In this document: positions 1 through 64,000 of the stretch, one piece after another
How the letters are laid out: every line of letters starts with the position of its first letter
Position numbering within the stretch: position 1 is the first letter of the stretch
DNA from: Zanthoxylum bungeanum
Taxonomy: Eukaryota > Streptophyta > Magnoliopsida > Sapindales > Rutaceae
Length of the DNA: 64,000 nucleotides
Direction of reading: 5' to 3'
Assembly: GCA_019454045.1 (NCBI GenBank)
Contig: SKCR01018443.1
Coordinates: 434,001-498,000, forward strand
Made by a program: the position numbers and the translations under genes
The notes under the pieces: model-generated
The model's database searches: none
Seen by the model: the letters and a program-made list of their open reading frames with translations, nothing else
Told to the model about the DNA's origin: nothing

Positions 1-389
1 GATGTGGTACATAAATATATGTACTGATGTGCAGAATCTGCTAATTAGCAGGAGACTGGCTTCAGTTGAGATCTACCTGCGAGTCGGAAACGGGACGAGA
101 GTCGCTGTTTTAACCGTAGAATCCTAAGGTTAGGAACTACCTTTTAGGCATGTACTTAAATTAGAAAACTGTTAAAATGTAACTGGTTTGACTAGAAACA
201 TTATCTCTATATCTAAGTTTAACCCGTTGCGGGTATACCTTTATATTCTAGAACACTAAGTGTTTTATTTTATAAAGATGATATTGAGATAAGCACACTA
301 GATGTGAACAACAATATTTATATTTAGAATATAAATGAATCTCAAACATAAGATATGACAAACAAATAGCTCAAATTGAATAAATCAGT

Positions 390-2830
390 TGAAACTTAAA
401 AGTGGCATTGTTGTCTGGGACACATTAACAAGACTCGTATATCCATACTTTCGAAGAGTGGGTACTAGGATGGATTTGATTCTAATCAAATGATGTCTAC
501 GAATCTAGTTTATTGGGCAAAGTGCCTAAAACACCTTTTACTTGGTAATAGTGCAAGTGCCACCGATCTGTTGGCCCTCGTTCATAGTGATGTAAATGGG
601 CCCATGTCTAGCTAGGCAAGAGGTGGATATGAACACTTCGTAACCTTTACGGATATGGCATCGCGTTATGGTTATGTGTTTCTTTTGAAACACAAGTCAT
701 AAACTCTTAGAGTTTCGACACGAAGTAGACAGACAGACCGGCTAAAGTATTAAACTGTCACGGTTAGACCATGGTGAAAAGTACTTCAGCAATAAGTTTC
801 TTGACTATTTGAAAGAGTATGGTATTCTTTCATAGTGTACTCCTCTCGGAACACCTCAATTTGACGGTGTGTCCGAACAGAGAAACCAAATTTTGTTGGA
901 CATGATAAGGTTAATTATGAGTCGCTCTGAGCTACCATTTTCCTTCTAGGAATACGCATTAAACAGTGCAATACTTATTTTAAATAAGGTTCCATGAAAA
1001 ATTTGTTAGACAGATTTCATATTAGATATGAACAGGAAAGAAACTGGGTTTCTCATTCCTGAAGATTTGGGAATGCTAGACATATGTTTGGATGATACCA
1101 AACTAGAACCCAAATCGGATAAGTGCCTAATTTGTGGGTTATCCTAGGGTAACCAAAGTATAGTACTTATACAAATCACAAGAGAACAATGTAATTGTTG
1201 CTCTCCTTGTGGTTTTCCTAAGAGGAATACCAATATGCAGTGGTAAGTGGGAAGAAAGTAAAACTCGATGAAAATCAGAGTAATACTATTCTAGGCACCG
1301 ATTCCTTAATGAAACACAAACAGTTTATCAGGGATGAAACTGTACCACAATCTTCGAATACACAAGAACCGCGCAAGTCGGAGAGAGTCAGAAAAAAACC
1401 TGGGAGGTATGGGTTTCTGATCTCACCTTATGAAGATGTCAATCTTATTGAGGAATACGAACTGGCTACGTATGAGGAAGTGATACAAGGTATCGACTCC
1501 TTTTATGGAAAAGTGCCATGAAGTCCGAAATGGATTCCATGTATACCAACCAAGTTTAGACACTGGTTGTTGTACCGGAAGGCATTGTGCCTATTGGTAC
1601 TAAATGAGTCTTCAAGGAAGACAAACATGGATGACAACATACAAATGTACAAAGCTAGGCTTGTAGCGAAAAGGTATCGTTATCAACATTGTGTCGATTG
1701 CGACGAAACCTTTTATCTGTTGCCATGATTAAATCCATTCGGATAATGCTTGCTAACGCTGCATGTTTCATTTATGAAATATGACAGCTGAACATCAAAA
1801 CTGCTTTCCTTAACGGAAACCTTTAGAGGATGTTTACAACATCCTGACGGTTTTGTCATACCAAAACATGCAAACAAGGTTTGCAAGTTAAATCGATCCA
1901 TTTATGGATTGAAGCAAGCATTGCGTTCTTGTAACTATCGTTTTGATGTAATCATAATGGTATATGATTTAATTCAAAACGAAAATGATTCTTGTGTATA
2001 TAAGAAGATTAGTGGGAGCGCACTGATAATGATTTTCCTATATATAATGATGATATATCATTTCTTGGAAATGACACTCCCATAATATAATCAGTGAAAG
2101 CTTGGCTTTCATAAAAATTCTCCATAGAAAACTTAGGAAATACAACCTTTATTCTAGGAATAAGGATCTACTTGGATAGATCTAAGAGTTGTTGGCACTC
2201 TCCGAGGACTAGTACATTGAAAGATATGTATGTGACCTGGTGTCTCATATGCTTTGAGCAAAAGGAGTCACAATCAGTTCGATCTAAGTAGTCACCAGAT
2301 TGATGTTAAGAACATCCTTAAGTATCTTATACGAACTAATGATGCTTTCTTAAGATATGGAGATGGAGAACTTGAAGTGACTAGGTTCATCGTTGCAAGT
2401 TTCATAACCGATAAAAATGACTATAAGTCGTAATAAGGGTACTATATAGTTTGAATAACGGAACAGTGAGCTGGAAATCTTCCAAGCAAGATATTGTTGC
2501 CGAATAAACAACAAAAGCGGAATATTGCTGCAGTTGAGGCAGTAAAATAAGCAATTTTGGATCTGTAAACTTCCTAATTAGATTAGGAGTAGTTCTGTTA
2601 GCAGCTGAGCTAGGCTACAACACAGGTTAAAGAATTAATGGTCTCATCAATGATCCAAGTATATACTTCAACTATTTCATCTGATTCATCGGATCATACA
2701 TCGTGGCGATGTGATGATCGAATAAATCGCATCAGATGATAACCTTGCAAATCCGCTGACGAAAGCTGTTTCTCAGCAAAAGTTTGAGCGACCCGTATAT
2801 AGTTCAGGTGTAAGACACTTGAGTGATTGG
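390..2830 (+). pseudogene. Copia-1 pol remnant (integrase, RT, RNase H)
   Basis: Many stops and frameshifts break the frame, but domains follow in copia order. Near 410-600 lie pieces of the GAG-pre-integrase and integrase core (a CCHLGHINK-like and a LVHSDVNGP-like stretch). At 1240-1521 is the longest open piece, 93 codons, containing RKSERVRKKPGRYGF, the usual basic linker between integrase and RT. At 1770-1900 the RT palm is recognisable (a KTAFLNGNL stretch). RNase H remains lie at about 2400-2800, ending just before the polypurine tract. No catalytic set is intact, so this copy cannot move by itself. Confidence 0.75.
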
Positions 2831-2837
2831 CTATAGG

Positions 2838-2850
2838 CCAAGTGGGAGAT
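2838..2850 (+). other. Polypurine tract of Copia-1
   Basis: The stretch CCAAGTGGGAGAT lies immediately upstream of the LTR start TGTTGG. It is the typical copia plus-strand primer and fixes the LTR boundary and element orientation. Confidence 0.8.
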
Positions 2851-4813
2851 TGTTGGACAATTATGACCCATAACATCACTATTTGTACAGAACATGGTGT
2901 TGTTGTACAAATTAACTATGTGACAAAGGAAATTGCTCTTTTATCATTTGTAATTTGATCACTGAGATATATAAATGATAAAAGTGCATATGAGACAGTA
3001 TTAATCCACTAAGGTTTAATCATTAAAATATCACTAGTCGTAGTATTATCGAGATTGGACATCGATAATACGGAATAGCCTAGTATTGCACTTGTGCGCG
3101 TTGTGGGAGCATAATGACATAGTTCTCATATATTTGGGTATTGGATACTTATGCAAATGTAATAGGAGGTTGTGTTTACCGATGGTACGGAAACAACTTC
3201 ACTCTGGATAGACCCCTCAGAATTCCATTGGTAGTATGACTATGTGTCTATGAAAGTCCGAATCAGGGTAGGTGTATTTGGTCTTAACCTGAGACTTGCA
3301 TCGCTAATACTTGAGACAATCAATATACTTTGGTTTTGGTCATCCAGGGCTTTAACAGGTTCTCTGTACGCCTCTTCTAGGTATACTGAGAATCGTAGTG
3401 TATTGGGTGTGATGTCAAGATGGAAGTATCACTCCAGTCATATGGAGATGATGATCACGCAGGATACGAAACTAGTACTCTTATGTACTGCAGTCATCGG
3501 GATAATATGACTTGGTCATGATTATCCGATTATAGAGACTAGTTACCAGAGATCCGACATATGCTTCGTACGGGGCAGACATAATTCCAGCCCCAGGCCT
3601 TGCATGTGACATTAGATACTGGATCGCAATACGCAATACTACATATACTACGCTTGACACAAATTACATATTCCTTAAAAGAATATTTCTGGAGAATTGG
3701 ATAGGCACGGTGCTTTGCTAGAGGCCAACCATGTCTTGTAAATCGGTAAAAACGTAGTACTAGGTACGTACGTGTTCGGATAGTTCGACGACCGAATTTA
3801 CTGCTAACATATCCAGGGATCTCATTGGTCGCTTCCCGAAGATTCACTGATGACTTATGACTCAAACATGATTAATCTGGGATTAATTGAAAGAGAGAGA
3901 AAATTAATCTAGGATTATTTACAAAGATATTTTATCTGGGATAAAATACTATTTAAAAGAGAGAGAACGATTAATTTGGAATTAATCGATTGAAATAATA
4001 TATTCGATACATTAAACGAAATTAGATTTCGACGCGGAATTAAAGTTGGATTTTAATTCAGGCTAACGAATTAATTTAGAATTAATTCGCGTGCGATGTG
4101 AATAGTAATTTTGCTAGACATAATTAATTAATTAAATTTGATTTAAATACGTCGCTACAGAAAATTCGTTAATTCGAAATTAACGAACCTGAGCCCGGAA
4201 TGTGTTTGTGGGCCCACTCGGATTTTGAATTAAAGTGGGGCCCACAAGTCATATCGCAAGTCACCTTTTGTGATGGAAGTCATATCAACTTTGAGTGATG
4301 TGATTCAAGTCACTTTTTGAGTGATGGGAGTAGTTTTGAGCAATTAATGCCATTTTTCCCTCCAAATGTTTGTTTTGCTTTTTGGAAAAGCATATACCAA
4401 AACTTTGTAAGACTTTTGGTATTAGGTTTTTGAAAAACAAAAACACAACACTCATCTCTCTCTCTTTCTATCTTCTTCATGGCCGAATGGGCTTCTCTTT
4501 TTCTCTCCATTTTGGGCGTGAACCTAGGGTTCATCTCCTTTGATTTTTGATTCAAAAATCATAAGTGCTAGCTCACATAATGAGTCATTCAAAAGTGATA
4601 GGGAAACCAATCCTTGAGCTTGGAATCAACACTCAAAGCTTAGAGCTTGAAGATCAACACAAAGGGCTTGGCCGAATTCATCAAGGAGGAAAATTTTTGT
4701 GTTCAACGCATCCAAAATCTGATTAAAGTGAGCATTTTCCGCATTCTTACTTTGTTGTATTCACATGATTTCTAGCTTAATTTGATCTTGGTTTGACCTA
4801 GAAAACCCCAACA
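2851..4813 (+). repeat. 3' LTR of Copia-1 (family reference copy, 1963 bp)
   Basis: It starts TGTTGGACAATT and ends CCCCAACA. The middle part (about 3871-4189) holds a chain of short perfect or near-perfect palindromes with three-base loops, such as TTAATC-TGG-GATTAA and TTTATC-TGG-GATAAA, which is shared by all five copies of this LTR in the window. The short open frames inside the LTR are not conserved as proteins and I do not treat them as genes. Confidence 0.88.
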
Positions 4814-4988
4814 CCTACGGCGGCACTTACGTGTGGGATGATAGATTTCTGTGGCATAGTAATTCTCTTAGGTTTCTAATTCGTTATTCATGGTTCATGC
4901 ATCATGTTTAATTATATGTCAAAATTGTTTGATGATTTTAATATGCGATGAATGTATGTTAAATGCATGTTTATTTTATTTTTCAGTC
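4814..4988 (+). other. Copia-2 leader fragment
   Basis: This short non-coding piece lies between the Copia-1 LTR and the gag start. It ends in a T-rich run followed by TTTTTCAG and then TC-ATG, which looks like a plant 3' splice site directly before the start codon. No PBS of the usual initiator-methionine type is visible. Confidence 0.4.
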
Positions 4989-5690
4989 ATGGTTTCTCCA
5001 ATTATTTCCATACTCTCAAATGATAAATTAACAGGAGAAAATTATGTTAAGTGGAAAAGTAATATGAATGCTATCCTGATCTGGGAAGACCTAAAGTTTG
5101 TCTTGATGAAGGAGTGTCCTCCCGAGCCGGCCATAAATGTTGGCCAAGCTGTGCGTGATACCTACCAGAAATGGGTCGCAGCAAATGAGAAAGCCCGCTG
5201 CTACTTGCTAGCAGAGATGTCTGAGGTTCTTGCTGCAAAGCATGAACCTATGGCTTCAGTATCTCAGATGATGGAGTCATTACAGAGCATGTTCGGGCAG
5301 CCTTCAGAGCGTCAATATCATGAGGTCATGGTCTCAGCGATGACTGCTAGGATGAAGGATGAGCCATCAGTTCGAGAGCACGTCTTAAGGATGATGACCT
5401 ATCTTAACACTGCTGAAACCCATGGAGCTCGTATTGATGAGTGTAGCCAGGTGACCATGATCATGGAAACTCTTCCGAAGAGTTTCCTGTAGTTTAAAAG
5501 AAACTATTTTATGAACAAGTTGACTTTTACTTTGACCCAGCTGCTAAATGAGGTCACCCACTACGAGTCCATACTTGTGGATCCTCGTAAGTCCAGTGAT
5601 GAGGCAAATGTTGCCGAGTCTTCTAAATATGCAAGGCTAAGGCTAAGTCCATGAAGAAGAAGAATAAGAAAAGCTCCAAAGATGCCAAGC
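4989..5690 (+). pseudogene. Copia-2 gag (capsid domain)
   Basis: I chose the ATG at 4989 because it follows the splice-like leader end and opens with a typical copia gag start (VSPIISILSNDKLTGENYVKW). The frame is open to the TAG at 5490, then continues in frame as related sequence. The region matches the copia capsid (gag) domain, with the usual LTGENYVKWK and QYHEVM-type motifs. A one-base loss just before the zinc knuckle near 5700 shifts the frame, so gag is no longer fused properly to pol. Confidence 0.8.
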
Positions 5691-6874
5691 CCAAGGGAAA
5701 ATGTTCCACTGCAACAAGACCGGGCATTGGAAAAGGAATTGTCCTAAATACCTTGCTGAACTGAAGGAGAAAAATGATACAGGTAAATATGATTTACTCG
5801 TTATCGAAACTCTATTAGTGGAGGATGATAAATCCATTTGGATTGTTGATTCTGGAGCCACTAACCATGTCTGTTCTTCTTTACAGCTACTTGACTCATG
5901 GAGGGACCTTGCTGAAGGTGACTACACCATGAGGGTCGGGACAAGGGATACCATTTCAGCAAGAGCAGTGGGAGTTTCTAGTTTAAATTTTACAAAAAAT
6001 AGTTATTTAAATTTGAACAATGTGTTATTCATTCCTCGTTTTCACAAGAATTTGATTTTTGTTTCTAAACTTTTGGATGATGGATATTCAGTTTCTTTTA
6101 ATAGCAATATAGTTATTATTGGTAGAAATGGATTAACCATAAGCACATGAAACTCAGAAAATAACTTGTATGTGTTAAGACTGTTGTCACATAGGTCACT
6201 GCTCAATGTTGAAATGTTCAAGGTTGAGAAACCTAAAACTAAATGGCAAAAGATTTCTCACGATGACACATATCTGTGGCATCTTAGACTTGGTCATATC
6301 AACCTTGACTAGATAGACAGATTGATAAAGAATGGAGCCTTAAACCAGTTAAAGCTCGGAACTTTACCAATCTGCGAATCCTGTTTAGAAGGAAAAATGA
6401 CCAAGAGACCTTTTACTGGAAAAGGTCTAAGAGCCAATGAACCACTTGAGCTAATACATTCAGACGTTTGCAGACCGATAAATGTAAGAGCTCGAGGTGG
6501 TTATGAATTCTTCATCTTATTTATTGACGATTATTCCAGATATGAGTATGTTTACCTAATGCAGCACAAGTGAGATACTTTTGAAAAGTTCAAAGAGTAT
6601 CGTGCTGAGGTTGAGAACTAGTTGGGTAAAAGAATCAAAACTCTACGATCAGATTGTAGAGGAGAATACCTTGATAGAGATTTTGAGGAATTCTTAGTTA
6701 AGCAGGGGATAGTATCCCAGCTCACAGCACCTGGAACACCACAACAAAATGGTGTTGCAGAGAGGAGAAATTGGACCCTACTAGACATGATGAGATCTAT
6801 ATTTAGTTATAGCTCACTACCTAGTTCGTTTTTGGGATATGCACTGAAAACTGTAATGCATATCCTTAATGTAG
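5691..6874 (+). pseudogene. Copia-2 pol part 1: zinc knuckle, protease, integrase N-part
   Basis: The CCHC knuckle keeps HCNKTGHWKRNC; its first Cys is lost to a one-base deletion. The aspartic protease motif IVDSGATNHVC is intact near 5840. The integrase follows with its HHCC zinc-binding part (WHLRLGHIN, then CESCLEGK), and the core holds HSDVC, FIDDYSRY and PQQNGVAER, which contain the catalytic acidic residues. Stops at 6148, 6310, 6571, 6619 and 6877 break the frame. The integrase is cut at 6874 by a solo LTR and resumes at 8769. Confidence 0.85.
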
Positions 6875-7111
6875 TGTAGACATTACATTTTTTGCATGAG
6901 CCCGATGAGGAGCCTCGTATGGAGGTACTTCCTGGAAAGTTGCGGAAGTTGCAAAAAATTAATGCCGGAAGGAAGGAAAACCTCCAAAATTAGCACCTCG
7001 TCGGATTCAGACTCACTGGCCAGCCTCAGATTCACTCAGTCAAGCCTCTGCTTCAAACCTTAGCCTCGGCCCATGCAGCCCAAAACCCCATGCATACAAA
7101 TCCTCTCACCA

Positions 7112-7213
7112 CTTGCCAAAATTAACAAAGATTTGAAATCCCCTTCTTGCCAAACTTAACAAAGATTTGAAATCCCCTTCTTACCAAACTTAACAAAGAT
7201 TTGAGATCCCCTC
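7112..7213. repeat. Three 34-bp tandem repeats
   Basis: The unit contains CCAAACTTAACAAAGATTT and recurs at about 7112, 7146 and 7180 with few differences. It lies within the solo LTR and has no coding role that I can see. Confidence 0.8.
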
Positions 7214-7370
7214 ATCACCAAATTTATAAGATTTTATTCCGAAAATAATTTGATAATATATTTCCCAAATAAACATGATTTGTTTCCCTATTTGGAGATC
7301 CCTTCAAATCATTATAAAAGGGACCAAGTCATCATCAAAGGAAGAGTGGCGGCAACCCTAGAGAACAACT

Positions 7371-7530
7371 ATGAAAAAAAAAAAAAAACAGAGGGGAGAT
7401 CACCGAAAAAAAGAAAAAAAAGGAGAAAAAAAAGGTAGAAGACCAAAAATATAGAGAGGAAAAAATAGAGAATCACCGAAAAAAAGAAGAAGAACGAAAA
7501 ACATAGAGGAGAAATAAAAAAACCCTGAAA
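7371..7530. repeat. A/G-rich low-complexity tract
   Basis: This purine run contains several poly-A stretches mixed with GAGG and GAGA. Long translations across it on the minus strand are only strings of Phe, Ser and Leu and are not genes. Confidence 0.7.
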
Positions 7531-8768
7531 GTAGTGAAATAGCAACCAGCGTGGGAAGAAATAGCAAACAACAACCAGCGTTAAAAGAGACAGCAAAAAG
7601 CGTGAAGAAATAGTAAACAACATGAAGAAATAGCAAACAGTGAACCATTGAACAAAAACAATGAAACAATGAGCAGAAATAGTGAACCAGTGAGCAGAAA
7701 CAGCGAACCAGCAATCAGAAATAGCAAACCAGCAGCCAGAAATAGTGAACTAGTAATCGGAAACAGCGAACCAAACCATGAAACCAAACTTTGATCCTTG
7801 CGGCGATGACCTAACGCACTTCCGAGAAAGCAACTTAAAAGGTAAGACCTGAGGGCATCCTTACCATATTTATTTTTATAGTTCCGGACGCTGATGCATG
7901 GCTGGACATGAAATACGTCCAGCATTGTATGTGAAGTCTTACATCAAGAATGGTCGAATCTCTGGCCACATCTCATCTTCGGTACTTTGTTATTTATCCT
8001 ATTTATCTATTTTGTCACTTTTATTGTTATTTTATTATTTCGCCTTTATTTTGTTTATGTTTTTTCATGTTGATGATTATCCGTATATGCATGGTTATAT
8101 TTTTTATGTCTGTTTACATTGCATTGATGATTTTATGTGTTATTATCCCTTGCGGTTTATCGGATTGTAACCCAGACGTAAATTCCGTAGCCGAATCCGA
8201 ATAGACGGTAGTACGCTCTGTACTTGGGATATAACTCCATTTGCCACTCGGGAAAAATTCATATATGCATGTTGACGTCGTTATTGGTACTATTGCATGT
8301 TTTCTCCCACCTTAGCATTGTTACTTCCCATATGCGTTACATATATTATTGACGTTTTTCCTGCTTTTGATTGTTTATTATAATTTTCGTTATCGCACCT
8401 CGTATATCTCAATTTAATATACTTTTGGAACTATGTTATTGCGATTATTATTTTGGTTGGGTATGTTATTACATTTTTCTTCGCTTTTATGCATGAATTG
8501 CATTAAGACTTGACTATACCATTGTGTGAGCCCTTACATTATACTGGCATAAGTAAGGGACCATTCCAAACCCAACGGTTTGAGGTCTTCCCTTGCAAGG
8601 GGTGAGTGCAGCCTTAAATCTTTCCGAGTTCACGCTGGGTGGCGACTCCTTTATTATCAGATTTAGTCCCCCGTGGGCTAATCTGTACTCTCTATGGGCT
8701 GCGAGCCCAACAGTATCGTGGTCGCCGAACATCATAGATATAACGGTAAACCCCGCTTCGCTCCTACA

Positions 8769-10835
8769 TGTAGTTCTGTCTAAGTCTGTTCCTAAGACTC
8801 CCTTAGAGTTGTGGAATGGTCGTAAAACTAGTTTACGATATTTCCGCATATAGGGGTGTCCAACACATGTGCTGAAGAATAAGACTACAAAGTTGGAGCC
8901 ACATTCTTAGGTGTGCCTATTTGTAGGCTATCCTAAGGAGACTAAGGGTGGATTCTTCTATAGTCCTAATGATAACAAAGAATTTTTATCGACAAATACT
9001 ACATTTCTAGAGGAGGACTATATGAGAGAGTTCAAGCCTCGAAGTAAAATGTTACTTGAGGAGTTACTTGCTGGTTCAACCAACACACCATCATCAATGA
9101 TAGTTGACAAATACATAGCACCTTCGACATCTGAGCATCAGATGCAAGTTAGTCAGAATGATCTACCACCTAGATGCAGTGGGAGGGTTATATGGTAACC
9201 TGATCGCCACTTTTGGGTTGGAGAGGCACAAATTGTCGCATCCAGCGATGGTATAGATGATCCATTGACCTATCGTAGTGCAATGGATGATTCTGACAAT
9301 GAGGAATGGCTCAAAGCCATGAACCTAGAGATGGAGTCCATGTACTCCAACTCAGTCTGGGAACTTGTAGACCAACCTGATGGGGTGAAACCCATAGGTT
9401 GAAAGTGGATCTACAAGAGAAAGATAAGAGCAGATAGGAAGGTACAGACCTTCAAGGCTAGGCTAGTGGCCAAGGGTTATACCCAGAAAGAGGGAGTTGA
9501 CTATGAGGAAACTTTCTCGCCAGTAGCCATGCTCAAATCCATCCGCACTCTTCTATCCACTACTGCATATTATGACTATGAAATTTCACAAATGGACGTC
9601 AAGACTATATTCTTGAATGACAATCTTGATGAGAGTATCTATATGGTACAACCAGAGGGGTTAATAACCCAAGGTCAAGAGCAAAAGGTTTGCAAGCTGC
9701 AAAAGTCCATTTATAGACTTAAGCAGACGTCTCGATCTTGGAATATAAGATTTGATACCACGATCAAGTCTTATGATTTTGAGCAGAATGTTGATTAGCT
9801 TTTTGTATACAAGCGCGTCATTGACGGGAATGTAGTTTTTCTTGTTTTATAGGTCGATGATATTTTACTCATTGGGAATAATGTAAAGATATTATCGGAC
9901 GTGAAAACCTGGCTAGCTAACCAATTCCAAATGAAAGATTTGGGAGAGGCCAGTTATGTTCTTGAGATTCAGATATTTCGGGATCGCAAGAAACGACTGT
10001 TAGCTATATCTCAGGCATACTATATTGACAAGATCCTTATGCGATTTGGGATGCAGAATTCCAAGAAAGGCAATTTACCTTGTCGGCATGGAATTCATTT
10101 GTCAAAGGAACAGTCTCCTAAGACACCTCAAGATGTAGAGGAAATGAGACATATCCCATATGCCTCAGCAAATGGTAGTCTCATGTATGCTATGTTATGC
10201 ACGAGACCAGACATCTGTTTTGCAGTGGGAGTAGTCAGTAGGTTTCAGTCGAACCCAGGATTGGATCACTGGGTGGCTGTGAAATATATTCTCAAGTATC
10301 TTAAGAGAGCGAGATATTATATGCTTGTATATTTCGGTGAGGATATGATCCTGAGGGGGTATACGAACTCTGATTTTCAGACAAATGTTGATTCTAGGAA
10401 ATCAACATCTGGATCAGTGTTTACCCTAGGTGGTGGGGCTATAGTATGGCGGAGTATAAAGCAATCTTGCATTGATGACTCCACCATTGAGGCCGAATAT
10501 GTAGCAGCTTGTGAAGCAGCTAAGGAAGCAGTCTGGCTCCGTAAATTCTTGGGAGATCTGGAAGTTGTTACAGATATAGATAGACCACTCACACTTTATT
10601 TTGATAATAGTGTGCAGTGGCAAACTCTAAAGAACCAAGAAGCCACAAGATGGGAAAGCATATAGAGAGGAAATATCATATCATCAGGGAGATAGTGCAG
10701 AGAGGAGACGTTATTGTCACAAAAATTACATCCGCAGAGAACCTGGCTGATCTGTTTACAAAGACCTTGTCAGCTAAAGTGTTTGAAGGTCACCTAGATG
10801 GTCTAGGATTACGTGACATGTCCTATTTTCTCTAG
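8769..10835 (+). pseudogene. Copia-2 pol part 2: integrase C-part, RT, RNase H
   Basis: The frame picks up exactly after the solo LTR (SKSVPKTPLELWNGRK, then CLFVGYPKETKGGFFYS), which is the end of copia integrase. The RT starts near 9300 with WLKAMNLEMESMYSNSVWEL and has KARLVAKGYTQKEGVDY and QMDVKTIFLN. In the RT active site the Tyr codon of YVDD is replaced by TAG (near 9850), leaving stop-VDDILLI. RNase H covers about 10300-10670 ([20 protein letters not shown]). Stops at 8852, 9196, 9400, 9796, 9850 and 10663 show decay. Coding ends with a TAG near 10833. Confidence 0.85.
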
Positions 10836-10849
10836 TGCAAGTGGGAGAT
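10836..10849 (+). other. Polypurine tract of Copia-2
   Basis: TGCAAGTGGGAGAT lies between the end of the RNase H region and the LTR start TGTTGGG. Confidence 0.8.
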
Positions 10850-13006
10850 TGTTGGGATGTGTGCCCTTGAGTTGCATATAATGTAGACGGCTTCATTTGT
10901 TTTTGAAATAAAATGATGCATTATTCATCTATCAAAATATTTGTTTAATTTTCGCATATTATAAATTATCTTGATTACCCTAGATTACTTATGTGCCTTC
11001 AGACTTAGTGTATGAGTGTCATACACAAGAGGATTTAAGTCTGAAGTTAGTAATCTTAAATAGTCCATATAGACCAAACAAAGTAGGTACTTTTTTTTTG
11101 ATTTATCTATAGCCGCGATCCATTCTATATTTGTATTGCGACTTTGATCCAGGATCGTCCATGTAGAGACATGAGAATGGAGGCACCTTGTTTGATATGA
11201 TCATATAGGACTGGACCCAGATGGAAATGACATTCTTATAACATCCGTTAAACAAAGAAAGTGATTTCGATCTACTAGATGGTCATATATGGATTGATCT
11301 TAATCTTGAGTCTACTACGAACTCCTGCATGACAGGCTATGTCCTTTGATTTACAAAGGTGAGGTTGGTGTAGCAGTCCCGACCAATAGCTACGTACTTT
11401 GGGGGCATGGTCTGTTGTGTTGCTGAGAACGTTTTACATATATATGGAGTTCACTCATTCTTGCGAGAAGTAGAGGAGTATCTTTCTTAAGGGTTGATTC
11501 GGTACTTGAACGGTTAGAGCGCTCAAGTCTTTATATTACGAATAGAAAGTTTAAAATTCATAATCGCTATGAATAATTCGTTCATTAGAGAATCAATGGT
11601 ACTTAAGGTAAAAATAATTAGAAGGGTATAATGGATATTTTGACCCGGCTCTAATTACGAGATACTCGTGAAGGGTTAATCTATATGTAGTGACTATATC
11701 GATGGACACCGACTTGGTTCGACTTAATATACCATCTGCGGCAATGAGAGTACAACTTCGTGTTTGTAATGGAATAACCCGGAGTTAATAATTCAAAATA
11801 TTTAATTAAGAGCTTAATTAATATTTCGAGATTATTGGAGTTCGGAACCGTATGTCCATTTAGTCCCCGTGCTAGCTCGATACACTATAGCGGATTTAGT
11901 ATAATTGGATAGTCCAATTATATACTCACAAAGGTATAAATATTATTAATCTGATTAATAATATTATTATGTCACACTTGAAACATTATATTAAAAGTTA
12001 ATATATGGTTTTATTAAATATATGATATTTAAACACATGTGATTTAATTATAATAGATATAATTAAATGAAAAGGTTAAGATAGTAATTTCTAAATTTGG
12101 GTTTTGGAAACCTTTGGATTTAATTTAGAAGTTACAATTTTTTAAATAGGCATTTAACCTTTTGTTTTGTAACATCTTTTCTATTAAGGAAAGTAAATAT
12201 TGATGTTACAAAATTTTTCATTCACACTTGTGCTTGGCCGAATTTTGGCTTGGAGGAAGAGGTAGGGTTTTGTTTTATTTTGTAAAATTAAACCCTAAGT
12301 ATAAAAAGAAAAATATGATTTTTCTTTTGTGAACACTCTCATTCTAACCTAGCCTCCATCTTCTTCTTGTTCATTCTCTCTCAAAATTTGAGACAAAACC
12401 AAAAAGAAAGAAAATGAAGAAATTAAAAATAAAATATCAAGTGTGTTTAAACCTCTAAATCGTTTAGGGATTATTTTGTGAGTCTTGCCCATACAAGTTT
12501 CCGTTGGTAACGAGATATATTTCAAAAGACTTTGTAGTGTCGAAAAAATCTTCATCTTCATATATTTCTTGTTGTTCACGGCAGTGACCATTATTTTTGC
12601 TCATTGCCGCCCCTTTACTTGGTGAAACAAAACTTTGTTTGGTTTCGTTTTAATCTGGTTTTTTTTGTGAACATTTTGTGGTTTCTTGGGGTTGTGTTGG
12701 GGCTGTTTTCAAGTGAAAAATCAGAACCAAAACGCAGCCGCTGTCCGCACATTTCAGGGGCTTTTTCTGTAATGCGTTCGGCGCGAATTGAGTCCAATAT
12801 AGTAAAATTTTTATCCCACTGTTCGTGGCTGTTCGGGGACTATTCCGGGGCTGTTTCAGGGTTGGAATTTTTTTCTAAAACTGAAGCAAAATTTCAGTGG
12901 TGGTGGCAATAGCATTTGGCATTCAAAGGAGAATGGTAGAAAAATTTTTCAAGTCCGATCCGTGTGCCTTAACCATTTCCGCTGCGCAAGGAAAGCGTTT
13001 CCTACA
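10850..13006 (+). repeat. 3' LTR of Copia-2
   Basis: It starts TGTTGGGATGTG directly after the polypurine tract. I place the end at CCTACA (13006) because the next base resumes sequence matching the Cys-rich gene of Athila-2, and CCTACA is a one-base variant of the expected CCAACA. The LTR is about 2.16 kb. Its short open frames, such as those at 12349-12912, look like chance frames. Confidence 0.75.
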
Positions 13007-13367
13007 CCTTACTCATGCCATCCCTAATGAATTTAATTTTTTCTTCACAGTTATCAGATACCATTCCTAAAGAACGACAACGAGTATAACATGTCATGCG
13101 TGCACATTTATAGCAGACACCTAATCTTTTAGCTCTTCTTTTCTTAGCATTGGTACTTTTTCCTAAACCAATCAGATATGAAATAAAAGAGTCAGAAGAC
13201 TCACCTGCCAATCGGACTCGTGTTTTAATTATCCAACGAATGTCATTAGGAATAACTTTGATCATCAGAAGTCTCATTCGTTCCATGCGAGCTCTGTAGA
13301 ATTTCATCAGAGAGTTTTGAGGGAGAGAAGGAAAATGCTTGTGAAGATTTGTGAGAACATCTTCCAT
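13007..13367 (-). pseudogene. Cys-rich basic accessory protein of Athila-1, C-terminus removed by Copia-2
   Basis: This is the same gene as 33309-33857 in Athila-2. From the ATG at 13367 the frame is open for 120 codons without a stop until the Copia-2 border; an in-frame ATG upstream gives a slightly longer version. It has a mainly helical N-terminal half, the conserved DIRW and RVRLAGESS segments, a basic run KKRRAKRLG and then CYKCARMTCYTRC, with all four Cys at the same spacing as in the other copy. It ends with KIKFIRDGMSK at the border. Retention of an open frame and of the Cys and basic residues, although the neighbouring pol is broken, suggests that it was once under selection. A similar layout (basic run, then zinc finger) occurs in the cysteine-rich proteins of carlaviruses; this homology is inferred from pattern only. 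Confidence 0.6.
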
Positions 13368-13504
13368 CCTATCTGTGACTTTATCTATAAAAATTAAACA
13401 CACAAATAAAACACACCAAATCTTAATATATACACAAATTGCATGGGTTGCCTCGCTGCTAGCGCTAAGTTTAACGTCGTCAGCTAGACATGACTTCCCG
13501 AATA

Positions 13505-14839
13505 TTAGGCTGGATCTGCAAGTGTGACACTTTCTTTTTGTCGCTCAAATGATTCTCCCCAATAGTGCTTGACATGTTGGCTATTAACTTTGAATGTGTT
13601 ATTGGACTTGGTATTGTATATCTCAACGACTCCGTAGGGTAACACCTAAGTAATCACAAATAGACCTGACCACCTTGATTTCAGCTTTCCAGGAAAAAGT
13701 TTCAACCTCGAATTGTATAACAACACCTGTTGTCGTAGTTCCAGTTGTTTGTACACTATTTTTTTATCATGCCATTTTTTGGTCTTTTCTTTGTACAATT
13801 TGGCATTTTCATAAGCATGTAGGTGAAATTCCTTCAATTCGATGAGTTGGTGGAGCCATTTTTCTCCTGCTGCTTGTAGATCAAGATTTAACTTCTTCAG
13901 TGCCCATTACGCTTTATGTTCAAGCTCCACTGGTAGATGGCATGCTTTCCCAAACACCATTCGATATGGGGACATACCAATGGGTGTCTTGTAAGATGTC
14001 CGGTAGGCCCATAATGCGTTATCCATTTTTGTAGACCAGTCCCTCCTTGTTGATCCAACAGTTCTCTCCAATATTCTTTTGATCTCCCTGTTTGAAACTT
14101 CAACCTGTCCATTTGACTACGAATGGTAAGCAGTGGCAACTTTATGAGTAACTCTGTATTTGGATAGGAGTGCATCGAAGTATCTATTATAGACGTGTGT
14201 GCCACCATCACTGATAATTGCCCGAGGTGTTCCGAAGCGAGTGAAAATATTCTTTGTAAGGAATTTTATCACCACTTTTGAGTCATTTGATGGCAGTACT
14301 GTTGCTTCAACCCACCCATTTGGAGACGTAGTCTACTGTAACCAGAATGTAAAGGTTTCCAAATGATGGAACAAAGGGTCCCATAGAATCAATCCCTCAT
14401 ACATCAAATATCTCCACTTCGAGGATGTTTTGAAAATGTCCTTCATTGCTCCTCGAAATATTTCCCGTTCTCTGAAACCTGTCACATTGAAGAACAAATA
14501 AGTAAGAATCTTTAAACAGAGTGGGCCATAAAAAACCTGATTGGAGGACTTTGGCTGCAGTTTTATCTCCGCTGAAGTATCCACCATATGGTGATGAATG
14601 ATAATGCTACAAGACACTATTGACCTCCTCCTGTGGTACACAATATCTCAGTAATTGATCAGCACAACATTTGAATAGGTACGACTCATCCCAGACATAG
14701 TGCTTGACTTCCTTGAAGAATTTCTTCTGTTGCTAATGTGTCCATTCCAACGGCCATTTTCCTGATACTATGTAGTTTACATAGTCAACATACCAAGGGA
14801 CTTCCTGCTACTTGATGACAAACAACTATTCATCTGGAA
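13505..14839 (-). pseudogene. Athila-1 integrase
   Basis: Several frames must be joined by eye, but the integrase is complete. It holds a zinc-binding N-part (CDRFQRTG with one Cys changed to Phe), the core with GIDSMGPF, AIISDGG and [19 protein letters not shown] (catalytic D, D, E), and the C-part with [16 protein letters not shown] and [12 protein letters not shown]. Coding ends with a TAA at 13505-13507 after a KESVTLADPA tail. About 140 bases separate it from the Cys-rich gene. Confidence 0.8.
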
Positions 14840-15299
14840 AAGTTTCTTTGATTGTCATATCATTGCCAGTTGTTTCTCCATTCTCGAGCCTCGATAAATG
14901 ATCTGCCACTTGGTTTTCTGTCCATTTCCTGTCTCTGATCTCCACATCAAATTCTTGCAGCAGAAGCACTCAACAGATCAATCTAGGTTTGGTATCTTTC
15001 TTCGCGATCAGGTATTTGATTGCTGAATGATCTGTGTAGACCACCACTTTGGGACCCAACAGATAGAAACGAAATTTATCAAAAGCAAACACAACTGAGA
15101 GCAACTCCTTTTCAATTGTTGTGTAGTTGAGTTGTGCTTCATTTAGATTTCTGCTGGAGTAGTAAATGGTGTGGAGAGGTTTTGCCTTGCGTTGTCCCAA
15201 AACTGCACCTACAGTAAAATCACAAGCATCGCACATCACCTTAAAAGGAAGCATCCAGTCCGATACTACTATGATGGGGGCAGAGACCAACTTCTATTT
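14840..15299 (-). pseudogene. Athila-1 RNase H
   Basis: An open piece of 106 codons (14970-15290) contains [28 protein letters not shown] and [12 protein letters not shown], the gypsy RNase H motifs with the catalytic D, E and D residues present. It ends at a TGA where Athila-2 has Arg-Trp (KPRLIRW). Confidence 0.8.
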
Positions 15300-16479
15300 C
15301 AAGATCTCAAAAGTTTGGTGGCATTATTTTGTGAAGTTGAAAGACACGTCCTTCACCAGCAGATTGCATAAAGGTTTAACAATCTTGGAGAAGTCTTTGA
15401 TAAATCTCCTGTAAAATCCTGCATGTCTGAGAAAACTGTAAATCCCTTTGATTGATGATGGTGGAGGTAGTTTTTCTATTGTCTCGATCTTTGCTTTGTC
15501 TACCTTGATTCTCTTTTGTGAGATCTGATGTCCCAGGACAATGCCTTCCTGCACCATGTAGTGGCATTTCTCCCAATTGAGTACCAGGTTGGTATCTTCG
15601 CATCTTTGTAACCTTTTTTTCCAGATTTTGCAAGCAGTGGTCAAAAGAGTCTCCAAATACAGAAAAATCATCCATGAAAACCTTCATACTTTGTTCTAGC
15701 ATGTCTGAAAAGATGGCCATCATGCAACGTTAAAATGTGGCAGGAGCATTACATAGTCCAAATCGCATCATGCGGAAAGCAAAAGTACCATACGGACATG
15801 TAAATGTGGTTTTCTCCTGATCTTCTGGGGCGATGGAAATCTGATTGTACCCCGAGTATCCATCCAGAAAATAGTGGAATTCATGTCCCGCCAATCTGTC
15901 TAGCATCTGATCAATGAATGGCAGCGGAAAATGATCCTTCCTTGTTGCTTTGTTCAGCTTCCTGTAGTTAATGCATACTCTCCATCTAGTCACCGTTCTT
16001 GTTGGAATCAACTCGTTCTTTTCATTGGTGACTACAGTCATTCCTCCTTTATTTGGCATGCATTGCATATGACTCACCCAAGTGCTGTCAGAGATGGGGT
16101 AAATGATGCATGCATCCAACCATTTGATAATTTCTTTCTTTATGACCTCCTTCATGATTGGATTTAATCTCTGTTGATGCTCCACTGTGGCTTTATACTC
16201 GTCGTTCATCAGAAATTTATGCATGCAAAATGATGGACTGATGCCTCGAATATCTGCTATAGTCCAGCCAATGGCTTTCTTGTGCTCGTATAGCACTCTC
16301 AGCAACTTATCTTCCTGCACCAATGTTAGCGACGAAGAAATAATCACAGTTAAATCAGAAGATTTTTCTAAGAATGCATACTTGAGATGGTTCGTAAGTG
16401 GCTTTAGTTCTAGGTGCGGTGGTTCTTCAATCGAGGGCTTGATTCACTTATTTTTTGGTAATTCTAAACTTTCCACCTA
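15300..16479 (-). pseudogene. Athila-1 reverse transcriptase
   Basis: The fingers and palm lie at 15730-16347 (YRKLNKATRKDHFPLPFIDQ, LDGYSGYNQISIAPED). A stop at 15730 replaces Gln in the APATFQRCMMAIF segment. The active site KVFMDDFSVFG is intact just after it, and the thumb continues in a shifted frame (15324-15671). The RT is thus catalytically well preserved but cut by one stop and at least one frameshift. Confidence 0.85.
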
Positions 16480-17499
16480 TGGTGTTGTTCTGAAGCGAGT
16501 TTCTCCATCAAGATAGTTGATACATTCCAAAATTTCATCATCTAGCTCTCTGTCAGTCATGTTGGTGATGCAAGCTTTAAGTTTGTCCGTGGAAAGTTGC
16601 ATTGCATCAGTATTCTGGATGATACTATCTATAACATAAATTCTGAAATATTCCTCCTCATTTTCGTCAATCGAGAATTTCATGGCTTTGAAAACATTGA
16701 ATGTTACTTCTTGGTCCTGCACCTTCATGGTTAGTTCTCATTTTTATACATCAATAACGGTTCTACCTGTAGCCAAGAATGGTATCTCAAGGATGATGGG
16801 TACATCTTTGTCTTACTCCATGTCAAGGACAATAAAATCTGTTGGGAAAATGAATTTTTCGACTTTGACCAATACATCTTCCACTACACCTCTCGAAAAT
16901 GTGAGCGATCTATCAGCAAGTTGCAAAGTAACTGAGGTGGGCTTTTCTTCTCCAATCTACAGTTTCATGTAAATAGACAAAGTCATCAAGTTAATACTCG
17001 CACCTAAATCACACAAAGCCTTACCGAAGTAATGTTATCCTATGGTGCAAGGGATGGTGAAACTGCCAGGATCTTTCAACTTTGGGGGAAGCTTCCTCTG
17101 AATAATGGCGCTGCATTCTTCTGTCAATGCTACTGTCTCGTAATCTCCCAATCTTTTCTTTCGTGACAGAATATCTTTCATGAATTTGACATAACTGGGC
17201 ATTTGTTCCAACGCTTCTGCAAATGGAATGTTGATATATAGCTTTTTGAAGATATCTAGGAATCGAGCAAATTGCTTATCCAATTTATGTTTCTGGAGAT
17301 GCTGTGGAAAATGTGGAGGTGGAATGAATCTTTCTCGATCATTTACCTTTTTTCCTCCATATGTGGTTTAGCTTCGCTGCTTTTTTTTGGAACTTCCTCA
17401 GTGGATGCCTTGATTCCAACATCTTTGTTTATCTCAGTACCGTTTTTCAAAGTAATGGCTTGACATTGTTCCTTCCTTTTATTCCTTGGATTTGGTTTT
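16480..17499 (-). pseudogene. Athila-1 protease region
   Basis: The segment before the protease (FAEALEQMPSYVKFMKDILS) is at 17035-17283. The active-site segment reads ALCDLGASINLM, and the flap/C-part is IILEIPFLATG, where the family has GRPFLATG. Several stops interrupt it. The linker to RT, rich in acidic residues, follows at 16477-16728. Confidence 0.75.
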
Positions 17500-18842
17500 G
17501 TGTTGCTAGGAAGGTTACCTTACGGTCTATAACTCTGAGTATTAGCCAGTTGTCCCAATTGATTTTCCAGTAATTTCAAAGATGCTGCTTGGTTTTGAAA
17601 CATAGCTTCATAAGACACTGCTTGATTTTGAATTAATGCTGCTTGATTTTGAAACATAGCATCATATTTGGCTTCTTTCTTTTTCATATGGGCAAGCAAA
17701 TCTTATATTTATGGTTTTTGTTCATATTCCTGGCCTTTGTTCTGCTGTTGGAATCCGGGTGGTGGATTGTTCCTTTGCCCTGAATTGTTGCTCCATGCGA
17801 AATTGGGATTATTCCTCCAACCTGGGTTGTAGGTATTAGAATATGGATTATTCCCCTGTTTGTTGAAATTGCTGACATGGTTCACCGTCTCATCGTGTTG
17901 GTTGTAAGATTCTACCTTTGGTGCACCTCGATATGGTGAACTTGTGGATCCAGCATTACCTTGCATGCTAAGAGTTTCCATGAATTTTCATATATGATCC
18001 AGCTTGGCATTCAATGCTATGTTGGCTCCGACTTTGTAGATTCCTGCTATTCGTTGAATCATTCTCATTTCTTTTGGCTACAAAGAATTATTGTTGGTCA
18101 TTTCTTCAATTAAGTCCCAGGCCTGATCTTCTCCTTTTGCCATTAAAGCTCCTCCAGCAGCAACATCTATTCTGGTTCTCATTAGTCCAGAAATACTATT
18201 GTAGAAGGTTTGGACTTGTAGCCATTTTGCAATCTCATGGTGAGGACATTTCCGGAGTAATTCCTTGCATCTTTCCAAAGCTTCGCAGAGGGATTCTGAG
18301 TCATGTTGTACAAATGATGTAATTTCATTCCTCAGCTTTGCTGTTATGGCTGTGGGAAAGTATTTTACAAGGAATTTGGTGGCAAGAGTGTTCCAAGTTG
18401 TGATGGAATCTGCTGATAGTGAATGTAGTCAAGCCTTAGCGCTGTCTTTCAAAGAATATGGGAAAACACTTAGTTTCATTGCTTCTTCTGCCGCTCAGTT
18501 GTAATTGAATGTGCCGAAAACTTCTAGGAATGTTTTGATGTGGGCATTAAGATCTTTAGTTACATTCCCCCCAAACTGAAATGATTGTTCTATCATTTGA
18601 ATGCATGTTTTGATGTCACCTGTATTTGCTGGTAAGGGAGGAAGTACAATAGATGAAATGAAGCTGTCAACCACCGGAATAGCTCTGTCTCGAATGGGAA
18701 TTGGTGTTGCAACTTCCAAAGGTTCAGGTTCCATGTAGATCTGTGCTTCTTGACCTTCATGTCTTTCCCTTCTCAACTATTTGATTGTTCTTTCAATTTC
18801 TTGGTCAACCGGACGGATTTCAAAGTTTATGGTTCGTCTCAT
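17500..18842 (-). pseudogene. Athila-1 gag
   Basis: I place the start at the ATG at 18842 (MRRTINFEIRPVDQEIE), because the same start occurs in Athila-2 at 43444. The capsid core covers about 18080-18776 (IKTCIQMIEQSF and CKELLRKCPHHEIAKWLQ), and the Asn/Gln/Pro-rich tail lies at 17684-17981. Stops at several points and one frameshift break it. Confidence 0.8.
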
Positions 18843-18947
18843 GTAGTGTCTGAGAACCTGAAACACATGAAAACAAAAATAATAAGTAAAAAAATTAGAC
18901 ACAAGTAAAGGTATCTAACCAAAAAATTAATAGTGAAAGATAAATAA

Positions 18948-18965
18948 GTCCCCGGCAATGGTGCA
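18948..18965 (-). other. Primer binding site of Athila-1 (tRNA-Asp type)
   Basis: The plus strand reads GTCCCCGGCAATGGTGCA, nearly the 3' end of plant tRNA-Asp, so the minus-strand element pairs with that primer. It lies 8 bases inside the LTR, as in Athila-2. Confidence 0.75.
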
Positions 18966-18973
18966 AAAAAACT

Positions 18974-20354
18974 TGATTGATGGTAATTAAACACAAACAT
19001 AACGCAAGCGCAAGTATCGCTCAAGTAGTATAAAATGTATCGATCCCACGAGGACTTAATATCTAAGCTATCAATTTATGAAGTTAAATTTTTACAAGTA
19101 TCTAATAGATTGGTTGTTGATTGGATGGTGATTTTTGTCTGAAAACTAGTAAATAAAACAATGCGAAAGTAAATTAAAGGAAAAATCAATATTATAAAAC
19201 TATCTAGGGTTGTGAATCCTTCCAATATCTTTTAATGATGAAGTGATTATCTCATGTTTGTGCAATATATCGGTTAATTAACTTATAAAATATTGATATT
19301 GGAATTCATCACAACCCTAGATAAGGGGTTTAGTTACCACACATATCTAGGACTAGTAAAAACTTAAATAAAGAAAATGACATAAAGTAAACTTGGAAAT
19401 TAAAAAGATAAATTAACAGTAAATAAAATGTTGGGGTTAGAGGATCCATTTTTATTACTTCTAATTTAGATATTTACCTTATTATAATATATAAACTTGC
19501 ATGACATTACCAACCGACGATATAGGTAGTATCCTGATTAAGTCAGATTTTAGATTAATTCCAACCGACCATAAAGGCGATATTTAATTTAGTTAGGTTA
19601 AAATCAATTTAATTAAGTCCAACCGACCATAAAGGCGGTATCCCATTAAGTCAGGTTTTAAAATAGTTTATATATTATAATTAAGGGAGATTAATCTAAA
19701 TATTAGTAATAAATGCTTTACCTACTGAAAAGTAAAATAAAGAAAGATATATTGCATAAAATAAAAATTAAATACAAGAAAGCGGTAAATAAACAAACAA
19801 GATACAATCTTCTTAGTATTCTTAAGGAAATCCACAGAAGAAGGTATGCAAATTTCAAATGAATTCGGCCTTAATTTATATGTAAAATTTTGGTCCACGC
19901 GTCGCAACGCAGAATACTTTGCGTGTCACGACGCGCCTTTGATTGATGAAACGTGTACACAGATTCCTGAGATGATGACACGTCGCACGCATTTCATCGG
20001 CAACTGAATTATTAGCTCGGCGTTGCGACACGTGAAGGCTTGCGCATTGCGACGCTGTTGTCATTGCTTATGTCAACAAGGAAACATGTCGACTGGTTGC
20101 ATAATTGATCACTGACATCATGATGACGCGTGTCGGTAGCATAGTAACACAGGCTCGTCGCGATGCGTAAATGATAATTTTACCCTTTTTGTCCGTTTTT
20201 TACTGTTTTGGCCCCGATTTGATTCCAGTGAGTCCTGAAACCTTATTTATCTACAAAATACATAAAGCACATCAAAATATTTACAAAACTCAAGAAACTA
20301 TACAAAATATTAAGTAAAAGGGGCGGTAAATATTGATATATTTTTCGCTTATCA
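18974..20354 (-). repeat. 5' LTR of Athila-1
   Basis: On the plus strand it begins TGATTGATGG and ends CTTATCA, aligned to the LTR ends of Athila-2 (TGACCGG and CTCATCA). At 1381 bp it is about 0.8 kb shorter than the Athila-2 LTRs and lacks most of their G-box zone. Three units of the CCAACCGACC...GGCGGTATCC repeat lie at 19507-19660. Confidence 0.75.
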
Positions 20355-21640
20355 TGCATATGCAAATACTTCATCAATTAGTGATTTTAAAGAAATATAC
20401 AAACCAAATTTGGGATTCGATTTTTCATGATCGTTGCACATGCCATGTCCTTAATTTATATGTTCAAGATGGTCTGACTTATTTAACACCTTTCATTGAT
20501 TCTATTAAGATTGCACTTAATTGTTTTTGGTCATATTCTCAAGTTAGGAGAGAATGGGCCAAGTTTTGTAAATTAAATAGTATTAAAGCGATACAATTTT
20601 CACAAGATGTTCCAACACGTTGAAATTCAACTTATTTTCTTTTATGTCAAGCTTTCCAATACAAAGATGCATTATGTAGTTTTTTCTCAACATGTTCAAC
20701 ATATTATAATTTTTCCTAGTCAATGAGATATTTGTGAAAAAAATTTAAAAATTTAAAAATTTTTTAATGATGCTATAAATATTTTTAGCGGTATTTATTA
20801 TCCTACAACACATTTATTTCTTGTTGAAAGTTTGAATATAGTTGGTACAATAGCTGAGCATGCTAAAAGTTATGATCATAATGATATTATTTTAATTGAA
20901 GCTATTTTTGTTATGAAATGAAAATGGTTGAATTATTTTAAAGACATTTCATTATATTATCTTATTCCCACGGTTTTTGATCCTAGGTTTAAATTAGAAG
21001 GTTTGAATAGTACCTTAAAAGCTTACTATTGATATTTAGAAATAGCTAATGAAATTAATATTACATGAATAATAGATAGAATAAAAATTGATTTAATAGA
21101 TTTATTTAATGATTATGTTAGTACATATAACTTGCAATCAGTAGGAAAATCTAGTAGTAGCGAATCTGTAATACATTCAAGACTTAGCGTAGGTAATCGT
21201 TGGTTACTACAACGAAATAAAAACATAAGGATAACACTACAAACAACCCGAAATTAGATAATTTATTATCTACCAATTTCGAGTTTCCTACTGAAAGTTT
21301 AGTGATTAAAATTTTTCAAGTACTTGACTGGTGGAACCGATATCAAAATATCTATCATGTATTATCAATTATTGCTAAAAAGGTGCTGGCAGCACCTATT
21401 TTCACCGTTGCGGTTGAGCAAGACTTCAGCTTATGAGACAATATATTGGAAGCGAGACGATCTTCATTACATCCAAGCACTTTAGAAGCAATAGTATATG
21501 TGGATGATTGGACCCGAGCTGATCTGAGGCAACAAGAAGATGCCCCACATGACTTTGAACACTTGTTCGACAATGTATCTACAAGTGCAAGCGGAACGGG
21601 AGCTGAAGGATCAACATGCACTGATAATGATGATGATTGA
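20355..21640 (+). pseudogene. hAT-family transposase remnant (C-terminal half)
   Basis: The start is missing because Athila-1 inserted here. The readable part begins with an HDRCTCHVLNLYVQDGL segment, a hallmark of Ac/Tam3-like plant hAT transposases, followed by a decayed middle. The conserved C-terminal dimerisation region is at 21360-21640 (VLAAPIFTVAVEQ, then EARRSSLHPSTLEAIVYVDDW). It ends in an acidic tail with TAG-free reading to TGA at 21638. Multiple stops and shifts between 20640 and 21350 make it inactive. Confidence 0.8.
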
Positions 21641-22513
21641 TCAGTAAATAATTATAAATTGTAATGGGGAACTATCTTCAAAATGTAATTGAACTATATA
21701 AGCTTTGATTCCTCTCACCCTTGGAGGATACGTGGGCAACTTAAGTTTTCAAAAATTTAAGTTCAAGCTCTTTAATTTCATTTTTAATTTAATATAATCT
21801 AAATTCAAATTCATAATTTTAAATAAATTTTTTAATTTCATTTTTTAAAAAATCATTATTAAAATTAAAAAAAACGAATGGAATCGGAACCGGGAATCGG
21901 ACAGGTGGCCAGGTCTAGTTTTAGTTGCTACTGATGTGATTGATGTCGATGAATCATGTTTTGTCGACAATGACGGTCTATCAGAGTTTGATGAGTATTT
22001 TCCCTGCTGTTTCCTTGTTTGTGTTAATCATACATCAATAGAATCTGATTATGACCAACTACTGTTGGATGAGCTTCCAAACCCACTCATTTACAATGAA
22101 AATAGACAACATTAAAATTTTGATTTTTGATAATCCATAATATACTTCCTAAAACATATTTAAAAATTACTAAAAAAAATAAACTCAACATTAAAGAAAC
22201 AATAACATAAATTTTTTATCCTTATCAAACTACTCATCATGTTGCACAAGTTCTATAACTATAAATTTATCACCAGCTAAAATATAAACATTTTATGTCA
22301 TTTAACCACAACATAAATCAAAATAAAAAGTCCCACTTTAACACACAGAGATGCCGTATTTTATCATTAATTCCTTATCTAGTTTATATTCACATAAAGG
22401 CAATAATAACTAACAAGTAAATAGAAAACAAAGATAAAAGGATGAAACTGTCATTTGATATACTGCAACCAGTTATGCTCACTTTAAGAAGACAAATAAT
22501 AAACTGTCATATA
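21641..22513. other. Stretch without a recognised gene, with possible hAT end
   Basis: After the transposase come about 240 bases of AT-rich non-coding DNA, ending in a GC-richer run near 21880-21915 (GGAACCGGGAATCGGACAGG, then TGGCCAGGTCTAG). This resembles the end of a hAT element. Bases 21930-22114 then form an open frame of about 60 codons without Met, acidic in composition, which could be an old exon, but nothing supports it further. The rest is AT-rich and featureless up to the target duplication ATATA at 22509-22513. Confidence 0.4.
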
Positions 22514-24991
22514 TGTTGGAGTTTTCTCAAAGGCGCAGCGGAAGGGCGCAGTTCGAGCGAAATCGTAACTTTAAAAACATTTAAATTTACCAAATAAATT
22601 ATTCAATATCCAATATGAATAATTCATTCATATTTCACCTAAACATATTTATTCGATATCAAATACGACATAAATAATTTAGAAACACCACAAAATTTTT
22701 ATGAAAATATTTTTTCGTAAAATAGCATAAAACGCGTTTTTGTCCGAACCGACCAACCAATACACATGGAGGCTGCCCAGGTCAGCCCAAATAGTACTTG
22801 GACAGTTCATGAGCTTCCCAAAGAGTGACCAATTCACTATTTGAACAGCTGTTACCCGGTAAGCCCGAAACTTACCCGGTAACGCTGTTTTTCACCGTTT
22901 TCGCATATTTTCACTTTGAAACACTTTCTGACAATTACTCTAATGCCCAATACACATCCAATACATTTAAATAACATATTTTTCATCACCAAAATTCCAA
23001 AATTTCTAGATCTGATATGGGTGCTAAAAATATCATTTTTCATACTTTAAATCCAATTTTCTCAACATTAATCATATTAATATTTACACCAATCAAAGCC
23101 ACCACATATGAAGAACTCAAGAACAATTCTAGGAGTTACAAGAGTGGTCATAACACTCTAAAATGGTAAAAAAATCATCAAATAATAAAATTGAACTAAT
23201 ATTATTCAATCTAACTTCACACATGCATCTTGCCTCCAAATCCATCTTCCAAATCAAAAAGCCCCAAAATCTAAGAAAAGAAGAAACCCTAGAACTATTC
23301 TAAATGCTCAAGAATAAGAAACAAGCTTTCTAAGTTTAAGAATATTGAAAATTACCTCAAAATCTCCTAATTTCCTTAAACTTTCTTCTTGATTTCTTCA
23401 AGCAAATATTTGGGAGCTTTCATTTGGGAGAGTTTCGGCCATGGAGGGACTTATCAAAGAGAAAACAAAAAATTTCTCTTTAAATACTAGGGTTGGCCGA
23501 AAAAGTGGGGTTATTTTGGTCATTTGGTTAACTTTAATCTAATTAAAAAATTAAGCTTAAGTTACTTATTCAATTTGAATACTCCAAGCTTAAAAAATCA
23601 TACCATTTGTTACCAATAATATCTCACCACGATCATACTAATTATGACTTATAGATAATATGTTTAATTTCTAATTATTTAATTATTTAACAATAAAAAA
23701 CTAAATAATTAATTAATAAATAAAAATACATATATGTATTTTTATTTACATTAAATAAAAATACATATATTTATGACATGTGTCAAATTCTCATTTGACA
23801 ATTAATTAATATGTATCTAATCAATTTTTTATCAAATAAAAATACATATTAATTATTAATTGACCAAAATCCCCTAACATGTATTTTCGTTTAATCGTTT
23901 AAACTTTCGAATTAACTCATTTAATCCGGTGAAGTATTATGAATAATCTGTATTATTCATAACGCGTTGTCCAAGTGCTCCACGAGTACACTTCATATTT
24001 TAGGACTCTCTAAGTTTAGGTTTATCCATCACAGAATCAAATTTCGTGTCCATAATTCACCCACTCGTAAATTATGACTACCCCGGATAATCTCGCTAAA
24101 CTATGCAAGTCGAGGTCATTACATACGTATAATCCCTCCATCATAGGCTATCATATTATACCGAGGATATAGATAGGAACGTCAAATACATAAGGTATAA
24201 TATAGTCTACTTTCAAATTTAGGATCTTTAAATAACACTCGAAACTCACATCTGAAGTATACCACAACCATGGTTTTATTAGATCGCAAATACTTACATG
24301 ATACCTATGCCTTATACACAGGACTGAGGGATTCTATCTGATACTCACAAGATATCATGGCATCAATCCACACCCAACAAACAGGCGGAGGTCTGATCTA
24401 AATAGATCGGTGATGTGACTGTCATCAAAGTGTGAATGATGTCTCATATATCCACAATGGTATCTCAAGTCGAATGACCACTATGCTACTCGACTCGAGA
24501 AAATTTTTACTGACTTTGGTGTACCATCTATTAGGAAATCTTCGGTAAGTCATTCACTGTTTATCAAATAAACACATACACGTCTATACGAGTCTCCCAA
24601 GACTTATAGTTAATTGGGATAAACCATCGGACCAAATCTTGATATACGATATGTACTGGTCTTAGCGGATTTTACTAACCGACCCGTGTCAGTAAATCTT
24701 GGCCATGATCTTTATTTGAGAATATACAACTTATAGTGATGCTTCCCAATGTCAATTAAAAACTATGTTGTAACTGCGCACTACGTTGTAAATCCTAAGG
24801 TATTTGTCTAATATATACATATCATTAAATCATATTTAGTTTCAATCTAATCGTAATTAGAACAAATACGTATATAAAAACAAGAGGTGCTACTATTAAG
24901 TAAGTAATATTATGGAAAAAAAGAATTGTTCGTATTCATGAATCGGACATAAATACGATCCAGATTAGCACTCCGAGCACCGACCCTAACA
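22514..24991 (-). repeat. 3' LTR of Copia-R
   Basis: The plus strand starts TGTTGGAG and ends CCCTAACA. It aligns throughout with the right LTR. The 63-codon frame seen on the minus strand in both copies follows from LTR duplication and is not evidence of a gene. Confidence 0.88.
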
Positions 24992-25012
24992 ATTTCTCTC
25001 ACTTGTTCTAGT
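24992..25012 (-). other. Polypurine tract of Copia-R
   Basis: On the minus strand the sequence reads AGAACAAGTGAGAGAAAT and runs into the LTR start TGTTAGGG. This is the copia-type plus-strand primer. Confidence 0.7.
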
Positions 25013-26106
25013 GCCAATCCACGGTATCATAAACACATCTCAATGTGTATCACATACTTGTGGCCCTCAAGAATTCACCTAGCACTCAAGAGGTAGGCAA
25101 TAACAAGTAGGTTCGCTATAACATATTGAGTTTGTCCAACAAACCCAAATGTTTCCTTTAGCTAGCATCATTCATATTTTGTAGAACCTAAGCTTTACAT
25201 CAATATGACTTAGATGCGACAGAACATTGTGCTGCAACTACTGAGTTGTCTATGTATATATGGATCAAATTCAAACTACTATGCAGACAACGGCAATCAC
25301 AACACTAATATCAAAACTATTAATCAAGAAGGTCACTTTGCAACTTCATAAGTCAATACTTCATAAATTACAATTAATTCCACTGCATCTTTTTTGACTC
25401 TATATAACGTAGACCATCTAATGTCATAATCTGACCCTAATGGTTGCAGACTATATTCTTCATGAATAAAAAACTCGTTCTTAATATCTCAAAGATAACA
25501 AAGAACATATCTCAAGACCCATCATATGGTCTACATGGTATCAAAAATAGCTCGTAACAATTACGATTAAATTGATATCTTTAATCGCACATAATATAAT
25601 ATTCATTATGCCATCATCCTATGATTATAAGATTGACTAGACATTCTAATCAATTTCTCTTTCGACAAATGAATCATCCTTTACGAAAGATGAATACATA
25701 CAAGAGACACACTAACTGTCAAAAAATTATACTAACTGTCACATAGACAATATTGTTGTGTCCTTTATTAGATCATATCTAATGCACGATTAACGAGAGT
25801 ATCTCACAAGCCTCTTAGTTTTATATCATATATAAAACCTTATATTGAATATAACAGAGACTACTCACACTGCTTTCACGGAGAAAAGAAGACTTAGGTA
25901 AACCTTTTACCTCATAAATATCTCATTATTACATTAATAATGATTATATCATTAGGATATATAACAATATAAAGAAATTTGTATGCTCCCACTAACCCTA
26001 CTATCACATGTGTATTCTCTATGCTTTGATAAAATCAGACAATCTAACTGATATCAAAATTAGAGAACACAGATTTCCAGAAAGCTCACCTGAGTCTACA
26101 ATAGGC
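25013..26106 (-). pseudogene. Copia-R internal segment 1 (RNase H/RT remains)
   Basis: No open frame longer than a few dozen codons exists. On the minus strand near 25200-25500, pieces resemble the end of copia RNase H (ACTCAGTAGTTGCAGCACAA, as in the target-copy region, and AGTCATATTGATGTAAAGCT, an HIDVK-like stretch). The assignment rests mainly on position next to the 3' LTR. Confidence 0.45.
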
Positions 26107-26111
26107 TCCAT

Positions 26112-28070
26112 TGTTAGACAATAAAAATCCATAGCGTCACTATTTTGTAAATGATATTGTATTATTGTACAAAATTAACTATGTAGTAATGAAATTGCCT
26201 TTACCGTTTTGTAATTTATTTACTTTGATATATAAATGGTAAAAGTCCCTATGATTAATTCCGGATTGAGAGATGATATGAGACAGTATCAATCCATAAA
26301 GGTTTAATCATTAAATATCCCTAGTCGTAGTATTATCGAGATTGGACATCGATAATGCGGAATAGACTAGTACTGCACTTGTGCGTGTTGTGAGGGCACA
26401 ACAACATAGTTCTCATATATTTGAGTATTGGATACTTATGCAAGTGCGGTAGGAGGTTGTGTTTTACCGATGGTACGGAAAACAGCTTCGCTCTGGATAG
26501 ACCCGCGGAATCCCATTGGTAGTATGTCTGCGTGTCTATGGGAGTCCGCTTCAGGGTAGGTGCATATGGTCTTAACCTGAGACTTGCATCGCTAGCACTT
26601 GCGACAATCGGTAGACTTTAGTTTTGGTCGTCCAGGGCTTTAACAGGTTCTGTGTACACCTCTTCTAGGTTTATCGAGAATTGTAGTGTATTGGGTGTGA
26701 TGTCAAGACGGAAGTATCACTTCAGACATATGGAGATGATGATCGCGCAGGATACAGAACTAGTACTCTATAATGGTTGCAACCATCGGGATAATATGAC
26801 AAGGTCAGGATTATCCGATTTAAAGATACTAGTTGCTTGATGTCCGATATATGTATCGTACGGGGCAGACACATCTCCAGCCCCAGGCCTTACATGTGAT
26901 CATCCGATACTGGATCAGTATACACTATACTACGGTATACTACGCCTGTTATAGATCTTATATTCCAATAAGAATATTTCTGGAGAATTGGGTAGGCATG
27001 GCGTTTTGCTAGAGGCTAACCTTGTCTTGTAAATCGGTAAAAACGTAGTACTTGGTACGTACGTGTTCGGATAATCTGACGGCCGTATTTACTGCCAACA
27101 TATCCAGAGATCTCTTGGGTCGCTTCCCGAAGATTCACCAATGACGTATGATTCAAACTCGATTAATCTTGGATTAATTACGGAGAGACTTTATCTTGGA
27201 TAAAGTACTATACATAGAGAGAGAACGATTAATTTGGAATTAATCGTAAAATTATTATATTCGATATAATAATCGAAATTCGATTTCGACGCGAAATAAA
27301 ATTAGATTTTAATTCGGGCAAACGAGTTAATTTAGAATTAATTCGTTAGCGACGTAAATAATAATTTCGCTAGGCGCAATTATTTATTTAAATTCGATTT
27401 AATTAACGTCGCGACGAAAGTTCGGTATTTCGGAAATATCGAACCCGAATGCGTGAGTACGCGTGGGCCCACTTTCATTTGGGTTGTGTGGGGCCCACAT
27501 GACACATGTCATTTTATGCATTATTTAATTGTTAATACATTGCATGGTGATAGTGTACAATACACTCAATGGTTTTGCATGGAGTTTGAGTGTTTGACAC
27601 TCTAAGCCATTGCATGATTTGTGTCATAAGTTTATTATTAATTTAATAAATATTATGGCATAAATATAAATTGATTTTTGTATCAAAAATCATCATCCTT
27701 CTCTCTCACCTCTTGACCGAAACTGTGAAGTTTCACAGCCCTCTCCCTTTTCTGTTTTTGTTGCAAAACTTGAAGAAAGTGTGTGTGTTTGGAACATTAA
27801 ATCACATATAAGGCTAGCACCTTCAAGGGATCATACAAAGGTGTTATGGGAAACTAATTCTTGAGCTTGGAAGGATCAAAGAAAGCTTGGAGCTTCCCCA
27901 CTCACCTTGGCCGAAATCTTCACTGCACAAAGGAGAAAAATTTTATTTCATCAACGCATCCGCATTCCGATCTTTGTGAGTATGATTCCGCCATACTTCA
28001 ATATTGTTCATTCATTTATATATATTTGTTTGCTCTTTTGATCTTGGGACATGGATTAGAATTTACAACA
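26112..28070 (+). mobile_element. Solo LTR, Copia-1 family, inside Copia-R
   Basis: It starts TGTTAGACAA and ends TTACAACA, and carries the perfect duplication TCCAT (26107-26111 and 28071-28075). At 1959 bp it is nearly the length of the LTR at 2851-4813 and has the same palindrome chain at about 27161-27446. No internal sequence remains, so it arose by LTR-LTR recombination after insertion. Confidence 0.92.
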
Positions 28071-28075
28071 TCCAT

Positions 28076-28883
28076 AAACTAGTATACCAAACTACGATCT
28101 TAGGTGAATACAAACTCCAGGGCCATTCCAGAGTGAACTCGTCAAACAAAGAAATCATAATGCATCTCTTATCCGAAGAAACTATTCAGAAATAGCATTT
28201 TGCATTCCTAACTAAAATACATAGTTTAATATTGACATTAACCAATAAATCTTTAATTGTTCAATTAGTGCGACTAGAGACAAGTTTCCCCAAAATCTAC
28301 AATAGATTACTAAGTATAACCTTTCTCATTGTCATACATAAAGGTCAAACCTTTAATAAGCTCACTTTGCTTTTGCTGCGTAAAACATTTGCACATTTTA
28401 TGAACGATTCATAACGAAAGCTTAATCAAGTTCCAAACTTGATCGTAGTAAGCTATGAACAACCTTAGATATATGGTTTAATTCTAACTTCCGGAATCGA
28501 TATCAAATATCACTCATACTATAAATTATAGGATAATTTTCTTTGATAAGAAAACAACATAACCATTTAGTATCAAATACTTCACAAATGATTCTGACAT
28601 CCTATTAGACTTATATGGATGATGTCTAAGGGTCTTTTTTTATCTTATTAATTATGTAGTTCCATTTATAGTTTATCACTCTCACAATTGACTTCAATAA
28701 GTCAAGTCTTTTCTACAATGGTTAATATCTGAGGTTACACACTAAGTAATAAAATAATTTTATTACTCAGGATCATAGAAAATATATTCTATCAAATAGA
28801 TTACAATATTATATTAAATAGAATAAATGATAAACTTTTACTTGTACCTTCGAGGTGCAAATACTTTCATTATACAAAAGAAA
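28076..28883 (-). pseudogene. Copia-R internal segment 2
   Basis: AT-rich decayed sequence between the solo LTR and Athila-2. I cannot name a domain. It is placed in Copia-R because the target duplications on both sides show that the flanking inserts are later. Confidence 0.5.
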
Positions 28884-29810
28884 GATTCTGAGCGGTGCGT
28901 AATCACACGCGTATAACGCAAGCGCACGTATTGTTCAAGTAGTATAAAAAGTATCTATCCCACGAGGACTTAATACCTAAGCTATTAATTTTATGAGATC
29001 AAATGATTACTAGTATCTAACATGTTGTTTGATTAATTTGAAATGGTGACGATTCTAAATTTAAAAACAAGTAAATAAAATTGTTCGAAAGTAGGTTTTA
29101 AGAAAATTCAATATTAAAAAACTATATAGGGTTGTGATTTCTTCCAAAATCATTTTAAAGATGAAGTGGTTATTTAATGTTTGTGTAATAAATCAGTTTA
29201 CTAACCTGGAACACTAAATTATGCGAAAGCCTCTATCGATGGTCCGACGCAAATACCCAGTTTAACCCAATTGAACCATATGTCTATGTCAACCAAATTA
29301 TATGGATTCATTAAGTTTAAGTTCCAATTATGGCTACCCCCGCCCGGCAGGTATATGTCTATCCTGTAAGGAAATCTATTAAAGGGTTATCTATCCTCAA
29401 TGAAGATCGTGGGCTATTAAGTCTAAGGCTGAAACCTAAAATCCCTATGTCTAGTTCATTTTAGATTTACCAGATCAACCTTATTAGTGTCCAATTAACA
29501 AGACGCATTAGGCTTAAGACTTAATAAGTAAACCTTTAAATTACCCAAACTATAAAATAACCCCTTATAAATCGGTGATATTAAAAGTCATCACAACCCT
29601 AGATAACTAATTTAGTTAGAACACATAACTATGGCTAGTAAAAACTTGAAAGTAAAAGACATAAAGTAAGAATGCTGAAAAGTAATTGCGGTAAAGTAAA
29701 AGCTGAAAAGTAAATTACAATAAAATAAAATGCTAAGGTAAAAGGATAAAATTTTACTACTACTAATTTAGATATCTCCCTTAATATAATATATTAACTT
29801 GTGATTATAT

Positions 29811-30020
29811 TACCAATCAGCCATATAGGTGGTAACCTGATTAAGTCAAATTAAGTCCAACCAGCCATAAAGGCGGAACCAAAATAAACATGCCAAATAG
29901 GCAGTAAGAAAATTTAATTACCAACCGACCAATCTGGCGGTATCCTTGATTAGTCAGGTTTAAACCAGATTAAAATGAATTACCAACCGACCAATCTGGC
30001 GGTATCCTTATTAATTCAAA
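29811..30020 (-). repeat. CCAACCGACC...GGCGGTATCC repeats in the Athila-2 3' LTR
   Basis: About five imperfect units of 35-55 bases occur, each with ACCNACC, a short A/T loop and a GG-C-GGT arm that can pair back. The same block lies at 44505-44715 and, with three units, in Athila-1 at 19507-19660. Confidence 0.7.
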
Positions 30021-30288
30021 TTTTAAATAGTGGATATTTTATATTTAAGGGAGATTAATCTAAATAGCAATAGTAAAAGAATTACCTTTCACCCTAGCAG
30101 GGGGAAGTTACCTCCTCATAGTGAATAGTAAAAACTATAAAAAGTAAAGAAAGTAAATCACTATTATTACAGAAAGTAATTAAAATTAATTACAAAACTA
30201 AAATTTAAAAGAAACTAGATAGAAAACTCTCTATTTACTTGAGAGAATTTAGAGAGAATGGTACATCTGAAACTGAAATTTCGAGCTC

Positions 30289-30296
30289 TATTTATA
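30289..30296 (-). promoter_or_regulatory. TATA box in the Athila-2 3' LTR
   Basis: TATAAATA on the minus strand, within CCTATAAATAGAGC. It is followed by a TC-rich stretch that would suit a transcript start, and the G-box cluster lies upstream of it. Confidence 0.6.
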
Positions 30297-30409
30297 GGCT
30301 TCAGTAGGGGTCCGGCGTCGCGATGCCAAGCCAGCGTCGCGATGCCGGTTTTTCGACGTGGCAAACTCTGGTTCATCGGCTTCAGTTTCTGGATAAGGTG
30401 ATAAGGTGA

Positions 30410-30765
30410 CACGTGGCAATGTGGTTGGATCTCAATTATTGTGACACGTGGCGGCTTCTGATTGGCTGATTTCAGATTCTTATCGCCACATGTCAATTGC
30501 GGATAAGTGAGTCAATAATTGATGCTGACGTGGCGACATGTGGCAATGTGACTGTCGGCACTATAGATTTACGACACGTGGCACGCTGTGATTGGTTGAT
30601 GATGACGTGGTGATGACGAGGCAGTTTGACTCGGTCAATCGGTGATGTGGACGATGACGTGGTAGACACGTGGAGTGACACGTGGCGATGGCGACTGTCG
30701 GCACCATAGGATGATGACACGTGGCACAGCGCACGTTAGCAGATCGGCTGTGATAGTGACACGTG
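30410..30765 (-). promoter_or_regulatory. G-box cluster, 3' LTR of Athila-2
   Basis: Seven exact CACGTG sites occur at 30410, 30445, 30575, 30667, 30679, 30718 and 30760, most as GACACGTGGC, which also matches the ABA-response core ACGTGGC. Several more sites differ by one base (GACGTGGC, ACATGTGGC). CACGTG is bound by plant bZIP and bHLH factors. Confidence 0.65.
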
Positions 30766-31074
30766 GCACGGAGCGCGTTAGCATTGTCAAATTTCCTCAG
30801 ATTCTGACTTGTGGACCTGGCGCACGTTAGCACTGTTCGGCACATGTTAGGCGTCGCGACGCCAAAGGCTTGCGCGTCACAACGCGAGAAATGACCAAAA
30901 TGCCCTTTTCGTCTGTTTTCACTGTTTTGGCCCCAAATCACCTCCAGAAAGTCTTGAAACTTTATTTATCTACAAAATAACACAAAACACATCAAAATAT
31001 TCACAAAACTCATGAAACTATACAAAATATTAGGTTCAATGAGTGGGAAATAGTGATATAATTACCACTCATCA

Positions 31075-31087
31075 CACCCCCAAACCT
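31075..31087 (-). other. Polypurine tract of Athila-2
   Basis: The minus strand reads TAGGTTTGGGGGTG directly before the LTR start TGATGAG. Confidence 0.75.
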
Positions 31088-32403
31088 AACATTTTGCTAG
31101 TCCTCGAGCAAAACATAGAATAAAATAACATAATAAAATTTAACTAAGCCACTTTCGCAGGGATCACGGTTGCATTTAGCGAATGCAACAAGCCTTTAAA
31201 CCCCTAGGTGTCCCTAGTGGACGAGTTGTAGTCTCGTGAGGGTTTACAACAATGATACCCACAAACATTTTACAAAAGTAAAAAGGTAGTGAAACTAATG
31301 AACACAAAAGCAAAAAGACAAGCGAAAAGAGAATAAAGAAGTTAGTGACTAATCAGGTGAAATTTCTACTCCAAGTTACTAGTTGTTTTCTTTCTTTCTA
31401 AATTACTGAATATGTAAATTCTCCGATTATATTTACCATTTTCCATATACACAGCCAACAAAATATTAAACAACTCATTTTTGCACACAACAGTCATAAG
31501 TGCAGTTGATAAGAGAATAATATTTTTGTCCCAAAGTTTTATCAGAATTCACACCTTTTTGTAGCAATGGAATAATGTTTCTGATTTTTTCTTTGATTTT
31601 TGATTTTTTTTATTTATATACAATACCTTTCGTCTATGTAGGGAGTGTTGGGTCGGTGGCTCCCAAACCAGTTGGCTTTAGGGCACCAGGTGTTAAGACA
31701 CCCATACGGACTTAATTACTCAGACTTCAGATATATATATTTTTACAACATCCTTGATCCATGTAGCGAGCTTTGGGCCAGTGACTCCCAAACCAGTTGG
31801 CTTTAGGGCACTAAGTGTTAAAACACCCTTACAGACTTAATAACTCGGATCTCAGATGTTTTTTTTTGTTTTTTTTACTCCATTGCTTTTTGAGATGCTT
31901 CCTCCAATTAAACTAGAGCACTGAATATTACAAACTTTTCAATTACAGTTCATGTTCGTATGTTACTATGCATGTTGATAATACCCGTCAACTGAGCATA
32001 TGAAAATCCATTTTAGTTAGTTTTATGGAGAATTCACAAATTAAATAATTCAAAAGGAAATAAACAAAAATTAACTTGTTTCAAAATAGGTTTGAGATAC
32101 GTCTCAGGAGTGGAAACTCCTTACTGAGCTATCTCTTACCAATTGCACCTTTTTAGTTAAAATAAAAACACAAAAACGTAAAATATTTTTGTAATTTTTG
32201 AAAATTTCTCAATTTTTTGTATTTTTCGAAATATTTTGGTCTAAAAATAAAAATAAAAACAAAAACAACACATAGATTAAAAATAAGGTACTGATCAACT
32301 AATTCCCTCCCCCAAACCTAAATGAGACATTGTCCCCAATGTCTTAAACAGTAGAAGAAGAGTTTAGAAGATAATAACTGGATAACTGAAATTCTACAGG
32401 ATA
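31088..32403 (-). other. Athila-2 3' non-coding tail with a 125-bp direct repeat
   Basis: No gene is visible. Bases 31620-31744 and 31745-31869 are two copies of a unit containing CCAAACCAGTTGGCTTTAGG. Around 32301-32320 the minus strand reads TAGGTTTGGGGGAGGGAATT, a second polypurine run very like the one at the LTR and 84 bases past the LOG-like stop codon. Confidence 0.6.
31620..31869. repeat. 125-bp tandem duplication
   Basis: Two adjacent units of about 125 bases share the block CCCAAACCAGTTGGCTTTAG and the following GTTAA-ACACCC segment, with scattered differences. They lie in the untranslated tail of Athila-2. Confidence 0.8.
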
Positions 32404-33057
32404 TTAAAGGTTAAGATCCATATTAATCCGTCGCCTCTTACCACGATCGTCATCAGACCAATTTATCTTTGAAAGGATAGGGTCAACTTGTGGTTCATAG
32501 GCTAAGATTTGGTCAATTAGATCCGGAACAGTTCTGGCAGTAAAGAGGAGTTCTTTCATAGGTTTTGACACGAACCCATTTCTCCGGGAATCATCAAGAA
32601 ACACACAAAGAAAATCATAAAATCCATCAACGTTAAACGGCCCAATTGGTTTCTGGTGTATGTTCAGGTTCGCCCAAGATAGCACTATAAAAATTTCCTC
32701 CAATGTGCCCAAGCTACCTGGCAAAGCAAAAAAAGCATTAGCACGGTTAATCATTTCTACCAGTCATTCAGAAATACCTGGCATAATTAGCTCTTCTCCG
32801 TTTGATGGTCCAATAAGATTTGCCTCCGCCAAGGGTTTTGGAATGATTCCCAAAACGTGACTGCCTCCTTCTTGTACAGCCTTTGAAACGATCCCCATAA
32901 GTCAAAGATTGCCTCCGCCATATACTAAGTGCATATTCCTTGCAGCTAAGACTCGACCCAATTCATGTGCTGCTTCTACGTATTATGGTTTGGTACCAAC
33001 ACTACTACCGCAAAACACACAGATGTTTTCAACTCATCTTCTTGAAGTGGCTTCCAT
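32404..33057 (-). pseudogene. LOG-like cytokinin riboside 5'-monophosphate phosphoribohydrolase, captured by Athila-2
   Basis: From the ATG at 33057 to the stop at 32404 one frame of 217 codons runs without any shift. This is the normal length of plant LOG proteins, which release active cytokinin bases from their nucleotides in the cytosol. Visible are ENICVFCGSSVGTK (residues 10-23), LVYGGGN (44-50), LMGIVSKAV and GIIPKPLAE, PGSLGTLEE (113-121, the LOG motif, normally PGGxGTxxE) and KPIGPFNVDGFYDFL. Four in-frame stops (codons 8, 25, 52 and 98) each fit a single base change. The usual Arg-Lys pair before the LOG motif is missing and one motif Gly is Ser, so it may have diverged before it died. 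LOG genes in plants have several introns and this copy has none, which points to capture through RNA. It lies on the element's coding strand between the Cys-rich gene and the 3' LTR. The C-terminus is basic (GKRRR), which is not typical of the family. Confidence 0.82.
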
Positions 33058-33308
33058 GTTTTACTCTGGATGTCTTCAAAAGTGCAATGATGAGTTAAAT
33101 TTATAATACCTGAAAAAGGTGAGTAAAATAATAGCAATAGTACCTGCCAAATGACAATTATTAGTTAAACAGTAAAATAAATCGTGATAGTCAAAAAAGG
33201 TATGGATCATGTCGGATAAAGTAAAAGAAAACAACAAAACAAATCACAATTATTAGGAAAAGACAAGAGATATAATATGTACAAGAAAAGTAGCAGCTTG
33301 ATTGACGT

Positions 33309-33857
33309 CTATGCGTCAGGGACAAGCTTCCCATCCAATTTTCTTATAAATTGGCAAACAGGGTCTTTTTGAGTCAGATTCCCGAGACTTAACTGTTGTC
33401 TTTCTTTTTGAAATTGTATATGTAATTTGTGAATGGCTATATGAACATATCCACTGGGATGCGTCTCAAGAGTCGAAGATATATAATCTAAAGACTCCTT
33501 ACTCAAGCCATCCCTAATGAATTTAATTTTATCTTCGCGATTATCAGATACCATTCCTAAATAACGACAACGAGTATTGCAATTCCAGCGTCCACATTTG
33601 TAACAAACACCCATTTGCTTAGCTCTACGTTTCTTTACATAGGTGCTTCTTCCAAAACCAGGCAGATGTGAAATAAAAGATTCAGAAGACTCACCTGCCA
33701 ATCGGACCCGTGCTTCAATTACCCAACGAATATCATTAGAAACACCATGGATTGTTAGTAGTCTCATCTGTTCCAAGCGAGCTTTGTAAACTTTGATCAT
33801 AGATTTTTGAGAGAGAGAAGGAAATTGCTTGTGAAGATTTGCGAGAGATTTTTCCAT
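33309..33857 (-). CDS. Cys-rich basic accessory protein of Athila-2, carlavirus NABP-like pattern
   Basis: An intact frame; I take the ATG at 33857 because the matching start is used in Athila-1, although the frame is open 11 codons further up. The 182 residues comprise a helical, Leu-rich N-part, DIRWVIEARVRLAGESS, GRSTYVKKRRAKQMG (a basic run that could bind nucleic acid or act as a nuclear signal), CYKCGRWNCNTRC (four Cys in a finger-like cluster), FIRDGLSKESLDYI, and an 80-residue tail ending KLDGKLVPDA. It is not the gag knuckle (no CCHC) and not integrase, which ends at 33996. The order of a basic run, Cys finger and FI-DG segment is that of the small cysteine-rich nucleic-acid-binding proteins of carlaviruses and relatives, several of which suppress RNA silencing. 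That link is inferred from pattern and spacing. Alternatives are a host zinc-finger gene or an orphan retroelement protein. Confidence 0.6.
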   Translation of the reverse strand: MEKSLANLHKQFPSLSQKSMIKVYKARLEQMRLLTIHGVSNDIRWVIEARVRLAGESSESFISHLPGFGRSTYVKKRRAKQMGVCYKCGRWNCNTRCRYLGMVSDNREDKIKFIRDGLSKESLDYISSTLETHPSGYVHIAIHKLHIQFQKERQQLSLGNLTQKDPVCQFIRKLDGKLVPDA

Positions 33858-33995
33858 CGTGAAAGGACTTAATCTGCAAAAACTAAACACACAAAATTAA
33901 ATCACACCAAATCACAATATATACACAAATTGCATTGGTTGCCTCCCTGCGAGCGCTAAGTTTAAAGTCATCAGTTAGACTTGACTTTTCGATCG

Positions 33996-34453
33996 TTAGG
34001 CTGGATCTGAAAGTGTGACACTTTCTTTTTGTCGCTCAAATGATTCTCCCCAGTAGTGCTTGACACGCTGACTGTTAACCTTGAATGTTTCGTTGGTGTT
34101 GGGATCTAGTAACTCAACAACTCCATATGGTAAAACCTAAGTGATCACAAATGGACCTGACCACCTAGATTTCAACTTTCCAGGGAAAAGTTTCAACCTT
34201 GAGTTGTACAACAACATATGCTACCTTGGTTCCAACTGTCTGTGCACTATTTTTTTGTCATGCCATTTTTTGGTCTTTTCCTTGTTCAATTTGGCATTCT
34301 CATAAGCCTGTAGGTGAAATTCCTTCAATTCGTTGAGTTGGTGAAGTCGTTTCTCTCCTGCAGCTTGTGAATCAAGATTCAACTTCTTCAGTGCCCAGTA
34401 CGCCTTGTGTTCAAGCTCAACTAGTAGATGGCATGCTTTCCCAAACACCAATC
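33996..34453 (-). pseudogene. Athila-2 integrase, C-terminal part
   Basis: This is the continuation of the integrase after the solo [39 protein letters not shown], then [16 protein letters not shown] and VNSQRVKHYWGE. It ends with TAA at 33996-33998. One stop after QLEPR and one before VLPYGVVELL interrupt it. Confidence 0.85.
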
Positions 34454-36495
34454 TGTTGGACAATTATGACCCATAGCGTCACTATTTGTACATATCACGG
34501 TGTTGTTGTACAAATTAACTATGTGACAAAGGAGATTGCTCTCTTATCATTTGTGATTATATCACCTAGATGTATAAATGATAGGAGGTCCATATGATTT
34601 GTTCCTGGATTGAGAATGATATGAGACAATATCAGTCCACGAAGGATAAATCATTAAATATCCCTAGTCAGAGTATTATCGATATTGGACATCGATAAAT
34701 ACGTAAAAGACTAGTATTACACTTGTGCGCGTTGTGAGGGCACAACTGCATAGTTCTCATATATTTGGGTATAGGATACTCATACAAGTGTAATAGGAGG
34801 TTGTGTTTTACCGATGGTACGGGAAACAGTTTCGCTCTGGATAGACCCCCTCGGAATTCCATTGGTAGTATGACTATGTGTCTATGGAAGTCCGAAATCA
34901 GGGTAGGTGTATTTGGTCTTAACCTGAGACTTACACCGCTAATACTTGCGATAATCAATGTACTTTGGTTTTGGTCGTCGAGGGCTTTAACCGGTTTTCT
35001 GTGTACGCCTCTTCTAGGTATATCGAGAATCGTAGTGTGTTGGGTGTGATGTCAAGACGAAAATATCACTCCAGTCATAGTGGAGATGATGGTCACGTAG
35101 GATACGAGACTGGTTCTCTTAAATGCTGTAGCTATCAGGATAAAATGACAAGGTTAGGTTTATCCGATTATAGAGACTAGTCACCAGACATCCAACATGT
35201 GCTTCATACGGGGCAGACATAATTCCAGCCCCAGGCCTAGCATGTGATCATCCGATACTGGATCGACATACGTAATACTACGTATATTACGCCTGATATA
35301 GATTGTTTATTCCTGTAAGCATGTTTCTGGAGAATTGGGTAGGCATGGTGCTTTGCTAGAAGCCAACCTTGTCTTGTAAATCGATATAAACGTAGTACTA
35401 GGTACTTACATGTTCAGATAGTCCGACGACCCGATTTACTGCCAACATATCCGGGGATCTCATGACGTATGACTCGCACTTTTAATTAATCTGGGATTAA
35501 TTATGATGAGCGAGAAAATTAATCTGGGATTAATTACGGAGATATTTTATCTGGGATAAAATATCATAGAAAGAGAGATACCGATTAATTTGGAATTAAT
35601 CGATAAATTAATATATTCGATATATTAAACGAAATTGGATTTCGACGCGGAATTAAAATTAGATTTTAATTCGGGAGAACAAGTTAATTTAGAATTAATT
35701 CATTAGCGATGTAAATAGTGATTTCACTAGGCATAATCATTTAATTACGTCGCAATGGAAAATTTTTTAATTTGGAATTAGCAAACCCGAGCCCGATGAG
35801 ATTGTTTGCGAGCGCATTCACATTTCGAATTCGAGTGCGGCACGCAAGTCAAATCAAACGTCAAATCATTAGTCACATCAAGCATCAAATCAAATGTCAC
35901 TTCGAGTGATGTGACAAGTTGTCACTTGATTGAGTGATGTGAGTTGATGTGAATAGTGATGGAGGTGGTTGGAAAGTTAAAAGGCTTATACCTTTGACTT
36001 TTAAAAAATTGAAATTTGTATATGCTTAATTAATTTTGAAAATTAAAATGTAGATACACAATTTTCATTCTCTCTCTAATTTACGGTTTTTGGGAGCCAA
36101 AAACCACAACTCTCTCTTCACCATTTCTTTTCTCTCTCACCCAAAGGGCTTCTGTTTTTCCTCACTAGTTTCAGCTCAAACCGTGAGCAAGGAGGAAGAA
36201 AATGATGATTTGTGGCAAATCATCAAGGTGCTAGCACACTCTAGGAGGCATACAAGATGATAGGGAAGTCATTTCGTGAGCTTAGAATCCATTTTGTAAG
36301 CTTGGAGCTTGAAGATTTCTTGGAGGAAAAAGCCGAAAATGGAGCACAAAGAAACCTCACTGCCATGAGCTTCATGAAGGAGGGCATAAATTTTTGTTCT
36401 TCGTAGCATCCAATCCGTTCGATGTGAGTATGATTCCGCCATACTTTGTTATCATCCGCTTGATTTCATCCTGGGGACCTTAATAGAAACCAACA
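34454..36495 (+). mobile_element. Solo LTR, Copia-1 family, inside the Athila-2 integrase
   Basis: It starts TGTTGGACAATT and ends AACCAACA. The left flank is CAATC and the right flank CAAAATC, an imperfect duplication with two extra bases. It is closely similar to the LTR starting at 62404, more so than to the other copies, so these two form a subgroup. The palindrome chain is at about 35483-35785. Confidence 0.88.
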
Positions 36496-37343
36496 CAAAA
36501 TCGATATGGGGACATACCAATGGGTGTCTTGTAAGCTGTTCGGTAGGCCTATAATACATCATCTAGTTTTATAGACAAGTCCCTCATTGTTGATCCAACG
36601 GTTCTTTCTAGGATTCTTTTGATCTCCCTGTTTGAAACCTCAACCTGTCCATTTGACTGTGGATGATAAGTTGTGGCAACCTTGCGAGTAACTCCGTATT
36701 TGGATAGAAGTGCATCCAAGTATCTGTTGCAGAAATGAGAGCCACCATCACTGATGATTGCACGAGGTGTTCCGAACCGAGTGAAAATATTCTTTTTCAG
36801 GAATTTGATCACCACTTTTGAATCATTGGATGGCAATGCAATTGCTTCAACCCATTTGGAAACGTAGTCTATAGCAACCAGGATGTACAGATTTCTGAAT
36901 GATGGAACAAAGGGTCCCATAAAATCAATACCCCACACATCGAATATCTCTACTTCCAGAATGTTTTGCAACGGTCCTTCATTTCTTCTTGAAATATTTC
37001 CCGTTCTCTGGCATCTGTCATATTGAAGAGCAAAAAGATAAGCATCTTTAAAAAGAGTGGGCCAGAACAAACCTGATCCCAGAACTTTTGCTACAGTTTT
37101 GTCCCCGCTGAAGTGTCCGCCATATGGTGATGAATAACAGTCCTGCAAAACACTGTTGACCTCCTCCTGTGGAACACACCGCCTCAGTAATTGATTAGCA
37201 CAATGTTTGAACAGGTACGACTCATCCCAGACATAATGTTTGACTTCTTTGAATAATTTCTTCCGTTGCTGAGTTGTCCATTCCAACGACCATTTTCATG
37301 ACACAATGTAGTTGAAATAGTCAGCATACCAATGAGCATCTTG
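36496..37343 (-). pseudogene. Athila-2 integrase, N-terminal and core part
   Basis: A 245-codon open frame (36549-37286) covers the zinc-binding region and core. The first Cys of the finger is Tyr (YDRCQRTG), so zinc binding is probably lost. The core has [18 protein letters not shown] and [15 protein letters not shown], with the D, D and E catalytic residues present. It ends at a TAG just before the solo LTR. Confidence 0.88.
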
Positions 37344-37883
37344 CTATTTCATGGCAAATAGTTGTTCATATGGAAAAGTTTCTTTGATTGATAGAACTTT
37401 GTCAGCTGTTTCTCCATTCTCGAGCCTCGATAGATGATCTACCACCTGATTCTCTGTCCATTTCCTGTCTCGAATCTCCACGTCAAATTCTTGCAGAAGA
37501 AGTATCCAACGGATCAATCTGGGTTTGGCATCTTTCTTCGTGATCAAGTATTTGATTGCTGAATGATCTGTGTAGACCACCACTTTGGGACCCAGCAGAT
37601 AGGAGCGAAATTTTTCAAAAGCGTACAAAACTACGAGCAACTCTTTTTCAGTGGTTGTGTAGTTGAGTTGAGCTTCATTCAAAGTTCTGTTGGAGTAGTA
37701 AATGGTGTGGAAAATTTTTGCTTTGCGTTGTCCCAAAACTGCACCTACAGTAAAATCACTAGCATCACACATCACTTCAAATGGAAGGGTCCAGCCTGGT
37801 GCTACAATGATGGGGGCAGAAATCAGCTTATATTTTAAGATCTCAAAAGCTTCCTGGCATTCTTTGGTGAAGTTGAAAGGCAC
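37344..37883 (-). CDS. Athila-2 RNase H domain (open piece of pol)
   Basis: A 179-codon uninterrupted frame with [33 protein letters not shown] and [12 protein letters not shown], so the catalytic D, E and D are present. It then runs into [16 protein letters not shown] and [12 protein letters not shown], the typical join to integrase. It was part of the polyprotein and has no start of its own. Confidence 0.85.
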
Positions 37884-39266
37884 ATCCTTCTCCAGAAGAT
37901 TTCACAGAGGTTTAGCAATCTTGGAAAAGTCTTTGATAAATCTCCTGTAAAAACCCGTGTGTCCGAGAAAGCTCAGAATCTATTTGACAGATGTCGGCGG
38001 ATGTAGTTTTTCAATTTTTTCAATCTTCGCTTTGTCTACCTCGATTCCTTTTTGTGAGATCCGGTGTCCAATAACAATGCCCTATTGTACCATGAAATGG
38101 CATTTCTCCAAGTTGAGCACCAGGTTTGTATCTTCGCACCTTTGTAAGACATGTTCCAAATTTTGCAAGCAGTGGTCAAAAGACTCTCCAAACACAGAAA
38201 ATTCATCCATAAAAACCTCCATACTCTGCTCTAGCATGTCTGAGAAGATGGCCATCATGCAACGCTGAAATGTAGCAGGGGCATTACATAATCCAAATGG
38301 CATTCTGCGGAAAGCAAAAGTACCATAGGGACATGTAAAGGTAGTTTTCTCCTGGTCTTCTGGTGCGATGGAAATCTGATTGTACCGTGAATATCCATCC
38401 AGAAAACAATAGAACTCATGTCCCGCCAGTCTTTCTAACATCTGGTCAATGAATGGGAGCGGAAAATGGTTCTTTCATGCTGCTTTGTTCAGCTTTCGGT
38501 AGTCCATGCATACTCTCCATCCAGTCACCGTTCTGGTTGGGATTAGCTCGTTCTTTTCATTGGTAACTACAGTGATTCCTCCTTTCTTCGGCACACACTA
38601 CATAGGACTCACCCAAGTACTATCTGAGATGGGGTAAATGATGCCAGCATCCAACCATTTGATTATTTCTTTCTTTACGACTTCCTTCATGATTGGATTG
38701 AGTCTCCGTTGATGCTCCACAATGGGTTTGTACTCGTCATTCATCAGGATCTTGTGCATGCAAAATGATGGACTAATGTCTCGAATGTCTGCTATAGTCC
38801 AGCCAATGGCTCTTTTTTGCTCTCGTAATACTCTTAGTAACTTTTCTTCCTGCTCTAATGTTAGTGAAGAAGAAATAATAACAGGTAATTCAGAAGAGTT
38901 TCCAAGAAATGCATACCTGAGATGGCTCATAAGTAACTTCAGCTCTAGTTGTGGTGGTTCTTCAATCGAATGCTTGATTCGATCTTTCTTTGGCAGTTCT
39001 AAGCTTTCAACTAGTGGTGTTGATTTGAATCAGAATGGTTTGTCAAGGTAGTTGATACATTCCAGGATTTCACCATCTAGCTCACTGTCAGTCATGTTGG
39101 TGATGCAAGCTTCAAGTGTATCTGTGGGATTTGGCTCAGTATTTTGAATGATACTATCAACAACATCAACTCTTAACCATTCTTCTTCTTTTTCATCACT
39201 CGGGAATTTCATGGCTTTGAAAACATTAAAGGTAACTTATTGGTCCTGCACTTTCATGGTCAGTTC
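37884..39266 (-). pseudogene. Athila-2 linker and reverse transcriptase
   Basis: The frame carries several stops. The N-part lies at 38598-38930 (LRVLREQKRAIGWTIADI, EHQRRLNPIMKEVVKKE) and the palm at 38082-38441 (LAGHEFYCFLDGYSRYNQIS, RMPFGLCNAPATFQRCMMA). The active site reads VFMDEFSVFG, so the second catalytic Asp of FMDD is Glu, unlike the FMDD of Athila-1. This alone would impair activity. Confidence 0.88.
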
Positions 39267-40154
39267 TCATTTTTGCACATCAATCATAGTTTTACCTGTA
39301 GCCAAGAATGGTCTCCCAAGAATGATAGGTACTTCTTTGTCTTCTTCCATGTCCAGGATGATGAAATCTACTGGAAGAATGAGTTTGTCGACTTTGACCA
39401 GCACATCTTCAACAACACCTCTTGGAAATGCGAGTGTTCGATCAGCAAGTTGCAACGAGACTGAGGTAGGCATTGCTTCTCCAATCTGCAGTTTCCTGTA
39501 AATAGAAAAAGGCATCAAGTTAACACTAGCACCTAAATCACATAAAGCCTTACCGATATAATGTTCTCCAATGGTGCATGAGACAGTAAAACTGCCATGA
39601 TCTTTCAACTTCGTGGGAAGTTTTCTCTGAATGATGGCGCTGCATTCTTCCGTTAATGCTACTGTCTCGTAGTCTCCCAATCTTCGTTTTCGTGAAAGAA
39701 TATCTTTCATGAATTTTACATAGCTGGGCATTTCTTCCAAGGCTTCTGCAAATGGAATGTTGATGTGAAGCTTTTTGAACACCTCCAGGAATCGAACAAA
39801 CTGCTTGTCCAGTTTGTTTTTCTGAAGTCGTTGAGGAAAATGTGGAGGTGGAATGATCTGTTCTTTTTCCTTTGCTTCTTTTTCCTTTGCTTTTTTTTCC
39901 TCCATCTGTGGAACTGTATCTTTTGGAACTGTATCTTTTGGAACTTCCTCAATTGTTGCCTTGATTCCAACATCTTTGTTGATCTCAGTACCACTTTTTA
40001 AGGTAATGGCTTGACATTGCTCCTTCCCTCGGTTCCTTGGATTTGGTTCTGTGTTGCTGGGAAGATTACCTGGCGGTCTGTAACTCTGAGCATTTGCCAG
40101 TTGTCTGATTTGATTCTCCAGTGCTTTGATGGAAGCTGATTGGCTCTGAAACAT
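39267..40154 (-). CDS. Athila-2 gag C-terminus and protease (open piece)
   Basis: A 295-codon uninterrupted frame. It opens with the Gln-rich gag tail, then LPSNTEPNPRNRGKEQC and AITLKSG, typical of Athila. A Lys/Glu-rich run with two KDTVP repeats follows, then FAEALEEMPSYVKFMKDILS, and finally the protease with ALCDLGASVNLMP (active Asp) and IILGRPFLATGKTMID. Confidence 0.88.
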   Translation of the reverse strand: MFQSQSASIKALENQIRQLANAQSYRPPGNLPSNTEPNPRNRGKEQCQAITLKSGTEINKDVGIKATIEEVPKDTVPKDTVPQMEEKKAKEKEAKEKEQIIPPPHFPQRLQKNKLDKQFVRFLEVFKKLHINIPFAEALEEMPSYVKFMKDILSRKRRLGDYETVALTEECSAIIQRKLPTKLKDHGSFTVSCTIGEHYIGKALCDLGASVNLMPFSIYRKLQIGEAMPTSVSLQLADRTLAFPRGVVEDVLVKVDKLILPVDFIILDMEEDKEVPIILGRPFLATGKTMIDVQK

Positions 40155-41282
40155 AGCATCATACTATTTTAACTGATTCAACACTTATGTTATTCCAGGT
40201 TCATTTGCCTGCTCCTGGCCTTTGTTCTCTGTTGGAATCCAGGTGGTGGATAGTTCTGCTGTTGGAATCTATGTGGTGGATTGTTCTTTTACCCTGAATT
40301 GTTGCTCCATGAAAAATTAGGATGATTCCTCCACCCTGGGTTGTAGGTGTTGGAATATGGATTGTTTCCCTATCTGTTGAAAATGTTGACATAATTCACC
40401 GTCTCTTCAAGTTGGTTTGAATCTGGTGCTCCTCCATATGGTGAACTTGTGGATCCAGTGGTAAGAGTCTCCATGAATTTGCATATCTGATCCAGCTTGG
40501 CGTTGACTGCTGTATTGGCTCCACTTTCATAAATTCCTGCAATTCTTTGGATCATGCTCCTTTCTGTTGGCCATAAGGAGTTGTTGTTGGCCATTTCTTC
40601 GATTAGGTGACAGGCTTGATCTTCTCCATTTGCCATTAAAGCTCCTCCAGCAGCAGCATCGATTGTGGTTCTCATTATTCAAGAAAGTCCATTATAGAAT
40701 GTTTCGACTTGAAGCCATTTTGGAATCTCATGGTGAGGACATTTCCGGAGTAAATCTTTGTACCTTTCCCAAGCTTCGTAGAGAGTTTCTGAGTCTTGTT
40801 GTACAAAGGATGTGATATCATTCCTTAGTTTTCCAGTTCTGGCTGGTGGAAAGTACTTTGCAAGAAATTTGGTGGCTAGAGTGTTCCAAGTTGTGATGGA
40901 ACCTGCCGGTAGTGAATGTAGCCAAGCTTTAGCTCTGTCCTTCAAGGAGTATGGAAAAACACGCAGTCTCATTGCTTCTTCAGCTTCTCGGTTGTAATTG
41001 AAAGTGCCGCAAACTTCCAGGAAGTTACTGATGTGGGCATTAGGATCTTCAGTTGCATTCCCCCTAAACTGTACTGACTGCTGAATCATCTGGATGCATG
41101 TTTTGATGTCACCCGCATCTGCTGGTAAATGAGGAAGTATAATACAAGAAATGAGTCTGTCAACCACCGAAATGGTTCTTTCTCGTATGGGAATTGGTGG
41201 TGCAACGTTCAAAGGTTCAAGTTCCATGTTGACTAAAGCTTTTTGGCCTTCTCGCCTTTCCCTTCTCAATTGTCTGATGGTT
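40155..41282 (-). pseudogene. Athila-2 gag (capsid part)
   Basis: The main open piece is 196 codons (40679-41269) and contains IKTCIQMIQQSVQFRGN, FSYSLKDRAKAWL-type capsid sequence, ETLYEAWERYKDLLRKCPHH and KWLQVETFYNGLS. Stops at 40679 and 40370 break the rest. The true start is 18 codons on the other side of the solo LTR at 41288-43391. Confidence 0.85.
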
Positions 41283-41287
41283 TTTTC

Positions 41288-43391
41288 TGTTGGACAAAAT
41301 GACCCATAGCGTCACTATTTGCACAGATCATTGTGTTGTTGTAGCAAATTAACTATGTGACAAGGAAATTGCACTCTCATCATTTGTGATTAGATCACCA
41401 TAGATATATAAATAAAGAGAGGTCCCTATGATTAGTTCCTGGATTGAGAATGATATGAGACAGTATCAGTCCCCGAAGGATTAATCATTAAATATCCCTA
41501 GCCGCAGTATTATCGAGACTGGACATCGATAATGCGGAATAGGCTAGTATTGCACTTGTGCGCGTTGTGAGGGCACAACGGCATAGTTCTCATATATATA
41601 AGTATTGGATACTTATGCAAGTGCGATAGGAGGTCGTGTTTCACCGATGGTACGGGAAACAGCTTCGCTCTGGATAGACCCTTCGGAATCCCATTGGTAT
41701 TATGACTATGTGTCTATGGGAGGCCGAAATCAAGGTAGGTGTGTATAGTCTTAACATGAGACTTACATCGCTAATACTTACGATAATCGATAGACTTTGG
41801 TCTTGGTGGTACAGGCTTTAACCGGTTCTGCGTACACCACTTCTGGGTTTATCAGAGAGTCGTAGTGTATTGGGTGTGATGTCAAGACGGAAGTATCACT
41901 TCAGTCATATTGGAGATGATGTCACGCAGGATATGGTACTAGTCCTCTTGAGTGTTGCGCAACCAATCGAGATATTGTGACCATGTCATGAATATCCGAT
42001 TATAGAGACTATGTTACCAGACATCCGATATGTGCTTCGGACGGGGTAGACACTTATCCAGCCCCAGCCCTAGCACGTGACTATCCGATACTGGGCCGAT
42101 ACGCACAATACAATCGTATACTACGCTTGATAACAGATCTTAATATTCTTAAATGGATATGTCCGGAGAATTGGGAAGACTTGGTGCTTTGCTAGGAGTC
42201 GACCTTGTCTCGTAAATCGGTAGAACGTAGTACTTGGTACGTGCGTGATTCGGATACTCCGACGACCTTATTTACTGCCAAATTATCCGGGGATCTCATG
42301 GGTCGCTTCCCGATAATCCACCGATGACGCAAAACTCGCACTCTTGAATAATCTGGGATTATATAGAAGAGAGAGAAAATTAATCTAGGATTAATAACAG
42401 AGATATTTTATCTAGGATAAAATATCGTCTAGAGAGAGATAACGATTAATTCGGAATTAATCGATAAATTAATATATTCAATATATTAAACGAAATTAGA
42501 TTTCGACGCGGAATTAAAATTAGATTTTAATTCGGGCGAACGAATTAATTTAGAATTAATTCGTTAGCGACGTGAATAGTGAATTCGCTATGCGTAATCA
42601 TTTAATTACGACGCGACGGAAAAATCGTTAATTTGGAATTAGCGAACCCGAGCCCGAGTGTGATTGCAAGCGCATTCGTATTTCGAATTCGAGTGCGGCA
42701 ACGCAAGTCACATCAAGCATCAAATCATTCGTCACATCAAGCGTCAAATCAAATGTCACTTTGAGTGATGTGATTGATTGATGTGATTGAGTTGATTGAT
42801 TGAAAGACTTACATCAAGTCACTTTAATAAAGTGAAATGAATAGTTGATGTAAGTAGGTGTAATAGTGTTTGGAGGGAAAAGCATTTACTTTTGATTTTA
42901 TTTAATCAATTAAGTAAATGGTTTTTAATATTTTTTTCTTGGAAATTATATAAAGCATTTTTGGAAAATGCTTCACCAACCTTTACACATTTTTCATTTC
43001 TCTCTTTTCTCTCTTCAAGCTCACGTCCAAGGGGCATTTCTTCACTGGTTTTGAACCAGAAAAACGTGAGCAATAGGGAAGCCAATAGTGGGTTTTCATG
43101 GTGAAAATTCAAGTGCTAGCACACTTACGAGTCTTGCGAAGGTGGTATGGAGGTTTACCCATGAGGCGGGACTCATCCGACGGAGTTTGGAGCTTCGAAA
43201 TGAGACCCGAAACTGCCAAACCAGTGAGCACGAACTGCAGCAGTGGGCGCACCAAACCAGTGAGTTTTTCGGCTTCATTCGTCTCCAAATCGACTCAACC
43301 GATCGATGTGAGTATTCCGATACCTCCGTTGATGTATTCGCACATTGTTTTCATTGCTTGTTTGATCTTGGGACCTAGATTAATACCAACA
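41288..43391 (+). mobile_element. Solo LTR, Copia-1 family, inside the Athila-2 gag
   Basis: It starts TGTTGGACAAAA and ends TACCAACA, with the perfect duplication TTTTC (41283-41287 and 43392-43396). Comparing with the uninterrupted Athila-1 gag confirms the empty site. The palindrome chain is at about 42345-42648. Confidence 0.93.
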
Positions 43392-43396
43392 TTTTC

Positions 43397-43444
43397 AATC
43401 TCTTGGTCAAGCGGTCGGAGTTCAAAGCTTCTGGTTCGTCTCAT
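43397..43444 (-). pseudogene. First codons of Athila-2 gag
   Basis: ATG at 43444 followed by RRTRSFELRPLDQEIEN, matching the gag start of Athila-1 at 18842. The piece is separated from the rest of gag by the solo LTR. Confidence 0.75.
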
Positions 43445-43553
43445 GTAGTTTCTGAGGACCTGAAACACAAGAAAACAAAAACAATAAGTAAAAAAGAAAA
43501 TTAGATACAAGTAAAGGTATCTAACCTTAAAACTAATAGTGAAAGATAAATAA

Positions 43554-43572
43554 GTCCCCGGCAACGGCGCCG
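43554..43572 (-). other. Primer binding site of Athila-2 (tRNA-Asp type)
   Basis: The plus strand reads GTCCCCGGCAACGGCGCCG, matching the 3' end of plant tRNA-Asp but for the last base. It lies 6 bases from the 5' LTR and is not itself a tRNA gene. Confidence 0.82.
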
Positions 43573-44978
43573 AAAACTTGACCGGTGCGTAATCACACGC
43601 ATATAACGCAAGCACACGTATCGTTCAAGTAGTATAAAAAGTATCGATCCCACGAGGACTTAATACCTAAGCTATTAATTTTATGAGGTCAAATGATTAC
43701 TAGTATCTAACAGGTTGTTTGATTGATTTGAAATGGTGACGATTCTAAATTTAAAAAGAAGTAAATAAAATTGATCGAAAGTAGGTTTTAAGAAAATTCA
43801 ATATTAAAAAACTATCTAGGGTTGTGATTTCTTCCAATATCATTTTAAAGATGAAGTGGTTATTTTATGTTTGTGTAATAAATCGGTTTACTAACCTGGA
43901 ACACTAAATTATGCGAAAGCCTCTGTCGATGGTCAGACGCAAATACACAGTTTAACCCAATTGAACCATATGTCTATGTCAACCAAATTATCTGGATTCA
44001 TTAAGTTTAAGTTCCAATTATGGCTACCCCCGCCCGACAGGTATATGTCTATCCTGTAAGGAAATCTATTAAAGGGTTATCTATCCTCAAGGAAGATCGT
44101 GGGCTATTAAGTCTAAGGCTGAAACCTAAAATCCCTATGTCTAGTTCATTTTAGATTTACCAGATCAATCTTATTAGTGGCCAATTAACAAGACACATTA
44201 GGCTTAAAACTTAATAAGTAAACCTTTAAATTACCCAAACTATAAAATAACCCCTTATAAACCGGTGGTATTAAAAGTCATCACAACCCTAGATAACTAA
44301 TTTAGTTACAACACATAACTAGGGCTAGTAAAAACTTGAAAGTAAAAGACATAAAGTAAGAATGCTGAAAAGTAATTACGGTAAAGTAAAAGCTGAAAAG
44401 TAAATTGCAATAAAATAAAATGCTAAGGTAAAAGGATCAACTTTTACTACTACTAATTTAGATATCTCCCTTAATATAATATATTAACTTGTGATTATAT
44501 TACCAACTAGCCATATAGGTGGTAACCTGATTAAGTCAAATTAAGTCCAACCAGCCATAAAGGCGGAACCAAAATAAACCTGCCATATAGGCGGTAAGAA
44601 AATTTAATTACCAACCGACCAATCTGGCGGTATCCTTGATTAGTCAGGTTTAAACCAGATTAAAATGAATTACCAACCGACCAATCTGGCGGTATCCTTA
44701 TTAAGTCAAATTTTAAATAGTGGATATATTATATTTAAGAGTGATTAATCTAAATAGCAATAGTAAAAGAATTACCTTTCACCCTAGCAAGGGGAAGTTA
44801 CCTTCTCATAGTGAATAGTAAAAACTATAAAAAGTAAAGAAAGTAAATCACTATTATTACAGAAAGTAATTAAAATTAATTACAAAACCAAAATTTAAAA
44901 GAAACTAGATAGAAAACTCTCTATTTACATGAGAGAATTTAGAGAGAATGGTACATCTGAAACTAAAATTTTGAGCTC

Positions 44979-44986
44979 TATTTATA
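44979..44986 (-). promoter_or_regulatory. TATA box in the Athila-2 5' LTR
   Basis: TATAAATA on the minus strand within CCTATAAATAGAGC. The nearest G-box is 114 bases upstream. Confidence 0.65.
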
Positions 44987-45099
44987 GGCGTCAGTAGGGG
45001 TCCGGCTTCACGACGCCAAGCCAGCGTCGTGACGCCGGTTTGTCGACGTGGCAAGCTCTGGTTCGTCGGCTTCAGATTCTGGATAAGGTGATAAGGTGA

Positions 45100-45432
45100 C
45101 ACGTGGCAAGGTGGTTGGATCTCAATTATTGTGACACGTGGCGGCTTCTGATTGGCTGATTTCAGATTCTTATCGCCACATGTCAATTGCAGATAAGTGA
45201 GTCAATAATTGAGGCTGAAGTCGCTGACGTGGCGACACGTGGCAAAGTGACTGTCGGCACCATAGATTTGCGACACGTGGCACGCAGTGATTGGTTGATG
45301 ATGACGTGGCGATGACGAGGCAGTTTGACTCGGTCAACCGGTGATGTGGATGGTGATATGGCACACACGTGGAGTGACACGTGGTGACATGTGGCGATGG
45401 CGACTGTCGGCACCATAGGATGATGACACGTG
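45100..45432 (-). promoter_or_regulatory. G-box cluster, 5' LTR of Athila-2
   Basis: Seven exact CACGTG sites at 45100, 45135, 45236, 45274, 45366, 45378 and 45427, plus near-sites. Being upstream of the TATA box in the 5' LTR, this copy is the one that could act as enhancer for the element. Confidence 0.68.
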
Positions 45433-45776
45433 GCACGGCGCACGTTAGCGATCGACTGTGATGGTGACATGTGGCACAGCGCACGTTAGCAAAGTCAAAT
45501 TTCCTCAGATTTTGACTTGTGGCACAGCGCACGTTAGCATTGTTCGGCGCATGTTAGGCGTCACGACACCAAAGGCTTGCGCGTCGCGACGCGAGAAATG
45601 ACCAAAATGCCCTTTTCATCCGTTTCCACTGTTTTGGCCCCAAATCACCTCCAAAAAGTCCTGAAACTTAATTTATCTACAAAACAAATCAAAATATTCA
45701 CAAAACTCAAGAAACTATACAAAATATTAGGTTAAATGAGTGGGAAATAGTGATATAATTACCACTCATCAGATTC

Positions 45777-48009
45777 AAATCTCAGACTTTTTAAGATTTG
45801 AATTTTATACTTATACATATCATATACGCAACTGTAGAAACTAATGGAACCTTAATTAAATGGATGGATTAGTGTTACATGAGCATATCCCTAAGAGTAT
45901 TGAAACTAATTCGGTCACACTCAATATCAAACGAATCAAATCATATACGCTTCGATTACTCCCACTAACCAATTACATCACGATGGAATCGTCGTAGAAT
46001 TATATTGAGTAAGAATTATATTTATTGAATAACCTTAGAACTAATTGACATAAATTCATATGGTTGATCATATCACACATCTTTTAATAATTCAAAGTCT
46101 CATGATGAATTTTAAAGATATAGTTTTCAAAATTTCAGATCGAATATCTTTGAACCAGTCAAAACATTCTATCCGTGTTTCATAAAAAATAAGTAACTAA
46201 GTCATTGAAACTCATTGAATAAGTTACCAAGTGAAGAAAATTACCTTATGCAATTTACAATTCATTAAACTACATACATCTAATGTATCAGTTTAATAAA
46301 TTTTATGGTCCAATGACAATCATTAGTTAAATGAGATTTAATCACATTCCTGAATACAATATTTATTAAATGGATAAGGATATATGGTGTGATCTCATAT
46401 CATACCATCTTTTACCATACGGAATAAGCATCTAATGCTCAAGTGGTAAAATCTCATAAAGCATTGTTCTAAGTTATTTACATAACCGAATATTTTTCTT
46501 AATGTTTATCTCTATAGCAATAACACAACTAGTCGTATTAAAATATGTAACAACTGTTTATAAAGAACAAGTAACTATCCAATAGTCGCAAGTTATGATA
46601 TCAAATATCAAAGCAATAATTAAATAATATTTTAAATAACTAGAAGGAAGATCTGGTATCCAATATCTATAGTTGTCGTATTTTGAGAATCGATATTTTC
46701 TATACACAACTATACGTATCTCATTTCTTTAGCTTTATAATTTACCTTCAACTATTCAAAATAATTGCAAATAATTGATTAGCAAACTGTGTCAGACACA
46801 TTACCTCTAAAGGTCACTAAAGCCAAGAAACGTCTTTATCAAATAAAAAAATACGTAATAGGGTTTTCTTAATGCCAGTGAAGAATCTTAAGACATTAAC
46901 CAATTCACGTCAATCTATACTGCACAAGAAACTATTCTCTCTACAGAGTTATATCCTAAAACAGATATCTCTTTAGATTACATATCCTGACTTAGTAACT
47001 AAGTCACTAACCATCTTGATTTTTCAAGAAAATTGGAACAACAGTTACCGGTGGTTTAGACTAATATAATTATATCCAAGCCTACTTTAATCTAGAATTT
47101 ATTCTAGAAATCTGCAACCGTAAGTGAAGTCATAAAATATATAGATAAATATGCATCAGTGGATTAAAAGTTTAATTCTATCAACACTATAGAATAAGGA
47201 AAACATAAGCGGTAATTTTCATAATATTACACGCTACTTTAGTTATGTATTTTTAACCTAGCAGTGCCTCCCACTATTTTATGTAATATCGTAATCCCCA
47301 TCGAAAAATAAGAATTCAATTATTAAATTGAATTCCATAAGGACCCCATGAATATATTTCGACTCACAGCTTTGGCACATTCTCGCCTACGTATATTCAC
47401 AGGTAGACAACTCATTGTCAATCACACTCACTGTGACTCCTGATTTTGGTCTTGATCATTTCTCGTTGTGACAGCTTTGGCACGTTCACAGGAGGCGTTT
47501 CAAGACTTCACTTGTCAGTGACAAACTCAAGTTACCGATGTAGTCCTAACAACTTTAGCACGTTCTGGATTTCCAATTTCACTTGAATTTATCTCTTATC
47601 ATATATGTTCTACCGGCGCAAATGAACTACCATCATCCATAACTGCATATCTTTGGCACGATATAACTACAACATCAGGAAAACATTCACAATCGTACTG
47701 ACAAGGCGAACCAAGAAACAAGTATTCCTAATACTAGTCACTTTAAAACCTTATTAAGCGGGGATATTCCTAAAGTGGATTTTACTTTACATCAAATGTA
47801 GATATTTAATCTAGATCAATTTCTCAACAGTTTAATTCTACTCAAGAAAACATAATTTAACTTAACCATTAAATTTTGGTTACGTTTTCCGTCAGGGTAG
47901 AATCGAAAAATCAAGAAACATCTAGATTACAAGCATGTGCAAATATCAAAATTGGATTATATATCATATATCAAGCATGAAAAGTGTAATGGATGCAGGA
48001 TCAGACTCG
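45777..48009 (-). pseudogene. Copia-R internal segment 3 (gag side and leader)
   Basis: No usable reading frame is present. The part nearest the 5' LTR (47340-47700) is leader and contains four spaced copies of a CTTTGGCAC or CTTTAGCAC motif. The rest is AT-rich decayed sequence in the position of gag and pol. Confidence 0.45.
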
Positions 48010-48020
48010 CTCTGATACCA
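48010..48020 (-). other. Primer binding site of Copia-R (initiator tRNA-Met type)
   Basis: The minus strand reads TGGTATCAGAGC, the usual copia primer site, a few bases inside the LTR that ends at 48025. Confidence 0.85.
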
Positions 48021-48024
48021 ATTT

Positions 48025-50531
48025 TGTTAATGTTTTCTCAAAGGCGTATCAGAATGGTGCGGTTCGGGCGAAATCATAACTTTAAAAACTTTTAAGCTTA
48101 CCAAATAAATTATTCAATATCAAATATGAATAATTCATTCATAATTCACCTAACCATATTTTTTTTATATCAAATAAAGACATAAATAATTTAGAAACAC
48201 CACGAAACTTCTACGAAAATATTTTTCCGCAGAATAGCATAAAATGCGTTTTTGTCCAAACCGACCAACCAATATATATTGAGGCTACCCAGGTCAGCCC
48301 CAATATTACTTGGGCAGCTCATGGGCTGCCTGAACAGTTACCAATTCACTATTTGGATAGCCGTTACCCGGTAAGCTTGAAACTTACCCGGTAACGCCGT
48401 TTTTCACCGTTTTCGTATATTTTCACTCCGAAACACTTTTCGGAAATTATTCCAATGCCCAATACACATCCAATATATTTAAATAACATATTTTTCATCA
48501 CCAAAATTCCAAAATTTCCAGATCTGATCTGGGTGCCAAAAATATCATTTTTCATGGTTTAAAACCAATTTTCTCAACATTAATTATATTAATATTTACA
48601 CCAATCAAAGCCACTACATATGAAGAACTCAAGAATAATTCTAGGAGTTAAAAGAGTGGTCATAACACTCTATAATGGCAATAAATTATCACATGATAAA
48701 ATTGAACTAATATTTCACTAATATTATTCAATCTAACTTCACACATGCATCTTACCACCAAATCCATCCTCCAAATCAAAAAGGCCCAAAATCTAAGAAA
48801 AGAAGAAACCCTAGAACTATTCTAAATACTCAAGAACAATCTAAGTTTAAGAATATTGAAGAATACCTCAAAATCTCCTAATTTCCTTAACCTTTCTTTT
48901 TGTTTTCTTCATTTTCTAATGTTTCTTCAAGATTTCATTTGGGAGAGTTTCAGCCATGGAGGGACTTATCAAAGAGAAAACAATTTTTTTTTTAAAATAC
49001 TAAGGTTGGCCGAAAAAGTGGGGTTATTTTGGTCATTTGGTTAACTTTAAGCTAAATAAAAAATTAAGCTTAAGTTACTTATCCAATTTGAATACTCCAA
49101 GCTTAAAAAATCATGCCATTTGTTACCAATGATATCTCACCACTTATCATACTAATTATGACTTATGGATAAGATATTTAATTTCTAATTATTTAATTAT
49201 TTAACAATTAAATAACAAAATAATTAATTAATATAAATATATATATATATATGTATTTTTATTTACAAAAATTAATAAAATACATATATTTATGACATGT
49301 GTCAAAATCTCATTTGACAATTAGTTAATATGTATCTAATCAAATTTTGTATCAAATACAAATTCAAATACAAATACAAATACATATTAATTATTAATTG
49401 ACCAAAATCCCCGAATGCATGTATTTTTGTTTAATCGTTTAAACGATTCGAATTAACTCATTTAATCCGGTGAAGTATTATAAATAATATTTATTATTTA
49501 TAACGCGTTGCCCAAGTGCTCAACGAGTACACTTCATATTGTGGGACTCTCTAAGTTTAAGTTTATCAGTCACATAATCAAATTTCATGTCCATAATTCA
49601 TCCACTGATAAATTATGATGACCACAGATAATCTCACTAAACTATGCAAGTCGATTCATTACATACGTATAATTCTTCTGTCACAGGCTATCAATATTAT
49701 ACCGGGATATAGATAGGAACGACAAATCCCTAAGGTATAATATAGTCAACTTTTAAATTTATGATTTTTAAATAACACTCGGAACTCACTTTCGAAGTAT
49801 ACCACGACCATAGATTTACTAGATCGCAAATACGTATATGATACATATGCCCTGTACACAGGACTAGCGGATTCTATCTGATACTCACAGGATATCATGA
49901 GCATCAGTCCACACCCAATAGGCATGCGGAGGTCTGATCTAAATAGATCGGTGACGTGACTGTCATCAAAGTGTGAAGGATGTCTCATATATCCACAGTG
50001 GTATCTCAAGTCGAAGGACCACTATACTACTCGACTCGAGAAGATTCCTATTGACGTTGGTGTACCATCTATTAGGAAATCTTCGATGAGTCGTTTAGTG
50101 TTTATCAAATAAACACATACACGTTTATACGAGTCTCTCAAGACTCATAGTTCATTGGGATAAACCATCGGACCAAATCTCGATATACGACATGTACTGG
50201 TCTTAACGGATTTTACTAACCATCCCGTGTCAGTAAATCTTGACCAGGAATTTTATTTGGGAATATACAACTTATAGTGATGCTTCCCAATGTTAATTAC
50301 AAATTATGTTGTAACTGCACATTACATTGTAAATCATGAGGTCTTTGTCTAATATATACATATCACTAAATGAGATTTAGTTTCAATCTAATCGTAATTA
50401 GATCGAATACGTATATAAAAACAAGAGGTGTTACCATTAAGTAAGTAATATTATGGAAAAAGAAATTATCCGCATTCATGAATCAGATATAAATACGATC
50501 CAGATTGGCGCTCCGAGCACCAACCCTAATA
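48025..50531 (-). repeat. 5' LTR of Copia-R
   Basis: The plus strand starts TGTTAATG and ends CCCTAATA. The terminal CA has mutated to TA, but the duplication ATATA follows. It aligns end to end with 22514-24991 and has an unstable AT-rich part near 49230-49380. Confidence 0.88.
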
Positions 50532-51132
50532 ATATATTATCAAAACACAGGTTGTCACCTAGTAGAGAATATTAGAATACCAATTTGGACAGATTGAAAC
50601 ATTTTGACAAGCAGTGGGGGTCACATTCAATCATGTCATTTCCCTAGTTGTATGATTCAACTTCTTGCAACTTAATATAAGTAGGAATGCGATGGATTTG
50701 ATAAATAAGCACAACAATTATTGTGTTGTTACTGGTTATTTGGGAATGAAGAGTAATATGTAACCCAAAAATATAAATTTAGCACGTGGGAGGCAAAGTC
50801 AATACCTAACTAATTTTCTGAACTAGAATTTGGTGTCAACACTATGAATTAAACAAACAAAACCTATCAGCATTGAACTGACAACTAATAAAAAAAAGAA
50901 ATACAGAACTGAAGAAAATTAAGACTTAAGAGAGTAACAGAACAGATACGGCCATAGGCTTTATTTTAATTTTATAATTTGGAATTTTTAACGCATTTCA
51001 ATATAAAATAAAGGTATAACATCATATATTCTAGTGTGTGAACCCAAATAAATCATCATCAAAAGTTCAAAACAACAATAACAAAACCAAATCCCTAATT
51101 TTTGAATGGACGAAAAACAAGAATATGAAGAA
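50532..51132. other. Unassigned stretch between Copia-R and Copia-3
   Basis: It originally joined 22513 on the left and 57812 on the right. AT-rich, with no convincing gene. The minus strand is T-rich and could be intron sequence behind the candidate exon at 57827-57907. Confidence 0.4.
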
Positions 51133-51206
51133 TGTTGGAAATTCTTCTAAGATATAAATTAAGGGTAAATCTGTCATTTGGTTGGATTGGGTGCTTGTGA
51201 GGGGTA

Positions 51207-51256
51207 CAACCCTTTAAAGGGTTGCACCCACCCCAAAGGGTGCCCTATTGGCACCC
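51207..51256. promoter_or_regulatory. Palindrome and hairpin ahead of the TATA box of Copia-3
   Basis: CAACCCTTTAAAGGGTTG is a perfect palindrome, and GGGTGCC-CTATT-GGCACCC follows within 15 bases. Both are unchanged in the 3' LTR (57361-57410). Confidence 0.6.
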
Positions 51257-51266
51257 TTCCATGCCT

Positions 51267-51274
51267 TATAAAAG
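51267..51274 (+). promoter_or_regulatory. TATA box of Copia-3
   Basis: TATAAAAG within GCCTTATAAAAGAGG. The same site is at 57421-57428 in the 3' LTR. Confidence 0.7.
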
Positions 51275-51657
51275 AGGCAATATATCCAATACATCAAGAA
51301 CAGAAAAAGTAATCCGAATTTACAAAAAAGGAGACATTTGTTTTTGTTTATTTTTTTTTAGAGAGAGAGTTCCACCATTGATCCCAGTTTCAAACACTTG
51401 TCAAAGAGTGCGCTTTGGACAAGAAGGAACCAAGTTATCCTGGGAGAACATTGGCCAATTGCGAATCCGTAAAGCACCTGTGACGGGGCCAATAAGTTCT
51501 TAAGGACAGAGAATTATTTCGACTTGGATTCGTAAGGTTTTTCTTAACTATCAAGGTTTTTAAGGTTTCTAGGGTTTATGCATGTTAGATCCAATTTTCT
51601 GGTTTGATTTGGTTGTGAGCATGTTATTTGATGTTTAATGACATTTAATATACAACA

Positions 51658-52640
51658 ATCTTAAGAACTTATCGCTTTCTAGTGTTGTTAGACTGTAAAT
51701 TCGCATGCTAGGGTAGAAAATTTCTGGAAAAAATACGAACTGTGCATGTAAACCCGTAGGGCATTCGAACGCCCAACGCACGCGAAGGCAAAAATCTGAA
51801 AATTTGTAAGAACGTTCGAACGCGTCTTCAAACGCAACTCGAACTCAAGCCTTCTGCCTTAGAACATTCGAACGCGTCCTAAACGTAACTTGAACGCAAA
51901 CTCTAGAATCATTCCATTCGAACGCGTTCTCGAACGTTATACGAAGGTGAACTCTCTGGAATCATTCTGTTCGAACATGTTATCTAATGCTACTCGAACT
52001 TGAACTCTCTGGAATCACATCATTCGAACGTGTTGTCAAACGCAACACGAACGCACCCACACTGTCAGTCTCGTTCGAACGTATATATGAACGCGATACT
52101 AACGAAATAGTCCTGTAATTATTACAAACTGTAAACTGAAATTAATATTAACTTAGTAAATCATATACTGTAACACATTAATCTTGGTAGTATAGATTTA
52201 AGTTATTATTAGGTTGTTCAATTATCACAAGCATACACATAGTGATAAAGTTGAAATTGATTGAGTGTTGCATACTTGGTTGAGAATTTAAAGTGTAATC
52301 ATACACAAGAAATTCCATCCAATCTTGATTGACACATACACATATGTACACATATTGTATATTGTACTGTTGTATAAAGTGTAGTTCTGGGTTTGAATTG
52401 CTAGAAGATCCTAATGGAAAAGTGTTTAAAGAATATTCTGTCTAAAAGACGATATTCGTTTATTCATTTTTCTAAAAGAATCTTTAGTTGAAATTCAAGG
52501 ACTTGTGTTTATTGGATCCACCATCCAATAGAACAACAAGTGGTTACCTAGTACATCACATTGAACAAGATCATTCATAGATCGTTGTGCAATTTGTCTT
52601 TTATAGACTAATTGACCTATATTGGATTTTCCAGTTACAA
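51658..52640 (+). other. Copia-3 leader
   Basis: About 980 bases from LTR to gag ATG without a gene. It begins ATCTTAAGAACTTATCGC, which is not the usual initiator-Met primer site. It holds a seven-fold repeat at 51764-52110. Confidence 0.7.
51764..52110 (+). repeat. Seven ~52-bp repeats around TTCGAACG in the Copia-3 leader
   Basis: TTCGAAC recurs at 51764, 51815, 51867, 51917, 51970, 52023 and 52074, a spacing of 50 to 53 bases. Each unit continues with CGNGT and one or two further CGAAC words; units three to six share CTCTNGAATCAT. The element is eukaryotic, so this is not a CRISPR. Confidence 0.85.
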
Positions 52641-53640
52641 ATGGCTAGCGGAAATATCTCAGTACCGGTCTCTCATGGAGAAAAGCCGGAGAAATTTGGT
52701 GGGGCAAATTTCAAGCAGTGGCAGAACAAAATGCTGTTCTACCTGACAACTCTCCAGTTGGCTAAATTCCTCAAAGAACCTCCGGGTCCTGTGGAGGGTG
52801 AATCTGAAATGGCCAAGGAAGAGCGAGAACATACTTGGATGTCTAGAGATTTCTTATGCAAGAACTACTTTTGGGTGGTCTTGACAATACCATGTACAAT
52901 GTGTACCAAGGCATGACTTTTGCGAAGATTCTCTGGGAATCTCTCGAAAAGAAGTATAAAATTGAGGATGCCGGACAAAAGAAATTTGTCTTGGGTAGGT
53001 TCCTGGACTATAAGATGGTAAATTCAAGGACGGTGATGTCTCAGTTGGGTGAACTGCAGCTGATCATTCATGAAATACTAGATGAGGGTATGAAACTATG
53101 TGAGATGTTTCAAGTTGCGGCCATAATTGAAAAGTTGCCTCCATCATGAAAGGACTTCAGGAGCTATCTGAAAAACAAAAAGAAGCAGATGAGCCTTGAA
53201 GACCTTAGTGTTCGATTGAGCTACAATACTATGGAGTCTAAGGCCAACATCATTGAGGGTGTGAAGGGTAGCAAGAAAAGAAAGAACAGTGGAGCTGATT
53301 CTTCGAACAAGAAGTTCAAGGGGAAATGCTATAACTATGGAAAGAGCGGTCATATGTCAAAGGACTGCAGAAACAATAAGTCTCGGGACAAGGGCAAGAA
53401 AAAGAAAATGAGCCTTGAAGACCTTAGGTTCGATTGAGCTACAATACTATGGAGTCTAAGGCCAACATCATTGAGGGTGTGAAGGGTAGCAAGAAAAGAA
53501 AGAACAGTGGAGCTGATTCTTCGAACAAGAAGTTCAAGTGGAAATGCTATAACTATTGAAAGAGCGGTCATATGTCAAAGGACTGTAGAAACAATAAGTC
53601 TCGGGACAAGGGCAAGAAAAAGAAAAATGAGGCCCATGTC
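52641..53640 (+). pseudogene. Copia-3 gag with duplicated zinc-knuckle segment
   Basis: The ATG at 52641 opens a typical copia gag (MASGNISVP, then KFGGANFKQWQNKMLFYL). A frameshift near 52850 moves the frame, and the capsid continues at 52856-53149, ending at a TGA. The knuckle reads [14 protein letters not shown], with the second Cys changed to Tyr. The 219 bases from 53189 are repeated in tandem from 53408, including the knuckle. The second copy has lost one base and its knuckle has a stop in place of Gly. Confidence 0.85.
53189..53625 (+). repeat. 219-bp tandem duplication including the zinc knuckle
   Basis: Units 53189-53407 and 53408-53625 are nearly identical (a few changes and one missing base). 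The Cys-to-Tyr change is in both, so it came first. Confidence 0.92.
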
Positions 53641-54140
53641 ACTGAGGGTGAGCAACTGACTGATGATATCTCAGAGATGAAACTATCAACAGTGGTAACC
53701 GAAGCCAACATAGTTGGGAATTCGAAGGAATGGTGGGTAGACACTTGGGCTACTCGTCATATCTGTGCATATAGCAAGATGTTTTCCATGTACCAGAAGG
53801 TCGATGGCGGCGATCATCTGACAATGGGAAACTCGTCTACCTCTCAGGTGGTTGGACAAGGCACAGTGGTTCTGAAGATGACATCAGGAAATGAGCTAAC
53901 ATTGAGAAATATACTGCACGTTCCGGATATTCGGAAGAACTTGGTCTCGGGTTCTCTTCTTAGTAAGGCTGGTTTTAAGCTAGTATCTGTTTCTGATAAG
54001 TTTGTAATGACAAAGAATGATATGTATGTAGGAAAAGGTTACCTAACTGAGGGCCTTTTCAAACTAAATGTAATGACTGTTAATCGTGCGAATAATAAAG
54101 CTAATACTTCTTCTTATATTATTGAGTCACAAAATGTATG
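53641..54140 (+). pseudogene. Copia-3 protease region
   Basis: An open frame from 53572 to a TGA at 54139. The active-site segment reads [12 protein letters not shown]; the family has Asp-Thr-Gly, so Gly is changed to Trp and the protease is dead. The rest ([20 protein letters not shown]) is well kept. Confidence 0.88.
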
Positions 54141-55250
54141 ACATGGGAGGTTAGGACATGTTAATTATGATACCATGCGTAAATTAATTAACATGGACCT
54201 TATACCTAAAATTGCAATTGATAGCCAACATAAGTGTGAGGCATGCGTTGAAGCAAAAATGCATCAAACATCATTTCATTCTGTTGAACGCAGTTCTGAA
54301 CCTTTAGAACTTGTACACACTGACGTGTGTGACATGAACATTGTTCAAACAAGAGGCGGTAAAAAGTACTTTGTCACTTTTATCGATGACAGCACAAGAT
54401 TCTGCTATGTGTACTTGCTGAGAAGCAAAGCAGAAGCTATTGAGAGCTTTGTACACTATAAGAGTGAAGTTGAAAATCAACTGGGTAAGAAAATCAAAAG
54501 AATCAGGAGTGATAGAAGTGGTGAATACGTTTCACCATTCGGTGAATATTGTTCTGTGAACATAATTATTCACGAAACCACTGCTCCATATTCTCCTCAA
54601 CAGAACGGAATTGCGGAGTGTAAAAATCGAACATTGAAGGAAATGATGAACGCCATATTGACAAGTTCGGGACTACCCTAGAACTTGTGGGGGGAAGCGT
54701 TGCTTTCCGCGAACTACGTTCTTAACAAGCTTCCTCACAGAAGGTTGGACAAGACACCATATGAGTTGTGGAAAGGTTTCATACCTTCCTACAAATACCT
54801 AAAAGTGTGGGGGTGTCTTGCCAAAGTAATGGTTCTTAAACCTAAGAAGGTTAGAATATGACAAAAAATTGTTGACTGTATATTCATTGGATATGCTCAC
54901 AACAGTAGTGCGTATCTATTCTTGGTACACAAGTCGGAGATTTCTGACATCAATCCGAACATGATAATTGAGTCAAGGAATGTGACATTTTTTGAAGAGA
55001 CGTTTCCTTGTAAGGATAGACAGCGCACAGAGTCTCTCAAAAGAACAGTTGATACTGTCAAGGAGAGTGATCAGGTTGACCAAGAATCATATCAACGTGT
55101 AAATGCTAAGACAATCGAGCCTAGACGTAGCAAAAGAGCTAGAACGTCTAAGTCGTTTGATCCCGATTTTCTGACATACTTGTTAGAAAATGAGCCTCAA
55201 AGCTATAAAGAAGCTATGGCTTCTCCGGAGGCACCTCTTTGGAAATAGGC
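54141..55250 (+). pseudogene. Copia-3 integrase
   Basis: It includes the zinc-binding part ([23 protein letters not shown]), then the core with [15 protein letters not shown] and SPQQNGIAE, so the catalytic D, D and E are present. Stops occur at 54679 and 54859. The C-part ends with TIEPRRSKRARTSKSF and a TAG at 55246. Confidence 0.88.
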
Positions 55251-56194
55251 TATTAACAGTGAGATTGATTCAATCCTACAGAACCATACTTGGGAGTTGG
55301 TTGATCTTCCACCAGGTTGTAAGCCGCTGGGCTACAAATGGATATTCAAAAGGAAGATGAAAACGGATGGATCAATAGATAAGTACAAGGCGAGACTTGT
55401 CATAAAAGGTTATAGACAAAAAAAAGGCCTTGATTACTTTGACACCTATTCACCAGTGACTCGTATCACATCGATAAGAATGCTCATAGCCATAGCAGCT
55501 ATATTTGGTCTTGAAATATATCAAATGGATGTAAAGACGGCATTCTTGAATAGTGAATTGAATGAAGAAATTTACATGGAACAACCAGAAGGGTTTAATG
55601 TTCCTGGACAAGAACAGAAGGTGTGCAAACTTGTAAAATCCTTGTACGGATTAAAACAAGCACCTAAACAATGGCATGATAAATTTGACAAAGAAATGTT
55701 GTCAAGTGGGTTCAAAACCAATGAGTGTGATAAGTGTGTGTACACCAAATCAACTCAAAAAGGATATGTCATTGTGTGTCTCTATGTAGACGATATGCTG
55801 ATAATTGGTAGTAATCATGAATGATTCAGTCTACCAAAACCGTGTTATCCAGCAGATTTGATATGAAATATTTGGGAGTAGCTGATGTGATCCTAGGAAT
55901 TAAGATTTCCAAGACATCAACGGATATTTATTATCTCAGACTCATTATATTGAGAAGATACTTGATAAATATATCAAAGGGGATCTAAATGTGGCTAGAA
56001 CCCCAGTAGACCCAAATCTTCATCTATCAAAAAATACTGGCTCAAACGTATCGTAATTAGAGTATTCGAGAATCATCGGAAGTCTGATGTATCTCACGAA
56101 TTGCACACGACCTGATATCGCTCAAGCTGTGAACTAACTTAGCAGATATACGAGCAATCCAAGACATAACCACTGGAAAGCCATAGTAAGAGTT
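55251..56194 (+). pseudogene. Copia-3 reverse transcriptase
   Basis: The frame at 55297-55824 has KARLVIKGYRQKKGLDYFD, QMDVKTAFLNSEL and the intact active site CLYVDDMLIIG. A TGA follows SNHE, and the thumb and connection at 55830-56190 carry shifts and stops. Confidence 0.88.
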
Positions 56195-56708
56195 TTGAGG
56201 TATCTGAGAGAAACTTCAAAATATGGGCTATATTACGAGAGATATCCTGCTGTACTAGAAGGATACAGCGATGCTAATTGGATATCTGATACGGTGGATT
56301 CCAAATCTACGAGTGGATTTCTTTTCACACTTGGTAATGCAGCCGTGTCATGGAAATCCTCGAGGCAAACATGTATTGCCCCGCTACTATGGAATCAGAG
56401 TTCATAGCATTAGACAAAACAGCAGAAGAAGCAGAATGGCTTAGAAACTTCCTGGAGGATATTCCTAGTTGGCCCAAACCGGTGCCAGTGATTAGCATAC
56501 ATTGTGATAGCCAATCGACATTGGGAGCCCAAAATACAATGTATAATGGTAAGTCTCGACACATACGTCGGAGACATAATACCATACGTCAAATGCTCTC
56601 AAGTGGCATAATAACGATCGATTATGTCAAGTCGAAGAAAACCTAGCAGATCCACTAACTAAAGGTTTGGGCTCATCGATGGGAATGGGCTTGAAGCCTA
56701 TAATCTAA
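56195..56708 (+). pseudogene. Copia-3 RNase H
   Basis: It has [33 protein letters not shown] and, after a one-base shift, [19 protein letters not shown]. The end is ADPLTKGLGSSMGMGLKP before the stop at 56706-56708. Confidence 0.85.
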
Positions 56709-57286
56709 GAATTGTCACTGTGGAAAACTCAACCTAGCTGACTGGAGATCCCAATCTAGGTTCAAAAGGGACAACTGAAACTTTGTGCAATTCAAAACAA
56801 GCACTGAAGAGTTTTGTACTCTTTCTCCATTCCGATAATGACGCTGAGTGCTGTCTGTCATTGGTTAGGATAAGCTAAGGCTTTTAATGATCACTATATT
56901 AGGAGATGAGTCCTTTTGGGGGTAAAGACAAATTACCTATTCATAGTAGATCACCTATTTCAAGTAAGAAGTGAGGCTGCTTCCATGCGAACCTCTAAAG
57001 GCGGGTTACCCTAAAGTGCTTGATGAATCCGGGACCGTTGTTCAGGGCCGAAATGAACACAACTGTAGAACGGGAAAATGGTCGAATTAAAGCTGTGTGT
57101 TGGCAATTGTCTTGGTTTACACCAACGGCAGAACAGTTCAAGACTATGGGTCACTGGTTTACCAAGTAAATCCGATTGTCACTCACTAGGAAAGGTTCAA
57201 GGCGAAAGCTACCTATTTCGATGCAGCTTTAGTTCATGGTAACTCTCTTAAGTGTCTCCATGAATATTTGAAGAATTGTGGGGGAT
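56709..57286 (+). other. Copia-3 3' untranslated region and polypurine tract
   Basis: About 565 bases without a gene lie between RNase H and the LTR. The polypurine tract is the TGTGGGGGAT at 57277-57286. Confidence 0.75.
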
Positions 57287-57811
57287 TGTTGGAAATTCTT
57301 CTAAAATATTCATTAAGGGTAAATATATCATTTGGTTGGATTGGGTGCTTGTGAGGGGTACAACCCTTTAAAGGGTTGCACCCACCCCAAAGGGTGCCCT
57401 ATTGGCACCCTTCCATGCCTTATAAAAGAGGCAATATATCCAATACATCAAGAACAGGAAAAGTAATCCGAATTTACAAAAAAGAAGACATTTGTTTTTG
57501 CTTATTTGTTTTGAGAGAGAGAGTTCCACCATTCATCCCAGTTTCAAACACTTGTCAAAGAGTGCGCTTTGGACAAGAAGGAACCAAGTTATCCTGGGAG
57601 AACATTGGCCAATTGCGAATCCGTAAAGCACCTGTGACGGGGCCAATAAATTCTTAAGGACAGAGAATTATCTCGACTTGGATTCGTAAGGTTTTTCTTA
57701 ACTATCAAGTTTTTTAAGGTTTCTAGGGTTTATGCATGTTAGATCCAATTTTCTGGTTTGATTTAGTTGTGAGCATGTTATTTGATGTTTAATGACACTT
57801 AATATACAACA
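57287..57811 (+). repeat. 3' LTR of Copia-3
   Basis: Same length as the 5' LTR (525 bp), with the same ends, palindrome and TATA box. Confidence 0.95.
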
Positions 57812-57826
57812 AAGAAGGGAACTTAC

Positions 57827-57907
57827 TTTCTTGGAGTTAGCTTGAAAACGCTTCGATTTCCCCCTTGAATGGCTTCCTAGTTCGTGGGAGATAAATCGTG
57901 AGAGGGA
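57827..57907 (-). other. Candidate host exon (weak)
   Basis: On the minus strand TTCTTCAAAATAG precedes 27 open codons and AAA-GTAAGT follows, so both splice signals fit. The peptide is basic and Ser-rich (HELGSHSRGKSKRFQANSKK). I do not recognise it, and the case rests on splice signals alone. Confidence 0.2.
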
Positions 57908-58483
57908 CTATTTTGAAGAAGTTAAATAGTGCCAAAGGATGATGATGAGGGAAAGCCTATGAGGACTAATGAGTGATGACCGATTTGATGAAACGTGAAA
58001 GCATGCATGTGTGATTGAAGAGTGAAGAGCGATGATGAATTAAGATTGAAGAATGAAGAATTGAAGATGGGTTGAAGTCGGTGTCTCGGTGAAGAATGAA
58101 ATGATGAGCCTAATTAAGTTAGGTTCAATATACCAAATTACAATGTTTTGAAAGTGCTGAACAAAAAAAAAAAAAAACGAATCCTATCTGAAATCCAACG
58201 AACCAACTCATCGCGATTCGATCGGATTCGGGAGACAGATCCGATTCGATTTTATCGGATCTGACCCGATCCGATCCGATGCCCACTCCTAAGTTGAAAT
58301 AGACAAAGATAAGGTATAAGCGACATTCACAGGATTCGATGTGGTGACATAATAAAATATAATAAAGGTATTTGATATTGTAATTTGTGTTCTATATATA
58401 GATTTAGATCAAATTATTGTAGCATTTTAGTTGGTGATTACGATTTAAAAAGGTCAAACAAAGAGGGTTATCATGCACGTGAT

Positions 58484-58700
58484 AAAAAGTACAGGCCTTC
58501 TTTGATTTTTGAGTCGGTGCATACTGCATAGGATTTTTTTCTCGCCAGCTTTTGCTAGATTATAGGTGGATCATCTACTAATGAAAATAGAGAAAAAGTA
58601 CAGGCCTTTTTTGATTTTTGAGTCGGTGCATACTGCATAGGATTTTTTCCGCGCCAGCTTTTGCTAGATTATAGGTGGATCATCTACTAATGAAAATGAA
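58484..58700. repeat. 109-bp tandem duplication
   Basis: Units start at 58484 and 58593 with AAAAAGTACAGGCC and end with CATCTACTAATGAAAAT; only a few bases differ. Confidence 0.9.
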
Positions 58701-59010
58701 GTGTTTTTATGAGAAACAAATTTTATAAGACCGTTGATGAGAGATTAATATTTTTATATTTTTCATCTTTTATCTTAATATTTTATGGATGATCTCGAAT
58801 TTTATGAGGTATGATATGTTTTGGGTGCGCTTTGATTTGTTTTGGGTGTGTTTTTACATGTCAAAATAATATTAAGACTCAATAGAATCAACAAGGAAAA
58901 AATGTAAAATATGGAGCAAATAAGGCCGAATTCGGAATCAAAACGTGTATCCCGATGCATTGCACGTTGAGACGTGCACTAGTTAACAAAGTAGGCAGGG
59001 AGCAGAATGC

Positions 59011-60850
59011 TGTTCGTTTTCAGAGTTCATGCGCAGCGGAAATCGTTTTGGGTAAGAAAAAAAATTTATTTTTCATACATGAACAATCAAAACCGGATCC
59101 GTTAGAACTCAAGTAAGAAATATACCTGCGGATCTGAATATCTTTGTAAATCGATTCTTTAAACCACGATCTTGCTCGTCTTATCTTCTCACCTCAAACG
59201 GCACGTGTGGGCGTGAAAATAAATGCGAAGAACACTCTAATTTGTGAAGGATTCGTGTACTCAGCACATGAGACGAATCCTGATGCTATTTTCCTTTTGA
59301 TTTTCTTAAAACCAAAACAAAGAAAAACAAAAACAAAGAAAACCTTTTTCTATTATTTATTTTTCCAGCATCCACGTTTTTTGTTTCTTGTTGTTGTTCT
59401 TTTGTTTTATTTTATTTTTGATCAAAGTATCAACCAAAAATTGAAAACCAAAACCAACAACTTCAGCTCACGTTTTTATTCTATCTTATAGCATATGGAT
59501 TTTGTTTTTGAATAATAAACTTTTTGATCAAATCAAATTTATCAAACAAATCCATTTAAGGATATTATTAATTTTAATTTTCAAAAAATCAAAAATAAAA
59601 TCATTTGATATTTATCCTATAAATTATCAAAGATAATTCATTAAAATAAATTATCAAAATTTCAACTTTGAAATATTATCTTTTAAATTAAAATTTAATT
59701 AATCAAATTAATTAAATATTAATTTTCATAATTAATAAATAGATACATTATATATTAATAAATGTATTACGACAACATTTGTCATAATTTCCAAACAAGA
59801 GCTTTATGGAATAACTAGAGTGTAAAATAATTCATAATTATTTTAAATAATTCCTAACTATTTTTCTTCGCAATTATAATCGTTCGAACAGTGATTGAAG
59901 ACGACGAGGGGAATTCCGTCGATTAATTATAAACTCTTTTATTAATCAAACGAAAATTATTAATTCTGGAGTAACTCCACTAAATACCCAGAATTGCACT
60001 CTCAGAATTATAGAATTAATTACTCAAAGTATTCGTCCATTGATATAGTCATTACCTATGTAGTGATCCTCCATAACAGATTCGTAAAGGAGCTAGGTAT
60101 AAGAAATCTGTTAACCTCTCCAATTACATCTTTATCCTTGACTTCCGTTAGTTCTCAAGTGAACAATTAATTCATAACTTTTATGAATTTGCGCGCTAAT
60201 CGTTCAGGTCCTGAACTAACAAACAAAGGAATCTTATGAACGGATTTCATTATATCAGGTTAGCATTCTCCAGCTATTCATTCAACTCATTCCCAAAATA
60301 CAAGGTTTACGAAATGTAATAAATACAAAACCATACTGAGTAAATTAAAGAATATATTAATATGATATAGGAGTCTGCTAAATACAATGAATTAAGATCA
60401 TCACATATATGACCATCATTATGATAAAATTGATGTTCTTTATTTAACGGAAATTATTAGAACTTTTCAATTTTATCTGGTCCTGTCCAATATAATCTTA
60501 TTATATAAAACACATTCATTTTTATGTCTCTACATAATATAGTCTGGATATAACTATACCATTCATAATGGAATGAACTGTATTTGGCTTTGGATTTGAA
60601 GATTCCCAACTTCAAATCATAGTCATGGACAAATTTTGATTATTACTCTTTAAATTTTATCCATGCATATATGTATGTAACATTTTACATACACATATAT
60701 GTTTAATTTAAAGCTACATAAATAATCACGGAATTTTCATGAATTTTATAAAGCAAATCAAAATGCATACATGGAATAAAATAGAATCACAAATTTATTA
60801 ATCAATCATGTTTCGAACATATTTGCTTGTCGGGCATAAAAATCCCAACA
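59011..60850 (-). repeat. 3' LTR of Copia-4
   Basis: The right edge is firm (TCCCAACA, next to the polypurine tract). The left edge is placed at TGTTCG, which pairs with the terminal repeat, and is less sure. There is no second copy in the window to compare. Confidence 0.65.
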
Positions 60851-60865
60851 AACTCCCACTTGCCC
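60851..60865 (-). other. Polypurine tract of Copia-4
   Basis: The minus strand reads AGGGCAAGTGGGAGTT and runs into TGTTGGGA. Confidence 0.8.
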
Positions 60866-62403
60866 TAAAGCAAATGAGACATGTCTCTAATCCCCGCATT
60901 GCACAATGTCCCTAATCCCTAATATTCCTCTCAATATGTTTTGATCTCTTGTGGCTTCTTGGTTCTCTTTGGAATTAGCCACTGCACCACTATTATCACA
61001 ATGTGACAATGACTTGTCCATATCTGGAACCACTTCCAGATCTGTAAAGAACTTTCAGCCAAACCGCTTCTTTGGCAGCTTCACAAGCAGCCACATATTC
61101 GGCTTCCATAGTTGAATCAGCAACACATGATTGTTTGATGCTTCTCCAAACTATAGCTGCCCCACAAAGAGTAAATACTGATCTAGATATCGACTTTCAA
61201 TCATCTATATCCGATTGAAAATCAGAATCAGTATATCCAATCAGAATCAAATCCCTTCCATAATAAACAAGCATATAGTTCCTCGTTCTCCGTAGATACT
61301 TGAGAATATGCTTAACTGCTACCCAATGATCTAATCCTGGATTTGACGGAAAATGACTAACTATTCCCACTTCATAGCATATATCAGGTCTTGTGCATAG
61401 CATATCATACATCAAGCTCCCTACTGCCGATGCATATGGAATCTGTCTCATATCTTCTTCATCTTGGGGTGTCGAAGGACACTTCCGTTTAGAAAGAACA
61501 ACTCCATGACGGGAAGGTAAGTTACCTTTCTTGGAGTTTTGCATTGAATATCTAACAAGCATCTTGTCAATATACTATGCCTGAGACAGAGCTAGCAGCT
61601 TTTTCTTGCGATCTCTAATAAGACAGATCCCAAGAATATAACTTGCTTCTCCCAAATCTTTCATTTGGAATTGTTCAGCTAGCCAAGCCTTTACGTCTGA
61701 TAATAGTTCTACATTATTCCCAATAAGTAGAATATCATCAACATAAAGTATTATAAAGACCACTCGCTTGTCCTTGATGAATTTATAAACACAAGATTCA
61801 TCAGGATTTTGGATAAAGCCATAAGATTTGATCGCCTCATCAAATCTCATGTTCCAAGATCTGGACGCTTGCTTAAGTCCATAGATAGACATTTACAACT
61901 TGCAAACCTTTTGCTTTTCGTCCTTGCTTATAAAACCTTCTAGTTGCTCCATATAGATGGTCTCTTCAAGATAGCCATTCAAAAAGGCTGTCTTGACATC
62001 CATCTGCCAAATTTCATAATCATAATGAGCAGCAATGGAAAGCAAGACTCGAATGGACTTCAGCATGGCTATTAGTGAAAAGGTTTCCTCATAGTCAACC
62101 CCTTCTTTTTGGGTATAACCCTTTGCCACTAGCCTTGCTTTAAATGTCTCTACTTTATTGTCCACTCCCCTCTTTCTTTTGTAGATCCATTTGCACCCTA
62201 TAGGATTTACTCCTTTAGGTAGATCTACAAGCTCCCAGACTGAGTTGGAATACATGGATTCCATCACAAGTTTCATAGCCTCAAGCCATTTCTCTTTATC
62301 ATGATCTTCCATTGCACATCTATATGTTAATGGGCCATCTCTTCCATCATCAGTGATAGCAACTTGTGCTTCACCATCTTGTCTATATCGAGAAGGTAGT
62401 CGT
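60866..62403 (-). pseudogene. Copia-4 RT and RNase H
   Basis: RT begins near 62312 (WLEAMKLVMESMYSNSVWEL, KARLVAKGYTQKEGVDY, QMDVKTAFLNG). A Gln codon of KLQKSIYGLKQ is now TAA. The active site ILYVDDILLIG is intact. RNase H follows (GYTDSDFQSDIDD, then [20 protein letters not shown]) with a stop at 61197. About four stops in all, so it decayed less than Copia-1. Confidence 0.88.
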
Positions 62404-64000
62404 TGTTGGACAATTATGACTCATAGCGTCACTATTTGTACAGATCATGGTGTTGTTGTACAAATTGACTATGTGACAAAGAAGATTGCTCTCTTATCAT
62501 TTGTGATTAGATCACCAAGATGTATAAATGATAGGAGGTCCTTATGATTTGTTCTTGGATTGAGAATGATATGAGACAATATCAGTCCACGAAGGATAAA
62601 TCATTAAATATCCCTAGTCAGAGTATTATCGAGATTGGACATCGATAAATACGTAAAAGACTAGTATTACACTTGTGCGCGATGTGAGGGCACAACATCA
62701 TAGTTCTCATATATTTGGGTATAGGATACTCATGCAAGTGTAATAGGAGGTTTGTGTTTACCGATGGTACGGGAAACAGCTTCGCTCTAGATAGACCCCC
62801 TCGGAATTCCATTGGTAGTATGACTATGTGTCTATGGAAGTCCGAAATCAGGGTAGGTGTATTTGGTCTTAACCTGAGACTTGCACCGCTAATACTTGTG
62901 ACAATCAATATACTTTGGTTTTGGTCGTCCAGGTCTTTAACCAGTTCTGTGTACGCCTCTTCTGGGTATATCGAGAATCGTAGTATGTTGGGTGAGATGT
63001 CAAGATGGAAGTATCACTCCAGTCATAGTGGAGATGATGGTCACGTAGGATACGCGATTGGTTCTCTTAAATGCTGCAGCTATCGGGATAAAATGACAAG
63101 GTCAGGTTTATCCGATTATAGAGACTAGTCACCAGACATCCGACATGTGCTTCGTACGGGGCAGACACAATTCCAGCCCCAGGCCTAGCACGTGATAATC
63201 CGATACTGGATCGACATACACAATACCACGTATACTACGCCTGATATAGATCACTTATTCCTGTAAGCATGTTTCTGAAGAATTGGGTAGGCATGACACT
63301 TTGCTAGAAGCCAACCTTGTCTTGTAAATCGGTATAAACGTAGTACGAGGTACTTACGTGTTCAGATAGTCCGACGACCGTATTTACTGCCAACATATCC
63401 GGGGATCTCATGGGTCGCTTCCCGAAGATTCACCGATGACGTATGACTCGCACTTTATTAATCTGGGATTAATTAGATGAGAGAGAAAATTAATCTGGGA
63501 TTAATTACGGAGATATTTTATCTGGTATAAAATATCATTTAAAGAGAGATAACGATTAATTTGGAATTAATCGATTAAATAATATATTCGATATATTATA
63601 CGAAATTGGATTTCGACGCGGAATTAAAATTAGATTTTAATTCGGGCGAACGAGTTAATTTAGAATTAATTCGTTAGCGATGTGAATAGTGATTTCACTA
63701 GGCGTAATCATTTAATTACGTCGCAACGGAAAATTCGTTAATTTGGAATTAGCGAACCCGAGCCTGGGATTGTTTGCGAGCGCATTCGCATTTCGAATTC
63801 GAGTGCGGCACGCAAGTCAAATCAATCGTCAAATCATTAGTCACATCAAGCGTCAAATCAAATGTCACTTTGAGTGATGTGACAAGTTTTCACTTGATTG
63901 AGTGATGTGAGTTGATGTGAATAGTGATGGAGGTGGTTGGAAAGTTAAAAGGCTTGTACCTTTGACTTTTAAAAAATTGAAATTTGTATATGCTTAATTA
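62404..64000 (+). repeat. Copia-1-family LTR, runs off the window
   Basis: It starts TGTTGGACAATT inside the Copia-4 integrase-RT linker. It closely matches 34454-36495. The palindrome chain is at about 63457-63755. Whether it is a solo LTR or the 5' LTR of an element cannot be told. Confidence 0.85.

Follow-up and report, generated by a model that had tools for sequence, protein, structure and literature searches.

Why should a plant retrotransposon carry a gene for a LOG-type cytokinin-activating enzyme? The question is raised by a reading frame in the window analyzed here, a 64,000-nucleotide stretch of the Zanthoxylum bungeanum genome (assembly GCA_019454045.1, contig SKCR01018443.1, positions 434,001–498,000), in which a preliminary description had seen a LOG gene captured by an Athila-type element. 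Translation confirms its claim of a single minus-strand frame of 217 colinear residues, free of frameshifts and interrupted by four in-frame stops. With X at the stops, the product matches PF03641 (1.3e-28) and TIGR00730 (5.7e-45) in profile searches, and its residues 5–203 match Arabidopsis LOG3 (PDB 2a33) in a sequence search (7e-54), so the proposed LOG homology holds; three public proteins (P0001–P0003) align with it end to end at 80–85% identity. We reject chance similarity on the strength of the family searches, tree and dN/dS values presented below. The frame also lies in sense orientation 3′ of pol, as claimed, with gag, protease, RNase H and integrase pieces on the minus strand too (Table 1). 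The window LOG is best read as a decayed relic of an accessory gene of Athila-like retrotransposons.

Table 1. Features of the LOG-bearing element, in window coordinates
Feature	Position	Strand	Basis or remarks
LOG-derived gene	32404..33057	minus	217 codons, four in-frame stops; PF03641, TIGR00730 and LOG3 matches
Complete LTR-retrotransposon insertion (Athila-like Ty3/gypsy)	28889..45771	minus	LTR pair, TSD, TG...CA ends
Target duplication GAATC	28884-28888 and 45772-45776		5 bp; flanks element
5′ LTR	43579..45771	minus	94.0% identical to 28889-31074 across 2205 columns
3′ LTR	28889..31074	minus	LTR pair
PBS-like region AGTTTTCGGCGCCGTTGCCGGGGAC	43554..43578	minus	Directly after 5′ LTR
gag fragment	40679..41269	minus	ORF; matches L061 gag, which has a PF03732 match
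Protease region	39267..40154	minus	ORF; position and DLGASVNLMP motif
Broken pol (RNase H and integrase)	36549..37883 (37344-37883, 36549-37286)	minus	rve 1e-16, Integrase_H2C2
Integrase C-terminus	33999-34454	minus	Beyond insert; matches L061 pol
Foreign insert	34454..36500		Alignment break against second Athila-like copy
Second foreign insert, mainly same repeat as first	41288..43392		Alignment break
182-codon zinc-finger-like ORF (NABP)	33309..33857	minus	Between integrase end and LOG
CTCACCTTTTTCAG then TATAAAT	33099..33123	minus	Immediately 5′ of LOG; candidate TATA box and/or 3′ splice site
C-terminal tail KRRRINMDLNL	32407..32439	minus	Basic cluster and EAR-like
Polypurine tract GGTTTGGGGGTG	31075..31086	minus	Directly before 3′ LTR

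The PBS-like and PPT-like sequences of the window element lie at their expected places. The Ty3/gypsy domain order gag–(PR)–RT–RH–IN was found by Pfam in L061, a locus in which gag, pol, NABP and LOG are all open, together with matching pieces in the window element, whose RNase H piece and integrase C-terminus both match the pol of L061. The protease-region ORF gave no Pfam match; its DLGASVNLMP is what we take to be the protease motif. The name Athila-like follows the preliminary description and prior reports. In a scan confined to L061, the Pfam ATHILA ORF-1 family gave no match to gag, pol or NABP at E 0.01. NABP weakly resembles carlavirus-type zinc fingers (PF05515, 1.7e-5; PF01623, 5.1e-5), whether through viral ancestry or convergence, and has 363 homologues among public proteins, with Populus, Xanthoceras, Acer, Orobanche and Rhamnella as sources among the 120 of 363 matches listed. 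NABP-type ORFs occur at window positions 33309–33857 and 13008–13367 and at positions 5213–5761 of L061; a second element copy in the window (13004–19282) ends inside NABP, just short of LOG. An imperfect 125-bp tandem duplication lies between LOG and the 3′ LTR (31611–31860), with related ones in L061 and L062.

That other element copies carry LOG, a point that the preliminary description had wanted checked, is borne out across the 3.96-Gb host assembly. A DNA search with the window LOG found at least 40 places, namely itself and at least 39 copies, and the 39 listed copies match 652–654 of its 654 bases at 94–95% identity. Searching with Arabidopsis LOG3 yielded at least 150 places at 49–52% identity, many of them open. 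The places listed are all long single-frame matches, and the element copies are intronless, as the preliminary description had said of the window copy. Read for introns in host LOG genes of this genome, the same search gave no exon-sized match among the at least 150 places listed; an internal stop was counted by eye in 5 of the 150 listed rows. Eleven of these places were fetched, and all proved open and 89–96% identical to copies of the window subfamily, with MSERL or, in one, MFERL. We further fetched 60 loci, of which 30 were chosen for DNA resemblance to the window copy and 30 for resemblance to protein P0012; L061 and L062 are the same places as L032 and L050, and counts were taken on the 60 loci. 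The 217-codon LOG is open in 22 (8/30 DNA-chosen, 14/30 P0012-chosen) and not open in 38. The 22 open copies comprise 21 distinct sequences, and one of them, L041, is without the usual start.

Relatives are found in other plants as well. A public protein search with the window LOG returned 284 matches, the best at 85% identity over all 217 residues; among the 120 of 284 listed, the sources include Populus, Xanthoceras, Acer and Reevesia. A tree was built from 65 full-length public matches, 13 own-genome copies, 30 of the 120 listed host LOGs and 4 bacterial LOGs. In it, 78 element-type rows form one side of a branch with support 100/99, and host LOGs form a separate branch with support 99/95; for public proteins, "element-type" is defined by this tree branch alone. 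Two Populus trichocarpa proteins recorded as LOGL10 (P0043 and P0054) sit inside the element-type branch and not with host LOGs, which serves as a warning to annotators. Five proteins (P0032, P0033, P0035, P0086 and P0045) occupy early branches and keep MHERK. A search for a viral-contig source found no confirmed relative, and plasmid records held no DNA match. We infer a single capture, in which the element lineage probably acquired the coding sequence of a plant LOG.

Selection on the gene was assessed by pairwise Nei-Gojobori estimates. Between open copies, dN/dS was 0.13 at dS 1.28 for clusters 0–1, 0.14 at dS 1.4 for clusters 0–2, and 0.15–0.16 at dS 0.8 for clusters 1–2. The preliminary description had proposed comparing dN/dS among element-borne copies, and these values of 0.13–0.16 between three subfamilies at dS 0.8–1.4, well below 1, indicate that the gene was maintained. 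The window subfamily, which was sampled by DNA so that open frames were not selected for, had a dN/dS of 0.35 when all 351 pairs were used and of 0.30 in 28 pairs of open copies. Pairs from decayed groups approached or exceeded 1 (1.36 within cluster 3; 1.04 for clusters 3–13), a rise expected after insertion. Purifying selection has kept LOG in the Z. bungeanum genome, and we infer the same for other plants.

The active site has nevertheless changed relative to host LOGs. Residues were numbered after P0002 and compared in 98 element-type rows, fragments included, and 120 host LOGs. H96, R98 and K99 are present in 120/120 host LOGs, whereas position 96 of the element-type rows is Ser in 78 and His in 11, position 98 is Arg in 88 and Gln in 9, and position 99 is Leu in 56, Ile in 18, Met in 16 and Lys in 6. 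Most element-type LOGs lack the adenine-binding Lys and the MHxRK signature of LOG enzymes. The catalytic Glu is retained in 93/98 rows, and each position of PGGxGTxxE in at least 88/98. The preliminary description noted changed motif residues in the window copy. MSxRL in place of MHxRK is a nearly family-wide change, whereas the PGS of PGSLGTLEE is private to the decayed window copy: P0001–P0003 and most sister copies have PGG, and any wider meaning of PGS is rejected. In cluster 2 of the host genome, which includes open copies, Q98 occurs in 6/6 loci and M118 in 5/6 (5 distinct sequences). In C. glutamicum LOG, according to excerpts of the report, Arg99 is catalytic, Lys100 binds adenine and Thr119 binds phosphate, and Ala at the active-site residues, Ser19 excepted, almost wholly abolishes activity (PMC4979012); the element residues were paired with these three by motif. 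Outside cluster 2, the catalytic Arg and Glu survive in most members, which may therefore still be catalytic to some extent.

The predicted structure of P0002 has the LOG fold (mean pLDDT 82; best Foldseek match 2a33, TMt 0.94), with residues 1–5 and 202–217 below pLDDT 50. LxLxL occurs within the last 14 residues of 48/65 full-length element-type proteins versus 0/114 host LOGs, and a basic cluster within the last 24 residues of 57/65 versus 1/114. EAR motifs are defined as LxLxL or DLNxxP, the first of which is present in the 48 tails just counted, and basic plus LxLxL tails of such kind can act as nuclear signals and EAR motifs. The C-termini of P0008, P0010, P0011, P0014 and cluster 2 read IDLNR, which fits the EAR pattern less well. 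Constraint on the tail is no stronger than on the fold, with dN/dS of 0.22–0.24 in two of three comparisons. In the five early-branching proteins, MHERK coexists with a basic tail stretch, accompanied in P0045 by LDLTLHL, and the tail thus seems older than the active-site change.

Open LOGs are also found in elements without pol. Besides its open LOG, L062 has LTRs 96.7% identical over 1831 columns, a PBS-like sequence and a CX2CX4HX4C knuckle encoded in a 120-codon ORF; it gave no match to pol or NABP, and its sole significant gag match is antisense, at the 5′ LTR edge. In four other cluster-2 loci (L043, L046, L047 and L054), the 1.5 kb upstream, the part examined, has the same backbone as L062. 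LOG is open in the first three, with L046 and L047 identical in LOG sequence, and has one stop in L054; in L060, the L062 backbone is matched only nearer to LOG. A further element, L096, has an open LOG and LTRs 97.3% alike over the 893 columns seen. Still present in it are gag, protease, the C-terminus of integrase and 54 residues from the start of NABP; RT, RNase H, the integrase core and the remainder of NABP are missing. Of the 60 loci, 31 have a full NABP, 5 have a partial one and 24 give no match, a few stretches (e.g., L020 and L036) being truncated by contig ends; beside the 22 open LOGs, the numbers are 12, 1 and 9. Pol-less elements should be able to borrow everything in trans, yet they carry an open LOG. 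Since a LOG acting only in trans could likewise be borrowed, its upkeep suggests help to the encoding RNA or copy, or a need for high dose.

LOG appears to be exchanged as a 3′ cassette among deeply diverged backbones, pol-less ones included. Between the window element (32404–41269) and L061, protein identity is 35% for gag and 63% and 49% for the main and C-terminal pieces of pol, whose dS is saturated, versus 72.5% for NABP (dS 0.52, dN/dS 0.29) and 72% for LOG (dS 1.3, dN/dS 0.13). With NABP and LOG closer than gag and pol, the 3′ module seems to move between backbones. We then considered 20 stretches chosen by their 3′ flank, blind to LOG, from at least 40 places listed. A LOG match is present in 16/20 and lacking in 4/20, though an indel-displaced LOG would be missed; only 3/20 have an uninterrupted open LOG. 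The 3′ flanks of these stretches are 93–98% like that of L062, but 15 of the 16 LOGs are only 71–78% like the L062 LOG, a pattern that looks like LOG cassette exchange. Their dN/dS of ~0.21 over 136 pairs, L062 included, is a rough value that counts frameshifted copies.

Subfamilies with strongly diverged synonymous sites have in common a CTCACC-TTTTCAG-G stretch and TATAAATT immediately 5′ of LOG. TATAAAT precedes LOG in 47/60 loci, and TTT..AG|G is likewise found in 47/60. The gene is surrounded by conserved non-coding motifs, CAG/TATAAAT on the 5′ side and GACATTGGGGACAATGTCTCATTT on the 3′ side. A spliced subgenomic RNA or a promoter of its own would each fit the motifs 5′ of LOG.

What, then, might the element gain? 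Our leading interpretation, a tentative one to which we give somewhat less than an even chance, is a LOG-derived accessory protein that would enter the nucleus and recruit TOPLESS, or otherwise modulate silencing or expression, with cytokinin hydrolysis altered or absent. An element lineage would have captured a plant LOG coding sequence once, and purifying selection would then have retained it. The captured LOG would have gained its basic and EAR-like C-terminal tail, and most element LOGs would have lost the MHxRK adenine-binding signature. Transcription would start from its own TATA promoter or yield a spliced subgenomic RNA, and the LOG-fold protein would enter the nucleus and recruit TOPLESS-type co-repressors, or otherwise modulate silencing or host expression to the element's advantage. 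The protein is probably nuclear and its role a proposed one; import into the nucleus, action as an EAR repressor and loss of catalysis are predictions from sequence. A more specific version, possible but doubtful, is that the enzyme has become a nuclear adaptor for co-repressors, with its catalysis altered or dead, which favors the RNA or copies encoding it and is kept even without RT, integrase and the zinc-finger protein. If true, plants would have in it a counterpart of the Nef- or Vpr-like accessory genes of retroviruses.

The preliminary description had instead favored a working cytokinin-activating enzyme, by which the element LOG would raise active cytokinin and keep cells dividing where the element transposes. 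The LOG fold, the largely retained PGGxGTxxE, Arg (88/98) and Glu (93/98), the strong purifying selection and the MHERK of the early branches are all consistent with it. It is weakened by the rarity of the adenine-binding Lys (6/98) and signature His (11/98), by the change of the catalytic Arg to Gln in cluster 2, a subfamily found on a pol-less backbone and still having open copies, and by the added tail, which enzymology leaves unexplained; excerpts of the C. glutamicum study also report that Ala at the equivalent residues nearly abolishes activity (PMC4979012). We regard a working enzyme as unlikely. A second alternative is another substrate, with changed base recognition: the LOG pocket, with its phosphate-binding motif and Glu pair mostly conserved and its base-contacting Lys replaced by Leu, Ile or Met in 90/98 rows, might bind or cleave other nucleotides, for instance sequestering plant-immunity nucleotide signals. 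However, Met in place of T118 in 5/6 cluster-2 loci should weaken phosphate binding, the tail is again left unexplained, and the idea seems improbable to us.

Two further explanations deny the protein a role. A recent chance capture of a host gene, functionless for the element, would suit the four stops of the window copy and the 38/60 loci that are not open, but it is contradicted by the single branch, in which Populus and Acer are among the named sources, by dN/dS of 0.13–0.16 between subfamilies, by at least 150 scored places in one search, and by open copies in pol-less elements. Family searches, tree and dN/dS together leave such a passenger barely credible, and we reject it. That LOG is kept mainly as RNA or DNA (a packaging signal, or a splicing or promoter element), its frame incidental, would agree with the conserved non-coding motifs on both flanks. 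It is very improbable, and disfavored by dN/dS, as synonymous sites have strongly diverged (dS 0.8–1.4) and the protein is conserved.

Athila-like elements with extra ORFs similar to LOGL4 were reportedly described by Steinbauerova et al. in 2011. LOG cargo is not a new idea: a paper already in print reports the YgdH domain, which is of LOG type, in consensus LTR retrotransposons from two Citrus species and, once a filter was switched off, from P. trichocarpa, and in its excerpts cites Steinbauerova et al. 2011 (PMC9289625). Titles and abstract openings in a literature search on LOG in retrotransposons revealed nothing beyond these two works; in excerpts of PMC5408684 and PMC8616336, the 2011 paper turns up just among the references. 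What they share with the present family is a LOG-type extra ORF in LTR retrotransposons. As excerpted, these reports give domain presence; the change at the active site, the added tail, dN/dS, the exchange of cassettes and the carriers without pol come from the window family. Judged against these excerpts, maintenance, the altered active site, the tail and retention without pol appear new, and the LOG-type domain in such elements is known. With plant LOG enzymes, the element LOGs share the fold, length, PGGxGTxxE and, in most members, the catalytic Arg and Glu; they differ in having mostly lost MHxRK, in their basic and EAR-like tail, and in being intronless and multicopy in retrotransposons.

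Other plant elements offer partial parallels, as far as excerpts of the reports go. Orchid Ty3/gypsy elements with an m6A RNA demethylase domain likewise show a host enzyme domain fixed in plant Ty3/gypsy, although the enzyme and the plants are different (PMC9289625). The nuclear protein GENE23 of Grande is also encoded by an accessory ORF between pol and the 3′ LTR, with its own promoter and a suspected nuclear role; the Grande ORF is antisense and without known homologues, whereas the LOG ORF is sense and has clear homology to a host enzyme (PMC7264820). Transduced genes are described there as occurring in one or few copies (PMC7264820). Captured host genes are usually viewed as short-lived passengers; here, a host enzyme appears to have become a lasting part of the element, its dN/dS of 0.13 not exceeding the 0.29 of the neighboring NABP. 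What plant retrotransposons gain from accessory proteins thereby becomes a directly testable question.

The window contains further repeats. One of ~1.5 kb occurs five times (2849–4339, 26110–27507, 34454–36032, 41288–42796 and 62403–64000), two of these inside the LOG-bearing element. Another is present as two 2.5-kb copies that are 88% identical (22521–24993 and 48032–50533). Broken copia-like ORFs, named from reading their translations, lie at 4890–10665 and 53572–55824.
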